A DNA stretch of 54,389 nt, taken from Emcibacteraceae bacterium (GTDB taxonomy: Bacteria > Pseudomonadota > Alphaproteobacteria > Sphingomonadales > Emcibacteraceae). Below the pieces are notes generated by a model. It did no database searches. It saw only the letters and a list, made by a program, of their open reading frames with translations, and was not told the origin of the DNA. The stretch covers positions 1 to 54,389 of the forward strand of contig JANQJN010000005.1 in assembly GCA_028281625.1 (NCBI GenBank), read 5' to 3'. Every line of letters begins with the position of its first letter. The first letter of the stretch is position 1. Below, one piece after another: positions 1-54,389 of this stretch. Both the position numbers and the translations under genes were made by a program.

Positions 1-540
1 TGCGATGAACATCGCTTTGTAATCAACCATTTCCATGTGGCTGGTCGATATGGGTAAATTGGAGAATTGGACAATGGTGACAATCAACAACAGGCCAAAT
101 GAAATCACTACGAGTTCAGTTAGCCAGATCGAAATATAGCGCAATAACCCAAGCAGAATACCCACCGATAGGCCATACAAAAGAGCCTGCTCAGTAAAGG
201 ACAAGTCAAACCAACCTGTTTGGTAAAACTGCATCAGGCCGTAGTAAAAGGCGCAGATACCGCTTAAGAACGGTACTGAATATCGCCTGAGATAGAACAA
301 GCTCAGCATACATTCGGTTAGGCCAATTATTGCGACAATCTCGCCATACTGAGCCAATTGCTCATGCACATCCAAAAGACTTAGGGTGGAAAAATAATCA
401 GCGGCAATAGCTGCCAAAAATATCGGCAATAAAACAATTACCGGTAAGGCGTATTTTTGCTTATGCTGGGAAAGTTGCCCACCCATCATCAGTAAAATAG
501 CTATTGCCGCTGATATCAACCAAGCTTCGTGATTAAGCAT
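1..540 (-). CDS. Polytopic membrane protein of unknown function (partial, runs off window)
   Basis: Reading the minus strand from the ATG at 540 gives 180 codons without a stop to the window edge, so the gene is truncated at its C-terminus; it is absent from the ORF track because it has no stop here. The product starts MLNHEAWLISAAIAILLMMG and is very hydrophobic, with about five membrane segments separated by short charged turns. I do not recognise the family. Its start overlaps the stop of the CobN-like gene by 8 bp (533-540), so the two are almost certainly translated together, and it is probably the membrane partner of that locus. In related TonB receptor-CobN operons the following genes often encode ExbB-like or other small membrane proteins, but this sequence does not look like ExbB to me. 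Confidence 0.75.
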   Translation of the reverse strand, partial: MLNHEAWLISAAIAILLMMGGQLSQHKQKYALPVIVLLPIFLAAIAADYFSTLSLLDVHEQLAQYGEIVAIIGLTECMLSLFYLRRYSVPFLSGICAFYYGLMQFYQTGWFDLSFTEQALLYGLSVGILLGLLRYISIWLTELVVISFGLLLIVTIVQFSNLPISTSHMEMVDYKAMFIA

Positions 541-3500
541 TTCTTCTTCTCATAACCATAAATGATATAGGGATCAGAATGAGAAAAAGCCAAAGCGGAT
601 TAAAGGAAGAACCTGACGTTGCCTCCGCACTTTGTGGTGCGGTTTGTTCAACTTGCTCCGTATTTTGAGGGGTTTCGGTTTGAGCGCTCGGCTGCACTTC
701 CTGTCTTTTCAGCACCACGCCTTGCCCCTGATTGGAGTCCGACAGTGCCGCTGTCATCTGGGTCTGGTATTCTGTAAGCAAGCTCTGATTTTGTGCAAGC
801 TGATCAACAATGAAACTCTGAAGTGCTTCGTTACCACAAGTGAAGTTTCCACAACCTGCTTCATACTCTGCAACCATTTCCGCATGAATTGTGGCCAACT
901 CCACGAGTTGTTCTTCGGAAGCCTGCCATAATCCCTTGCGGGCAGTCTCAAGCATGACACCAGACATTTCCTGAAGTGCATATGGATTTTCACGTTCAAA
1001 AAACGATTGGAGATCCAGATTCTCGCTGTCGCGAATATAAACGTCGTGAAGCCTGTTCCAAACACTATCATCAATGGCATCTGGCTTCATAACATTCCAG
1101 CCGTACGTATTTCGGAAAGTCTCAGCAAATGTTTCGGCGCTGCTGGCACCACCACTGCTGAGTTCAGAAATATAAGTTGGGTTTAGAAGCGTTGTGCGCA
1201 TCTCTGTCCATACGGCTTCGTTTAGGGTTTGTAGTTTCGCCTGATTTGCGTTTCTAAAATCATTGAAATACGCTTTGGGATCACTTCCTGTCACTTCCCG
1301 CACCGCGAGGTTAAGACCGCCCATAAATTCATAAACATGATCAAGACTCAAAGCGCCCCAGGTGTTGCTGCTTCGTGGCTGAATGACCACTTCCGTGTTT
1401 TGCAGCGCCGCAGCGAACAGGTGTGGTTGATAATCACCCCAACTTCCGCTGTCTCCATATACCGCGCCCATATTTTCAAGATATTGCCGGGCAATTTCCT
1501 GATCCGTTTGCCAGCTATCACCTTGCTCTACATTTTCCATGATCGCTGTGCCGTACGCACCATTTATTCCACCAAAACTGCGACGGTAAGAATCTTCTCT
1601 TGCCTTTTGTGGCGCAACGCCTTTTTCCAACAGGTAAACTTCAGCGTCTCTAACGCCTTTGGCAACAAAGTTCTGTTCGTAGTTGTCTTCCGCTTCTGCG
1701 GCCATCACCACTGCTTCTTCGATTAACGCGAGGCGCGACGCTGCAAGATCCCGAAGTTGTCCGGCCGATTGCAAGACTACATCAATGCGGGGTCTTCCAA
1801 GTTGCTCAAGCGGGATCAAGCGAATGCCCCCCACCCGTCCAAACGGATCACGGACCGGTTCAACACCGAGAAGGTATAAAATTTCTGCGATCGTCGCCCC
1901 CTGTGTATGAATAAACTCACTGGGCCAAAGGGTGAAGCTGATTTTTTCAGGATATTCACCCTGTTCCTGATAATGCTGCTCAAGTAATGTATCAGCCAGT
2001 CTTTTGCCAACATCCCATGCTGCGACGCTCGGGGTTGTTTCAGCGTCAATGGAATACATATTTCGGCCTGTGGGAAGTGCGGATGGGTTACGCACGGGAT
2101 CACCTCCTGTGCTTGGCTCTGTATAACCACCACCAAGTGCATTTAAGATGGCATTAAACTCATAATCGGCCCCGTTTATCAGATAACTCTGATAATCCGT
2201 CACATTTTCCATCGCCTGTTTGAAGAGCTGAACATTTTGCGCAATTTTCGCTTCATGAATGCGACTGTTATTTAGCTCTTCACCAGTTTCTTCAATCGTA
2301 TTGCTTAGAGCAACGTGAAACTCAATCGGTGACATTTGATATTGCGCAGCGATATCTCCGGATAGTTTTGTTTCTAGTTCTGGCTGATCAATAAGTGTCT
2401 TTTTATAACTTTCCAGAAAGTTCAGTCGATGCGTAAGGTGCTGCCAGTCTGTTTCAACCTCCTCGTTTCTGAGGATCACCTGTGGCAGCGCCGTCAACGC
2501 TTGTTGATACTCCGCCTCTAGTCGCGCTTCTTTTTGCGCGGCAACCCGGACGGCCAGATCATCACTTTTCACCCAGCCCAGAACTTTTTCTTTGGTTTCG
2601 GGTGTCTGCATGGCAATCACAACTTGTCGCACGTCATCCTTTTCAAGTTGCGCGAGTGCTTTTCCAATGGGCGGAATGACTTTTGCCAGAAGCTTCGCTT
2701 TTTCGGCGACTTCGGGATCCAGCGCACGTGATACATCCGTAAAGGTTTGATCATTTTCCAATCCAAGCAGAAATTCCTGGGTTTCCCCGTCGCTCATGGC
2801 CTTGGCGGTTAGGTCCATCAATTCTTCTTCAGATAGATCCCGACCCACTATTTCACCGCTTCCGTCGGACGACATCGCAATGAAACCTCTGATCATTTCG
2901 CCTTGATCGATTCCCTGGTTTTCCGCGATCCAAACTTCTGTACGCTCGAGGAGCGATGGATCAACCAGTTCAGCCATTAAGGCATCGCTTTCTGTTCCGG
3001 TAAGTCGCTGATTGATCCAGTTTTGCACCTGTTCGCGTAGTTGTTGATCAACAAGTGCACTTTCCGACTGTTCCTCCGAAATGACCTGATAACTTTGAAA
3101 CATTGCATCCAAAGTCATCAGAAGCGCTGTCTGGTCGGTTTCATCCTCCGAATAGCGGTTTCCAAGTGTATAGAGGCCTTTGGTAATCTTACTTTGGGCA
3201 AGGGTTTCCAGCCACTCGGATACAGGCGAAAGCACTTCTTCCCGCCAATTCTCAAGTTCTGCTTGTAACTGACTTTCGGAAAGCTCCAGATCCTGCGCAA
3301 GTTCCAGTGACACGATCAGTTCGTTAATTTGATCCTTAAGTTCGAGCTGAACAGTCCCCTCCGTAATCGCAAATTCTGCTATGCGATCAGAAAGAACCCT
3401 AAGTTCACTGTAAAGGCCGCTTTCAAGGAAGGGCGGTGTCAGGTGCGACAAAATCGTCGCGTAGCTACGGCGTTTTGCAATGATCGCCTCTCCCACATTA

Positions 3501-5257
3501 CTCATGGTGTAAACGTAGAAATGTGGCAGATCACCGATCAGAACATCTGCCCAATCGTATGAAGAAAGTGCGACTTGTTTTCCTTGTGTGAATTCAAGGC
3601 TGCCATGGGTGCCGTAATGCATAATGGCGTCGGCTTCAAAAACTTCCTTAAGCCACATGTAAGGGGCCATGTAACTGTGGGGTGGCGCTTTTTCAGTGCC
3701 ATGCACAAGTTTAAAGGTATCCTCACCAATACCAGGCAAAGGCTGAGGAAGGAGCGCAACATTACCATACTGAAGACGTGCTACAGCGAGATATGTTTCT
3801 CCGTCCTTTTCAGTTACCATAAAGTTTCCTGGTGCGGGGCCGTACGTATTGTTTACACGTTCACACACCCCGGCGGCGAGGCTGTTCTCGCACCACTCTG
3901 CATATTGCGCGGCCGGAATAAGGGCGGGATTTCCTTCATTATAAAACTGCTCCAATAGTCCTTCAGCATAAGGGGCCATAACGGTTCCCTGAAGGTTTAT
4001 ATCGGCCTTGAACTCTTCAATATCATCTGGTAGCTCACCAAGAAAATATCCATCTTTTTTTAGCGCATGAAGCGTGTTAAAGAGGCTTGGTATAACTTCC
4101 ATATTCCCCGCAACAAGACTATTTTTTCCCGGCCCGCGGAAATAAACGATTGCAAGTTTTTTGCTCAGGTTGTCCTGATCTTTCAGAGCGAACCAGCGTT
4201 CCAGCACATCGGTAAATGTGTTCAGACGGTCCGGGATCGCCTTAAAAATTTCAAGTTGATTATCATCGCTAAATTGGGCATTGATCGCATATGGGAGGGT
4301 TGCACCGTCAATCTCCGGCATGACAATATTCATTGTGAGAAGATTTGACGTGTACCCTTGTGGGTCGTCGAGCCATTTTTCATAATTTTGAAAAACGGAT
4401 ACCGGTGCAAGGAGTGGAATATTCTGCTGTTTTAACCACTGAATGGTGCTGCTGCCACTTCCCAGCTGCAAACGGCCATGTGGCATCATCAGAACAGCAT
4501 CCGGGTCCACTTCCTGAATGAGTTCAAGCCTGCGATCAAAGCTGGCGATTGGATAAACCTGCATTCCCCGACCTTCAAGTTCATTTATAAGGCTATCCAA
4601 ATGATCCCGGTTGGCATTAAATGGGCCGGGAACACTGGTCATTAAGGCGATTTTTTTGCCTTCAGGGCTAAATTGCGGCAGCGTTTTATAATATTCCAGA
4701 TAGTTCGCCACTGTGCTGAACATTTTACTCTCGTCGAAATGGAAGAGCACGTCCATATCGATTTCTTGAGGTTCTTGCGCCGCTTCAACACCAAATGTTT
4801 TTTCGTCCAGTTTAACACGGCTATAGCGGATTAGCTGTGTGTAATTAAATTCGCCGCCATAGCGGAAATAGTCCTGAACACGCGTACGTTCCGACGCGTA
4901 TAGATTTGTCACATCGATTTGTGGATTTGTAGAAGCTTCAACAAGAATTCTTGTGCCGTTTTCGCCTGCTTCATTGAAGGCGGCTACTTGTTCGGGAGTA
5001 AGGGATAACCCTCTACCAAAAATATAGATAACATCATAATCCCCATAAGAATCTGTAGCGTTTTTGTCCAGCTGATCAATAGTGATCCAGTCGCTATCAA
5101 GTGACCCGATAATGCGGGCAGCTTGAAACCCTGCATAGTTCACCAGTGCGACTTTTGTGGTGGAAATCCAGTTGAAATAGCTCCAAACTGCAGTTGATAC
5201 CAATGCTATGGATAGAAACCAGGTTAAAAACTTCTTGTTAAATATGGACCTCAGCAT
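533..5257 (-). CDS. CobN-like chelatase subunit, membrane-anchored at both ends
   Basis: A 1574-residue CobN/magnesium-chelatase H-type protein. The hallmark block HYGTHGSLEF lies near residues 547-556, followed by the conserved DLPHFYVYTMSN stretch and LTPPF; the second conserved half contains TLWPSEFIHTQGATIAEILY. Family members insert or remove metal in tetrapyrroles. Unlike cytosolic CobN of cobalamin synthesis, this protein has an N-terminal membrane segment (about residues 10-30) and a C-terminal one (about 1550-1570) ending MRRRNA, so the body is predicted to face the periplasm. No cobS/cobT or other cobalamin genes are nearby. It lies 67 bp behind a heme/zinc-type TonB receptor, as in HmuS-like or zinc-starvation CobN-like loci. 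A good ribosome site (AGAGG, 6 nt) supports the start. CobN-like homology is firm; the substrate (heme, another tetrapyrrole or a zinc complex) is inferred. Confidence 0.9.
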   Translation of the reverse strand: MLRSIFNKKFLTWFLSIALVSTAVWSYFNWISTTKVALVNYAGFQAARIIGSLDSDWITIDQLDKNATDSYGDYDVIYIFGRGLSLTPEQVAAFNEAGENGTRILVEASTNPQIDVTNLYASERTRVQDYFRYGGEFNYTQLIRYSRVKLDEKTFGVEAAQEPQEIDMDVLFHFDESKMFSTVANYLEYYKTLPQFSPEGKKIALMTSVPGPFNANRDHLDSLINELEGRGMQVYPIASFDRRLELIQEVDPDAVLMMPHGRLQLGSGSSTIQWLKQQNIPLLAPVSVFQNYEKWLDDPQGYTSNLLTMNIVMPEIDGATLPYAINAQFSDDNQLEIFKAIPDRLNTFTDVLERWFALKDQDNLSKKLAIVYFRGPGKNSLVAGNMEVIPSLFNTLHALKKDGYFLGELPDDIEEFKADINLQGTVMAPYAEGLLEQFYNEGNPALIPAAQYAEWCENSLAAGVCERVNNTYGPAPGNFMVTEKDGETYLAVARLQYGNVALLPQPLPGIGEDTFKLVHGTEKAPPHSYMAPYMWLKEVFEADAIMHYGTHGSLEFTQGKQVALSSYDWADVLIGDLPHFYVYTMSNVGEAIIAKRRSYATILSHLTPPFLESGLYSELRVLSDRIAEFAITEGTVQLELKDQINELIVSLELAQDLELSESQLQAELENWREEVLSPVSEWLETLAQSKITKGLYTLGNRYSEDETDQTALLMTLDAMFQSYQVISEEQSESALVDQQLREQVQNWINQRLTGTESDALMAELVDPSLLERTEVWIAENQGIDQGEMIRGFIAMSSDGSGEIVGRDLSEEELMDLTAKAMSDGETQEFLLGLENDQTFTDVSRALDPEVAEKAKLLAKVIPPIGKALAQLEKDDVRQVVIAMQTPETKEKVLGWVKSDDLAVRVAAQKEARLEAEYQQALTALPQVILRNEEVETDWQHLTHRLNFLESYKKTLIDQPELETKLSGDIAAQYQMSPIEFHVALSNTIEETGEELNNSRIHEAKIAQNVQLFKQAMENVTDYQSYLINGADYEFNAILNALGGGYTEPSTGGDPVRNPSALPTGRNMYSIDAETTPSVAAWDVGKRLADTLLEQHYQEQGEYPEKISFTLWPSEFIHTQGATIAEILYLLGVEPVRDPFGRVGGIRLIPLEQLGRPRIDVVLQSAGQLRDLAASRLALIEEAVVMAAEAEDNYEQNFVAKGVRDAEVYLLEKGVAPQKAREDSYRRSFGGINGAYGTAIMENVEQGDSWQTDQEIARQYLENMGAVYGDSGSWGDYQPHLFAAALQNTEVVIQPRSSNTWGALSLDHVYEFMGGLNLAVREVTGSDPKAYFNDFRNANQAKLQTLNEAVWTEMRTTLLNPTYISELSSGGASSAETFAETFRNTYGWNVMKPDAIDDSVWNRLHDVYIRDSENLDLQSFFERENPYALQEMSGVMLETARKGLWQASEEQLVELATIHAEMVAEYEAGCGNFTCGNEALQSFIVDQLAQNQSLLTEYQTQMTAALSDSNQGQGVVLKRQEVQPSAQTETPQNTEQVEQTAPQSAEATSGSSFNPLWLFLILIPISFMVMRRRNA

Positions 5258-5283
5258 CTTATGCCTCTCCCTTATTTGTAATG

Positions 5284-5307
5284 GCGGAGCGAATAAACCC
5301 GCTCCGC
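5284..5307 (-). other. Perfect 8-bp intergenic hairpin between TonB receptor and CobN-like gene
   Basis: GCGGAGCG and CGCTCCGC flank an 8-nt loop in the 67-bp gap between the receptor stop and the CobN-like start. On the minus strand no U-run follows, so this is not a classical terminator for the receptor mRNA. It more likely acts as an mRNA stabilising or processing stem that lets receptor and chelatase be made in different amounts. Function is inferred. Confidence 0.55.
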
Positions 5308-5324
5308 TTTGATTTCAGTTACCT

Positions 5325-7610
5325 CTAAAAACGCACACCTACGGAAGCGGCAAAGCTTCTGCCAGGTGCTGCCGATGCATCAAGGTTGCCGGCTGCGTTG
5401 CTGCCTTTTGAATGAGCGCCCCAATATTTCTTGTTGGTGAGGTTATAAACAGACGCCATCACATTAAGATTTTCATTGAGCGCCCAGCGGATGGAAACGT
5501 CCTGGACACTATATGCAGGGGGTTCAAACGCCGGTAAGGGTTGACCTTGTTGAGTGAGTGGCTCCGCGTCATCGGCTGTACCAGCACCTCTCAAATGCCA
5601 ATGAAATTGCCATTCTTCAGCGGGGCTTAGGCTGATGCCCAAAACGTAACTATGCGGTGGTACGCTGTTTAGGCCGGTATCTGTAATTTTGTTCTTACCA
5701 TCAATGAAACTGGCTGCCATATTCAGGCTACCGCTCCACCCATCAGGAAGTACGCTGTCAATGAAGATCTTACTGCTGAATTCAATACCTTTAATCCGGA
5801 CTTCTTCGATATTTTGATATTGAATTTGGCGAATGGCCGTCGGACCGACAAAGATTGGTGGTTGATTCCTAAAGCCTATGGTTTGGCTGTCGATGAAATT
5901 GTCATAATTATTGTGGTACGCCGCAATTTCTGCACTTATGACATCATTGCGAAGTCTCAGCCCTACTTCAAAACCGTCACTGGTTTCCGCGGACAGATCA
6001 TTATTTGGAATGACTTCATGAGGAACACCAGGTACCGGTATCAGAATAGAGCGGCTGATATATTGCTCGGCCACTGGTGGTGATCTGAATCCAGTAGCGT
6101 AGTTGGCAAACAGAGAAAGACTATCTGTCGCGTCAAAAACCATTCCGATATGCGGTGAAAACGCTTCATCGGAGTATGTCGCTGGTACAGCATTGGCGAT
6201 ATTGAAGTTTTGATATTGTTGGTCTACCTCAGGTTTGTTCTTAAAGTAGTCATAACGAATACCCGCTGTGATATGCAAATTATCAAGCAGATCATAATAA
6301 TCCTGCAGGAAAATACCCACTTGTGTCACCTTTGCATCCGGGAAAGTCTTTCCTGGATACTGAAAGCCATTGATCACATCAGTGCTGGTTCCAGCGATCA
6401 CATCTGTTTGAAGTCGATCAACCGGCCTTGTAACAGAGCGATGCGTGAAATCGGAACCAATAAGGAAGTTATGATCACCGAACTTTTTCTGCAGGGTAAA
6501 ACTGGCGCCAAATTGCTTTTGCTCAAATTCTTCCCGCTCTTCATCAAGCATTTCTGACGCTGGGATTGGAGGAAAGACCGACCCAGGATTTTCAGTGGTT
6601 TCAAGTTCATATTGTTTGTAATTGGAATATTGGTAGCTTACCTGCCACTGCAGCTTATCGGCAAATGACAAGTCTGCTATTTCATGGGTGAGGGCAAATC
6701 GCATATTTTCCGATTTGTCCTCAGCTTCTGAACTGGTGATAGAGGTACCAGGTGGCCCGGCGATTGGTCCAATATTTGTGTTTAACTGAATATCTGAATC
6801 CTGGCGGAAATAGTCAGCCAGGATGTTAAAGGTTTGATTATCCCCACTCTTTACTTGCCATTTAAATAACACGTTATTGGCGTTGCCGTCCTTTGGATTA
6901 GGGGCAAAATCGCTGTTGATGTCCGTTTCTTCGAATTGTTGGTGCTGTACTTGGATCATGGCATGGCTGCTGCCAATTTCACCAGCGACTGTGCCGCCAA
7001 TCCTGTAGCGGTTGTCTTCACCAAAATAACCTGCGTTGGCTGACAAATAGGGTGCGCCCCCATTTGAATTCACAAGTGTCTCAGGTTCAGCTGACTTGAT
7101 AAGCACAACGCCGCCAAGAGCGTTACTTCCGTAAAGCGCTGAAGCGGGTCCTTTTAAAACTTCGATTTGTTGCAATTGAAATGGATCGAAGTTTCCCCGT
7201 CCCTGTGACGCACCGGCTGAACCAAAACCTTCCGGCATAAGGACGCCATCTTTGACCATCAATACCCGGTTACCACCGATGCCGCGAATAATGATATTGG
7301 CATCACCGTGACGATCCCCGGTTCTGTCAACTGTTATACCTGGCTCGTAACGCAGTAAATCGCTTAATTTATTCGGAGCCAGTTGTTCAATTTCCTGCTT
7401 ATCCAATACCGCGATACTGGCGGGTACCTGGTTTAGTTCGAGTACCATTCTTGGCGCGGTCACCTGAATAACATCAGTTGTATCATCCTGGGCAAACGCT
7501 GCTGAAGATGTAATGATCGATCCCGTTAGAAGGGCAGTTTTCAAACTAAACCTTATCAATCCCTTTTTTGAAATGCCATTATGGGCATAAGTGTTTGTTT
7601 TTTCACACAT
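5325..7610 (-). CDS. TonB-dependent outer-membrane receptor, heme/zinc (HmuR/ZnuD-like) type
   Basis: A 761-residue receptor with a signal peptide ending SSAAFAQ, a TonB-box region (DVIQVTAPR), a plug domain (DRHGDANIIIRGIGGNRVL; LKGPASALYGSNALGGVV) and a 22-strand-type barrel ending in an aromatic residue (ASVGVRF). The stretch GFRSPPVAEQY followed by IPNNDLSAETSDGFEVGLR matches the FRAP/NPNL-box region of heme receptors, also found in ZnuD zinc receptors. It sits behind a His-rich peptide gene and a Zur-like box, and in front of a CobN-like chelatase. The receptor assignment is firm; heme versus zinc or a metallophore is undecided. The context with a zinc-type operator favours zinc-starvation control. 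The start has an AGAG ribosome site six bases upstream. Confidence 0.93.
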   Translation of the reverse strand: MCEKTNTYAHNGISKKGLIRFSLKTALLTGSIITSSAAFAQDDTTDVIQVTAPRMVLELNQVPASIAVLDKQEIEQLAPNKLSDLLRYEPGITVDRTGDRHGDANIIIRGIGGNRVLMVKDGVLMPEGFGSAGASQGRGNFDPFQLQQIEVLKGPASALYGSNALGGVVLIKSAEPETLVNSNGGAPYLSANAGYFGEDNRYRIGGTVAGEIGSSHAMIQVQHQQFEETDINSDFAPNPKDGNANNVLFKWQVKSGDNQTFNILADYFRQDSDIQLNTNIGPIAGPPGTSITSSEAEDKSENMRFALTHEIADLSFADKLQWQVSYQYSNYKQYELETTENPGSVFPPIPASEMLDEEREEFEQKQFGASFTLQKKFGDHNFLIGSDFTHRSVTRPVDRLQTDVIAGTSTDVINGFQYPGKTFPDAKVTQVGIFLQDYYDLLDNLHITAGIRYDYFKNKPEVDQQYQNFNIANAVPATYSDEAFSPHIGMVFDATDSLSLFANYATGFRSPPVAEQYISRSILIPVPGVPHEVIPNNDLSAETSDGFEVGLRLRNDVISAEIAAYHNNYDNFIDSQTIGFRNQPPIFVGPTAIRQIQYQNIEEVRIKGIEFSSKIFIDSVLPDGWSGSLNMAASFIDGKNKITDTGLNSVPPHSYVLGISLSPAEEWQFHWHLRGAGTADDAEPLTQQGQPLPAFEPPAYSVQDVSIRWALNENLNVMASVYNLTNKKYWGAHSKGSNAAGNLDASAAPGRSFAASVGVRF

Positions 7611-7720
7611 AATAAACTCTTTAGTCGTATAAAATTTTGTGTCTATCTCAGAGAGAGACCTGTTAGAAAATAAAGTTCGAGTGTGAGGAACAATTTATCC
7701 AATAAACAATTAACCAAGCA

Positions 7721-7746
7721 TGCCAGCAATTCGAAATTGCTCGGCA
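7721..7746 (-). other. Hairpin in the leader of the TonB receptor gene
   Basis: TGCC-AGCAATT-CGA-AATTGCT-C-GGCA forms an 11-bp stem with one bulged C, in the 180-bp gap between the His-rich gene and the receptor. The minus-strand sequence after it is only moderately T-rich. It could attenuate read-through from the His-rich gene or act as a leader stem. Nothing else recognisable was seen in this gap. Confidence 0.4.
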
Positions 7747-7790
7747 CCTAATTGCATAGATTGTATTTTGGAAAACTGATAATCTCCCCA

Positions 7791-8171
7791 CTATAAAAGC
7801 AGGGACGGAGGAGCGCGTTTTTGCGAAATACTACCACTAAAACTTCCCAGAGAGAAATTGGTAAATGGCAACTTAGTGGTGAGTAAATGGTCGCTAGCAA
7901 CCAAAGAAAAATATAGGTCACAGAAACCATAGATAGATTTTTCATATGCATGGAACAGCTCACAACTATATTCAGTTTGATGCTCATCCTGATGGTCATG
8001 ACCGTGATCATGGTCGTGATGATGGTGGTGGTGATGGTGACCATCTTCATAATGAATTGTTGCATGGTGAAAAGTCGCAATCTGCATGCAAACACATGCA
8101 GAAAATGCGAGAAGTAATAGTCTCTTTATTATACTTTTGTTTCTGAGCACCAAACCCCCCAGAGAATCCAT
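7791..8171 (-). CDS. Small exported His-rich metal-binding protein
   Basis: A 126-residue product with a hydrophobic export segment (SIIKRLLLLAFSACVCMQIA) followed by a run of histidines interspersed with Asp (GHHHHHHHHDHDHGHDHQDEH), two Cys further on and the tail RAPPSLLL. Such a sequence would bind Zn2+, Ni2+ or Cu2+ in the periplasm or at the membrane, as a scavenger or chaperone. The short hydrophobic start and R-A-P-P tail resemble small DUF2946-like proteins that I associate with metal TonB receptors, but I cannot confirm the family. A GTG at 8150 preceded by a G-rich stretch is an alternative start that trims seven residues. It follows a Zur-like palindrome and precedes the TonB receptor on the same strand. 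Confidence 0.8.
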   Translation of the reverse strand: MDSLGGLVLRNKSIIKRLLLLAFSACVCMQIATFHHATIHYEDGHHHHHHHHDHDHGHDHQDEHQTEYSCELFHAYEKSIYGFCDLYFSLVASDHLLTTKLPFTNFSLGSFSGSISQKRAPPSLLL

Positions 8172-8193
8172 TTATAATTTTGAGGAACTATAA

Positions 8194-8212
8194 AACGTTA
8201 TAGTATAACATT
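8194..8212 (-). promoter_or_regulatory. Zur-like operator upstream of the metal-uptake locus
   Basis: The sequence AACGTTATAGTATAACATT contains a perfect inverted repeat GTTATA-G-TATAAC, extended by matching AA/TT outer bases. It agrees closely with the known proteobacterial Zur box (about AATGTTATANTATAACATT). It ends 23 bp upstream of the His-rich gene start, where a repressor would block transcription. The match is seen directly; Zur control is inferred. Confidence 0.7.
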
Positions 8213-8322
8213 AAAGTGTTTTTGTTCGTTCAGTGCAAACATTTTTCGAGCGGAAAATCTTTAGATGTGTCTGCTGAGACTAATGATATTGATGTTCTAA
8301 AACGCCAATTAGTTTGATTGTT

Positions 8323-8360
8323 TTTGAATGTCCGGTTTAGGTCGTTAGCGGACACTCAAA
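8323..8360. repeat. Long imperfect hairpin, possible dispersed repeat element
   Basis: TTTGAATGTCCG and CGGACACTCAAA pair at 11 of 12 positions around a 14-nt loop (GTTTAGGTCGTTAG). A TTTT follows on the plus strand, but no plus-strand gene precedes it, so it is unlikely to be a terminator in use. Elements of the form TGTCCG-loop-CGGACA recur between genes in many proteobacteria as far as I recall. Only one copy was noticed in this window. It lies 25 bp from the tRNA fragment. Confidence 0.5.
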
Positions 8361-8385
8361 TTTTACAGAAAAAACAATAGACCTG

Positions 8386-8431
8386 CCTCCGAAGGCAGAG
8401 GCCGTGAGTTCGAATCTCGCCGGGTGCGCCA
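8386..8431 (+). other. 3' half of tRNA-Arg(CCG): probable integration (att) scar
   Basis: CCTCCGAAGGCAG is the anticodon loop and 3' stem of a tRNA-Arg with anticodon CCG. It is followed by the T-arm GTGAG-TTCGAAT-CTCGC, the acceptor strand CGGGTGC, discriminator G and encoded CCA. No D-arm or 5' acceptor (GCACCCG expected) lies upstream, so it is not a working tRNA. Homology starting in the anticodon loop and running through CCA is the classic form of a tyrosine-integrase attachment duplication. In such events the intact tRNA lies at the other end of the island in the same orientation, so an island would extend leftward from here. No integrase is in the window. Confidence 0.7.
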
Positions 8432-8517
8432 GTAAACTGCTGAATAACAAATCTCGTTTGCATTTGACGTCTATAATATGAGAGATTAACGGCTTACCTT
8501 CTTATGTGTAAGGCTCC

Positions 8518-9030
8518 TTAACTCAAATTACAGCCGAGAAGCCCAGAAACAGCTAAAATATTCTGACTTTGATCCTGGTTTTTAACAGTAAGAACGCCCG
8601 AGGGGATTTTGATGCCTTCATATAGATTTCGACCAACTTCCGGTTTTAGACGGACTATGAGTTCGGTTGTGTCCGATTTAAAGCTTTGCTGCGCATAAAA
8701 CCCCGGAATAATCATGTCACTTGCGCCATCGCGGGCAAGGTCTACTGATTTCTGGTTGATCAGCATTGTCGACTGTTCAGAAGCAATATTCTGAACATAT
8801 ACAAGTGGCCGCGAACTTTCCTCAGACCATAGAAATACAGCACACTCCCCTTTCTCCATTTCGCGCGGTGGCAATGTCGTTAGGACAGCACCTGTGCCAT
8901 TTGGCTGAATAGAAGCAGGCTGGCGAAGCGAAGGATGCGGCCCCACTCCCACATCGACACCACAAGCGCTAAGCAATATCACAACAGGCACAATCAACTC
9001 AATTTTACAAAAAATAGTTTTACTTAACAT
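8518..9030 (-). CDS. Lipoprotein at the end of the type II secretion operon
   Basis: From the ATG at 9030 this is a 170-residue lipoprotein: MLSKTIFCKIELIVPVVILLSACG with lipobox LSAC. The mature part begins with a Gly/Pro-rich stretch, has few Cys (one in ECAVF and one near the C-terminus, LLGCN) and no domain I recognise. The ORF-track start nine codons earlier is less likely, because ATG at 9030 overlaps the gspN stop as TAATG, which implies coupled translation. Its place as the last gene after gspN suggests an accessory role in secretin assembly or targeting, like a pilotin (GspS/AspS), but I see no clear sequence similarity to those. Confidence 0.8.
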   Translation of the reverse strand: MLSKTIFCKIELIVPVVILLSACGVDVGVGPHPSLRQPASIQPNGTGAVLTTLPPREMEKGECAVFLWSEESSRPLVYVQNIASEQSTMLINQKSVDLARDGASDMIIPGFYAQQSFKSDTTELIVRLKPEVGRNLYEGIKIPSGVLTVKNQDQSQNILAVSGLLGCNLS

Positions 9031-9794
9031 TATGAAATCTCCATTCGTGACTGCCAACCTGGGCCACTTCTGTTAAAGCCAGCAGCAGTTAGCTCATTTA
9101 AAAGGTGCGGATTATTTTCAAGACTTTCCGGGAGTGTAACATCAACAACTAAATCAGGAGCTTGCTGGGATATTTCACCAACAACCGAAATAGTGATGCC
9201 ATTTTTTTCAGATGTGGCAAAAAGTGATACTGTTCCTTCACGGCATTCACCCTTCCCTGCAAGTGGTGGCATATCCAATGAGAAACCAGCTAGAAGACTT
9301 ACAAGGAATTCTGAACGAAAGTCAAATTGCCCAGCAACACACTCTCCTTTACTATTTGTCTCTAAATGATCTGAATTCATGGTGAGCGTAGCATTATAGG
9401 GCACACCATTATGGATAATACGTATGGCCGTTGAGCCAGATAAATCATGAAGCACAAGCTGACTGTTTTGCCTCATCTCCAATTGCCCAGCGAATTGCTT
9501 ATCAATGTCTTTCGCAAAGAACTTAATCTTCCCTCTTCCTGTAAGGAGTGCTAATTTAATCATGGAAAATTCTAGCTCCCGCCAACTTTCGCCGGCAATG
9601 GTCAATGAATTCAATGATCCATTCCAAATAGTGCCTGAAATATTATGATACTTTACCCCGGCAGCATTAAATGAACTTCCCACGATGGACGCGGGAATCC
9701 GGGCAACGCTGAACAATATGCAGCACAACACAAAAATGCCGATCAACCATTTTATAGAAAAGCCATTATGCACATCATTCAATGTCAAAATCAT
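9030..9794 (-). CDS. gspN: Type II secretion system protein GspN
   Basis: A 254-residue protein with one N-terminal membrane segment (about residues 15-32, IKWLIGIFVLCCILFSVA) and a mainly beta periplasmic domain. The block ISGTIWNGSLNSLTIAGE is typical of GspN, which resembles AsmA-like assembly proteins. GspN is an optional inner-membrane component of type II systems. Its ATG overlaps the gspM stop by 4 bp (ATGA), and it is followed by the lipoprotein with a TAATG overlap. Confidence 0.88.
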   Translation of the reverse strand: MILTLNDVHNGFSIKWLIGIFVLCCILFSVARIPASIVGSSFNAAGVKYHNISGTIWNGSLNSLTIAGESWRELEFSMIKLALLTGRGKIKFFAKDIDKQFAGQLEMRQNSQLVLHDLSGSTAIRIIHNGVPYNATLTMNSDHLETNSKGECVAGQFDFRSEFLVSLLAGFSLDMPPLAGKGECREGTVSLFATSEKNGITISVVGEISQQAPDLVVDVTLPESLENNPHLLNELTAAGFNRSGPGWQSRMEIS

Positions 9795-10270
9795 AGTGCA
9801 GAACCCCCAAACTCAAACTGACCGCGTAGTGTTTCGCCATCCGAATTTTTATTCAATGAAACCTTTGAGACCTGCCAGCCATATTGATCTTTTAAAAGTA
9901 AAAGCCAACTATTCATCTCCTGGGTATTTGCGTTATCGATCCAGAATGTAACTTTGTCATCACTACCTGGTTGAATGCGCGATATCGCTACACCAACAGT
10001 GCGCGACGCTTCAGTTGCTGCCTCCCTGATTGGCAGTTGTCTGGATATGCTATTGGCGTTGTGCCTATCCACACGCTCTGCCTGTACCGCAAGTGACAAT
10101 ATCTTTGAATAAGATTGTTTTTGCGCCTCAAGGGCTGCGTATGCGGACTGTTTATTGCTTAAAATTGGGTTTATAACCAGTACATATAAAAGAAAACATA
10201 GGACCGTTACGCCGCAGGCGACTATCAATATTTGTTCTCGTTGCGTAAGGCCAAGCCAGAATTTATTCAT
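9791..10270 (-). CDS. gspM: Type II secretion system protein GspM
   Basis: From the ATG at 10270 this is 159 residues: MNKFWLGLTQREQILIVACG, then one membrane helix (ILIVACGVTVLCFLLYVLVI), a coiled stretch rich in Gln and Ala, and a ferredoxin-like periplasmic domain. The W-x-x-L-x-x-R-E-Q start is typical of GspM. The longer start in the ORF track is rejected because ATG at 10270 overlaps the gspL stop as ATGAATAA. GspM pairs with GspL in the inner-membrane platform. Confidence 0.9.
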   Translation of the reverse strand: MNKFWLGLTQREQILIVACGVTVLCFLLYVLVINPILSNKQSAYAALEAQKQSYSKILSLAVQAERVDRHNANSISRQLPIREAATEASRTVGVAISRIQPGSDDKVTFWIDNANTQEMNSWLLLLKDQYGWQVSKVSLNKNSDGETLRGQFEFGGSAL

Positions 10271-11276
10271 TTTTATTCTCCTGTAGCGCATAACTGCTGA
10301 GAATATTATCTTCTGATTGCGTACTTTCCCCTTGGCTAACCATAAAACCACTTTCCAAAAGCTTGCTTTCAAAAAGGTTTGCTTGCGCGTAACTGGGAGA
10401 AGAAATCGTAATATCTACCCTCGGACCAGCTATCGATGATGTATCAAAACTAAGGCTTTCTAGCCTTACACCAGCTGATTCACCAACGACTTTAAAGACT
10501 CGTTCAGCGATAGGAATATAGGCAGTACCACCTTCGCCACCTCCCTGCGATAACAGCGCTCTCATTTGGGCTTCCGGATTCACAATACGCGTTACATTTG
10601 GATAAGTTTGCTTAAATACATCAACTGAGGCATTTTGATAACGATCACGTTCTTGTTCATAGTGATTAATGGTAAGCAAACTTACCAATACCCAAGTCAG
10701 AAACCCAATCGCCGCGAGCACTCCTACTCTTTTTAGCGCTTGAAGGTAACGCAGAACTGGTGGTCTTGCGCTATATTTGCCGCTGGCCAGTCCGACGCCA
10801 TTCGGAACAATCCTGCTTTCATAAACTTCCGAGTATGGTTGATCACCAATTACATGCGTCAAATATTCCTGCTTAACATTAAATCCGGTGCCATTTGCCC
10901 GCCTTGCCAAAACCCGGCCAGAGAGCTGCATAATTGCGACATCTTGATCCGGAACTTCAAGCAACGCATAGTCCGGCCAAATCGCTTTTAGAATCTTATT
11001 TTCCTTAAGCGCAGCAGTTTTTGCCATTTCAAGCCACGTATGATCACATACAGCAACAAGGTGCTCGCCGTCGCTTTTCTTTTCGATAAGTGACAAGTGC
11101 ATTTCATTTACGTCACCTGCCACATAGTCTGCCATGACGCCAGGCAGAATTTTTTCAAGCTTGGATGGTGGGATTTCAGGCAATTTGACACTGAAAAAAC
11201 TGACATATTCACCGGGCAATATCGCGATCGCTCCGGTTTGCACTTTGTTCGGGATTATTTTTATCGGCTCACTCAT
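10263..11276 (-). CDS. gspL: Type II secretion system protein GspL
   Basis: 337 residues: a cytoplasmic actin-like domain (about 1-185, with LEKILPGVMADYVAGDVNEM), one membrane helix around residues 190-207 (VLAAIGFLTWVLVSLLTI) and a periplasmic ferredoxin-like domain. The cytoplasmic part normally recruits the ATPase GspE and the periplasmic part pairs with GspM. It starts three bases after gspK. Confidence 0.9.
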   Translation of the reverse strand: MSEPIKIIPNKVQTGAIAILPGEYVSFFSVKLPEIPPSKLEKILPGVMADYVAGDVNEMHLSLIEKKSDGEHLVAVCDHTWLEMAKTAALKENKILKAIWPDYALLEVPDQDVAIMQLSGRVLARRANGTGFNVKQEYLTHVIGDQPYSEVYESRIVPNGVGLASGKYSARPPVLRYLQALKRVGVLAAIGFLTWVLVSLLTINHYEQERDRYQNASVDVFKQTYPNVTRIVNPEAQMRALLSQGGGEGGTAYIPIAERVFKVVGESAGVRLESLSFDTSSIAGPRVDITISSPSYAQANLFESKLLESGFMVSQGESTQSEDNILSSYALQENKNE

Positions 11277-11279
11277 AGA

Positions 11280-12260
11280 TCATATCCCGATCTTACGGCT
11301 GATAATGGTGTAGGTAGCGTCGCGGCTTACCCCAATAAGACTTTCCTGATGAACTCGGCTATCTCCATATCTAACATCCACAACCAGTTTGTATCTTTGT
11401 GGTTTAATTGAAAATTGCCTTCGGATATCACTTCCAATTTCTAAATTTGCCAAAAGGTTATTATTCCAAAATCGCGCAATATTATCGAAGCCATTCGCTG
11501 GCCGCCCTTCGATAACGCTTACTATATTCTGTTGCGACACCGATGGCCCCAAGAGTGCATGCAAAAGTGGTGCATGGGAAATGGTCGTTGAGTTGACGTT
11601 AACGACGGTTTCCATGGTTCCCACGTCGATACAAGCAAATGGTTTTAAGGCTTCGATAAGGTCTTCAGAGTATCCCTGGACAAGCCTTAGCTCTTCTATT
11701 TCCTTGATCGGCTGATTGGATGCACGGTACGGAGTATCCAATTGTGTGTAACTGAAGCTCTCAGCTCCCATTGACATTGGTCTTTCATCAGAATCCTGCC
11801 AGTCTACAAGTGCCGCCGCAAGAGAAGTTGCCAGACGCGCCCCAATTCCTAAATTATTTAATAAACGAATATATTGTTCGTAACTGTTGGTGTTGACCTC
11901 ATAACTGGCGCCATTGTTCACCTGCACCAATGAAGATAGATTAAAGCAATTTGAGGTTTCAATAAGCTCACCCGTAACTTCACCACCTTCGATTTGAAAA
12001 CTGACCTTTTGATCTGGGTGTGTCATATTCAAAAAAGCTGCAAGCTCTTGGTTCTGAGAGAGCTTTAGGGCCTGCTCACCACCAACAATTTCTGCTGCCA
12101 GTGCGTATTCACGCGCTTGGTATGACTGAGATTGTGTCCCACTGATATACGTAAAATGGCTCAGCACTTCAAAAGTTGCAACCATAGCGGCGCTCATCAC
12201 AGATACCAGCAATAGTACAGATAAAAGAGCAGCACCATCTTCATTTTTCCGAAAATTCAT
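11280..12260 (-). CDS. gspK: Type II secretion minor pseudopilin GspK
   Basis: 326 residues. The prepilin-like start NEDGAALLSVLLLVSVMSAAMVATFEVL has a short basic leader and hydrophobic helix with the large alpha domain characteristic of GspK (LVDWQDSDERPM; IEELRLVQGYS). GspK caps the pseudopilus tip with GspI and GspJ. Its ATG overlaps the gspJ stop (ATGA). Confidence 0.92.
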   Translation of the reverse strand: MNFRKNEDGAALLSVLLLVSVMSAAMVATFEVLSHFTYISGTQSQSYQAREYALAAEIVGGEQALKLSQNQELAAFLNMTHPDQKVSFQIEGGEVTGELIETSNCFNLSSLVQVNNGASYEVNTNSYEQYIRLLNNLGIGARLATSLAAALVDWQDSDERPMSMGAESFSYTQLDTPYRASNQPIKEIEELRLVQGYSEDLIEALKPFACIDVGTMETVVNVNSTTISHAPLLHALLGPSVSQQNIVSVIEGRPANGFDNIARFWNNNLLANLEIGSDIRRQFSIKPQRYKLVVDVRYGDSRVHQESLIGVSRDATYTIISRKIGI

Positions 12261-12874
12261 TGGCCCGCTCCAAGTTGAAAACGGTTCACATATGAAAATG
12301 GCTGAAGATTTTCTGCTTCTTTAAGTGACCAGGTAATCTCAATTGCTCGTGGGTACGAGCGGTTCGCTACATCGGAATATCCTAACCACTGATTTTGCCA
12401 AAGAGTTCCGTCATAATACCGAAGCGCGATCTCTTGAACATTATCAAGTAGTATATAATCTCTGTAAGGCGTATCGGGCGTAATATTAGGCCGCTCGTAG
12501 GAACGTCTGATCAGTTTCGTATCTTCGATCAAATATTCAATGCTTTCGGCGGGCGAAAGATTAACATCGATTTTTGAAAATTCACCATTGCCACGTGTTA
12601 GCTCGATAACCGTATTGCCTGTCATTTGATTACGACCATTAAAAGCAATTTTATGCTCATGAACATTTAGCAGATCTTCTCGTAAAAAAGATCGTGCCTT
12701 TTCAATATCCTGTAAATGAGCCGTTTTATCAGTCATCATCTGATTTGAATCTGCGAAGCTGCTCATGATGGCTAGCGACATAATTGAGACCACCGAAAGA
12801 ATAAACACACCAACCAGGGTTTCCACCAGGGTGAAACCGTCGTCTGCTTGAATATTGATCGCATTTTTATTCAT
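12257..12874 (-). CDS. gspJ: Type II secretion minor pseudopilin GspJ
   Basis: 205 residues with a prepilin cleavage site and helix (DDGFTLVETLVGVFILSVVS, Glu at position +5 of the mature protein) and the GspJ-like region YWLGYSDVANRSYPRAIEI-type near the C-terminus. It forms the pseudopilus tip with GspI and GspK. Overlaps gspI by 4 bp (ATGA). Confidence 0.92.
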   Translation of the reverse strand: MNKNAINIQADDGFTLVETLVGVFILSVVSIMSLAIMSSFADSNQMMTDKTAHLQDIEKARSFLREDLLNVHEHKIAFNGRNQMTGNTVIELTRGNGEFSKIDVNLSPAESIEYLIEDTKLIRRSYERPNITPDTPYRDYILLDNVQEIALRYYDGTLWQNQWLGYSDVANRSYPRAIEITWSLKEAENLQPFSYVNRFQLGAGQ

Positions 12875-13245
12875 CGGTTTTTTCTAAATCCGTTAATTTC
12901 AAACAGTGGCGCCCTACCATCCATTTTCATTACGCTTAGCGAAATCGCCATCAGTGGCTGCTGGGGTATATTTCTTACCTCGGCTTGCCAGATAAACTCC
13001 ATTCCAGCTTGATATTCGGTTCCATTTATCGATCCCGGCGCCGGCGGAATTTCTGAAAGACGTAGTTCAGTGAGCGCGTTCTCCGCGACAATCCGCGCAA
13101 GCAATCTTTCATTTAGATCGCTTGTACTCTTTAATGCACCGGTTTGCGTGGAAATCATTGGAATGACCGCCATCGACAAAATAGCGATCGCTACAAGCAG
13201 TTCCAGCAGCGAAAAACCGTCTTCTGTCGAGGTTTGATAACGCAA
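12871..13245 (-). CDS. gspI: Type II secretion minor pseudopilin GspI (TTG start)
   Basis: 124 residues from a TTG at 13245: MRYQTSTEDGFSLLELLVA, with prepilin peptidase site G-FSLLE. The region AENALTELRLSEIPPAPGSI and the following FIWQAEVRNIPQQPL is diagnostic for GspI rather than GspH. The ORF track starts at a TTG at 13263, but the strong ribosome site GGAGGAAGG lies inside that reading, six bases before the TTG at 13245, so the latter is the better start. It begins 2 bp after the gspG stop. No gspH lies between gspG and gspI. Confidence 0.9.
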   Translation of the reverse strand: MRYQTSTEDGFSLLELLVAIAILSMAVIPMISTQTGALKSTSDLNERLLARIVAENALTELRLSEIPPAPGSINGTEYQAGMEFIWQAEVRNIPQQPLMAISLSVMKMDGRAPLFEINGFRKNR

Positions 13246-13247
13246 TT

Positions 13248-13712
13248 TTAGCCTTCCTCCCAATTTCCGATATCAAGATTCAGTCCTTCACCGCCAAGGC
13301 GGCCATCAGCACCAAGTGAAAAAATATCAAACACACCATGCTCACCGGGAATCAAGTACTGATATTCCATGCCCCATGGATCGGTGGGTAGTGATTTGAT
13401 GTAACCTTCACTACGGATGCTACTCCCCTGCGGTGCGGCGGTTAGAATCTCAATCCCTTCTTCCATTGTCGGGTATTTCATTTGATCCATCCGGTACATT
13501 TCCACAGCTTGTGCAATGGTGCGAATGTCAGCCTTGGCTTTTTCGACCATCGCTCGGTCCTGATTGGGCAATACGTTCATGACAACCACAGTTGTCAACA
13601 GCCCCATAATCACCACAACCACCATCAATTCAATCAGTGAAAAGCCATCTTCTGCTTTTGCTGTATTTATGGCATCTTCGCTTTTATTGATATATTTCAA
13701 TACGTTAATCAT
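13248..13712 (-). CDS. gspG: Type II secretion major pseudopilin GspG
   Basis: 154 residues with a 23-residue leader, cleavage site EDG-FSLIELMVVVVIMGLL and the GspG signature LPTDPWGMEYQYLIPGEHG plus the acidic loop FSLGADGRLGGEG, which binds calcium in the family. This is the major pilin of the periplasmic pseudopilus and is processed by the prepilin peptidase, for which a candidate lies at 25148-25681. Confidence 0.95.
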   Translation of the reverse strand: MINVLKYINKSEDAINTAKAEDGFSLIELMVVVVIMGLLTTVVVMNVLPNQDRAMVEKAKADIRTIAQAVEMYRMDQMKYPTMEEGIEILTAAPQGSSIRSEGYIKSLPTDPWGMEYQYLIPGEHGVFDIFSLGADGRLGGEGLNLDIGNWEEG

Positions 13713-13727
13713 AATATTTCCAATCCA

Positions 13728-14951
13728 TTATCCTAATACCAGACTGTTAAGTTGCATAATTGGCAACATGATCGACATCACAATAAGTCCGACGGCGACC
13801 CCCATTACAATAACGATCATTGGCTCTAGCAAGCTCAGCGCTTTTTGGCTAATGCCATCAAATTCATTTTCCAGATAATCCGATATTTTGAGCAGCAAGT
13901 AAGAAAGTCTGCCGCTCTTTTCGCCCATTGAACTCATATAGACCAACAGCGATGAAAATATACCGGTACGCTTCATCGCAACTGATAGGTTGTGCCCCTC
14001 ACGAACCTGAAGATAGACATCGTCAATCGCATCGCGAATAACTTCATTGGATACTGTTTCTTTCGCTGCCTTTATCGCTTGCAAGACCGGGCTTCCGCCG
14101 TCGATAAGCGTTGCCAACGTTCTTGCAAACCTGGCACTTGAAACCGATTTAGTAAGGCGCCCAATAAACGGTGTTTTTAAAAGTAACCTATGTACCTTAA
14201 GTCGAAATGATCGGCGTCTGTTAAGGCCGATAAACATTGCTATTGCCCCAACAAACAACACAAGCAAGAAAAGACCATAGCTTATAAAAAAATCAGACAG
14301 ACCCATGACTGCGCGTGTAAGAAATGGCAACTCAGCGTCCATCCGATCAAACTGTGACACGACTTTTGGTACAACCGCGGTCATTAGAATGACAATCACC
14401 GTAAATGCCACGACACTGAGAACTGCCGGGTAAATCATTGCGGTGCTAATTTTTCTTTTTATGTCTTCGCTTTTTTCATAATAGTCAGCAATCCGTTCCA
14501 TAATCGGACCGAGCTCACCTGACGCTTCACCAGCAGCAATCATCGCCCGATAAAGGTTTGGAAAGCTCGCTTCTTCCGCCTTCATCGCTTCTGAAAGCGT
14601 CTTGCCCTCTGACACCTGTACACGCACGTTTGTCAGTATATTTTTAATGGTTGGTTTTTCGCTTTGTGATGCAAGCGCAACAAGGGATTCCTCAACTGGC
14701 GTACCCGCACTGAACATTGTCGCCATCTGGCGCGTAAGCAAGGTCAAATCACGTGAATTTATCGCTTTGGTGTGGCTAAAAGAGAGGGTACCAACTTTAA
14801 ATTGCTTTTTATTCTTGCCCTGTTTGAGCTCAATAGGAAAAAGCGACGCGGCATTTAATTTTTGCCGCGCATCACGCAAGCTGTCAGCCGCAATGACACC
14901 CTTCTTGGTCTGACCCGCTGCATCCATGGCTTCATAGCTATATGCCGGCAT
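13728..14951 (-). CDS. gspF: Type II secretion inner-membrane platform protein GspF
   Basis: 407 residues, starting MPAYSYEAMDAAGQTKKG as is usual for GspF. Two T2SSF cytoplasmic domains (about 70-190 and 275-395) and three membrane segments (about 170, 225 and 385) are visible. It anchors the GspE ATPase. The start overlaps the 3' end of gspE by 14 bp. Confidence 0.95.
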   Translation of the reverse strand: MPAYSYEAMDAAGQTKKGVIAADSLRDARQKLNAASLFPIELKQGKNKKQFKVGTLSFSHTKAINSRDLTLLTRQMATMFSAGTPVEESLVALASQSEKPTIKNILTNVRVQVSEGKTLSEAMKAEEASFPNLYRAMIAAGEASGELGPIMERIADYYEKSEDIKRKISTAMIYPAVLSVVAFTVIVILMTAVVPKVVSQFDRMDAELPFLTRAVMGLSDFFISYGLFLLVLFVGAIAMFIGLNRRRSFRLKVHRLLLKTPFIGRLTKSVSSARFARTLATLIDGGSPVLQAIKAAKETVSNEVIRDAIDDVYLQVREGHNLSVAMKRTGIFSSLLVYMSSMGEKSGRLSYLLLKISDYLENEFDGISQKALSLLEPMIVIVMGVAVGLIVMSIMLPIMQLNSLVLG

Positions 14952-16467
14952 GATCCTGATTCCCGAATTTTGAAACGCGCATCACTTCTTCGATTGTCGT
15001 AACACCACTTAGAATAAGTTCACGCCCGTTATCAGCCAAAGTTGATTGATTTTTAAACGCATATTCGCTCATTGCCTGCTCACTTGCACCTTCCTGGATC
15101 ATTGTCCGAAGTTCATCTGTGACTGTGACGAGTTCATAAAGTGCTGTTCGCCCACGATAGCCTGTGTTTTTGCAGTCAACACAGCCCACAGGGCGACAGG
15201 CCATTTTGGCATTTTCCTCATCAACATTCATTTGATTGAGAAAGGCAGGTGTCGGATCAATTTCCGTTTTACAATTGTTACACAGTCTGCGCACCAAACG
15301 CTGTGCCAATATGGCATTGACCGATGACGATAGAAGATATCGTTCCACGCCCATATCAACCAAGCGTGTTATGGCCGAAACTGCGCTGTTGGTATGGACT
15401 GTCGATAGCACTAAATGACCAGTAAGGCTTGCTTGCACGGCCATTTCTGCTGTTTCCATATCTCGAATTTCACCGACCATTACAACGTCGGGATCTTGTC
15501 GCAGTATAGAACGCAGTCCACTGGCAAAGGTCATCCCTACTTTAGAGTTCACCTGTGTTTGGCTAATGCCAGGAAGGGCATATTCAACCGGGTCTTCAAC
15601 CGTCATAATATTTCTGGTTTGATCATTCAGGTGCGTCAGCGCCGCATAAAGCGTGGTTGTTTTACCAGAGCCCGTTGGACCCGTTACCAGTATGATGCCG
15701 TTTGGCTCCGCGAGAGAGTTTTCAAGACGCTTAAGCGTCTTTTTATCCATTCCGAGTTCAGCCAATTTAATTTTTGCACTGTCTGTATCCAACAGCCTCA
15801 TAACAACACGTTCGCCGTATCTAATTGGCAGCGTTGATACGCGCACGTCATAGGCTTTACCACCTAATGTAAGGGAAAGACGTCCATCTTGCGGCAATCT
15901 TTTTTCCGCGATATCGAGCCTTGCCATCACTTTAATGCGCGATACGAGGTATGGTGCCAGTTTTGGCGAAAGTTCTGCGAGCTCGGTAAGTACTCCATCA
16001 ATCCTGAGCCTCGCCTTCATACACCCTTCAAAAGGTTCCAAATGAATATCTGACGCGCCGGATTTAACGGACTCACTCAAAAGCGAGTTGAGCAATCTGA
16101 TGACCGGTGCATCGTCTTCACCACCAAGCAAATCTGCTGATCGTTCAACTCCTTCAAGAATTGCATCAAGGTCTTCATCCGTCTTATCTTGAAGTGACGT
16201 ATCAATGTCGTCCTGCAGACTCCGCGTAGAGTAAACTGTGGATAAAATTTCATTATATTCTTGTTCTGAAAAACGCTTAACTTCATCAATTGACCCAAAA
16301 ACCCTGAGTACTTCTGGGAGCATTTCATTATTTGCGGCATCGCTCATACATAACGTATAACCGTTATCATCTTCCCCAATTAAAATACCATTTGCCTTTG
16401 CAAAGCTATAAGGCAGCAAATGCGGATCACGGAATGTTTTCTTTTGATTTTTTTCTTGTTTTCCCAT
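14938..16467 (-). CDS. gspE: Type II secretion ATPase GspE
   Basis: About 509 residues from MGKQEKNQKK. The N-terminal GspE_N domain is followed by the ATPase core: Walker A GPTGSGKTTTLY (about residues 263-274), an Asp box region (TVEDPVEY), Walker B-type RQDPDVVMVGEIRD, a His box (LTGHLVLSTVHTN) and the tetracysteine zinc site (CNNC...CVDC). It powers pseudopilus assembly. The ORF track begins at 16521, 50 bp inside gspD; GTG at 16479 (GTGAGTGA, overlapping the gspD stop) and ATG at 16467 are both better, and none has a strong ribosome site. Confidence 0.93.
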   Translation of the reverse strand: MGKQEKNQKKTFRDPHLLPYSFAKANGILIGEDDNGYTLCMSDAANNEMLPEVLRVFGSIDEVKRFSEQEYNEILSTVYSTRSLQDDIDTSLQDKTDEDLDAILEGVERSADLLGGEDDAPVIRLLNSLLSESVKSGASDIHLEPFEGCMKARLRIDGVLTELAELSPKLAPYLVSRIKVMARLDIAEKRLPQDGRLSLTLGGKAYDVRVSTLPIRYGERVVMRLLDTDSAKIKLAELGMDKKTLKRLENSLAEPNGIILVTGPTGSGKTTTLYAALTHLNDQTRNIMTVEDPVEYALPGISQTQVNSKVGMTFASGLRSILRQDPDVVMVGEIRDMETAEMAVQASLTGHLVLSTVHTNSAVSAITRLVDMGVERYLLSSSVNAILAQRLVRRLCNNCKTEIDPTPAFLNQMNVDEENAKMACRPVGCVDCKNTGYRGRTALYELVTVTDELRTMIQEGASEQAMSEYAFKNQSTLADNGRELILSGVTTIEEVMRVSKFGNQDHAGI

Positions 16468-16471
16468 TTCG

Positions 16472-18406
16472 TCACTCACTTGAATTTCGCGTTGTTTCAA
16501 TGACGTTTTGCAGCATTTCATCTACTGAGAGGCCCGAACCGGATAGGGTTTGACGCTGTCGCATATAGTCGAATTTTTTATTGGTTACACGCTCCAGGTC
16601 TTCCTGATCGCGTACGATCGTTGGACGCAGAAAAATCATGAGATTTGTATTTTCGCGTGTTTTGCCTTCACTTCTGAACGCACGCCCTAAAAGCGGAATG
16701 TCACCAAGCACTGGCACTTTATCCACGCTTATGCGCTCGTTTTGCTGGATAAGGCCACCGAGGACGATAATCTCGCCGTCGCTAACTCTGACCGTCGTTT
16801 GTATCTCTCTCTTGTTGGTGACAAGTTCCGTTGATATGGCGCTAACGGGTCCAGAAATGGTTGATACTTCCTGGCGAATATCAAGTCTGATTTCGCTGTT
16901 ATCGTTAATTTGCGGTTTGATATCAAGCTGGATACCAACATTTTTGCGCTCGATGGTTCTGAAAGGATTGCTGTTTGCACTTCCGAGTGCTTCGCCGGTT
17001 GTGATGGGAATTTCCTGGCCAGCCATAAAGGTCGCCGATTCATTATCAAGTGCCATTACGGACGGGGTGGACAAAATATTGCTGTCAGTATCACTGGCCA
17101 GTGCGTTTAAAATAACCCCGAAGACACCATTATCAGATGTGCGCCCCGCTGCACCGACAGCAAAACCATCAAGACCGAGAAAACTATCAACTGCTGCCGC
17201 CTTGAGAATATTTGATGCACTGTTGCTTGAGTTATCATTGCCATCATTAACAACAATGGCGCCAGTTGCCGCCAAAATGTTAGGCGCAGCATTGGAATAG
17301 TTGGCCACCGTAAAGGGAATATTGCTGCTGTCACCACCAGCAAGAATATACTGAAGCCCCAACTCTTTAGAGGCATTTTCAGAAACCTCAACAACGATTG
17401 CTTCCACCAGCACCTGATCCTGTGGCACATCAAGTTCAGAGATCACATCCGCCAGCCTTTGCTGCATTTCCGGGCCAGCATTAATCACCAGCGAATTGGT
17501 ACCCTGGAATTCTGCGATCGTTACGTCTTCACCGTCCGCACCAACCGCTGCACCCCCATTTTCCATAGTGATCGCGTCCACAAGCTGTTGCAGCACCGGA
17601 AGCATTTTATCTGTGGTGGCATATTTTAACCTGATCATGCGCATATCGCCACGGCTGGCGTTATTGGCATCAATATCAGCAAGCACTGGCATATATTGAT
17701 CCAGCACTTCCGGCATCCCTTTTAGGATCAATGAATTGCTGCCTTTAACCGGGATTGTTTGGATAAGTTGACCGGCAGCGCCATCAAAGCCTGATTGTGC
17801 TGTAAGTTGAGTTGCCACTTCGGCCATTTCAGTTGGTGATGTATGAGTAAGATTTAGGGTTCGAATTACTGTTTGATCGACGTCGATTGATGTCACAATT
17901 TTCGAAAGTCTAATCAGATTATCCGCGTGATCTGTAACAATTACCATCGGAAGGCCAGCACGCGAAAAACTGCTGCCGCCACGTGAAATATAAGGCTTAA
18001 GCGCTGTCGCAACAGTTACAGGATCGGTGTGCTTGATCGTAAATACACGCGTAATCAGCATATCACCACTGATATTTTCACCTACTGGGCCGGCGTCACC
18101 AAGGGCTATTTCACTTCTTGTAATTTTAAAGGCGCCACTTGATGTCGGAACCGCTGCCATGCCATTGACTTTAAGTACCGACAGCAGCGTTTCAAACAGG
18201 AGCTCTCCGGATATTGGCTCGGAAGAAATAAGGTTTACCTGCCCGTTTACCTGGGGATCGATAATGAAAGTCCGGCGCGTCTCAAGTGCTACATCCTCAA
18301 TGAAGGTACGCAAGTCAGCATCCCGGTAGTTCAGTGTTGTGCCATTTTGCTGCGCGAATGAAGCAAAAGAAAATAAACACAGATATATTGCGAATAAATA
18401 TCTCAA
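16472..18406 (-). CDS. gspD: Type II secretion outer-membrane secretin GspD
   Basis: 644 residues: signal peptide MRYLFAIYLCLFSFASFAQQ, N0 domain (LNYRDADLRTFIEDVA), KH-like N1-N3 domains and the secretin core (VPVLGDIPLLGRAFRSEG; TNLMIFLRPTIVRD). It forms the gated outer-membrane channel. There is no lipobox, so outer-membrane targeting would need a pilotin or self-insertion; the lipoprotein at the operon end is a candidate helper. Follows gspC by 2 bp. Confidence 0.95.
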   Translation of the reverse strand: MRYLFAIYLCLFSFASFAQQNGTTLNYRDADLRTFIEDVALETRRTFIIDPQVNGQVNLISSEPISGELLFETLLSVLKVNGMAAVPTSSGAFKITRSEIALGDAGPVGENISGDMLITRVFTIKHTDPVTVATALKPYISRGGSSFSRAGLPMVIVTDHADNLIRLSKIVTSIDVDQTVIRTLNLTHTSPTEMAEVATQLTAQSGFDGAAGQLIQTIPVKGSNSLILKGMPEVLDQYMPVLADIDANNASRGDMRMIRLKYATTDKMLPVLQQLVDAITMENGGAAVGADGEDVTIAEFQGTNSLVINAGPEMQQRLADVISELDVPQDQVLVEAIVVEVSENASKELGLQYILAGGDSSNIPFTVANYSNAAPNILAATGAIVVNDGNDNSSNSASNILKAAAVDSFLGLDGFAVGAAGRTSDNGVFGVILNALASDTDSNILSTPSVMALDNESATFMAGQEIPITTGEALGSANSNPFRTIERKNVGIQLDIKPQINDNSEIRLDIRQEVSTISGPVSAISTELVTNKREIQTTVRVSDGEIIVLGGLIQQNERISVDKVPVLGDIPLLGRAFRSEGKTRENTNLMIFLRPTIVRDQEDLERVTNKKFDYMRQRQTLSGSGLSVDEMLQNVIETTRNSSE

Positions 18407-18408
18407 AG

Positions 18409-19269
18409 TTACTGTCCCAATATAGAGGTGGAAATGGATAGACTTAAAGGCTCGCCTCGCCGTTCCAGCTTTAGTTCGAGTGTCCCTGACTGCGCTTCTT
18501 CAGGAATTTCACTTACACGCTCCCACGAGTGCAGCTCATTGCCATTAACGACACTGATGATGTCCCCTACCTCAAGACCCGCCAAGATCAGAAGCGCTCT
18601 ATCTGAATCAGGTCCGATAACAAAACCAGCGATACTGCGACCGTTGCGATAGGGACTAAGGGCCAAAGCATTAATGAAACCTGAGATTACGTCCTCTGGT
18701 ACCGCTGAGGTCTCCGGTGCATGGGACGTTGTGCTATTTGACAGTGGTGAAGCCATGCGATCTTCGTCCAGATAAATTGTCTCCATCCTTCCACTACGCC
18801 TAAATTCAATTCGGTCTTGATAAATCGCGGTCAAAACCGTATTTGGTGCAATTTCGCTTCCCACCTGAGCGAGCTGCTGGACCGATCCCTGCGACGTCAA
18901 AATAACAGTTCCATCGCCGCCGCCGTTCGCACGAATTCCAAAAATCTTCACATCCAACGTACTTTCAGGAAGCGCAGCAGTTGGTTGTTGGTCAATAATT
19001 TGATTATTCGGATAAAAAGCATCAACTGTTTTTAGGTATGTGATTTTACTTGCATCACCCATATTATCCGACGTCGCGCTGGATGCCTGAACCGTCGTAG
19101 GAATTTCAGCAGCAGTATTTTTTTCAATAAAAAACAAAACTAAATTTGCACTGAAGAACGCAAGAGTAACCACAGCAATTAATTCCAGTCCTGCTACGGA
19201 CAAGCGAAATGGAACAGGCAATTCTGCTTGCATTATATTTCGTGAATTTTGCTTTACTTCAGCGGTCAC
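18409..19269 (-). CDS. gspC: Type II secretion protein GspC
   Basis: 286 residues from a GTG at 19269; an ATG at 19233 is an alternative, and neither has a strong ribosome site. One membrane helix (about residues 30-50, LIAVVTLAFFSANLVLFFI), a homology-region domain (LDVKIFGIRANGGGDGTVIL) and a C-terminal PDZ-like domain (LLILAGLEVGDIISVVNGNE). GspC links the inner platform to the secretin. First gene of the operon, after a terminator and about 115 bp of promoter-bearing DNA. Confidence 0.9.
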   Translation of the reverse strand: MTAEVKQNSRNIMQAELPVPFRLSVAGLELIAVVTLAFFSANLVLFFIEKNTAAEIPTTVQASSATSDNMGDASKITYLKTVDAFYPNNQIIDQQPTAALPESTLDVKIFGIRANGGGDGTVILTSQGSVQQLAQVGSEIAPNTVLTAIYQDRIEFRRSGRMETIYLDEDRMASPLSNSTTSHAPETSAVPEDVISGFINALALSPYRNGRSIAGFVIGPDSDRALLILAGLEVGDIISVVNGNELHSWERVSEIPEEAQSGTLELKLERRGEPLSLSISTSILGQ

Positions 19270-19382
19270 AACAATGGTCCCAGCTCGTGATTGATTAGGT
19301 GATTCTTTTATTTCTCGTAAATTTTTAGCAAACTTCTGTTATGGTTATGTTTCACAAATGCTACAAAAATATTTCACTTTCC

Positions 19383-19414
19383 AAAAAGAAAAAGCCCGGT
19401 GGTTAGCCGGGCTT
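19383..19414 (-). terminator. Rho-independent terminator of the second TonB receptor gene
   Basis: AAGCCCGG-TGGTTAG-CCGGGCTT is a perfect 8-bp GC-rich stem, followed on the minus strand by TTTTTCTTTTT. It lies 29 bp past the receptor stop and separates that unit from the gsp operon. Confidence 0.92.
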
Positions 19415-19442
19415 AATAGTTTGAAAATATTAGATATTTTAT

Positions 19443-22013
19443 TTAGAATTCGTAATTAAACCCTAGCTGGAATGTTCTACCAATCTCAAAAGATTCAGCA
19501 ATTTCCGTACCTTGCATCCTCAGCGCCTTCTCATTAAGAAGGTTTTGTGCCTTAAATGTTACAGTTACCGGATTCTCACCCCAAAGGTTGACATCGCGAC
19601 TGTAAAGAAGGTTCAACTGAAGCGGAATATCTTCAATCAAATCAGGTCTGTTTGAAGAACCAAGACGGTAAATCCGATCTCCCTGATAATTGACGATGAT
19701 ATTGAACTTTTCACCGATATCGAGGTTTTCGAAACCAACCTGGAGGTTCGCCAGATAGTCAGACTGACCTTGCAATCTTCCAACCAGATTGGTAATGCGG
19801 TCAAAGTTATCAGCGCTTCTGGTCACTTCGGAGTCGATGTATGACGCGTTAGCCTTTACAAAGAATTCCCGGTCACCAACTGTGGTAAGAACTTTTTCAA
19901 TTTCCGCTTCAAAACCTTTTAGTGTTGCATTTTCCGCATTGGCAATTGTATCGGCTTCACCGTCCCCACGCGCGAAGATTGATTGCTCGATCGGGTTATC
20001 AATTTCCTTATAGAAGGCACCCAGCGTCAAACTTTCACCAGCCGCAAAGTACCATTCAAACCGTGCGTCATAACTGCGAATTGTTGCTGGCGTCAGATCA
20101 GGATTACCTCTTTCTGTACGGCCATCTTCACGAACGAAGAACACAGGTGCCAGCTCGCGGCTGTCAGGTCTGTTGATCGTTTCAGAGAAGGCAAGACGAA
20201 TTTGCATATTTTCAACAAATTCCCACGTCACTGTTGCAGAAGGAAGCCACTTGGTGAGTTCCTGATTGATGGTGATGTCTTCAAAGGTTGTACGGTCTGT
20301 TGAGTTAACGGACTGGACACTGTCTTCGTAGCGTACACCCGCAGAAACACGAACTGTGTCTGTCACCTGCGCATCGATTTGCGCAAACAGTTGAGTATTT
20401 TCGAACTCAGCCGTAAAGGCACTTGAAGCGTCAAAGAATTCGTCCAGATAGATGCCATTTGGATCAATATTGACTGACCCGAAAATTACTTCTGGAACGA
20501 AAGTTCTTAGCTCGTCATTGGAGACTTGCGAGAGGTTAAAGCCATATTTCTTATAATCAGAATCACGGCTTTTCTCGTTGTAGCTCGCACCAAATTTGAA
20601 ATCGAGTGCAACGCTTTCAATGTAAAATGGTTGTTTAACATTGAAACCGATGTCATTGGAGGTATCGTCCAGGTCACCATACTCAATCCGGTTACTATCG
20701 TTACGACGAAGCATTTCGAAAGCGTCCGAATTGTTGTCATACACATAAGTATAACGCTTGCGCATCGGCACATCACGCTTTGCTTTGGTTGTATTGGCAT
20801 GCCAGTAAAGCTCCGTTTCAGAAGCATCGAAAAAGTCGAAGATATGTTCACCATCAAGTGTGTGTGACCATACTTGTCGCTCCACCCAGTCGAGGCGGGT
20901 GAAGTTCGCAAGATCTTCAGAGTTGGTACGACCTTGTTGAATTTCAACTGTTTTCTGGCTTGATCGTAGAAGCAACGATGTATATTTGATCGCGTGATCC
21001 ACATTGATCTGCCAACCAAGTGACGTAAATGCATTGAGATCAATATCCCATGTGGTCACATCGTAACCACATTCGGATCCCGCAACACCAACGGCTTCAC
21101 AAGCCCGTGGGCTAAAATCACGGTCTGCTTCAAGGCCCGATGCAGTTGCACTTGATGCCTTATAGGAGCTTCGCTGGCCAAATTTATTTCTGAATTTGCT
21201 GCCATAATCGACCGCAAAAATCACACCAAACTCTCCTTCGTCACCAGCAGCCATACTGGTACCACCGGCAGTGTTAAAGTCAAAGTCAGGTGCGTTATTC
21301 TGAAAGTCAATCGACCAAACATATGGAATGGCTTCACCTGCCTGCTCAAGCGTGGCCGGGCTCATACCTTCCAATGTTGGATTTGCCGCAATGATTGATG
21401 GAATTTCACGTGTACCATCATCAAAGCCAAATAAATCGGTGTCACTACCATAATAAGTCAGGCCATCTTTGAATGTAGAAGCGGTATTGAACCCCGTACC
21501 CAAGCCAATTTCAAAAAATGGCTCGTCTGGAACTACTTTTGTGCGGATATCAATGACACCGCCACCAAAGGCCCCCGGAAATTCAGCAGAGTATGTTTTT
21601 TGAATTAACACACTGCCCACAAGTGAAGTCGGGAAGATATCCAGTGGCACCGCTCTTTTGAGCGGATCCGGTGAAGGAAGCTCAATTGCGTTAAGCAGTG
21701 TAGATGTATAACGCTCGTTAAGACCTCGAATTACAACATATTTGCCGGTTACGTCCGGTGAAATACCAGGCAGTCGAGTAAGCGCAACCGCGATGTCACT
21801 ATCCCCCGCCAGACTAAAATCGTCAGAGCCGACAACGTTCGAAATTTCAGATGTCGCCCTTTTTTCGTTTGGAATATATCGCCCTATTGTAACGATAGTA
21901 TCCACATTACTTTGATCTGCTTGCTGCGCCTCTTGTGCTGAAACAAGTTGCGGTGCTGTAAGTGCACAGGAAGCGAGTAACGCGCATTTTAATGTATTTT
22001 GGAACATTTTCAT
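19443..22013 (-). CDS. TonB-dependent outer-membrane receptor
   Basis: About 856 residues from the ATG at 22013, which has GGTGA five bases upstream; the ORF-track ATG at 22025 has none. Signal peptide ends QLVSAQEA. The plug carries YVVIRGLNERYTSTLLN, LPSPDPLKRAVPLDIFP and GAFGGGVIDIRTK, typical of a TonB receptor group with long extracellular loops often placed with outer-membrane lipoproteins. The barrel ends in aromatic F (LGFNYEF). No DUF4480 or secretin-N extension is seen. It lies 69 bp after a tandem-repeat lipoprotein gene and likely forms an uptake pair with it. Substrate unknown. Confidence 0.9.
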   Translation of the reverse strand: MKMFQNTLKCALLASCALTAPQLVSAQEAQQADQSNVDTIVTIGRYIPNEKRATSEISNVVGSDDFSLAGDSDIAVALTRLPGISPDVTGKYVVIRGLNERYTSTLLNAIELPSPDPLKRAVPLDIFPTSLVGSVLIQKTYSAEFPGAFGGGVIDIRTKVVPDEPFFEIGLGTGFNTASTFKDGLTYYGSDTDLFGFDDGTREIPSIIAANPTLEGMSPATLEQAGEAIPYVWSIDFQNNAPDFDFNTAGGTSMAAGDEGEFGVIFAVDYGSKFRNKFGQRSSYKASSATASGLEADRDFSPRACEAVGVAGSECGYDVTTWDIDLNAFTSLGWQINVDHAIKYTSLLLRSSQKTVEIQQGRTNSEDLANFTRLDWVERQVWSHTLDGEHIFDFFDASETELYWHANTTKAKRDVPMRKRYTYVYDNNSDAFEMLRRNDSNRIEYGDLDDTSNDIGFNVKQPFYIESVALDFKFGASYNEKSRDSDYKKYGFNLSQVSNDELRTFVPEVIFGSVNIDPNGIYLDEFFDASSAFTAEFENTQLFAQIDAQVTDTVRVSAGVRYEDSVQSVNSTDRTTFEDITINQELTKWLPSATVTWEFVENMQIRLAFSETINRPDSRELAPVFFVREDGRTERGNPDLTPATIRSYDARFEWYFAAGESLTLGAFYKEIDNPIEQSIFARGDGEADTIANAENATLKGFEAEIEKVLTTVGDREFFVKANASYIDSEVTRSADNFDRITNLVGRLQGQSDYLANLQVGFENLDIGEKFNIIVNYQGDRIYRLGSSNRPDLIEDIPLQLNLLYSRDVNLWGENPVTVTFKAQNLLNEKALRMQGTEIAESFEIGRTFQLGFNYEF

Positions 22014-22047
22014 ATTTGTCACCATTTTATAAATAAAATTACAAAAT

Positions 22048-22077
22048 GCTGTGGCGGTAACAGTGTATCGCCACAGC
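22048..22077 (-). other. Perfect 9-bp intergenic hairpin between lipoprotein and TonB receptor genes
   Basis: GCTGTGGCG and CGCCACAGC pair around a 12-nt loop; on the minus strand ATTTTGTAATTTTATTT follows. It may be a weak terminator or an mRNA end-stabiliser that lets the lipoprotein be made in excess of the receptor. It mirrors the hairpin between the first TonB receptor and the CobN-like gene. Confidence 0.55.
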
Positions 22078-22093
22078 TTTCGTTATCGTTTCC

Positions 22094-24823
22094 TTAGTCG
22101 TTGACCCAAACTGTCCAACCGTTGAGCCAGTTGCCAGCTTCATTCGGAACCGCACCAATGTGTGTGGTTGCATCGAACCAGGCATCCAGTGTTGTTGGAT
22201 CTGTTACGGTCACACCATTTTCGGTTGCACCGTTAATGAAGGCGTGCGAACCACCGGTTGGCGCAACCAGTGTGCTTGCACCAGTTCCATTATTGGCTTG
22301 ACCGTTAAACCATGCCGCCAGGTCGCCATCTTCAGCGTCTGAAGCAAAGCTTGTTGTACAGGACATGTAGGTTGAGGTGATGGTGATACCATCGGCACCG
22401 TCACGTCTTGCGTATGTCGCGGCCTGGTCAAGGTCCAGACATTGATCAAGGAAGTTTGCAACAACTGTGTTGGTGATTTTGGCACCGGTACCTTCACGAA
22501 GGAGCATACCGATGTCGCCGCGCGTATCACCACCTACCAGCGTAATATTCGATAGCAGGGGTTGCGCATATGGTGTTGCATCGTTGTCGCTTCCGTTGTT
22601 ATCCGCTTCGATACCCTGGTCAGTAGCAGCCTGGTTATCGTTTTGAACAACGACGGCATGTTGAATTGCACCGCGCCATCCTTTGGTCCAGTCGATACTG
22701 TCATCGTCCGCACCTGTAACAACCAAATGCTTTACGCGAACTGTACCGCCGAAGAATTCAACGCCGTCGTCAGCTCCGTTATGAACCTGCAGATAATCAA
22801 CTTCTGTACCGCGGCCAACACCTTCAAAGGCGATGCCGTTAAGTTCATCATCATCCGTGATTGGGTTACCTGCATATTTCACAACGACATAGTACATTTG
22901 ACCACTGTCGTCGTCATCGTCGTTACCGCCGTAAAGGCCGCTATCGCCTTCACCTGCTGCTTCACAGATGCCAACGCCACAGCCGTTGATGGTTGCGCGA
23001 CCATTGATCACCAGACCGCCCCATAGAGATGTATCTGTATCAAGGTTACGTGTCGCATCGTTGGTTGCTGTCATTGTGATTGGCGCATCTGCCGTACCGT
23101 TAGCAAAGATTTTCGAACCGCGTGAGATCACGAGGAAGGAAAGTGGATCTTCACCTGCAATGGTTACACCTGCGTCAATAAACAGGTTACCTGCTTCGGC
23201 GTCAGCAATTGGGTTATTCACATCACCGCCAAGGTCTTCACCGATAACCACTTTTCCGCGAAGGAAGTAGTCAAGGCCTGCCGCCAGGCGGATGTTACCA
23301 GTATATTCACCTTGAAGGATACAGCCACCGGCACCGTTTGATGTTGAGCCTACTGGGCAAACTGGGTTCGGGTTAATGGCATATGACCATCCGAGTGTCC
23401 AGTTATCCGCAGCGTCATCTGACTCTACAGCACCAATATATGTTGTTGCGTCAAACCAAGGGTCAATTGCGTTTACGTCAGTTGCTGTTACACCATTTTC
23501 AGTAACACCGTTGATAAAACCAGAAAGCGTTGAAGGCTGAGCCGAGTTATTGGCTTGTCCAAGGAACCAGGCCTCAAGGTCGCCATCTTCCGCGTCAGAA
23601 GCAAATGGAACATCACAGCCCAGTAATGTTGATTGGATTGTGATACCATCTGCACCGTCACGACGTGTGTATGTTGCTGTCTGATCGAGGTCGAGACAGA
23701 AATCCAAGAAATCTGTTACAACCGTATTGTAAATATTGGCACCTGTACCTTCACGAAGAAGCATACCAATGTCACCGCGTGTTTCGCCGCCAATGATTGT
23801 TACATTTGACAAAGTTGGCTGTGCAAATGGTGTAGCATCGTTGTCACTGCCATTGTTATCGGCTTCAATACCTTGGTCGGAAGCTGATTGGTTGTCATTT
23901 TGCATGATAAGAACGTGCTGGGCACGACCGCGCCAGCCTTTTGTCCAGTCAAGACTGTCATCGTCAGCACCAGTAATGATCAAATGTTTGATGTCAGCTG
24001 TACCACCGAAGAACTCAACACCATCGTCCGCACCGTTATGAACGTGAATGAAGTCTAGCGTTGTGCCGCGACCAACACCTTCAAAGGCGATACCATTAAG
24101 CTCGTCATCATCTGTGATTGGGTTACCAGCGTAGCGAACCTGAATGTAACGCATTGTACCTGAGCTATCATTATCATCTATACCGCCGTACATTCCGCTA
24201 TCACCTTCACCAGCAGCTTCACAAATACCTGCGTCACAACCGTTAATGGTTGCTAGACCGTTTACAACGATACCGCCCCATTCGGATGTAAATGCTTCTG
24301 AAAGAGCGTTGGCATTGGCATTAAAACCGCGCTCAATGTCTGCAGCAGAGGTAAAGATAATCGGCTGACCAACATTGCCGTCAGCATCAATTGTTGAACC
24401 ACGTGCAATTACAAGGAATGAATTTTCATCAAGACCGGCAATTGTTGTGCCAGGCTGAATTTCAAGATTTACACGTGTACCGCCAGTACCGTCAGAAAGT
24501 GTTTCCTGACCAATTGTCACTTTACCATTCAATAGGTAAGTGTTTCCGGCTGTTAGCGTAAGATTTTGTGTAACTGTACCTGAAATTTGGCAAGCACTAC
24601 CTGTTCCCAGCGCCACTTCCGTGGTTCCAGCAGGACAGTCAACAACGACGCCACCGCCACCACCACCGCCGCTGCCACCGCCGCTGCCGGTGCCAGGATT
24701 ATCACCGGTTTCACCTTTCGAGGCAAGCTCGGTATTTTTGTCTGCACAACTTGTAAAAGCTGAAAGAGAAACTGCTGCGAAAATAATCAGAAGCAGTCTT
24801 TTAACATTATTGAGATTTGTCAT
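22094..24823 (-). CDS. Large surface lipoprotein with two tandem beta-helix-like domains
   Basis: 909 residues. The lipoprotein signal MTNLNNVKRLLLIIFAAVSL ends in lipobox FTSC, then a Gly/Ser hinge (about residues 43-58) and two homologous halves of about 430 residues. Both halves contain YAGNPITDDDELNGIAFEGV, HNGADDGVEFFGGT, GADDDS-x-DWTKGWRG, DQGIEADNNGSDNDATP and RGDIGMLLREGTGA. The repeated Gly/Asp-rich, short-strand pattern suggests right-handed beta-helices with many acidic, possibly calcium-binding, turns. Each half starts with a Cys pair (VDCPAG...ACQIS and VCPVG...GCILQ). I know no function. The adjacent TonB receptor and type II operon suggest a surface-exposed binding partner or secretion substrate. 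Start supported by GGGG five bases upstream. Confidence 0.85.
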   Translation of the reverse strand: MTNLNNVKRLLLIIFAAVSLSAFTSCADKNTELASKGETGDNPGTGSGGGSGGGGGGGVVVDCPAGTTEVALGTGSACQISGTVTQNLTLTAGNTYLLNGKVTIGQETLSDGTGGTRVNLEIQPGTTIAGLDENSFLVIARGSTIDADGNVGQPIIFTSAADIERGFNANANALSEAFTSEWGGIVVNGLATINGCDAGICEAAGEGDSGMYGGIDDNDSSGTMRYIQVRYAGNPITDDDELNGIAFEGVGRGTTLDFIHVHNGADDGVEFFGGTADIKHLIITGADDDSLDWTKGWRGRAQHVLIMQNDNQSASDQGIEADNNGSDNDATPFAQPTLSNVTIIGGETRGDIGMLLREGTGANIYNTVVTDFLDFCLDLDQTATYTRRDGADGITIQSTLLGCDVPFASDAEDGDLEAWFLGQANNSAQPSTLSGFINGVTENGVTATDVNAIDPWFDATTYIGAVESDDAADNWTLGWSYAINPNPVCPVGSTSNGAGGCILQGEYTGNIRLAAGLDYFLRGKVVIGEDLGGDVNNPIADAEAGNLFIDAGVTIAGEDPLSFLVISRGSKIFANGTADAPITMTATNDATRNLDTDTSLWGGLVINGRATINGCGVGICEAAGEGDSGLYGGNDDDDDSGQMYYVVVKYAGNPITDDDELNGIAFEGVGRGTEVDYLQVHNGADDGVEFFGGTVRVKHLVVTGADDDSIDWTKGWRGAIQHAVVVQNDNQAATDQGIEADNNGSDNDATPYAQPLLSNITLVGGDTRGDIGMLLREGTGAKITNTVVANFLDQCLDLDQAATYARRDGADGITITSTYMSCTTSFASDAEDGDLAAWFNGQANNGTGASTLVAPTGGSHAFINGATENGVTVTDPTTLDAWFDATTHIGAVPNEAGNWLNGWTVWVND

Positions 24824-24839
24824 TTCGACCCCATTTTAA

Positions 24840-25147
24840 TTAATAAATTGAACACTTTTGTTCAGCCTTATGTTTGGTTTGGACTCACCCGAGTCCTTTA
24901 AGCTGTTCCTACATAGGGGGGGTATGTGATGTTTTTGTTTCAGTGGTGTGATAAAATTATGAAATAGAAATTAACGAATTAGAAATTGATTAAAACGCTT
25001 AAATAACAGTAGCTTATTCGAAAATTTTCAATAAACCAAAAAATCATAATTAACGATCATTACAGTTTTGTTGATCAATTTTCGGAAAAGATTACAAGTT
25101 TACATACTGAAAATTCATAGAGTCCAGATGAGACTCGGAGGCCGATC
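24840..25147. promoter_or_regulatory. Intergenic region carrying the lipoprotein/TonB receptor promoter
   Basis: About 300 bp without a gene between the lipoprotein start and the prepilin peptidase stop. It is AT-rich and must hold the minus-strand promoter of the lipoprotein. A 6-bp hairpin GGACTC-ACCC-GAGTCC (24881-24896) lies about 60 bp upstream of the start and may be an operator or leader stem. A run of seven G lies at about 24916-24922. A weak GAGTC/GACTC stem near 25123-25139 could end the peptidase transcript. No ORF or RNA gene is recognisable. Confidence 0.4.
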
Positions 25148-25681
25148 CTAGGAAAGCAGCAGAAGTATTTCGTCTTCAAACAACCAACAAATCCAGATGG
25201 CGATAGCAATGAATGGACCAAAGGGTATTTTGAACTCGCTCAGGCCTGATTTTTTAGTCATCAGTTTGGGCGTAGCATACAAAATAGCCCCTATCGAAGA
25301 GATCAACATCATGATCGGCAGAACAATCGGATTAAGCCACACGGCCCCGGCAGCAAAAAGTTTAACATCGCCCATACCAAGTCCCTGCTTCCCCCTTATC
25401 ATTTTGTAGAAAATCGAAATCAGAAGAAACGCCGTCAATGCAATTGAAAATGAAATTAAGGGACTTATAACGCCAATCCCCGAAATTGTGGTATAGGCAA
25501 TCCCCCATACCAAAACAGCGCCAGTTAATATATTCGGCAACTTCAGCGTTTTAAAATCGAAGTAACAAAGCGCCACAAACAGTCCCCAAAGTGGCAACGC
25601 AAAATAAAATGGCCTTTCTGAAAAAAACATCATAGTAAGAGATGCCAAAATCAGAAAGGCCACTGAAATCTTTTTTGCCAC
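25148..25681 (-). CDS. Short A24-family prepilin peptidase (GspO-like)
   Basis: 177 residues, all membrane segments and short loops. The two family aspartates are present: the first in CYFDFKTLKLPN and the second in GLGMGDVKLFA, followed by the usual IPFGPFIAIA near the C-terminus. It lacks the N-terminal methylase domain with paired CxxC of full-length PilD/GspO and so resembles the short TadV/CpaA form. It is the only prepilin peptidase in the window and probably processes GspG, I, J and K. It is a separate unit upstream of the lipoprotein. Confidence 0.85.
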   Translation of the reverse strand: MAKKISVAFLILASLTMMFFSERPFYFALPLWGLFVALCYFDFKTLKLPNILTGAVLVWGIAYTTISGIGVISPLISFSIALTAFLLISIFYKMIRGKQGLGMGDVKLFAAGAVWLNPIVLPIMMLISSIGAILYATPKLMTKKSGLSEFKIPFGPFIAIAIWICWLFEDEILLLLS

Positions 25682-25740
25682 TTATCGAACCCGCATATAG
25701 ATTGCTAATGTTCGAGCATAGTGGAGGAAATTATATATTT

Positions 25741-26112
25741 TTACAAGTTCCCAAGACGCTCAATACCGTCTTTTGCAATATATTTTACTTTTCGGGGCAT
25801 ACCTGACAAAGTCATGGCAAAACTATTATCATGCCCGTCCAAAATTTCCTGATAAAGTGCGTGCGCCTGCTCAATACGACCTGTTGCGCTATATATAAAA
25901 GCAAGATTCACTTTCGCAAAAATTTGATCTTCAGGACCAAAGTCGGTTGAAATTAATTCGGCTTCGGCTGATGACCAGTCGCGGTTAGCGATTTTATCAG
26001 CCGCAATGCTACTTTCTTGTAAAAGAATAAGTGATGAAGAAAGATCTTCTGCATTTGCCGCACTTATTCCCAGTCCAAGGGTGAGTGCTATTCCTATCGC
26101 CAATTTCTTCAT
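25741..26112 (-). CDS. Small periplasmic TPR-like protein
   Basis: From the ATG at 26112, which has a strong AAAGGAG ribosome site, this is 123 residues: signal peptide MKKLAIGIALTLGLGISAANA, then helices with a TPR-like pair (FAKVNLAFIYSATGRIEQAHALYQEIL). The 51-codon extension in the ORF track is not translated DNA in character. TPR units bind other proteins; no partner is evident. Possibly an exported assembly factor. Upstream DNA (26113-26380) is AT-rich and holds divergent promoters. Confidence 0.8.
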   Translation of the reverse strand: MKKLAIGIALTLGLGISAANAEDLSSSLILLQESSIAADKIANRDWSSAEAELISTDFGPEDQIFAKVNLAFIYSATGRIEQAHALYQEILDGHDNSFAMTLSGMPRKVKYIAKDGIERLGNL

Positions 26113-26382
26113 ATTGTACTCCTTTGCATTATTTAACGTAATTTTTTTTAATACTGTCACATAACTGTAATATTCGAGTGATATGATAATATCGATTAAT
26201 GATAAATTGACCTCGAATCGGCGGGAAGTCAACGGCTTACGCTGAACCTCCTTCATGTTTAACAAAACTGTAACAAAACTTTAACTTAATGGTCATTTCG
26301 ACTTAATGTCCTTGTCATTTTCTGCTGCTTTTATGTCTAAATTGTAAAATTTATTAATTTTTTATTTAGGCATAATATTCAA

Positions 26383-26946
26383 ATGGGCAAATTTCTCGCA
26401 GCAATTTCAATTGTTATACACTTCTATATGGCAGCGACCAGTACGTCATATGCTGGCAGCGGTGTGGTAGGCGAAATTAATATTCCGTCTGAGTTAACCC
26501 GATATGCTTATGCTGTGCCAGCTCCTACTGCAGAAACACGCGATCCTTCTTATTCAGTTGCAGTTACCTTTGTAAGATCGACTGGTCTACACAAAAGTCT
26601 TTCTCTATTGCTGCTTGATTCAGTAAAAACCGATGAAGTGGTGGAAGCCGCGATTTTAAAATATGGATTTGAGAACGTAAAAAACATTGTAGTCGACAAC
26701 ATCAAACACACCACCACAGACTATCGTGATCAATGGAATGACTTACTTGCCACAATCTATAGCAGTCAGTTTGACGCGCACATTTTGATGTCAATTGTTA
26801 AAAAGGGTGAGAAGTCACCTTATTTTGCTGACTTTATTGCCCGGCAAAAGCAAATGAATACCAGTGAGCAGCTGGCTACAAGTGATGTTTTCAAAAAAGC
26901 TCACAAAGAACTTATTAATTCTCTTAGAATAAATTTCGATAGCTAA
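26383..26946 (+). CDS. Secreted protein of unknown function
   Basis: 187 residues with a signal peptide (MGKFLAAISIVIHFYMAATS ... SYAGS). The mature part is mixed alpha/beta, rich in Lys and Asp, with no Cys and no motif I recognise; the C-terminal half (QWNDLLATIYSSQFDAHILM) looks helical. It is the only plus-strand gene in the left half of the window, divergent from the TPR-like gene. Coding is supported by length, signal peptide and amino-acid composition. Function unknown. Confidence 0.7.
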   Translation: MGKFLAAISIVIHFYMAATSTSYAGSGVVGEINIPSELTRYAYAVPAPTAETRDPSYSVAVTFVRSTGLHKSLSLLLLDSVKTDEVVEAAILKYGFENVKNIVVDNIKHTTTDYRDQWNDLLATIYSSQFDAHILMSIVKKGEKSPYFADFIARQKQMNTSEQLATSDVFKKAHKELINSLRINFDS

Positions 26947-27049
26947 CTTCTTCCCATCGAAAATTGAGCCCCTTGAGTCCAATACTTGCGGGCTGCATTA
27001 ACGTTCTGTTACGCCATAATCCATTAAGTATAAAAGTCGCCAACTAAAC

Positions 27050-27958
27050 TTACCGATTACCCAATATCTGTACGGAATCGCTTTGTGCACTCTTGTCCGG
27101 TACGACGTAAACCTTAACCCCATTTAAAATTTCTGACATTTCTTCGAGATATATGCGTCGCTCCATCGTTTCAGGCGACTTCTGCCATTCTTCCGCAAGG
27201 CTGGTAAAACGAACCACCTCGCCCCTTGCTGTTTCAAGCCGGCTAAACTGATCTGCCAGTCCCTCATTTCTAATCCGGGTGGCTTCAGCTTCTGCGTCAA
27301 ACAACATTTGGTTTTTCTGGGTTTCTGCCTGTTCTATTCTTCTGTAGCGATCGGAGTTGGCATTTTGAACCAACTGGAACGCGTCCGCAACACCATCATT
27401 ATTTGGCGGCGAAAGAGACTTAACAATAACATCCTGAACTTGAATTCCGGTATTGGCACCATCCAGTTCATCTTGCATGGCCTGCCGGATGCGGCTTCCA
27501 AGCAGCTGGCGCCCTGTTGTCAGAATATCGTCAACACTTTGTTCCACCAAAGATCTTGTCAACATCTTTTGTGCCACGTAATCAAGGAATACTTCCGGAT
27601 TATCATGAGACGTTTCATAGAGATCCAGCTGCGTTATCGTATATTGAATATCAACCTGGATTTCCACCAGACTGGCACCGCCCGTCATCCATAAGTTTCT
27701 CGCACCAAACGTGAAGCTCTCAAGTGTGGGAGCGGTATCTCCCACCGAAAGAATCAGGTTTGCTTTGGTTGTTCTTACTGTTTGACTGCCAAATGGATAC
27801 GGCGCATTCCAATGAATACCTGCTTCGACATTACGGTCAATCATTTTACCGAATATGTAGGTGACAGCGGTTTCTTCTGGTTCCACCGCATAAAAGCCGG
27901 AGACGGCATAGAGCGGTAGCAGCAATAATCCTAAGCCATATAGAAGTTTCTTAATCAT
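27050..27958 (-). CDS. SPFH/band 7 protein, HflK-like
   Basis: 302 residues: one N-terminal membrane anchor (about 5-22), then an SPFH domain (GFYAVEPEETAVTYIFGKMI; GIHWNAPYPFG), and an Ala/Glu/Arg-rich coiled coil (RRIEQAETQKNQMLFDAEAE). True HflK proteins have a Gly/Pro-rich cytoplasmic head before the membrane helix; that is missing here. SPFH proteins form large membrane rings that organise or shield membrane proteins. Third gene of a three-SPFH operon; its ATG overlaps the preceding stop as TAATG. Confidence 0.85.
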   Translation of the reverse strand: MIKKLLYGLGLLLLPLYAVSGFYAVEPEETAVTYIFGKMIDRNVEAGIHWNAPYPFGSQTVRTTKANLILSVGDTAPTLESFTFGARNLWMTGGASLVEIQVDIQYTITQLDLYETSHDNPEVFLDYVAQKMLTRSLVEQSVDDILTTGRQLLGSRIRQAMQDELDGANTGIQVQDVIVKSLSPPNNDGVADAFQLVQNANSDRYRRIEQAETQKNQMLFDAEAEATRIRNEGLADQFSRLETARGEVVRFTSLAEEWQKSPETMERRIYLEEMSEILNGVKVYVVPDKSAQSDSVQILGNR

Positions 27959-28881
27959 TATCTATCCGCCGATCTGTTTTCAAGAGGTGGATTTGTTAGA
28001 AGATCAAGCAGTGGGGAATCTTCCGGCAGTATCAATGTTGTATCAAGATCAATGATGCTTCCATACACTTCCAAAGTTCGCAAAAATTCGTAAAAATCTT
28101 CTTTATCTTTATAGGCTTCCGCGTAAATGCGTGCTGCTTCTGCTTCTGCTTCACCACGTGCGATCTCCGCTTCAGCTTCGGCTGAAGCAATTATCTCAGC
28201 GCTTTGTCTGCTTGCGTCCGCAAGGATTTTTCTAGCTTCTGCATCCCCTTCTGAGCGGTAAGATTTCGCAATACGCTCACGCTCCGCACGCATACGGGCA
28301 TACACACTGATCAAGTTCTGTGCAGGGAAATTGAATTTTGAAACTCCAATGTTGGTAAATTCAATACCATAATCGCGACTGGCCAGCGTGGAGGCCTCAT
28401 TAAAGATCGATTGTTCCATTGCGGAAATATTTTCAGCTGCCATCATGTCACTGAGCTGACTAATGTCGGCAGGGATATAATCCGTGAATGGTTTTTGCCC
28501 TAGCGCTGCACCAAAAAGGGACTTCACCAGATTTTCTATACGAGCTTCCGCTGCATCTCTGGTTCTAAGTGCCGTCAGGAACTTTTCCGGATCCACAATC
28601 CGCCATGTCAGGAAGGAAGAAACAATGATATTCTTTTTGTCTGACGTTAAAAATTCTTCTTCTGGTATAATCTGATACATATTGCGTTTATCGAAACGGA
28701 CAACCCTTTCAAAGGGCATAGGAAGCTTCATTCTGAGACCGGGCTCATCATGCACTGCAACCGTACGACCGAAACGTGTCACAATACTAAATTCCGCTTC
28801 ATTGACCACGAAAAAGGACGTCATCAAGTAAGAGACTATTAATATTGAAATTACGACAATTGGGGCTTTTTTCTTCATCAT
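27958..28881 (-). CDS. SPFH/band 7 protein, HflC-like
   Basis: 307 residues from ATG at 28881, the start nearest a GGAAGAG ribosome site; the ORF-track start at 28980 lies inside the upstream gene. One membrane helix (APIVVISILIVSYLMTSFFV), then VNEAEFSIVTRFGRTV, the HflC-like FLTSDKKNIIVSSFLTWRI and the C-terminal AEAEAEIARGEAEAEAARIY-type repeat with YKDKEDFYEFLRTLEVY, all characteristic of HflC. It would pair with an HflK-like partner in a membrane ring; both neighbours are HflK-like. Confidence 0.87.
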   Translation of the reverse strand: MMKKKAPIVVISILIVSYLMTSFFVVNEAEFSIVTRFGRTVAVHDEPGLRMKLPMPFERVVRFDKRNMYQIIPEEEFLTSDKKNIIVSSFLTWRIVDPEKFLTALRTRDAAEARIENLVKSLFGAALGQKPFTDYIPADISQLSDMMAAENISAMEQSIFNEASTLASRDYGIEFTNIGVSKFNFPAQNLISVYARMRAERERIAKSYRSEGDAEARKILADASRQSAEIIASAEAEAEIARGEAEAEAARIYAEAYKDKEDFYEFLRTLEVYGSIIDLDTTLILPEDSPLLDLLTNPPLENRSADR

Positions 28882-28897
28882 TTTAAATCTCTTCCCT

Positions 28898-31039
28898 TTA
28901 ATCCTTAAATTTGAACCTGACGACATCTTCTGCATTCGGGTCGAGCCATAAATCAACTCCGTCCGAATTCTGTAGTCCATTAAGATAAAGTGTTGGCAGG
29001 ATGAGCCATCTTTCCTGAGCCTCTAACTGCAGTCTTTTTTCTGTCAGATATGGATAGCTTTGATGCACGTCTGCAAGTGGTTTAAAGGCTGCTGCCTGCC
29101 CTCTTGCAAATGCTAATTCTCGTGCGGCGCTTACGCTGGCGTTTGCTTTAACGGTTTCAGAATTACCTCGGGCTTCATTAAGCATGGAAATAGCGTCACC
29201 ATCAGCCAAAAACAGTGATCTTTGCATATCCTCGAGCGAGCTAGCTACGTCACGAAATGCGTCATGCACACGGTTCGGGGCGTGGACATATACGAGTCTG
29301 GCATCAAGAACATTAAAACCCTGATCAAGCGCATTTACTTTATTTTTTAATTGATCCCGAAACCGTTGCTCAAGTCCGCCACGCTCCGTGGTAAATACTG
29401 AATCAATAGGAAGCTGCACGGCTTCAGACACAAGAACCTGCCGCGCTAGATCCATCAACAGGTTGTCATTTTTTTCGCTGTAAAAATGGTAATTATAAAT
29501 ATCGTCAATTTCATATGTTATTACCGATTTTATAAGTAGAACATTTTCATCTGCTGTTAGATACGTGTTTGAATTTTCGTATGAATTTACTCTTTCCCCG
29601 CTCACTGTGAAATTACCGAGGCTTTCATCGATTGAAATTTGCCGAACATTGCCGGTGTCAATAACCACCGCTTCAGTAATGGGGGATGGCAGTCTAAAAT
29701 ACAGGCCAGGTGATAATTCACTGTCCACCACTTCACCGAACCTGAGAATCATGCCCTGACTTCCAGGTGGGACCTGCACAGTATAATAGGGGTAAAGCGC
29801 AATAATTACGATCGCGGCCGTCGCGCGCATCAAATTCTTTTGATGCGATTTTAAAAAACCACCAGCAAGAGAAGCTTGCATTTTTAAGTCGTTAACCGGA
29901 TCAATATAACTTTTACGTCCAAAACTGACGATAACCAATCCTACAAAGATAACGGTAGCTGCCCATTTCGCGACCATCCAAAATGTGCTATCGGGGCTAT
30001 TCAAAGCAACGATCGTGTCGGCTCTGACAATATCTGCAGCAAAATAATCAAGCAAAAGACCGGCACTAATAGCAACTACAATAATTGATGATAGATAAGC
30101 CCACATCACTCTGTAACCAAGCATCTTGCCAACAATATTTATAGTCGCGATACTGGTCGCCGGACCTGTTAGAAGATAAACAAGCGCAGCCCCTGGCGAC
30201 AATCCGCTGATAATCAAACCAGCTGCGACAGGTGTAGACATGCTGGCACAAGTGTATAGCGGCACACTAATCAAAACCATCAGAAGCATGGAAAGAATGC
30301 TGGCGAGCAGCCCATCTCCAAAATTAAAAAAGTTATCGGGTACAAGAGCAAGCATTATCCCCGTAATCACCAGCCCTGCCACAATCCAGAAAGCAATGTC
30401 ATCAATCATTGGGCCAAAACCATAATTGAAAACGCCTTTTGCCTTTTGCTTCCAGCCTACGTTTTTGGAGGCCGCCAGTTCTCCTTCATCGTGATGATGG
30501 TGATGGTGCTCATGGTCGTGATCGTGATCGTGATGATGATGGTGGTGGGTTAGCTCTTCCAGTTCTTTTTGGTCTTCTTCTGAAAGCTCGTCATCATCCT
30601 TCTCATCACGTGTCAGAAAAGCACAGGAAAGGCCAGCTGCAATTGCACTTACCAGGGCCGCAAACGGTCTATAGATGGCCATGAAAGGTCCAAGTAGTCC
30701 GTAAGAGACAATTACCGAATCCACACCTGTTTCCGGCACGGATACAATGAAGGAAGCTGTAGCTGGTTTTGAAGCACCTTTTTTGCGCAGTGTTGCTGCT
30801 GCTGGAAGCACGCTGCAAGAACATAATGGTAAGGGGGCACCCAGAATTGTGGCCCAGAAAATTCCCTTAATTCCCTTTTGGCCAAGATTCTTGGTGATCA
30901 GTTTCATGGGAATAAATTCATGCAAAACGCCCGCAAAAAACAGACCAAATAGAATGAATATTGAGCTTTGATAAAATATTCCTACTGTCTCAGTAACAAT
31001 GCTGACAGCAATATCATATAAGGCTAATAAAAACTCCAT
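28898..31039 (-). CDS. Fusion: Cu/Zn-type permease (SO_0444-like) with C-terminal SPFH domain
   Basis: 713 residues. Residues 1-375 form a permease of the SO_0444/ArsP-like group: about eight membrane segments, the PLCSCSVLPAAATLRKKGAS motif (CxC at 73-75), a His/Asp-rich cytoplasmic loop at about 165-183 and a second Cys motif (LYTCASMSTP). Residues 402-700 are a complete HflK-like SPFH module with its own membrane helix, VPPGSQGMILRFGEVV and a helical tail. Each half matches a normally separate family at full length, so this is a genuine fusion with one uninterrupted reading frame. Family permeases export divalent metals; the SPFH part probably embeds the permease in a ring with the two following SPFH proteins. 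Ribosome site GGGAG supports the start. Confidence 0.88.
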   Translation of the reverse strand: MEFLLALYDIAVSIVTETVGIFYQSSIFILFGLFFAGVLHEFIPMKLITKNLGQKGIKGIFWATILGAPLPLCSCSVLPAAATLRKKGASKPATASFIVSVPETGVDSVIVSYGLLGPFMAIYRPFAALVSAIAAGLSCAFLTRDEKDDDELSEEDQKELEELTHHHHHHDHDHDHEHHHHHHDEGELAASKNVGWKQKAKGVFNYGFGPMIDDIAFWIVAGLVITGIMLALVPDNFFNFGDGLLASILSMLLMVLISVPLYTCASMSTPVAAGLIISGLSPGAALVYLLTGPATSIATINIVGKMLGYRVMWAYLSSIIVVAISAGLLLDYFAADIVRADTIVALNSPDSTFWMVAKWAATVIFVGLVIVSFGRKSYIDPVNDLKMQASLAGGFLKSHQKNLMRATAAIVIIALYPYYTVQVPPGSQGMILRFGEVVDSELSPGLYFRLPSPITEAVVIDTGNVRQISIDESLGNFTVSGERVNSYENSNTYLTADENVLLIKSVITYEIDDIYNYHFYSEKNDNLLMDLARQVLVSEAVQLPIDSVFTTERGGLEQRFRDQLKNKVNALDQGFNVLDARLVYVHAPNRVHDAFRDVASSLEDMQRSLFLADGDAISMLNEARGNSETVKANASVSAARELAFARGQAAAFKPLADVHQSYPYLTEKRLQLEAQERWLILPTLYLNGLQNSDGVDLWLDPNAEDVVRFKFKD

Positions 31040-31380
31040 GGTTCTCCCTCTAAACTAAGCGCTATTAAAGTAAGCGCGTGGCAATACAGCCATCCACTCC
31101 CCCAAAACAAATAAATCTCGGAAAGTGGGATAATAAACAGTTATTTCTAAACAATAAAGTCTTTATGACATAATATTTTGCTTAATCCTGCTTACCAATC
31201 GTTTCTCGAAATTTTTGTGCCTGAATTGCAACGATTAATTTCTTCATTGATATATTATAACGCCTTACATTTTTGTCAATTTATTAGCGCAAGTGGTGGC
31301 TGTCTCGTTTTCAACAGGGACCGATGGAGCATCGCTGACGCAAATAAACTTGCAATCAGTTTAAAAAATGTCCCGGAAAC
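31040..31380. promoter_or_regulatory. Intergenic region upstream of the permease-SPFH operon
   Basis: About 340 bp without a convincing gene; the plus ORF at 31178 overlaps the P450 3' end and looks random. It must carry the promoter of the minus-strand permease operon. GATATA-T-TATAAC at 31249-31261 differs from the GTTATA-N-TATAAC core of a Zur box by one base, but lies about 210 bp from the start and lacks the outer bases. Repeated AGCGC blocks sit close to the start (31060-31078). Confidence 0.4.
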
Positions 31381-33681
31381 TCACAGCGCCAATGTTATTT
31401 TTTGTCCCTTGACGCGCGAACAACAGGTCATCATTCTATCGCCCTGCTTTCTTTCCTTACTGGTAAGAACCTGATCCCTGTGATCTATATCCCCCTCAAT
31501 CACTTCGATTTCGCAAGTCCCGCAAATACCTTCCTTGCAATCATTGGGTACATCCATTCCTTTTGCAAGTAACGCCTCTAGGACCGTCTGATTCGCACCG
31601 ACTTTGATTGTCAGTTCAGAATCCTGCAAATAAGCATCAAAGCTATGTTCCTCTTCAGCATTAAGCGTTGCAACGTTGGAATTGAAATACTCGTAATGAA
31701 GAGCTCCCTCTGGCCAATTTTCAGCTAAGAACTTGAGTTCATGGAGCAACCGCTCTGGACCACAAGCATAAACCTGCTGGCCTTGGACCAAATCAGCGGT
31801 TAGTTCCGAAAGTTGCATTCTCATGCCGTCTTCGCCTGAATAAAAAGAAAGGCAATCACCATGCTGTTCTTTTAGTCGTTTTGCAAACGTCATGGAACTA
31901 AGGGACCGCCCTGCATAATGAACAGTGTAATCCTTGCCAAGCTCCCTCAATCTATCAGCCATGGCAATGATTGGTGTGATGCCAATACCACCCGCAATTA
32001 GCATGTATTTTTCAGCGGTTTCATCTAGCTTAAAATGATTTTTTGGCCCAACGATCTGAACTTTGTCACCGACAGCAAGTTTTTCATGAAAATGAAGCGA
32101 ACCGCCACGACCTTCCGTTTCTTTTAAAACCGCAATTTTGTATTGGTCGCCGGCTTCTGAAGACCCACAAAGCGAATATTTGCGGCTAAACTCCCCGTGA
32201 ATGAAATCGATATGAGCGCCCGCCGTCCAATTAGGAAGGCTTTTACCATTTAAACTGGCAATTGTAATTTCAATCACATCTTTTGTTTTTGATGAGATCT
32301 CCTCAACCCGTACCGTTCGATAAAGCTCGTCTTTGGACGGTGGCCCAATTTTAAAATGTGTGTGCTCAGTAAGAATTTCAGGGTCGGCCTTTTCAGGGTT
32401 TTTGTCTGGATCCCAAGTGACCCAAAGCTCTGAAGCTCCGCGAAAGGATGTATTGGGCAAGAACTCAAACTTTTGATCAGTTTTAAGTTCCATATGAGGG
32501 AGTCTCTTTACAAACTCTTCGAGGAAGATCCTCATTTCCATACGACCTATGTTCTTGCCCATACATTGGTGACTGCCGTAACCAAAGGTAAGATGATCCG
32601 TTGTATTGTCGCGGTAAAGATCAATTTCATCAGGGTTTTCAAAATGCCGTTCGTCATGATTGGCCGATGCCGTTACCATCAGAAGCCGAGCATCCTTGGG
32701 GACTTTTACATCACCAATCTGTGTGTCACGTGTTGCCTGCCGCCTCCAGGCAACAACTGATCCTTCAAAGCGCAAACATTCTTCAACAGCATTGGGTATG
32801 AGCTTCGGGTTTTCACATATTTCCTTCCATTTCTCCTTATTACCGAGAAGAACACGAAACATATTACTGGTTGCGTTGGAAGTGGTTTCATGAGCCGCAG
32901 CGAGGATCGCCATCATCATTGAGTTCAAGTAAGACTCTGTCACGATCTCCGGATACTTTAGGTGCTGGCGTACCGTAAGATACATCCACCCTTCACCCTC
33001 AGGATTTTCTTTCATCTTCTTTATGATATCGACAGCAACCGTCCAAAACTTGCCCACCGAATGAGCAACATCAATTTGTTCTTCCGGTGTTGGCCTTCCC
33101 CAGGTATTTACCGTGTGCGCAACCGAAAAACTTCTGATTTTCTCACTATCCTCATCGGGTACACCTAAAAAATGAAGCGCCACCATTAAGGGTATTTCCT
33201 TAAACATTTCAGCGACGAGATCCGCTTCGCCCTTTTCAATGAAGCGGTCCATATATTCACGGGTAAGAGCACGCACGGCAGGCTGATGTTTTTCAAGTTC
33301 TTCAGGATCAAAGCTGTCCATTAAAACGCGGCGCCGCTCCATATGGGCTGGTTCATCCTCATTTACCAATGTGCGGTTCATCGCGTAACCATAACTTTTG
33401 AGGACCTCCATCGCTTCGGGTGGTGCCGGTGTTATTTTTTCGAGCGCAATGCAGGGAGAAAATAAGATATTGTCACGAAAAATTGCTTTTACGTCATCGT
33501 ATCTGCTGACAATCCAATATCCTAAACGAGGACTATAAAATACTGGCTCCTGTTCCCTGGCCCATTTCAGCGCCTCTGCGGGGTTGACATGATAGTCGCC
33601 TTCGAACGCATCAAATTTTCGTGCACCATGGGAAATGGGACATCCGGTTGGTGTTAGCTTTTGATGATCTTGATTACTCAT
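31381..33681 (-). CDS. Self-sufficient cytochrome P450 (CYP116B-like): heme-FMN reductase-2Fe2S fusion
   Basis: 766 residues from ATG at 33681, which overlaps the IclR stop (ATGA). Domain order: P450 (1 to about 425) with I-helix AAAHETTSN, ExxR in EECLRFEGS and heme ligand FGYGSHQCMGKN (Cys about 373); FMN/NAD reductase of the phthalate dioxygenase type with RKYSLCG and GGIGITPIIAMAD; C-terminal ferredoxin with CKEGICGTCEIEV and a final Cys (MTCC). This is the class VII layout, so it needs only NADH/NADPH and oxygen. Some CYP116B enzymes are reported to ortho-hydroxylate phenylacetate. Here it ends an operon with an FAH-family hydrolase, a VOC protein and an aminotransferase, which fits hydroxylation of an arylacetate; substrate unproven. 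Confidence 0.95.
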   Translation of the reverse strand: MSNQDHQKLTPTGCPISHGARKFDAFEGDYHVNPAEALKWAREQEPVFYSPRLGYWIVSRYDDVKAIFRDNILFSPCIALEKITPAPPEAMEVLKSYGYAMNRTLVNEDEPAHMERRRVLMDSFDPEELEKHQPAVRALTREYMDRFIEKGEADLVAEMFKEIPLMVALHFLGVPDEDSEKIRSFSVAHTVNTWGRPTPEEQIDVAHSVGKFWTVAVDIIKKMKENPEGEGWMYLTVRQHLKYPEIVTESYLNSMMMAILAAAHETTSNATSNMFRVLLGNKEKWKEICENPKLIPNAVEECLRFEGSVVAWRRQATRDTQIGDVKVPKDARLLMVTASANHDERHFENPDEIDLYRDNTTDHLTFGYGSHQCMGKNIGRMEMRIFLEEFVKRLPHMELKTDQKFEFLPNTSFRGASELWVTWDPDKNPEKADPEILTEHTHFKIGPPSKDELYRTVRVEEISSKTKDVIEITIASLNGKSLPNWTAGAHIDFIHGEFSRKYSLCGSSEAGDQYKIAVLKETEGRGGSLHFHEKLAVGDKVQIVGPKNHFKLDETAEKYMLIAGGIGITPIIAMADRLRELGKDYTVHYAGRSLSSMTFAKRLKEQHGDCLSFYSGEDGMRMQLSELTADLVQGQQVYACGPERLLHELKFLAENWPEGALHYEYFNSNVATLNAEEEHSFDAYLQDSELTIKVGANQTVLEALLAKGMDVPNDCKEGICGTCEIEVIEGDIDHRDQVLTSKERKQGDRMMTCCSRVKGQKITLAL

Positions 33682-34481
33682 ATAGCGTCCCAAGAACCCA
33701 ATTTTTCGTTCAAGCGTTGCTGCGATTCTAATAAGGCTTGCTTTATTTTCTGCGCCGCCCTGCTGTCCTCTTCCCCTATATCATGTTCATAACCAATGAC
33801 AGTTAAGACGAATTCTGCCTCTCCGCGAACTCCCACCACAGGAACGGAAAGGGAAATGACATTTGGCTGAAAATCACCCATTCCGATTGAAAGGCCAGTT
33901 CGTTTTATCTCTGCCAGCTCATCCTTAAATTCGGCTTTGTCAAGTTCGAGGCCACCTATTTTTGGCTTTACGGGCAATGCACCATAAGATGAAAGCAACG
34001 CGTCTTTCTTTGCATCGTCAATCAATGCTGCGAACATCCTGCCGGTTGCACTATATATTGGGGAGAGCACTTCACCTATTCTAACCATCAGTGTGATTGG
34101 TCGTGAAGAGGCTTTTCGACCAACCACAAGTGCGGCGTCATCATTCCAGATCGACAAAAACACTGTCTCGTCAACTTTCGCATTTAGAATATCCAGTTCT
34201 TCATTGGCAAGGCTCACTCTATCAATACGCTTAATAGCCTTAAAGCCAATATCAAGGGCCTTTGGCCCTAAATCATATAAACCCGGCTCCTTTAAACGCG
34301 TAACCAAGCCCGTTTCAATTAGACTTACCAGATAACGATGAACTTTCGCTGGGGACATATCAATTTGCTGTGAAAGGGCATTTAGTGATATTGGCCCACC
34401 CGCATCAACGATAGCATCCAGAACCGTCATGCCAATAACGACAGAATTGATACCTTGCTGTATTTTCCTTGGTTCAGACAT
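33678..34481 (-). CDS. IclR-family transcription regulator
   Basis: 267 residues: N-terminal winged helix-turn-helix (about 10-75, ISLNALSQQIDMSPAKVHRY) and C-terminal effector-binding domain (YSATGRMFAALIDD; ISLSVPVVGVRGEAEFVLTV). IclR proteins usually control catabolic operons for aromatic or small organic acids next to them. It begins directly after the FAH-family stop (TGA-ATG) and overlaps the P450 gene, so it likely autoregulates this operon and may act at the palindrome at 37164-37186. Confidence 0.93.
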   Translation of the reverse strand: MSEPRKIQQGINSVVIGMTVLDAIVDAGGPISLNALSQQIDMSPAKVHRYLVSLIETGLVTRLKEPGLYDLGPKALDIGFKAIKRIDRVSLANEELDILNAKVDETVFLSIWNDDAALVVGRKASSRPITLMVRIGEVLSPIYSATGRMFAALIDDAKKDALLSSYGALPVKPKIGGLELDKAEFKDELAEIKRTGLSIGMGDFQPNVISLSVPVVGVRGEAEFVLTVIGYEHDIGEEDSRAAQKIKQALLESQQRLNEKLGSWDAI

Positions 34482-35465
34482 TCATTCCTCTAATGGTTTG
34501 ACCACTTGATCAATGGCACCGAATATGGAGTTTCCTTCATAATCGGTAAGATCGATTTTTACACGATCATCAAATTGAAGAAGGGCAGTTTTGGCCGCAC
34601 CTTCATTTATGATTTCAAGGGCTCGAATTTCACCAATACAGCCACACCCAACGCTTTCGTCTTCGTTTGACACAGTCCCCATGGCAATAATGGTCCCAGG
34701 TTCAAACGTTCTGGTTTTTGCCACATGCGCGATCATATCACCATAACTAAAAGGCGAACCAATACCTGCTTCCAGTTTACCAACCTTTTCGCCCCTCACC
34801 CAACAATGCATCTCTCCAGAAACGAAGCGACTATCCCAAAGATCGCCCAACTCATCAGGTGTAACCACAATGGGTCCCAGCGATGATGATGGTTTTCCCG
34901 TTAGAAACCCGAAAGATCGTTTTAATTCAGGCGGAATCAACGCGCGTAATGAAATATCATTAAGCAGACCAAAAAGCTTAATGTGTTCTGCTGCTATTTC
35001 GGACGATACGCCTACGGGCACCTCGTCCGTAATCGCCGCGATTTCTGCTTCAAAATCAATGCCGTGCTTTTCGCATGGCAATCTAATAGGATCATTCCAC
35101 GCCATATAACCATGAGAAATGCCCTGATAAATGAGCGGTGCATCCAATATGTCGTCCGGAAGACTATCGCCTCTTGCAGCGCGATTACGGCTGATATGGC
35201 TTATGTAACAGGCACCATCCAGATATTGATAGGCCCGAGGCAGCGGCGCGCCAAGGTCATTAAAATCAAGGTCAAACACATCAGATACTTCATTGCAATT
35301 CAGATTTTCATAAAGCGATTGCAGTTTTGGCGCCACTTGATCCCAATCATCAAGTGCGGCTTGCAGTGTGGGTGCGATATTATCTGCATGACAACCCCGC
35401 TTCATATCTTGACTTACAACGATCAACCGACCGTCACGTCCTCCTTTTAACGACGCCAACTTCAT
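34482..35465 (-). CDS. Fumarylacetoacetate hydrolase family protein
   Basis: 327 residues starting MKLASLKGGRDGRLIVVSQD, the form seen in alphaproteobacterial FahA-like proteins of tyrosine/homogentisate degradation. Metal-site acidic residues are in GIDFEAEIAAIT; SFGFLTGKPSSSLGP and GTIIAMGTVSNEDESVGCGC form the active-site region. The family hydrolyses C-C bonds of ring-cleavage products such as fumarylacetoacetate. Three bases after the VOC gene and directly before the IclR gene. The family is sure; the exact substrate is inferred from context. Confidence 0.9.
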   Translation of the reverse strand: MKLASLKGGRDGRLIVVSQDMKRGCHADNIAPTLQAALDDWDQVAPKLQSLYENLNCNEVSDVFDLDFNDLGAPLPRAYQYLDGACYISHISRNRAARGDSLPDDILDAPLIYQGISHGYMAWNDPIRLPCEKHGIDFEAEIAAITDEVPVGVSSEIAAEHIKLFGLLNDISLRALIPPELKRSFGFLTGKPSSSLGPIVVTPDELGDLWDSRFVSGEMHCWVRGEKVGKLEAGIGSPFSYGDMIAHVAKTRTFEPGTIIAMGTVSNEDESVGCGCIGEIRALEIINEGAAKTALLQFDDRVKIDLTDYEGNSIFGAIDQVVKPLEE

Positions 35466-35468
35466 TTA

Positions 35469-36014
35469 TTAATCCCGTTTGTAGCCAGTTTTGCCGCCAA
35501 ATACCTTTTCTCTTTGCGACCAGTCGTGTGTTTGATCCCAAAGTTCCAGTACTTCGTAAGCTTCATTTTCAAATACTTCATCGCGCATGTTGTCGGATGT
35601 ATCTGCTGTCATTTCAAGGCGGTGCCCATTTGGATCATGAAAATAAATAGACATTATAAAGTCGTCATGATTTACAGGACCGAGCACGTCAATCCCCAAG
35701 CTTTCAAGCCTTTCTTTTTCAGAAAGCAAAACATCCACACTTTCCACTTTAAATGCAAAATGCTGTACCCAGTCAGGCGTGACTTGGTCCTTCACATTCC
35801 CCGGATCATTTGGAAGTTCAAAAAATGCGATCGATGAGCCATCTTCCATTTGTAAAAATATATGTACATGTGGGCTATATTCGCCGGTGGAAGGGACATG
35901 ATCTTCACCCATAGCATGAGCAAACTTTAGGCCAAGAATATCTGCATAAAAATGAACTGTTTCCTTCGCATCACGGCACCTGAAGGCCGCATGATGTAAT
36001 CTCTTTATAATCAT
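35469..36014 (-). CDS. VOC-superfamily protein, possible extradiol-type dioxygenase
   Basis: 181 residues from ATG at 36014 (AAGGAG ten bases upstream). A paired VOC fold with a possible metal triad: His in RLHHAAFRCRD, His in WVQHFAFKVE and Glu in NGHRLEMTADT, as in type I extradiol dioxygenases and glyoxalases. Extradiol dioxygenases are normally near 290-310 residues, so this is a single-module form. Its place between aminotransferase and FAH-family genes suggests action on a ring-cleavage step or its product. It could equally be an isomerase or lyase of the same fold. The ORF-track TTG start six bases upstream is less likely. Confidence 0.82.
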   Translation of the reverse strand: MIIKRLHHAAFRCRDAKETVHFYADILGLKFAHAMGEDHVPSTGEYSPHVHIFLQMEDGSSIAFFELPNDPGNVKDQVTPDWVQHFAFKVESVDVLLSEKERLESLGIDVLGPVNHDDFIMSIYFHDPNGHRLEMTADTSDNMRDEVFENEAYEVLELWDQTHDWSQREKVFGGKTGYKRD

Positions 36015-36016
36015 GT

Positions 36017-37117
36017 TCAAATTACTCCTTGCATCTTAAGTGATTTCATCACATCAACCAGCAATCTTAACGATTCCTCCGGCCCGATTGTGATCCGCAT
36101 ACAGTCTGGCAATCCCGCCCCACCACAGGGCTTTACAGATATTCCATGTTCAACGAGCCGCGCATTTACCACATTACATTGCTCAGCTCCACCTGAGAAG
36201 CGCACCAATGAAAAGTTGCACACGCTGGGCGCCGTTTCCAACCCAAGTGAATTTAGTTCCGTTTCCAGCCATTTTCTCATGGAGGCGTTATAGTGCTGCA
36301 CCTTTTCTTCATGTTCAATATCCTGGATGGCTTCAATACCAGCTGCGATCGCCGCAACGTTAATGTTAAAGCCTGCACGTACCTTATTGAGGACTTCTAT
36401 GATCGAAATTGAGGCATATGCCCAACCCAGGCGCAATCCTGCAAGTCCATACATTTTGGACATTGTCCTTGTCATTATGACGTTATCTTTTCCATTATCA
36501 CACAGCGTCCACCCCGGACAGTAATCATCAGCGTGAACAAATTCCGCATATGCTGAATCGATGACCAGAAGAATATCTTCGGCCAGTTCATCCCTTAACC
36601 GTGCCATTTCACTGTTTGGGATATATGTTCCGGTTGGATTTCCTGGATTTGCGACATAAACAACTTTGGTGTTGCTCGTGACCGATGATAGAATCTGATC
36701 CACATCAACAAACAGATTACTTTCACGTGCAACCACCGTATTTGCGCCAACGCAGCTGGCGGCAATGGGATATATCACCATGCCATGTTCCGTATAAAGG
36801 ACATCATCACCAGCATCGGCGTAACCACAAGCGATAAGCCGCAATATATCTTCTGAACCTGAACCGCAGAATATCTTCTCAATATCCCGATTATATCGGT
36901 CAGCAATTGCCCTCCTTATTTCAGGGTTCCCCGGAGGCGGATAACGATCACAACCGTTTAAAGCACTTTGTGCCGCCGCGATCGCTTTTGGACTGGGACC
37001 AAGCGCAGATTCGTTAAAGGAAAGCCTGTGAATTTTATCGACATTCTTAAACTTCATGGCACCTGGCGTATAACCAGACATGTTATAAATCGATTTTTTT
37101 GGCTGAACGAATGTCAT
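36017..37117 (-). CDS. PLP aminotransferase, histidinol-phosphate aminotransferase-like
   Basis: 366 residues of fold type I. Landmarks: LSFNESALGPSPKA at the start, ANPGNPTGTYIP (Asn binding PLP), DSAYAEF and the PLP lysine in TRTMSKMYGLAGLRLGW (K221), with a C-terminal Arg in CMRITIGPEES. HisC-like enzymes include many that act on aromatic amino acids. No histidine genes are nearby; it is the first gene of the operon with VOC, FAH, IclR and P450. That context favours a catabolic aromatic or related amino-acid transaminase. Confidence 0.9.
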   Translation of the reverse strand: MTFVQPKKSIYNMSGYTPGAMKFKNVDKIHRLSFNESALGPSPKAIAAAQSALNGCDRYPPPGNPEIRRAIADRYNRDIEKIFCGSGSEDILRLIACGYADAGDDVLYTEHGMVIYPIAASCVGANTVVARESNLFVDVDQILSSVTSNTKVVYVANPGNPTGTYIPNSEMARLRDELAEDILLVIDSAYAEFVHADDYCPGWTLCDNGKDNVIMTRTMSKMYGLAGLRLGWAYASISIIEVLNKVRAGFNINVAAIAAGIEAIQDIEHEEKVQHYNASMRKWLETELNSLGLETAPSVCNFSLVRFSGGAEQCNVVNARLVEHGISVKPCGGAGLPDCMRITIGPEESLRLLVDVMKSLKMQGVI

Positions 37118-37163
37118 GTTTTCTCTTGTTTAATAGCTGCAGAATTAAATTTTATTATAAGTA

Positions 37164-37186
37164 AATTATTTATTCAATAAATAATT
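37164..37186. promoter_or_regulatory. 23-bp perfect AT-rich palindrome between divergent catabolic operons
   Basis: AATTATTTATT-C-AATAAATAATT is an 11-bp inverted repeat about one centre base, 47 bp upstream of the aminotransferase start and 134 bp upstream of the aldehyde dehydrogenase start. Its placement in the 202-bp divergent promoter region makes it a good candidate operator, perhaps for the operon-borne IclR protein. AT-rich DNA forms palindromes by chance more readily, so this is moderate. Confidence 0.55.
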
Positions 37187-37319
37187 AAAGCTAAATCATT
37201 ATCTACAAAATTCACGCATAACATCTATATATTCAGCTAATTTATACACTTTTTTCTTGATTTTGACCATCATGTTCGTATTTACTTTATGTTTAACATA
37301 TACATTATAACAGAAAATC

Positions 37320-38747
37320 ATGAACAATCATCATAAGCTTTATATTGGCGGAAAATGGGTTGGAAGCGACCAGAATGATTTAATCTCAATTATTAATCCT
37401 TGCAACAAAGAGGTGGTATCAAATTTATGTGCCGCTTCAGAGGAAGATATTGAAGCAGCACTAAGCGCAGCACAATCAGCCTTTGAAAAATGGTCAAAAA
37501 CCACAGCGGAGCAAAGATCAAATTTCCTTAAGAAGGTCGCCAATATTATGCAGGGACGCGCCGAAAAAATGGCGCGCATTTTGACCATAGAACAAGGAAA
37601 ACCTATCGCAGAAGCCACAGGTGAAGTCGCAACAGCAATTCGTGCATTCGAGTGGGCTGCCGGTGAAATTGAGAAAATTCAATCTAAATCATATGGGGAT
37701 GGGCCACCAGGCTACACTCAAAAAACCGAGTATGAACCAGTTGGCGTTGTTGCTGCATTCGCGCCTTGGAATTTTCCGGCTATGCTGCCCGCTCGTAAAA
37801 TTGCATTTGCACTTGCCGCAGGTTGCACCATGATCATCAAGCCCGCAGAGGAAGCACCAGGGGTTACCCTTGAAATCGCAAAAGCAATCGACGAAGCGGA
37901 CCTACCTGCTGGAGTTCTGAACATAGTGTTTGGCGATCCTGCAATGATCTCAACAAAACTGATAACATCCAAAATCGTTCGTAAAGTAAGTCTGACCGGA
38001 TCTACGGCGGTTGGTAAATTACTGGCAGGAATGGCTGCTGAAAACCTAACCCCTTGCGTACTTGAATTGGGCGGCCATGCACCCGTACTGGTATTTGATG
38101 ATATAGATGTTGAAAAAACGGCCAAAGCGCTGGCGGCATTTAAATATAGAAATGCCGGTCAGGTTTGCGTGTCACCTACCAGATTTTTTATTCATGAAAA
38201 TATTGCTGACGATTTCCTAAGGGTTTTCAAAGAATACGCTTCAAACATAGTGGTTGGTAACGGGCTTGATATTGATACAGATATGGGACCCCTCGCCCAC
38301 GAACGAAGACTGGCAGCGGTTGATGCGCTTGTTAAGGATGCAGTTAACAAGGGAGCGACACTTTTGCTTGGTGGTAGTGCCGTTGAAGGTGATGGATACT
38401 TTTATACACCGACTATCCTGACCGAAGTACCCGAAGATGCATCGATTTTGAAAACTGAAATTTTTGGCCCGGTTGCTGTTATTTCAACATTTTCAGATAT
38501 TGACAACGTGATCAGCCAGGCAAACGGTACAGATTATGGCCTGGCTTCCTACCTGTTTTGCGAAGATCAAACAAAAATAGAGTATGTTAGAAGGCGCCTG
38601 GAAGCGGGATTGGTTAGCATCAATATAGTGACCCCTATCCTCGAAAATGTTCCGTTTGGTGGTGTTAAAGAAAGCGGCTATGGTTACGAAGGTGGCAGAG
38701 AAGGACTGCTTTCCTTTATGAACTTAAAACTTGTTCACGAGGCCTGA
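37320..38747 (+). CDS. NAD(P)-dependent aldehyde dehydrogenase
   Basis: 475 residues of the ALDH superfamily: AFAPWNFPAMLPARK and TMIIKPAEEAPG bind cofactor, SLTGSTAVGKLLAG is the Rossmann turn, E249 (LELGGHAP) is the general base and C283 (NAGQVCVSPTR) the nucleophile. It resembles succinate-semialdehyde and related dehydrogenases, but CVSPTR instead of CxCANR leaves the substrate open. It heads the rightward operon with a sulfatase, a ThDP enzyme and a transporter. In the proposed pathway it would oxidise an arylacetaldehyde made by the ThDP enzyme; with the nearby GABA transaminase it could also act on succinate semialdehyde. Confidence 0.92.
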   Translation: MNNHHKLYIGGKWVGSDQNDLISIINPCNKEVVSNLCAASEEDIEAALSAAQSAFEKWSKTTAEQRSNFLKKVANIMQGRAEKMARILTIEQGKPIAEATGEVATAIRAFEWAAGEIEKIQSKSYGDGPPGYTQKTEYEPVGVVAAFAPWNFPAMLPARKIAFALAAGCTMIIKPAEEAPGVTLEIAKAIDEADLPAGVLNIVFGDPAMISTKLITSKIVRKVSLTGSTAVGKLLAGMAAENLTPCVLELGGHAPVLVFDDIDVEKTAKALAAFKYRNAGQVCVSPTRFFIHENIADDFLRVFKEYASNIVVGNGLDIDTDMGPLAHERRLAAVDALVKDAVNKGATLLLGGSAVEGDGYFYTPTILTEVPEDASILKTEIFGPVAVISTFSDIDNVISQANGTDYGLASYLFCEDQTKIEYVRRRLEAGLVSINIVTPILENVPFGGVKESGYGYEGGREGLLSFMNLKLVHEA

Positions 38748-38750
38748 GCG

Positions 38751-40346
38751 ATGGGAGACAGAACCAATTTCATTTACATTATGGTTGATCAGGCAAGAAA
38801 TGATTTCTTTGGCTGTTACGGTAATAAAATTATTAAAACTCCCAATATTGATGCGTTGGCTGCTCGGGGCGCAGTATTTGATCAGATGTATGTGGCAAAT
38901 CCTTTTTGTATGCCATCGCGTTCTGCCATAATGACTGGCAGGATGCCATCCGCAAATGGTGCCAGAACAAACGGCACCCCACTTAGCCTTGATGCCCGTA
39001 CTTTTGTTGGCTCGCTTTTAGAGGATGGTTATGAAACAGCACTGATTGGGAAATGCCACCTTCAAAATATGACCGGCTTGCCGCGTGCACACACGCCCGA
39101 TGACATTGAGCGTTTCAAATTGGATGCAAATGGTTATCCAAACCAGCCGACAAAGTCCCGGCTTATGGGGCCGGATTATGAAAGTGAAAACTCCAGACTT
39201 TGGCACCAAGATGGCAATCACACCGTAAAAACACCCTATTATGGTTTTTCGCAGGTGAATTTATGCACCCTTCACAGTGATAACGTTGGCGGCGAATACA
39301 GGCGTTGGCTGGAAAGCAGGATCGGTGATCCGGATAAAATAAAAGGTGCGAAGAACGGTCTGGATAAAGGTGATTATTCTGCTCCCCAGGCATGGCGAAC
39401 CGCCATCAAGGAAGAACATTATTCAACATCTTATATTGGTGAACAAACGATAAACTGGCTAAAAGATCATTCTAGAAATGACACAGAGAAGCCTTTCTTT
39501 CTTCATTGTTCATTCCCTGATCCACACCACCCGTTCGCACCACCAGGAAAATACTGGGATATGTATGATCCGGCAGAGATGAAACTACCCGAAAATTTTG
39601 GCAAAGGTTCCGGAGCTGTCCTCAATCACATGCGAAGTGAGCTTGAAGATGGCACGGCTGGGCGTGAGAGCACTTTGCCATATGCGGTCAGTGAAAAGGA
39701 AGCCAGAGAAGCGATTGCCTTAACTTACGGTATGGTCACAATGATCGATGATTGGGTAGGAAATATCATGTCTTCACTGGATGAGCTTGGCCTTGCTGAC
39801 AACACAGTGATTATATTCTCGTCTGATCACGGGGAATATATGGCCAATCATGGTATTATGCTGAAAGGTCCGCTTCACTATCAGGGTCTGGTGAGAATTC
39901 CATTTATCTGGTGTGACCCTAAAGATAAAAACCCTAGCCGTATCAATGCGTTGTGCTCAGCAATTGACATCGCGCCAACCGTAGTCGAAGCAAGCAAAGC
40001 ACCCGCTTATTACGGTATTCAGGGAATAAGTTTGGCTAACCTTATCAATGGCGAAAAAAGCAGTCATAGAGACAGCGTTCTTATAGAGGATGACCGTGAA
40101 GTTATCTATCTGGGTTTTGAAGAGCCGCAAAGAGTAAGGACAATGGTCACTAATAACTATCGCATGAGCATGACATTACCCGCAAATATATTTGAACTTT
40201 ATGATCTAAAGAGTGACCCGCTTGAAATAAATAATATTTGGGATCACCCCGACTATGAAAATGCGCGCATCCAGGAAACGGAGCGCTTCTTAAAGCTAAT
40301 GAGCGAAATGCAAGATTGGGCACCACTACCAACAGGTAGAGCGTGA
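38751..40346 (+). CDS. Type I (formylglycine) sulfatase
   Basis: 531 residues. The nucleophile motif is CMPSRSAIMTGR, with Cys53 the residue converted to formylglycine, matching C-x-P-x-R. Metal-site residues are in IMVDQARNDFFGC, SSDHGEYMANHGIM and nearby; PFFLHCSFPDPHHPF is typical of the family. There is no signal peptide, so it acts in the cytoplasm, on a substrate taken up intact. Related phosphonate monoester hydrolases share the motif. It is 3 bp after the aldehyde dehydrogenase and before the ThDP enzyme. A maturase is not in the window. Confidence 0.92.
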   Translation: MGDRTNFIYIMVDQARNDFFGCYGNKIIKTPNIDALAARGAVFDQMYVANPFCMPSRSAIMTGRMPSANGARTNGTPLSLDARTFVGSLLEDGYETALIGKCHLQNMTGLPRAHTPDDIERFKLDANGYPNQPTKSRLMGPDYESENSRLWHQDGNHTVKTPYYGFSQVNLCTLHSDNVGGEYRRWLESRIGDPDKIKGAKNGLDKGDYSAPQAWRTAIKEEHYSTSYIGEQTINWLKDHSRNDTEKPFFLHCSFPDPHHPFAPPGKYWDMYDPAEMKLPENFGKGSGAVLNHMRSELEDGTAGRESTLPYAVSEKEAREAIALTYGMVTMIDDWVGNIMSSLDELGLADNTVIIFSSDHGEYMANHGIMLKGPLHYQGLVRIPFIWCDPKDKNPSRINALCSAIDIAPTVVEASKAPAYYGIQGISLANLINGEKSSHRDSVLIEDDREVIYLGFEEPQRVRTMVTNNYRMSMTLPANIFELYDLKSDPLEINNIWDHPDYENARIQETERFLKLMSEMQDWAPLPTGRA

Positions 40347-40365
40347 GTAATTGGAAGAAATCAGT

Positions 40366-42036
40366 ATGGAAAAATTAGAATTAACAGGCGGTCGGCTGCT
40401 CGTCAAATGTCTGCAAAATCAAGGGGCAAATATCGGCTATTCCGTGCCTGGGGAAAGCTATCTGGGTGTGCTGGATGCACTTTACGAAGCTGAAGATGAG
40501 TTTGATTTGATCATTTGCCGCCAGGAAGGCTCGGTTGCCTTTATGGCGGAAGCATATGGCCGCATGACAGGTCGACCAGGACTTGGGTTCGTGACCAGAG
40601 GTCCCGGTGCCGCAAACGCGGTAATTGGTGTTCAAACAGCGTACCTGGACGGCACACCAATGATCCTTTTTGTCGGCCAGGTCCCCCGTAAAAACCGCGA
40701 GCGGGGTGCCTTTCAGGAGCTGGATCTTAAGGGCTTATTCGGATCGACCGCCAAGCTGGTTATGGACATTGATGACCCGGCCCGTATCCCCGAAATTATC
40801 GCCCGCGCCTATCGAACCGCCTGTTCCGGGCGCCCAGGCCCCGTTGTAATCGGCCTTCCGGATGATATGCAGCTGGAATCGGTTGAGGCAAGCCCATGTG
40901 ATCGGACCACACGGACAACATCAGGCGTGGATAGTGAAAACTTGATACGTTTAGGACTTAGTATTGCCAACGCCAGGAAACCATTGATCCTATTGGGCGC
41001 CAAACCCGCCAATTGGTCACAGCTGGATTCAGATAACCTTCAAAAATTTTCTGAAAATCATTCCCTGCCAGTTGTTACCGTTTTTCGCCGTCAGGACCAG
41101 TTCAACAATAGTCATCCCAATTATGTCGGTGTCAAAGGCGTCGGAAATGATCCAAAGCTGGAGCAAATGGTTGATGAGGCTGACACATTGATTGTCATCG
41201 GCGCTGAAATCACCGACATTGAAAGCAATGGCTATACCAAATATGAAATCCCGCATCCCAGCAAAAAACTTATTCACTTATGCGATAATTCTGAAGACAT
41301 TGGCCGGGTTTTCCAACCTGATATTGCAATTCAAAGCGATTACAAGAATATGACTGAGGCGCTTGCCAGTTTAGTGACAAAACATGATGCACCGTGGAAA
41401 AGCTGGGTGACACAGTGCCGAAACAATTATGAGGTATTCACAGCTGATCCCGGTAATCAGCAAAAAGCCGACCTTTCAGGTGTAATTAAATACCTTCGTG
41501 AAGAAACAGCCGATGACACAATCGTGTCGTTCGGTGCTGGGAATTATACACAGTGGGTTCAGCGCTACTTTACTCACCATCAATTTGGCACTCAAATGGC
41601 CACCCAGTCTGCTGTCATGGGATATTCTGTTCCTGCCGCGATTTCGGCCAGCCTCCAATATCCGGATCGAACAATATTGTCCTTTGCTGGCGATGGCTGC
41701 TTTTTAATGAACGGACAGGAACTGGCAACAGCAGCGCGTTACGACACAAATGTAAAATTTATTGTGATCAATAACTCACTATATGGTTCCATTCAAATGC
41801 ATCAGGAAAAACGCTTTCCCAATCGTTCAATTGCTTGTAGCCTTACCAATCCTGATTTCGCAAAACTGGCAGAGTCCTATGGCTTAAAAGCGCGCCAGGT
41901 GTTTACCAGGGAAGAATTTGTTAAAGCCTATCAGGAAATAGGCAAACCCAAGGGCAATTGCCTTATCGAGATTATTACCGATCCAAATGTTGTAACACCG
42001 AGCATCATGCTAAGTGACTTAAGAAAAGGAAGTTAA
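40366..42036 (+). CDS. Thiamine-diphosphate-dependent enzyme, acetolactate synthase/decarboxylase-like
   Basis: 556 residues from ATG at 40366 (GGAAG eight bases upstream); the track's TTG start is less likely. The N-terminal pyrimidine-binding domain has the catalytic Glu (CRQEGSVAFMAEAYGR, E54), the middle domain FGSTAKLVMD and the C-terminal ThDP motif starting AGDGCFLMNGQELATAARYD and ending in IVINN. The family includes acetolactate synthase, 2-oxoacid decarboxylases, sulfoacetaldehyde acetyltransferase and carboligases. No small regulatory subunit accompanies it, so valine/isoleucine synthesis is unlikely. Context suggests decarboxylation of a 2-oxoacid from the aminotransferase. Confidence 0.9.
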   Translation: MEKLELTGGRLLVKCLQNQGANIGYSVPGESYLGVLDALYEAEDEFDLIICRQEGSVAFMAEAYGRMTGRPGLGFVTRGPGAANAVIGVQTAYLDGTPMILFVGQVPRKNRERGAFQELDLKGLFGSTAKLVMDIDDPARIPEIIARAYRTACSGRPGPVVIGLPDDMQLESVEASPCDRTTRTTSGVDSENLIRLGLSIANARKPLILLGAKPANWSQLDSDNLQKFSENHSLPVVTVFRRQDQFNNSHPNYVGVKGVGNDPKLEQMVDEADTLIVIGAEITDIESNGYTKYEIPHPSKKLIHLCDNSEDIGRVFQPDIAIQSDYKNMTEALASLVTKHDAPWKSWVTQCRNNYEVFTADPGNQQKADLSGVIKYLREETADDTIVSFGAGNYTQWVQRYFTHHQFGTQMATQSAVMGYSVPAAISASLQYPDRTILSFAGDGCFLMNGQELATAARYDTNVKFIVINNSLYGSIQMHQEKRFPNRSIACSLTNPDFAKLAESYGLKARQVFTREEFVKAYQEIGKPKGNCLIEIITDPNVVTPSIMLSDLRKGS

Positions 42037-42037
42037 T

Positions 42038-43426
42038 ATGTCCGATAGTCCGCAAACAACCACAACACCCCGCGCCACCTGGTCGTCAGAACGGGTGTTT
42101 CTTTTTGCGGTAATCGGTGGTGCGGTCGGCGTCGGAAACTTATGGCGTTTTCCATATCTTGCCGGCGAAAATGGCGGCGGTACATTCATCTGTATTTATA
42201 TCATTTCCGTTATTGTTCTGAGCATTCCCCTAAAAATGTCGGAAGTAGCGTTGGGAAAAGCCGGTCGCGCGAGTCCGGTTACCAGTTTTAGAAACATCGC
42301 CAAACAAGAAGGACGATCCAGTTTATGGAGTTGGGTTGGTTGGTCAATGAGCCAGTCTCAACTACTTATTCTCAGTTTTTATGCAGTGATTGGCGGATGG
42401 AGCCTCAAATACGCTATACTAAGCTTGCAAGGGGCGCTTAACGCCATCGACACCGAAGGAGTTGAGCGGGTCTTTAACTCAATAAACGACGACCCGTTTA
42501 CTCTCGGCACTTGGCATTTCATCTTTTTATTTTTAACAACCCTCATCGTTTCGAGGGGCATCAAAGGCGGACTGGAACAGGCTTTTAAAAAACTGGTTCC
42601 TAGTTTGCTCATCATTTTAATCGCCCTTGTTATCTGGGCTGCGATCGCCGCTGACTTCAGCGCGGCTGTGCAGTTTTTATTTCATTTTGATATTTCAAAA
42701 CTGTCCTGGGCTATGGTGCTTGCGGCCGTTGGTCAGGCATTCTTTTCATTGGGCGTCGGTGCAGGCATCTTTATGGCATATGGAAGCTATGTCCCAAAAG
42801 GAACTTCGGTTCCTAAGACCATGCTTATTACCGGTGTCGCTGATACATTCGTGTCTTTAATTGCGGGTCTTGCCATATTCCCGTTTGTCTTTGCATATGA
42901 CCTGCCCACCGCGCAAGGTCCAGGGCTGTTCTTTCTGACATTACCGCTTGCCTTTGGCGCGATGCCGCTTGGATCTCTTGTAAGCTTCCTGTTTTTTACC
43001 CTTGTCTTTTTCTCAGCACTCTCAAGTTCACTGGGAATGCTTGAAGTTTCCATTTCACGATTTAAAGAAATTTGGCCCGGCAAAACCCTTAAACTGGCCG
43101 TCTATTTTGGTATTGGCTGCTGGCTTATTGGGCTTTTATCAGTATTTTCATTTAACATTCTTGAACATGTTGAGCCATTGCATTGGATACCACTTTTTGA
43201 AGGACGTAATATTTTCCAGAGCTTTGATTATTTCCTGGGAAATATTGTGCTTCCGGTTAATGGACTATTGATCGCTATCTTCTGCGGATGGGTATTAAAG
43301 TATCAAACCGCCAAATCCTATTTAGGATTTAAGTCAGAAAGGATCGCTCGTATCTGGCATATGATCGTGAGATATTTTGTGCCAGTTACGCTAAGCCTTG
43401 TCATCGTAGGTAGCTTTAGTTCTTAG
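42038..43426 (+). CDS. Neurotransmitter:sodium symporter (NSS) family transporter
   Basis: 462 residues with about 11-12 membrane segments. The first helix motif GVGNLWRFPYLAGENGGGTF is the NSS signature that forms the Na+ and substrate sites; LeuT and TnaT/MhsT belong here. NSS proteins import amino acids, including aromatic and GABA-like ones, with Na+. Starts one base after the ThDP gene stop, so it is the uptake step of the operon. The convergent gabT-like gene follows after 20 bp. Confidence 0.93.
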   Translation: MSDSPQTTTTPRATWSSERVFLFAVIGGAVGVGNLWRFPYLAGENGGGTFICIYIISVIVLSIPLKMSEVALGKAGRASPVTSFRNIAKQEGRSSLWSWVGWSMSQSQLLILSFYAVIGGWSLKYAILSLQGALNAIDTEGVERVFNSINDDPFTLGTWHFIFLFLTTLIVSRGIKGGLEQAFKKLVPSLLIILIALVIWAAIAADFSAAVQFLFHFDISKLSWAMVLAAVGQAFFSLGVGAGIFMAYGSYVPKGTSVPKTMLITGVADTFVSLIAGLAIFPFVFAYDLPTAQGPGLFFLTLPLAFGAMPLGSLVSFLFFTLVFFSALSSSLGMLEVSISRFKEIWPGKTLKLAVYFGIGCWLIGLLSVFSFNILEHVEPLHWIPLFEGRNIFQSFDYFLGNIVLPVNGLLIAIFCGWVLKYQTAKSYLGFKSERIARIWHMIVRYFVPVTLSLVIVGSFSS

Positions 43427-43446
43427 TAATTTGGGCCGTTAAAACC

Positions 43447-44736
43447 TTAATTACCAGCAAGTTCGCCAAGAACATCTTCAAGTATATCAAGACCTTCATT
43501 AAGGATTTCATCCGAAGCTGTAAGCGCAGGCAGAAAGCGGATCACGTTTCCACGCACACCACAGGACAGCAGAACCAGTCCTTTCTTGGCAGCTTCCTGA
43601 ACCACTCGACCGGTAAACTCAGCATCCGGTTTATCGGCGTCACCGTCCTTGACCAGCTCAACCGCAATCATGGCACCAACATTTCTTATATCGCCCAGGC
43701 ATGTGATTTGGTTTGAGCGCATTTGAGTGAGACGCTTGGTGAACAAATCACCAATTTCATTTGCACGCTCAATCAAGTTATCGCTTTCAATTATTTCCAT
43801 GACCTTAAGACCAGCAACACATCCTAGAGGTGAGCCGCCATAGGTACCGCCAAGCCCACCAGGCGCCGCTGCGTCCATAATATTCGCTTTACCAACAACA
43901 GCAGAAATAGGGAAACCGCCAGCCATGGCTTTTGCCGCTGTCATGATATCTGGCTCAATACCGGTATGCTCTGTCGCAAACATTTTACCAGTTCTGGCAA
44001 AGCCCGTTTGGATTTCATCACAAATCAGCAATATACCATGCTCGTCACATACCTTGCGCAAGGCTTGCATAAAACTTGGCGACGCCTGATAGAAGCCGCC
44101 TTCACCCTGGACCGGCTCAATAATGATCGCCGCTACGCGGGATGCCTCAATATCTGATTTAAATAGCGCATCCAACGCATTCAATGAATCTTCTTCACTG
44201 ATACCGTGATATTCCACCGGAAACGGTGCGTGGAAAATATCCCCCGGAAATGGCCCAAACCCAACCTTATAGGGCACGACTTTACCGGTAAGTGCCATCC
44301 CCATCATGGTGCGGCCATGAAACGCCCCCTTAAAGGCGATGATGCCGGTACGACCAGTTGCTGCGCGGGCGATCTTAATGGCATTTTCAACCGCTTCCGC
44401 ACCGGTGGTCAGGAAGATGGACTTTTTCGGTGTATCACCAGGTGCGGCTTCATTTAACTTTTCCGCAAGTTCAATATAGCTCTCATACGGGTTTACCTGA
44501 AAACACGTATGGGAAAAATTATCGATCTGCGCCTTAACCGCTTCTGTGATGCGCGGATCACTATGACCGGTGTTGGTCACTGCAATACCGGTGGCAAAAT
44601 CGATGTAGCGATTACCTTCAACATCAATAATTTCAGCATTCTTCGCTGACGCGGCAAAACGTTGATGCATGGTACCAATTCCACGTGGAATGGCAGCTTC
44701 GCGGCGGGCCCATAGTTCTTTATTGTTTGCGGTCAT
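43447..44736 (-). CDS. gabT: 4-aminobutyrate aminotransferase (class III)
   Basis: 429 residues. Class III aminotransferase: IDFATGIAVTNTGHSDPRI, TTGAEAVENAIKIARAATGR, the PLP site ICDEIQTGFARTGKMF and lysine K269 in AAKAMAGGFP. The sequence is close to typical GabT proteins, which turn 4-aminobutyrate and 2-oxoglutarate into succinate semialdehyde and glutamate. A strong ribosome site (AAGGAGG) precedes the start. No GabD is adjacent; the aldehyde dehydrogenase at 37320 or one elsewhere would complete the route. Confidence 0.9.
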   Translation of the reverse strand: MTANNKELWARREAAIPRGIGTMHQRFAASAKNAEIIDVEGNRYIDFATGIAVTNTGHSDPRITEAVKAQIDNFSHTCFQVNPYESYIELAEKLNEAAPGDTPKKSIFLTTGAEAVENAIKIARAATGRTGIIAFKGAFHGRTMMGMALTGKVVPYKVGFGPFPGDIFHAPFPVEYHGISEEDSLNALDALFKSDIEASRVAAIIIEPVQGEGGFYQASPSFMQALRKVCDEHGILLICDEIQTGFARTGKMFATEHTGIEPDIMTAAKAMAGGFPISAVVGKANIMDAAAPGGLGGTYGGSPLGCVAGLKVMEIIESDNLIERANEIGDLFTKRLTQMRSNQITCLGDIRNVGAMIAVELVKDGDADKPDAEFTGRVVQEAAKKGLVLLSCGVRGNVIRFLPALTASDEILNEGLDILEDVLGELAGN

Positions 44737-44930
44737 TTGTAATCCCTCCTTACAGGCGAAATCAGTATCAGTTTGTCTTTTGAGGATTAATTCTCAAAGG
44801 AATCGAAAATTGTATTTTCTTTATGCCACTAGTGTGCAGCGCGGCCAAGTAAATTACTCACTATTGCGCGCTGGTTGCTGCAGTGGCCCAAGACTAAGAT
44901 CACCGAGCTCACGTGTGCTGTAAGATGGGT

Positions 44931-45653
44931 TTATTTGCCAGATAATATTTTCTCAACGAACTTTGGTACTACTTGTGTGGCAGGACCATAATATCCGGTA
45001 GTAAACTGACGAGCGTTTAACGATGGCTCGAGATTAAGCTCAACTGTTTGCGTCAGCGCATTTTCTGACGCCACCTGAACAAATCCCGCAGCGGGGTAAA
45101 CATTTCCTGATGTACCGATGGATATGAATAGATCACAACGTTTCAGTTTTCTGTATATTTCTTCCATGTGCATTGGCATTTCGCCAAACCAAACCACATC
45201 AACACGCATTGCACCGACCGCACAACAGTTTGGGCACTCGCTAGTTAAATCCATATCATCGTGCCACACCGCTCTTTCGCCACACACGACACAGCGACCT
45301 TTCAGAAGTTCACCATGCATATGAATTAATTTTTTGGATCCGGCCGCCTCATGAAGATTATCTACATTCTGAGTGACCAAGGTAAACTCGCCCGGCCATT
45401 CCTGCTCCAGTTTTTGCAATGCTACATGCGCATCATTGGGTTTTATTTCCGTGCCTAAAAGCGCTTTTTTGCGAGCATTGTAAAAATCATGAACCAATTC
45501 GGGGTTTGCGGCAAATGCCTCTGGCGTCGCCACCTGCTCAACTCTCACCCCCTGCCATAAGCCGCCATGTCCACGAAAGGTTGAGAGCCCGGATTCTTTA
45601 GAAATACCGGCTCCTGTTAAAATGACAATCGATTGATCAGGACTGATTTTCAT
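44931..45653 (-). CDS. cobB: Sir2-family NAD-dependent deacylase (CobB-like, class III)
   Basis: 240 residues from ATG at 45653 (MKISPDQS), the best family fit; ATG at 45665 is also possible, and the track start at 45764 is too long. NAD-binding ILTGAGISKESGLSTFRG, TQNVDNLH, catalytic His in LIHMHGE and a structural zinc site (CVVC...CPNC). The Tyr/Arg pair in FYNARKKAL marks class III sirtuins, which prefer succinyl or malonyl lysine. Cytoplasmic regulator of metabolic enzymes; its link to neighbours is unknown. Confidence 0.92.
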   Translation of the reverse strand: MKISPDQSIVILTGAGISKESGLSTFRGHGGLWQGVRVEQVATPEAFAANPELVHDFYNARKKALLGTEIKPNDAHVALQKLEQEWPGEFTLVTQNVDNLHEAAGSKKLIHMHGELLKGRCVVCGERAVWHDDMDLTSECPNCCAVGAMRVDVVWFGEMPMHMEEIYRKLKRCDLFISIGTSGNVYPAAGFVQVASENALTQTVELNLEPSLNARQFTTGYYGPATQVVPKFVEKILSGK

Positions 45654-45738
45654 AAACTCGAACATAAAGCACGAACAACGAAGGACGCAATTGTTTGTTT
45701 GCGGCCATTCTGCTAAAACTACCCCATAAGGGGAATAA

Positions 45739-46977
45739 ATGGCGTTGATAAACCAAAAACTCACAGAAATAGCACATTCGCGTAACTTAAATTATCTTGC
45801 GTATACCATTGGGCTATTTGGGATTACGTACCTGATATGGAAACTGATCAGCTTGCAAGGCACGGACCTAACCTTCAGGTATATCTGGATCGCAGGATCA
45901 ATTTGGTCACAAGGACTTAATCCTTACGGTCCTGAATACTTTATCACCGCATCAAATATGTTCGAAACATTTAATGGACAGCCCTTTTATTATCCTCCCA
46001 ATTGGTGGGGACCAGCGCAGCTGCTTGCCATTTTCGAATATCAAGTCGCAATGGAAATTTGGCGCTTTCTCAATGTCACGTTGATCCTGCTATCATCTCT
46101 CCTTTTAAACAGGGCATTTCGAACAGCGGATATACCGATTTCAAACAGCTATCTTGCCTTCTACACAGGCCTGGTTTCGCTTATGCAAATCACGGCGGTA
46201 GTCTTAGCCACAGGCCAAACAGTAGTATTGATGTATTTTGGTGTCGTGCTTGTTGTATGTGGGTTTATGCACTCAAGCCGTTGGCAGATGGTTTTGGGGC
46301 TGACGATATTGCTGCTTAAACCGCAAATAGGTGTCGCACTTTGTTTTGCGCTACTTATGTTTAAACGACACCATGTGACTCTATTTTGGACTGGGGGCAT
46401 CACGTTCCTATTAACATTGCCTGCGCTTGTAAGCACCGGCCCAATCGAAACAATGCGCTCTTTTCTTGGCGGACTTAGCAAACATTCGTCATTCCCTTCA
46501 AACATTGCTGAATTTTCAACGGGTTTAAAAAACCTTGTTGCTCATACAATTGGGGCAGCACCTTCCAGCACGTTGTATATGTTAATCGCTATTGGCATTT
46601 TGATGGTGATTGGGGCAATTGTGAACCTGAAATCATCTAAGCTTAATGAAGACATGTACTTTAGAAGCCAGATTTCATATTTGATGTTCGCACTCAGTGT
46701 GCTCGCATTTCTTTCACCGATCCATGAGTATGATATGCTGGTCCTTCTTCCGATTTTGATGCTTGCAACCATTTGTGAGCTAAAAGTTCAAGCAGCGTTG
46801 CTTGTCATTTTTTTGCTCATGAGCCGCGCAGGAAATCTGGCAAATATCATGGGTTATGCAAGCCTAGATGACGAGCGCTTGTTTGTAAGCGCCTATTACA
46901 CCTTAATGTTGATTATTCTAATATTTGTTACCGCACGAAATTTAGTGCATCAATTAAGCTCCGCTACATCTGACTGA
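45739..46977 (+). CDS. GT87-family (DUF2029) membrane glycosyltransferase
   Basis: 412 residues with about ten membrane segments and the GT87-type first loop (WIAGSIWSQGLNPYGPEYF, FYYPPNWWGPAQLL). Family members transfer mannose or other sugars from polyprenyl-phosphate-sugar in the periplasm. It fits the GT2 and GtrA genes on the opposite strand, which would make and flip the polyprenyl sugar. Ribosome site AAGGGG precedes the ATG. Its 3' end overlaps the convergent GT2 gene by 28 bp. Confidence 0.85.
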   Translation: MALINQKLTEIAHSRNLNYLAYTIGLFGITYLIWKLISLQGTDLTFRYIWIAGSIWSQGLNPYGPEYFITASNMFETFNGQPFYYPPNWWGPAQLLAIFEYQVAMEIWRFLNVTLILLSSLLLNRAFRTADIPISNSYLAFYTGLVSLMQITAVVLATGQTVVLMYFGVVLVVCGFMHSSRWQMVLGLTILLLKPQIGVALCFALLMFKRHHVTLFWTGGITFLLTLPALVSTGPIETMRSFLGGLSKHSSFPSNIAEFSTGLKNLVAHTIGAAPSSTLYMLIAIGILMVIGAIVNLKSSKLNEDMYFRSQISYLMFALSVLAFLSPIHEYDMLVLLPILMLATICELKVQAALLVIFLLMSRAGNLANIMGYASLDDERLFVSAYYTLMLIILIFVTARNLVHQLSSATSD

Positions 46978-47906
46978 TTGATGATTTTCTTAGTCATATA
47001 AAGCGGCCGGTCTTTCGTTTCATTGAATACCCGACCGAGATATTCACCAATGATGCCCAGAAATAGCAATTGAAGCCCCCCTAAAAATAGCATCACCACC
47101 ATTTGCGAGGGATAACCCGCAACATCAACACCAAAAAACAGCGCCTGAGAAAACACAATGAGTGCGTAAACAAATGATACAAATGAAATTATAATCCCCA
47201 AATAACTTGCAAGCCTTAATGGTAATGTTGAAAAGGAAGTGATCCCTTCAATCGCAAAATTCCACAGTGTCCAATAATTCCACTTGGTTTCACCAGCAGA
47301 GCGCGCATCGCGCTTATATTCGATAGCGACTGTGTTAAAGCCGACCCATGCGAATAAGCCTTTCATAAAGCGTTGGCGTTCTGGCAACTTCCTAATGGCT
47401 TCAATCGTTCGTTTGCTGAGCATTCTGAAGTCTCCTGCATTCTGAGGAATATCAACAAAGCTCATTTTCTTTAGCACACTATAGAAAATCTCAGCGGTTT
47501 TTAGTTTTATCCAGGATTCACCTTCCCTTTCTGTGCGAACGCCATAAATATTGTCGTATCCCTGCTCCAACATTTTAATAAATTCAGGGATTAATTCCGG
47601 CGGATCCTGAAGATCCGCATCCAGAATGAGCGCAGCATCGCCAGTCATTAAATCGATACCCGCTGACATGGCCGCTTCCTTTCCAAAATTCCGGCTTAGA
47701 TCAACAAACAATACGCGCTTATCCTGCATACATAGTTCGCCAATTAGCTCTGCGGTTCGATCACTGCTACCATCATTGATAAAAACAAGCTCTAAATGGT
47801 AATTTATATCTGCGAAGACGGTCGTTACACGCCGATAGCATTCCTCAATTACTTCTTCCTCATTAAAGCAAGGTATTAAAACTGAAATCTTCCTGTTTTC
47901 ATTCAT
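46950..47906 (-). CDS. Polyprenyl-phosphate glycosyltransferase, GT2 (GtrB/DPM1-like)
   Basis: 318 residues: a GT2 catalytic domain (ISVLIPCFNEEEVIEECYRR; DxD in LILDADLQDPPELIP; FRMLSKRTIEA; ERQRFMKGLFAWVGF) and two C-terminal membrane helices. Such enzymes load glucose, mannose or a similar sugar on undecaprenyl phosphate on the cytoplasmic side. It follows the GtrA-like gene by 21 bp in one operon. Confidence 0.92.
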   Translation of the reverse strand: MNENRKISVLIPCFNEEEVIEECYRRVTTVFADINYHLELVFINDGSSDRTAELIGELCMQDKRVLFVDLSRNFGKEAAMSAGIDLMTGDAALILDADLQDPPELIPEFIKMLEQGYDNIYGVRTEREGESWIKLKTAEIFYSVLKKMSFVDIPQNAGDFRMLSKRTIEAIRKLPERQRFMKGLFAWVGFNTVAIEYKRDARSAGETKWNYWTLWNFAIEGITSFSTLPLRLASYLGIIISFVSFVYALIVFSQALFFGVDVAGYPSQMVVMLFLGGLQLLFLGIIGEYLGRVFNETKDRPLYMTKKIINQSDVAELN

Positions 47907-47927
47907 AGGCTTACCTTTCCCTATTGT

Positions 47928-48344
47928 TCAATGCTTGTGGCTGGAATAAACCCAGTATTTTGAAATAATAAAATTAAGTATAAACACCACCAAAGTGGCA
48001 GTTACCTGTGCAGCTATATAGATAATGCTGCTGAGTGACATCATGATCACAGCATTTAGCAAAAAGCCTATCACTATCATGACCAAAAATTTTGGAATTG
48101 CCTTGGCGTGCGTCGCTTCCGACTTAAACGTATAACGCAGATTAAAAATGTAGTTTGTAACGGCACCAACTGCGTAACCAATCATTGAAGCATGAAGAGG
48201 AATCACTGAAACAAGCTCAACCAGGATCACCAAGGTCGCATAGTGAAAAAGCGTGCTCAGCGCACCGACGCCCGTAAATTTGATATATTCAACCGCCAGC
48301 TTTCCACTATCTGCTTTTACGTTTTTCAACTTTAGCGACCCCAC
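47928..48344 (-). CDS. GtrA-family membrane protein
   Basis: 138 residues with four membrane helices in the GtrA pattern (EYIKFTGVGALSTLFHYATL; NYIFNLRYTF; FILNFIISKYWVY). Thought to flip polyprenyl-phosphate sugars. The start is a GTG at 48344; a TTG at 48329 is possible and neither has a clear ribosome site. Paired with the downstream GT2 gene. Confidence 0.88.
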   Translation of the reverse strand: MGSLKLKNVKADSGKLAVEYIKFTGVGALSTLFHYATLVILVELVSVIPLHASMIGYAVGAVTNYIFNLRYTFKSEATHAKAIPKFLVMIVIGFLLNAVIMMSLSSIIYIAAQVTATLVVFILNFIISKYWVYSSHKH

Positions 48345-48456
48345 TTCATTTCACTACCCAAACTTAGAATACTTGAATTATCGACGTCTTGCACGTCTTA
48401 AGTAAATCGCATATCGTTTAATATGCTGGCATAATAAATCAGGGTGGAGAAAAAAC

Positions 48457-50307
48457 ATGAGCAGCATTTTGTTTCAGGCGTTTGTCTATCTCATCGCAGC
48501 AGTAGTCGCAGTACCTATAGCCAAGCGGATTGGCCTTGGATCGGTCCTTGGCTATCTGATAGCTGGGTTAATCATCGGACCCTTTTTGGGTCTAGTGGGT
48601 GCCGAAACCCAGGATCTTCAGCATTTCGCTGAATTTGGTGTGGTGATGATGCTGTTTCTTGTGGGGCTTGAGCTCGAACCGCGCCTTCTCTGGGAAATGA
48701 AGAACAGGCTAATTGGACTTGGCGGTTTTCAAGTAGGTATCACAACATTATTGATAGCCCTTATTGCTTACAATTTTGGTTTTGCCTGGCAAACGTCTAT
48801 TGCGATCGGATTTATTGGAGCACTTTCCTCCACTGCAATTGTGCTGCAAACTCTTGGTGAAAAAGGACTAATGAAAACGGAAGGTGGGCAGTCGAGCTTT
48901 TCTGTACTCCTGTTTCAGGATATTGCCGTCATCCCCATGCTCGCTATTGTGCCATTGCTCACACTCCCTGAATTTGCGATGACACCAATGGGAGATGATC
49001 ATGGATCCTCACATAGTCTGGTGGACGGCCTGCCAGGATGGGCGATGGCCCTGACAACACTTGGCGCAATTGCAGCCGTCGTGTTTGGCGGCCATTATTT
49101 GTCACGGCCACTGTTTCGTTTTATTGCCCAATCCAAACTAAGGGAAATATTCACAGCTTCGGCACTGATGCTCGTAATCGCTATCGCTCTTCTCATGGAA
49201 CTTGTTGGCTTGTCCCCTGCGCTGGGTACATTCCTTGCGGGTGTGGTACTTGCAAATAGTGAATACCGCCATGAACTGGAAAGCGACATAGAGCCCTTTA
49301 AAGGACTACTGCTCGGTCTCTTTTTCATTACCGTAGGCGCAGGCATAAATCTGGATCTGCTGACAGATCAATTTTCACTGATTGCTATGCTCACACTTGG
49401 TGCTATCTTGCTTAAATTTTCCGTACTGCTTTTTGTAGGGCATTTCATGGGGCTACCAAAGCCCGCCAGCTGGCTGATGGCCATGGGACTTTGCCAGGTC
49501 GGTGAATTTGGTTTTGTGCTGATTAACTTCAGTTTGCAAAATCACGCGATACCGCAGGAGCTGGCCTCGCTGCTTTCACTGGTTGTTGCTCTTTCCATGT
49601 TGCTGACGCCATTTCTGTTTATCCTGTATGACAAGGTGATCTCAGGCCGGATGGCTGACGATGAACAGGAAGCAGATGAAATTGATGATCAGGGAACCGT
49701 CATCATCGCTGGTCATGGCCGGTTTGGACAGGTCATCAACCGTGTGCTGCTTGCCAGCGGAACCAAAACGGTGGTGCTGGATCATCAAAGCACGCTGGTG
49801 GAAGGCATGCGTAAATTCGGCATGCGAACCTTTTTTGGGGATGCCTCCAGGCCAGATTTGCTTCACGCGGCCGGCCTTCATTCTGCTAGAATGTTGATTA
49901 TTGCCATTGATGATCCGGAGCGTACGATTGAAATGGTCAAATTTGCAAAACGCGAACATCCTGAAATTCATATCGTCGCCCGTGCAACTGACCGCCATCA
50001 TGTGTATGAACTTTTCCGAGCCGGAGCGGATGACATCGTCCGTGAAACCTTTGACAGTGCCGTTCGCGCGAGCCGCTACGCGCTACAGGGGCTTGGTGAG
50101 GAAGAAGAAAATGCGAGACGCATTACATCACTTTATGTGGAGCATGACCGTAAAAACCTACTTGATCTCGCGCGCGTTTGGGAACCCGACATGGTGGTTG
50201 CAGATAATGAAGAATATAAGTCAGTCGCCAAAGAAAATCGCGAGCTTCTTACTGAGGCGATCCAAGCCCTTAAAGGCAAATGCGGTAAGGAGCAATTGGA
50301 AGAATGA
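48457..50307 (+). CDS. CPA2 cation:proton antiporter, KefB/KefC-like
   Basis: 616 residues: about 12 membrane segments (1-400) with KRIGLGSVLGYLIAGLIIGP, the conserved LFLVGLELEP region and QDIAVIPMLA, then an RCK_N nucleotide-binding domain (VIIAGHGRFGQVINRVLL) and a helical tail. Family members export K+ and are gated by glutathione adducts or nucleotides. No KefF/KefG partner is adjacent; a small membrane protein overlaps its stop instead. Confidence 0.93.
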   Translation: MSSILFQAFVYLIAAVVAVPIAKRIGLGSVLGYLIAGLIIGPFLGLVGAETQDLQHFAEFGVVMMLFLVGLELEPRLLWEMKNRLIGLGGFQVGITTLLIALIAYNFGFAWQTSIAIGFIGALSSTAIVLQTLGEKGLMKTEGGQSSFSVLLFQDIAVIPMLAIVPLLTLPEFAMTPMGDDHGSSHSLVDGLPGWAMALTTLGAIAAVVFGGHYLSRPLFRFIAQSKLREIFTASALMLVIAIALLMELVGLSPALGTFLAGVVLANSEYRHELESDIEPFKGLLLGLFFITVGAGINLDLLTDQFSLIAMLTLGAILLKFSVLLFVGHFMGLPKPASWLMAMGLCQVGEFGFVLINFSLQNHAIPQELASLLSLVVALSMLLTPFLFILYDKVISGRMADDEQEADEIDDQGTVIIAGHGRFGQVINRVLLASGTKTVVLDHQSTLVEGMRKFGMRTFFGDASRPDLLHAAGLHSARMLIIAIDDPERTIEMVKFAKREHPEIHIVARATDRHHVYELFRAGADDIVRETFDSAVRASRYALQGLGEEEENARRITSLYVEHDRKNLLDLARVWEPDMVVADNEEYKSVAKENRELLTEAIQALKGKCGKEQLEE

Positions 50308-50492
50308 CTATTTTCTGGCGTATGGTAGGTATATTATTGTTGGCGTGGGTTGGTTGGGACCTATATCACGGTTATACGCTTTTGACCGATTTTATCTACC
50401 GCGACCAGGAACCGGTAAAATATTGGGCTGTTCTGGGAATCTGGTTTATACTCGCGGTCAGCTGCTTCTTTTCCTGGGATGGAAAAAAATAG
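50304..50492 (+). CDS. Small membrane protein coupled to the KefB/C-like antiporter
   Basis: 62 residues with two predicted membrane helices (GILLLAWVGWDLYHGY and YWAVLGIWFILAVSCFF). Its ATG overlaps the antiporter stop by 4 bp (ATGA), a sign of coupled translation. I do not recognise a family. It may be a subunit or regulator of the antiporter. Ends one base before the convergent DgcN-like gene. Confidence 0.7.
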   Translation: MTIFWRMVGILLLAWVGWDLYHGYTLLTDFIYRDQEPVKYWAVLGIWFILAVSCFFSWDGKK

Positions 50493-51500
50493 CTAACTAA
50501 GGTTATCGATGATTGCATCCGTGCCATCAATCAGCGGATCGACGCAGGGAAGACCCATACGTTTTGATAAAATTTCAAGATAGTCTTCGCGATCTTCTGC
50601 CGCTAATGCCGACGTGTTAACGGCTACGCCTACGCATCTGATGTTCGGATTAACTTGATTTCCAAGATCAACCGTGCGTTCAATTACCTGTTCAATGGTA
50701 GGAAGCGGGAAGTTATCCCATTCTTCGATCACTTTACGGCCGGCTTCATGGCACACCACGAAGGCATCGGGTTGAGAGCCTATAAGCAGCCCTAACGTAA
50801 CCGAACTATAGCCGGGATGGAAAATGCTTCCCTGCCCTTCAATCACATCCCAGTGGTCTGGTTCATTTTCCGGTGACAAAAGTTCAGCTGCACCAGAAAG
50901 AAAATCAGACACCACCGCATCCATGGGAATACCGCGCCCGGCGATCATAATGCCAGTTTGGCCGGACGCGCGAAAATCCGCGTTCATTCCCCGCTTTTTC
51001 ATATCCCGTTCCATGGCAAGGGCAGTGTATTTCTTTCCAACTGCGCAGTCCGTGCCCATCATCAGAATACGTTTTCCGCTGCGCTTCCTGCCTGTTCCCA
51101 CCGGGAGATCAGCTGGTGGTGTGCGTACATCCACAAGGCGCGACCCGGTCCTTTCAGCAACTGCAACAAGCCTTGGAATATCATTAAGTTTCTTATGAAC
51201 GCCCCCAACCACATCAAGACCAGCTTCAAGCGCTTCTTCCAATGTATCCAGCCATTCTTCTGGAATACCGCCACCAACGGATGCTGTGCCGATTACAAAG
51301 GATTTAACGCCCGCTGCCGCCGCTTCATCGATTGTCATATTAGGCAGACCCAGATCAAGACCATCATCGATAAAACTATATTGCCCCGCGCATAAATCCC
51401 TGCGCCAATCGGCAATGCCGGACGCCGTTTTAGCGTATGTAGGTTCTTTTTCATCGGCAACAAAAATTAAGTATGGTGGCTTTATTTCGATGGTGATCAT
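50493..51500 (-). CDS. DUF1611-family protein, DgcN-like
   Basis: 335 residues with an N-terminal Rossmann-like domain and a C-terminal P-loop domain (GTDCAVGKKYTALAMERDMK, then SGQTGIMIAGRG, IEGQGSIFHPGYSSVTLGLL). This matches DUF1611; one member, DgcN, is described as an N-acetyltransferase in a D-glutamate catabolic route with the enolase-like DgcA. DgcA is not in the window. The preceding transporter and amine dehydrogenase genes, 10 and about 1150 bp upstream, suggest an amine or D-amino-acid use unit. Confidence 0.85.
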   Translation of the reverse strand: MITIEIKPPYLIFVADEKEPTYAKTASGIADWRRDLCAGQYSFIDDGLDLGLPNMTIDEAAAAGVKSFVIGTASVGGGIPEEWLDTLEEALEAGLDVVGGVHKKLNDIPRLVAVAERTGSRLVDVRTPPADLPVGTGRKRSGKRILMMGTDCAVGKKYTALAMERDMKKRGMNADFRASGQTGIMIAGRGIPMDAVVSDFLSGAAELLSPENEPDHWDVIEGQGSIFHPGYSSVTLGLLIGSQPDAFVVCHEAGRKVIEEWDNFPLPTIEQVIERTVDLGNQVNPNIRCVGVAVNTSALAAEDREDYLEILSKRMGLPCVDPLIDGTDAIIDNLS

Positions 51501-51510
51501 ATGTGGATCC

Positions 51511-52596
51511 TTAAATAGTTTCTTTTCTTGTTATTTTCCAAACACCTATAGTGAGCATTGGTACAATAAGTACCGCAATAAATGCAATGGTGATATAACC
51601 GTATCCTTGCGCAATCAAATCAACAATTCCGATGAGCTCCGCTGCAAAGACAGCCGCAATCAGAAACCCAATTGCGATAATCGGCCGGGCTATTTGAGGT
51701 AGGTGCTTACCTTGCTCCGCAAAGGTTCCTTCAAGTCTCTCATTAACAGCATGAAGCATCGCTGATCCGGTCTCCACGAAGGTGCCAAAAACGACAATTT
51801 GAAAAATGACTTCCAGCCAACTGATCTCAAGCGCAGACATAAGGAATGTCGCCGGTACAGGCTGATCACCAATTTGCGGGTACTGCCCCATCATGGCAAT
51901 GAAAAAGAGCATCGCCGGGATCACGGTTATTGCACCACAAATGAATCCAGCACTTAAGGTTTCATGCCGGTTCTGATGGCGCGCGACCGCATATAGGATC
52001 AGCGGAAGAGACGCAAGATTATAACCGGTATAGAGCACGCCTTGGGACGCCCAACGTTCACCGGTATCGGCGCTCCCATAAACCCCCGTTATCACATCGC
52101 CAAAAGCCATAAAGGCTAAAATGAAGAGAAGGATATAGACCCCGTACAGCAGGATCGACCAGCCAGCGAGCACTTTTTTGATCAGCTCCGTACCCTTAAA
52201 GGTCAAAATTCCGATCAGCGTCATGAGAGCCAATGTCCCAACAAGCGAAGGTACGCCGAAATTTTGCGCTGCAATTTGACCTGATGCAGATCCAATAACC
52301 GAAAGCACCAGAAGCAATTGAAAGAAATAGAAAAATTCGAATAGTACCCATCCGCGTCCAAGAAGCACTTTACAAAAATGTCTATAATCAAACGCTTTGA
52401 AACGCCGCGCCAACTCAAAGCCCACTGCAGACACCAGCCCGAACACTGCTCCTGCTACCAATAGTCCCAGAAGCCCGCCGATGGGGCCGGACGCGAAGAA
52501 AAATTCGATCAGTTCACGGCCAGTGGCATAGCCACCGCCGATCACCACCGACTGGAACATAAATCCTGGCAGTAAATATGTATTAAAAAACTTCAT
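51511..52596 (-). CDS. YkvI-like membrane transporter
   Basis: 361 residues with about ten membrane segments and the YkvI/COG3949 start FQSVVIGGGYATGRELIEFFF, which resembles the broken first helix of LeuT-fold transporters. Function of the family is unknown; an amino-acid or amine carrier is likely. Lies 10 bp upstream of the DgcN-like gene and 49 bp after the dehydrogenase. Confidence 0.82.
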   Translation of the reverse strand: MKFFNTYLLPGFMFQSVVIGGGYATGRELIEFFFASGPIGGLLGLLVAGAVFGLVSAVGFELARRFKAFDYRHFCKVLLGRGWVLFEFFYFFQLLLVLSVIGSASGQIAAQNFGVPSLVGTLALMTLIGILTFKGTELIKKVLAGWSILLYGVYILLFILAFMAFGDVITGVYGSADTGERWASQGVLYTGYNLASLPLILYAVARHQNRHETLSAGFICGAITVIPAMLFFIAMMGQYPQIGDQPVPATFLMSALEISWLEVIFQIVVFGTFVETGSAMLHAVNERLEGTFAEQGKHLPQIARPIIAIGFLIAAVFAAELIGIVDLIAQGYGYITIAFIAVLIVPMLTIGVWKITRKETI

Positions 52597-52645
52597 GTGA
52601 TCCCTTTCCCTTGAACAAGGATCAAATCACACTAAAGGACGATAA

Positions 52646-54370
52646 TCAACTGTTCATCAGATATTGATCCGCAAGTACTTCCCGTACTGCCCTATGAGCT
52701 TGATCAATGGCCGCGTCTGTAAACGGGCTTGCATCCGCATCACTATTGGCCACCGAAAGCCGACCGAGTTGCTGACGTGCGACCACACACGGCCGGTCAT
52801 CGGTAGGGAACATGGACCAGTGATAGGGTTCTGTGATGGTATCATAGGCATACGCATTACCATGAGGCCAGCGGTTTACCGTGATCGCAACAATATCCCG
52901 CGCGGCATCAAACCCGCCCGCACCAAGCATGCGTTGCAGTTGTTCACGAATATTGCGTTCAAACGTTTCAAAGGGTGTATTGAGCAAATCATAACGACCA
53001 AGGCGTAGCTGATCGCGGCGAAGCTCGCCTGGTGCATTTGGGGCCCTATGCATTTTAACAATCACTGGTTCATCCATATTGCGTGGTGGAACATAATCCC
53101 CTACATTTAGCGCGTAATGAAGGCTGGAGGTTGTGTGATAAAGACCAGGTGATGTGATAGAACTGATTCCAAGGTTTTCCCATGCTTTGCCGTCCCGAAG
53201 CAACACATTGGTATAGACCCGCGGCGCCTTGATGCCGTAAAGCATGGCACCCTTTTGCTCATCCGAAAAATCATCGCAGATATAAGGAATAACATTGTGC
53301 CAGCAACCGAAAATCACATTTTTAGCCTTTACGGTCAGCGCCTTGCCATCCTGCATATAATCCACGTTCACGTCTTTGGCCGTTTTCGGGTCCCCATTAT
53401 GAGCGACTTTGATCACCGTTGCATTCAAGCGAAGACGTGTTGAGTTGGATGGCAGGTCCAGTTTTCCATAGTCCACTTTTGCGGTAAAAACATCATCCAA
53501 GGTTTCACCTGGGATAGCATCTGGAATAAGTTTCCGCACTGTCATCCGGGTTATGGTGGCATTGCCATCGGGAAAATAGATACTGTCGTCATCATATTCA
53601 TGTTCGCGGCCGTGTTGCGACCCAGCTATATGATGCATAGGACCAATTTTTTCAGTGGGCTTAAGCTCAAGATGATCAAAACCCGGCATACCACCCAATT
53701 CCCAGCAAAAAAGCGCCGGCACCTGTTCCGCCCCGACATAAAAGCGAAAATGTAGCCCGGATCTGAATGAAGGTAGCACCCGCTCATCAATCCCCAAGTG
53801 ATGGGTGACATATTCCGCGTAAGTAATGGACGCGAGCTTCTGTTTCTTTTCATCGTCGGATAGACCAACAAATTCTTCAGCGATGATTTCCTCGCTATAG
53901 AGTTTTTTAAATTCGTCCTTTAGATCATCTGGAAGCGGCGTTGTGTCAAAAAACGCATTCCAGTTTCCCCGGTCGCGACGGTTCCTTTTTACGAGCCCTT
54001 CTCCACCGAAAGTTTCACTGTCATAGTAAAACGCTCCGCTATGGCCAAATTCACGGCTGTAGTGACGCATCATTGGCTGGGTTCTCGCGTGATATTCTTC
54101 GGTATCAATACCAATTTCACGAAGGTATCCCATAGCGACCGGACTATAATTCATCGGCTGCTCGATATTGAGGGTTCCCCCGTTCACGATGATATTACGC
54201 CCCTCAAAATTATATTCATTTCGCTTGGCGTGCCCCCCAAAATCATCGTGGTTGTCCAGAATGAGTATTTTTTTGTCTGGCCCGGCGCTCTGGCGGTAAA
54301 ACCATGCGGCCGCAAGACCACTAATGCCACCGCCCACGACCACAAGGTCATATTCTTCGTCTGTATTCAT
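52646..54370 (-). CDS. FAD-dependent amine dehydrogenase, spermidine dehydrogenase (SpdH)-like
   Basis: 574 residues. The FAD site VVVGGGISGLAAAWFYRQ (residues 10-27) and LILDNHDDFGGHAKRNEYNF are typical of SpdH-like flavoproteins, as is NRWPHGNAYAY near the C-terminus. SpdH oxidises spermidine to diaminopropane and 4-aminobutanal. No signal peptide is seen. It begins a minus-strand unit with the YkvI-like carrier and DgcN-like protein. Substrate not certain; the homology is moderately strong. The start at 54370 is near the window edge, so upstream context is missing. Confidence 0.83.
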   Translation of the reverse strand: MNTDEEYDLVVVGGGISGLAAAWFYRQSAGPDKKILILDNHDDFGGHAKRNEYNFEGRNIIVNGGTLNIEQPMNYSPVAMGYLREIGIDTEEYHARTQPMMRHYSREFGHSGAFYYDSETFGGEGLVKRNRRDRGNWNAFFDTTPLPDDLKDEFKKLYSEEIIAEEFVGLSDDEKKQKLASITYAEYVTHHLGIDERVLPSFRSGLHFRFYVGAEQVPALFCWELGGMPGFDHLELKPTEKIGPMHHIAGSQHGREHEYDDDSIYFPDGNATITRMTVRKLIPDAIPGETLDDVFTAKVDYGKLDLPSNSTRLRLNATVIKVAHNGDPKTAKDVNVDYMQDGKALTVKAKNVIFGCWHNVIPYICDDFSDEQKGAMLYGIKAPRVYTNVLLRDGKAWENLGISSITSPGLYHTTSSLHYALNVGDYVPPRNMDEPVIVKMHRAPNAPGELRRDQLRLGRYDLLNTPFETFERNIREQLQRMLGAGGFDAARDIVAITVNRWPHGNAYAYDTITEPYHWSMFPTDDRPCVVARQQLGRLSVANSDADASPFTDAAIDQAHRAVREVLADQYLMNS

Positions 54371-54389
54371 GGAAGAATAAGTATTTTTT

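Follow-up and report, generated by a model that had tools for sequence, protein, structure and literature searches.

The window, a 54,389-nucleotide stretch of contig JANQJN010000005.1 from the Emcibacteraceae bacterium assembly GCA_028281625.1, carries two divergent operons at positions 31381-43426, P450-IclR-FAH-VOC-HisC on one side and ALDH-sulfatase-ThDP-NSS on the other. All nine genes are intact and lie in the order given by the original prediction, with intra-operon gaps of about 20 bp or less or overlaps of a few bases:

31381..33681, minus strand: CYP116B-type self-sufficient P450 (heme-FMN reductase-2Fe2S), predicted 2-hydroxyphenylacetate (2-HPA) 5-hydroxylase, from identity to CYP116Bs, PDB 6kbh/6laa and the heme motif
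33678..34481, minus strand: IclR-family regulator (PF09339 and PF01614)
34482..35465, minus strand: FAH-family hydrolase, predicted fumarylacetoacetate hydrolase (PF18288 and PF01557; PDB 3lzk)
35469..36014, minus strand: VOC-fold homogentisate-dioxygenase-like enzyme, putative ring cleavage (46-48% identity to PDB 9u42)
36017..37117, minus strand: HisC-like PLP aminotransferase (PF00155; TIGR01141 below cut-off)
37118..37319, no strand: putative divergent promoter/operator region of 202 bp, with TATAAGTAAATTA-like and TTTTTTCTTGATTTT-like blocks common to the clusters
37320..38747, plus strand: aldehyde dehydrogenase, ALDH (PF00171, 527 bits)
38751..40346, plus strand: formylglycine-type sulfatase (PF00884, PF16347; CMPSR motif)
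40366..42036, plus strand: ThDP-dependent 2-oxo-acid decarboxylase-like enzyme (NF006052, PRK08199)
42038..43426, plus strand: NSS-family Na+-coupled transporter (PF00209; NF037979 above cut-off)

The two blocks in the divergent region were found by aligning the five intergenic regions of the clusters described below.

The core P450-IclR-FAH-VOC / ALDH-sulfatase-ThDP recurs at 59-81% protein identity in L013, L014, and L015, other genomes of the same genus (family Kordiimonadaceae), and in L064, a MAG labelled Gammaproteobacteria. Within the genus, the distribution of the cluster is patchy. Gene order and orientation are identical across the five genomes, window included. HisC lies within the cluster at 3 of the 5 loci, being absent from L014 and L015, and the transporter is of the NSS family in 2 clusters and of the MFS family in the other 3 (L013, L015, and L064); thus, neither HisC nor the transporter belongs to the invariant core, while the ThDP enzyme and the ALDH are found in all 5. 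Every one of these families is common when taken singly, and unrelated neighbors could in principle have been grouped by accident, but the retention of order and orientation at this level of divergence, despite the patchiness, makes a chance grouping barely credible. A plasmid search with the sulfatase recovered relatives adjoining TTT/TRAP transporters, with the cluster absent, and CYP116B neighborhoods on plasmids mostly consisted of the P450 with a TRAP or MFS transporter, without VOC, FAH, or sulfatase.

The sulfatase combines PF00884 with the C-x-P-S-R signature of formylglycine sulfatases, in the form C-M-P-S-R; four orthologues have C-M-P-x-R, with the serine replaced by alanine or threonine in two of them. 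It falls below the substrate-specific cut-offs for arylsulfatase (NF010322, 245 versus 481 bits) and choline-sulfatase (TIGR03417, 211 versus 433 bits), and since no N-terminal signal peptide is apparent, it is probably cytoplasmic. A phosphonate reading, with a PhnA-like hydrolase and a phosphonopyruvate decarboxylase, was dropped because the hydrolase bears the formylglycine sulfatase motif. The aminotransferase scores 263.6 bits against the TIGR01141 cut-off of 276.55 and is therefore a HisC paralogue, not HisC proper. NF006052 (PRK08199) matches the ThDP enzyme at 664.8 bits, above the cut-off of 539. The ALDH resembles SSADH but scores below the curated cut-off of every model listed.

This front half of sulfatase, aminotransferase, ThDP enzyme, and ALDH is also seen at other loci in the company of HmgA, FAH, or amino-acid transporters. 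A sulfatase-ThDP-HisC(-sulfatase) set in Octadecabacter L081 adjoins HmgA-FAH and an MhpA-like FAD hydroxylase, L068 has HisC-NSS-sulfatase-ThDP, and L067 has an amino-acid-type ABC transporter-ThDP-HisC-sulfatase arrangement plus an HpaB-like gene (4-hydroxyphenylacetate hydroxylase family). An HPPD fragment lies directly upstream of a related sulfatase in L127, and related sulfatases in L083, L091, L096, L106, and L123 occur with TAXI/TRAP organic-acid transporters, directly before HmgA or VOC. The original prediction of an Ehrlich-type front half (aminotransferase, decarboxylase, and ALDH) is supported, L081 having the same set beside HmgA and FAH. A route through 3-hydroxyphenylacetate 6-hydroxylase (MhaAB) leads to homogentisate in Pseudomonas putida; compared with this route, L081 has its MhpA-like FAD hydroxylase by HmgA-FAH and sulfatase-ThDP-HisC, while the window has a P450 instead.

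Such a recurring front half would suit an amino acid or oxo acid that bears a sulfated hydroxyphenyl group. The amino acid named in the original prediction is insecure because 2 of the 5 clusters lack HisC; to our knowledge, there is no literature example of sulfated ortho-hydroxyphenylalanine as a substrate. The substrate might instead be a sulfated aryl acid (e.g., hydroxyphenylacetate, hydroxyphenylpyruvate, or homogentisate sulfate) for which HisC is optional, as suggested by the clusters without HisC, by the replacement of NSS with MFS in three clusters, and by the organic-acid transporters beside the five related sulfatases listed above. Against this, HisC, the ThDP enzyme, and the sulfatase co-occur in the distant L067, L068, and L081, two of which have an amino-acid-type carrier, and the ThDP enzyme and ALDH found in every cluster would have no task on an aryl acetate. 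We consider an aryl acid somewhat unlikely.

The window P450 shares 55-59% full-length identity with six CYP116B members, C. metallidurans CYP116B1 being among the plasmid-encoded ones in this range, and so reaches the more than about 55% that marks membership; across the heme domain, identity is 62-66%. The fused heme domain, reductase, and 2Fe2S domain are evident from matches to PF00067, a TIGR02160-like reductase, and Fer2 PF00111. Its heme motif FGYGSHQCMG, which fits FxxGxxxC, is shared with CYP116B1, as are the mappable pocket motifs L104-V105, T192-W193, S307-V308, W311, and F412, which are only part of the 18-residue pocket list for 2-HPA hydroxylases. By identity, and as far as these mapped residues go, the enzyme is a CYP116B, and from its sequence, we predict a 2-HPA 5-hydroxylase that makes homogentisate. 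The CYP116Bs characterized to date form homogentisate by adding a hydroxyl at C5 of 2-HPA, and 3-HPA and 4-HPA are poor substrates for them, with weak use or binding of 4-HPA by OhpA (31 versus 952 U/g) and CYP116B305 (KD 65 versus 0.4 uM) (PMC8449657, PMC12126322). The OhpA/CYP116B pathway for 2-HPA in Cupriavidus pinatubonensis JMP134 has in common with the window a CYP116B P450, an adjoining IclR-type regulator (OhpR, beside the CYP116B operon), and a homogentisate intermediate, but JMP134 takes up 2-HPA and encodes its HmgA elsewhere (PMC8449657), whereas the window P450 is clustered with a sulfatase, aminotransferase, ThDP decarboxylase, ALDH, FAH, and VOC-type dioxygenase.

These preferences make tyrosine-type substrates less likely, including the tyrosine O-sulfate that the original prediction had favored, with homogentisate formed by ortho-hydroxylation of 4-HPA. 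Hydroxylation of 4-HPA beside the side chain gives the 2,4-diol, whereas homogentisate is the 2,5-isomer and a side-chain shift would be required; plain ortho-hydroxylation would thus yield 2,4-dihydroxyphenylacetate, and this part of the claim fails. A route from tyrosine O-sulfate through 4-HPA to homogentisate via the P450 draws on the recurrence of sulfatase-aminotransferase-ThDP sets with amino-acid-type carriers, on the HpaB-like gene of L067, and on the HPPD fragment of L127. It is distinctly improbable given the need for side-chain migration and the poor binding and use of 4-HPA by CYP116Bs, and tyrosine, once desulfated, could enter the HPPD route resident in the genome.

The best PDB relative of the window VOC protein, and its sole strong solved relative, is 9U42 (phmmer 3e-47), released 2025-07-23. 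The title of this entry, "Homogentisate 1,2-Dioxygenase from Acinetobacter," was the one functional description that turned up; no publication behind it was located, and literature searches on VOC-type homogentisate dioxygenase, 9U42, and tyrosine-sulfate catabolism returned nothing relevant. Foldseek also ranks 9U42 first (E 9e-17), but the superposition is poor (TM 0.42, rmsd 17 A). The H,H,E metal set (H9, H86, and E135) and H52, H117, and Y125 are invariant in 44 of 44 VOC sequences, a first set that omits some loci, while clades were assigned from a later, fuller tree. This 2-His-1-carboxylate site and its second-sphere residues presumably parallel those of extradiol enzymes. The Acinetobacter enzyme nests with hpd-linked VOCs in the tree, while the window VOC, encoded alongside a P450 and a sulfatase, instead falls in a separate clade; a second VOC in its own genome is of the hpd type and 60% identical to 9U42.

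Canonical HmgA (TIGR01015 / PF04209) has no match in the window's cluster or genome and is absent across the Kordiimonadaceae, where HPPD passes its cut-off in 27/33 and MaiA does so in 30/33. In genomes without HmgA, hpd-VOC-fah(-maiA) operons carry a VOC relative at the position of hmgA. Among HPPD-positive alphaproteobacteria (n = 116), HmgA alone occurs in 91, VOC alone in 17, both in 5, and neither in 3, a complementarity with p of about 1e-13, or about 1e-6 at one genome per family. A LysR-TAXI-TRAP-sulfatase operon runs on into HmgA-FAH in L123 and, in Leucothrix L083, a genome that gave no match to HmgA, into VOC-FAH-MaiA. HmgA and VOC also coexist: 6 of 7 Rhodospirillaceae with a sulfatase-VOC pair carry HmgA, and L194 has both within one operon. 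No VOC was detected in four HPPD-positive Kordiimonadaceae (G001, G006, G007, and G018). A divergent HmgA-like cupin near MaiA, considered as the ring-cleaving enzyme of the family, is missing from the FAH-MaiA locus of nine VOC-positive genomes; it is present in G001 (without VOC) and G003 (with VOC) and accounts for the former but not for G006, G007, and G018. Compared with the classical HmgA-MaiA-FAH pathway, the FAH-family hydrolase in the cluster and MaiA elsewhere in the genome are alike, while the window's genome and family lack canonical HmgA and the dioxygenase slot holds a VOC protein. The VOC protein, which the original prediction had listed without a role, is thus likely a ring-cleaving dioxygenase in HmgA's place, as indicated by homology to 9U42 and its hmgA-slot context.

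The window FAH has the PF18288 plus PF01557 architecture of fumarylacetoacetases; the NCBIfam equivalog TIGR01266 was not among its matches at E<=1e-3, the PF18288 type being a different architecture. It is 65% identical to the FAH adjoining HmgA in L081, and that HmgA is the only one found in its genome. The window's own genome also encodes HPPD, MaiA (C153), a second FAH, and the second VOC, and because HPPD is retained, the cluster is no replacement for the HPPD route, contrary to the original prediction. With this resident set and a VOC clade of its own, the cluster's VOC/FAH pair may have as its substrate an analogue of homogentisate, such as one carrying an additional hydroxyl, methyl, or methoxy substituent, and not homogentisate. 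We think this unlikely, as the same role in Octadecabacter is filled by an HmgA above its homogentisate-specific cut-off, beside the closely related FAH.

On balance, we favor the reading in which the two operons encode one route from a sulfated hydroxyphenyl compound through homogentisate to fumarate and acetoacetate. The substrate would most likely be an ortho-hydroxyphenylalanine-type amino acid or oxo acid, taken up by the NSS carrier (MFS in other clusters). The cytoplasmic sulfatase, judging by its family, would remove the aryl sulfate, the HisC-like aminotransferase would give the arylpyruvate, the ThDP enzyme would decarboxylate this to the arylacetaldehyde, and the ALDH would oxidize the latter to 2-HPA. 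C5 hydroxylation by the P450, the characterized reaction of its subfamily, would then produce homogentisate, which the VOC-fold dioxygenase, instead of HmgA, would open to maleylacetoacetate. After isomerization by MaiA, encoded elsewhere, the FAH-family hydrolase would release fumarate and acetoacetate, and the IclR protein is a likely effector-sensing regulator. Of the original interpretation, the dedicated catabolic island for an aromatic and probably sulfated substrate, the Ehrlich-type half, and the convergence on homogentisate, fumarate, and acetoacetate are supported, L081 having the same front half beside a real HmgA; its 4-HPA chemistry and HPPD replacement are not.

We tentatively suggest that this may be a pathway not described before: a sulfated hydroxyphenyl amino acid would lose its sulfate and be shortened Ehrlich-style to hydroxyphenylacetate, which a self-sufficient P450 would hydroxylate before a dedicated VOC-fold dioxygenase opened the ring. 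If so, the homogentisate-forming and homogentisate-cleaving steps would both be non-orthologous to the textbook HPPD and HmgA. Such a pathway would place a CYP116B P450 in a natural metabolic setting beyond plain 2-HPA uptake and would suggest how sulfated aromatics are used by marine bacteria. More broadly, a VOC/glyoxalase-like enzyme, probably annotated just as a generic VOC or glyoxalase, likely replaces HmgA in many alphaproteobacteria, which would fill what looks like a gap in tyrosine metabolism across whole families.

The nine genes that the original prediction had placed in this cluster were all confirmed in position by ORF calling and family searches, and gene content and family assignments are established computationally, as is conservation. 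The minus-strand operon has the order HisC-VOC-FAH-IclR-P450 and the plus-strand operon ALDH-sulfatase-ThDP-NSS. The window is the entire contig C180 of a 3.9 Mb genome in 205 contigs, and it also carries genes flanking the cluster. Coordinates of the VOC gene and of genes outside the conserved set are as follows.

533-7610, minus strand: CobN-like protein (1574 aa) with a C-terminal membrane anchor, assigned by eye
28898-31039, minus strand: ArsP-type permease with a C-terminal SPFH (Band 7) fusion domain and a His/Asp-rich loop, from Pfam
35469-36014, minus strand: VOC protein, the predicted ring-cleavage enzyme
43447-44736, convergent, after the NSS end of the plus-strand operon: gabT, outside the conserved set

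A TonB-dependent receptor adjoins the CobN-like protein. The unusual ArsP-SPFH fusion, followed by two more SPFH proteins (27050-28980), possibly couples metal efflux with a membrane scaffold. AT-rich blocks in the divergent intergenic region (37118-37319), conserved with equivalents in loci L064-L066 and L071, are candidates for a promoter or IclR operator.

The ring-cleavage role of the VOC protein was first proposed from gene context, and a structural match was found afterwards. The top match of its AlphaFold model (pLDDT 78) is PDB 9U42, entitled 'Crystal Structure of Homogentisate 1,2-Dioxygenase from Acinetobacter in Complex with Zn ion', so at minimum a deposited structure of the VOC-type enzyme already exists. 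The two proteins are homologous by computation (46-48% by sequence), and we infer the specificity of the VOC within this cluster. The metal ligands (H9, H86, E135) and second-sphere residues (H52, H117, Y125; residue 1 is the codon preceding ATG) showed no variation in 44 sequences. Phylogenetic analysis placed 9U42 among hpd-linked VOCs, and the window VOC with its cluster orthologues in a separate clade.

HPPD and MaiA are encoded in the window's own genome, in which a search for HmgA found none. Canonical HmgA was found in 0/33 family genomes (one weak cupin match, in G003), with HPPD above cut-off in 27. A second VOC, 47% to the first, adjoins gyrB here and in the relatives examined. We scored 385 alphaproteobacterial genomes for VOC (profile E<=1e-60, a threshold picked after the score list had been inspected), HmgA (TIGR01015, any match) and HPPD (above cut-off). 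The 116 HPPD-positive genomes comprised 91 with HmgA alone, 17 with VOC alone, 5 with both and 3 with neither. Counted in the HmgA class are 56 genomes whose sole HmgA evidence is divergent HmgA-like cupins. HmgA and VOC are thus complementary in these 116 genomes (Fisher p=2.5e-13; with one genome per family, median p 4e-6, worst 0.002). Such a divergent set, with TIGR01015 below cut-off, is common in alphaproteobacteria, often beside hpd. Separately, two Kordiimonadaceae genomes encode a highly divergent HmgA-like cupin (~25% to HmgA) between MarR and FAH (L201 5242-6369; L199 ~5383-6510).

Gene order also places VOC in the hmgA slot: hpd-VOC-fah-maiA in L187, hpd-VOC-fah in L188-L191 (in L189 an overlapping ORF masks the VOC frame in the ORF listing, and its position comes from a separate search), hpd-VOC in L186, L192 and L193, and VOC-fah in L196 and L197. 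A LysR-TAXI-TRAP-sulfatase operon precedes HmgA-FAH in L123, HmgA-MaiA-FAH in L106 and VOC-FAH-MaiA in L083 from Leucothrix arctica; the genome of this last species gave no HmgA match. This operon recurs in L083, L091, L096, L106 and L123, leading into HmgA or VOC with FAH, often MaiA, which suggests uptake of a sulfated homogentisate-type acid. There are, however, counterexamples to HmgA replacement: the L194 operon hmgA-fah-FAD hydroxylase-VOC-maiA (4682-11849) holds both, and HmgA also occurs in 6/7 Rhodospirillaceae with a sulfatase-VOC pair. This pair is conserved in L074-L080, mostly alongside HmgA, and its VOC subclade may cleave another para-diol.

Searching the 33 family genomes with the ThDP enzyme recovered close orthologues (68-75%) in three further members of the genus (L013, L014, L015), whose neighbourhoods pair P450-IclR-FAH-VOC with ALDH-sulfatase-ThDP on the opposite side. 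A public-genome scan with a sulfatase profile returned the same contigs plus L064, a MAG labelled Gammaproteobacteria carrying the whole set. HisC is present in 3/5 clusters, and the transporter is NSS in two and MFS in three. The cluster occurs in only 4/14 genomes of the genus and in L064, a pattern suggestive of horizontal transfer, unless the MAG is mislabelled.

The P450 has 55-59% identity to CYP116B enzymes, and the chemistry of that subfamily is taken from the literature. OhpA, CYP116B234, B46 and B305 convert 2-hydroxyphenylacetate (2-HPA) to homogentisate (PMC8449657, PMC11889516, PMC12126322). NADH oxidation by OhpA is 952, 44 and 31 U/g with 2-, 3- and 4-HPA (PMC8449657), and CYP116B305 binds 2-HPA at 0.4 uM versus 65 uM for 4-HPA (PMC12126322). 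In the part of the pocket that could be mapped, motifs are those of CYP116B1 from C. metallidurans, a strain that uses 2-HPA for growth. From this identity, chemistry and pocket, the expected substrate would be 2-HPA. The earlier proposal of ortho-hydroxylation of 4-HPA to homogentisate fails, as the product would be a 2,4-diol instead.

Sulfatase, ThDP enzyme and HisC-like aminotransferase group again outside the family, in L067, L068 and L081. L068 has HisC-NSS-sulfatase-ThDP (53-54%), and in L067 the set is joined by an ABC transporter of amino-acid type and a gene resembling HpaB, each identified by visual inspection of its sequence. The clearest parallel is in Octadecabacter.

L081, 2-11557: FAD hydroxylase (MhpA-like)-HmgA-FAH-ALDH, divergent from sulfatase-ThDP-HisC-sulfatase

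Here HmgA stands where the window has VOC, and the FAD hydroxylase where it has the P450, which suggests a variant of the route that runs through 3-hydroxyphenylacetate. A homogentisate-pathway gene lies nearby in ~20/80 sulfatase loci. Step order and regulation of the window cluster are predictions. The recurrent front half, the L081 parallel and these sulfatase loci support as its substrate an amino acid or C2/C3 acid bearing a sulfated hydroxyphenyl group, with hydroxyl position and acid type both presumptive.
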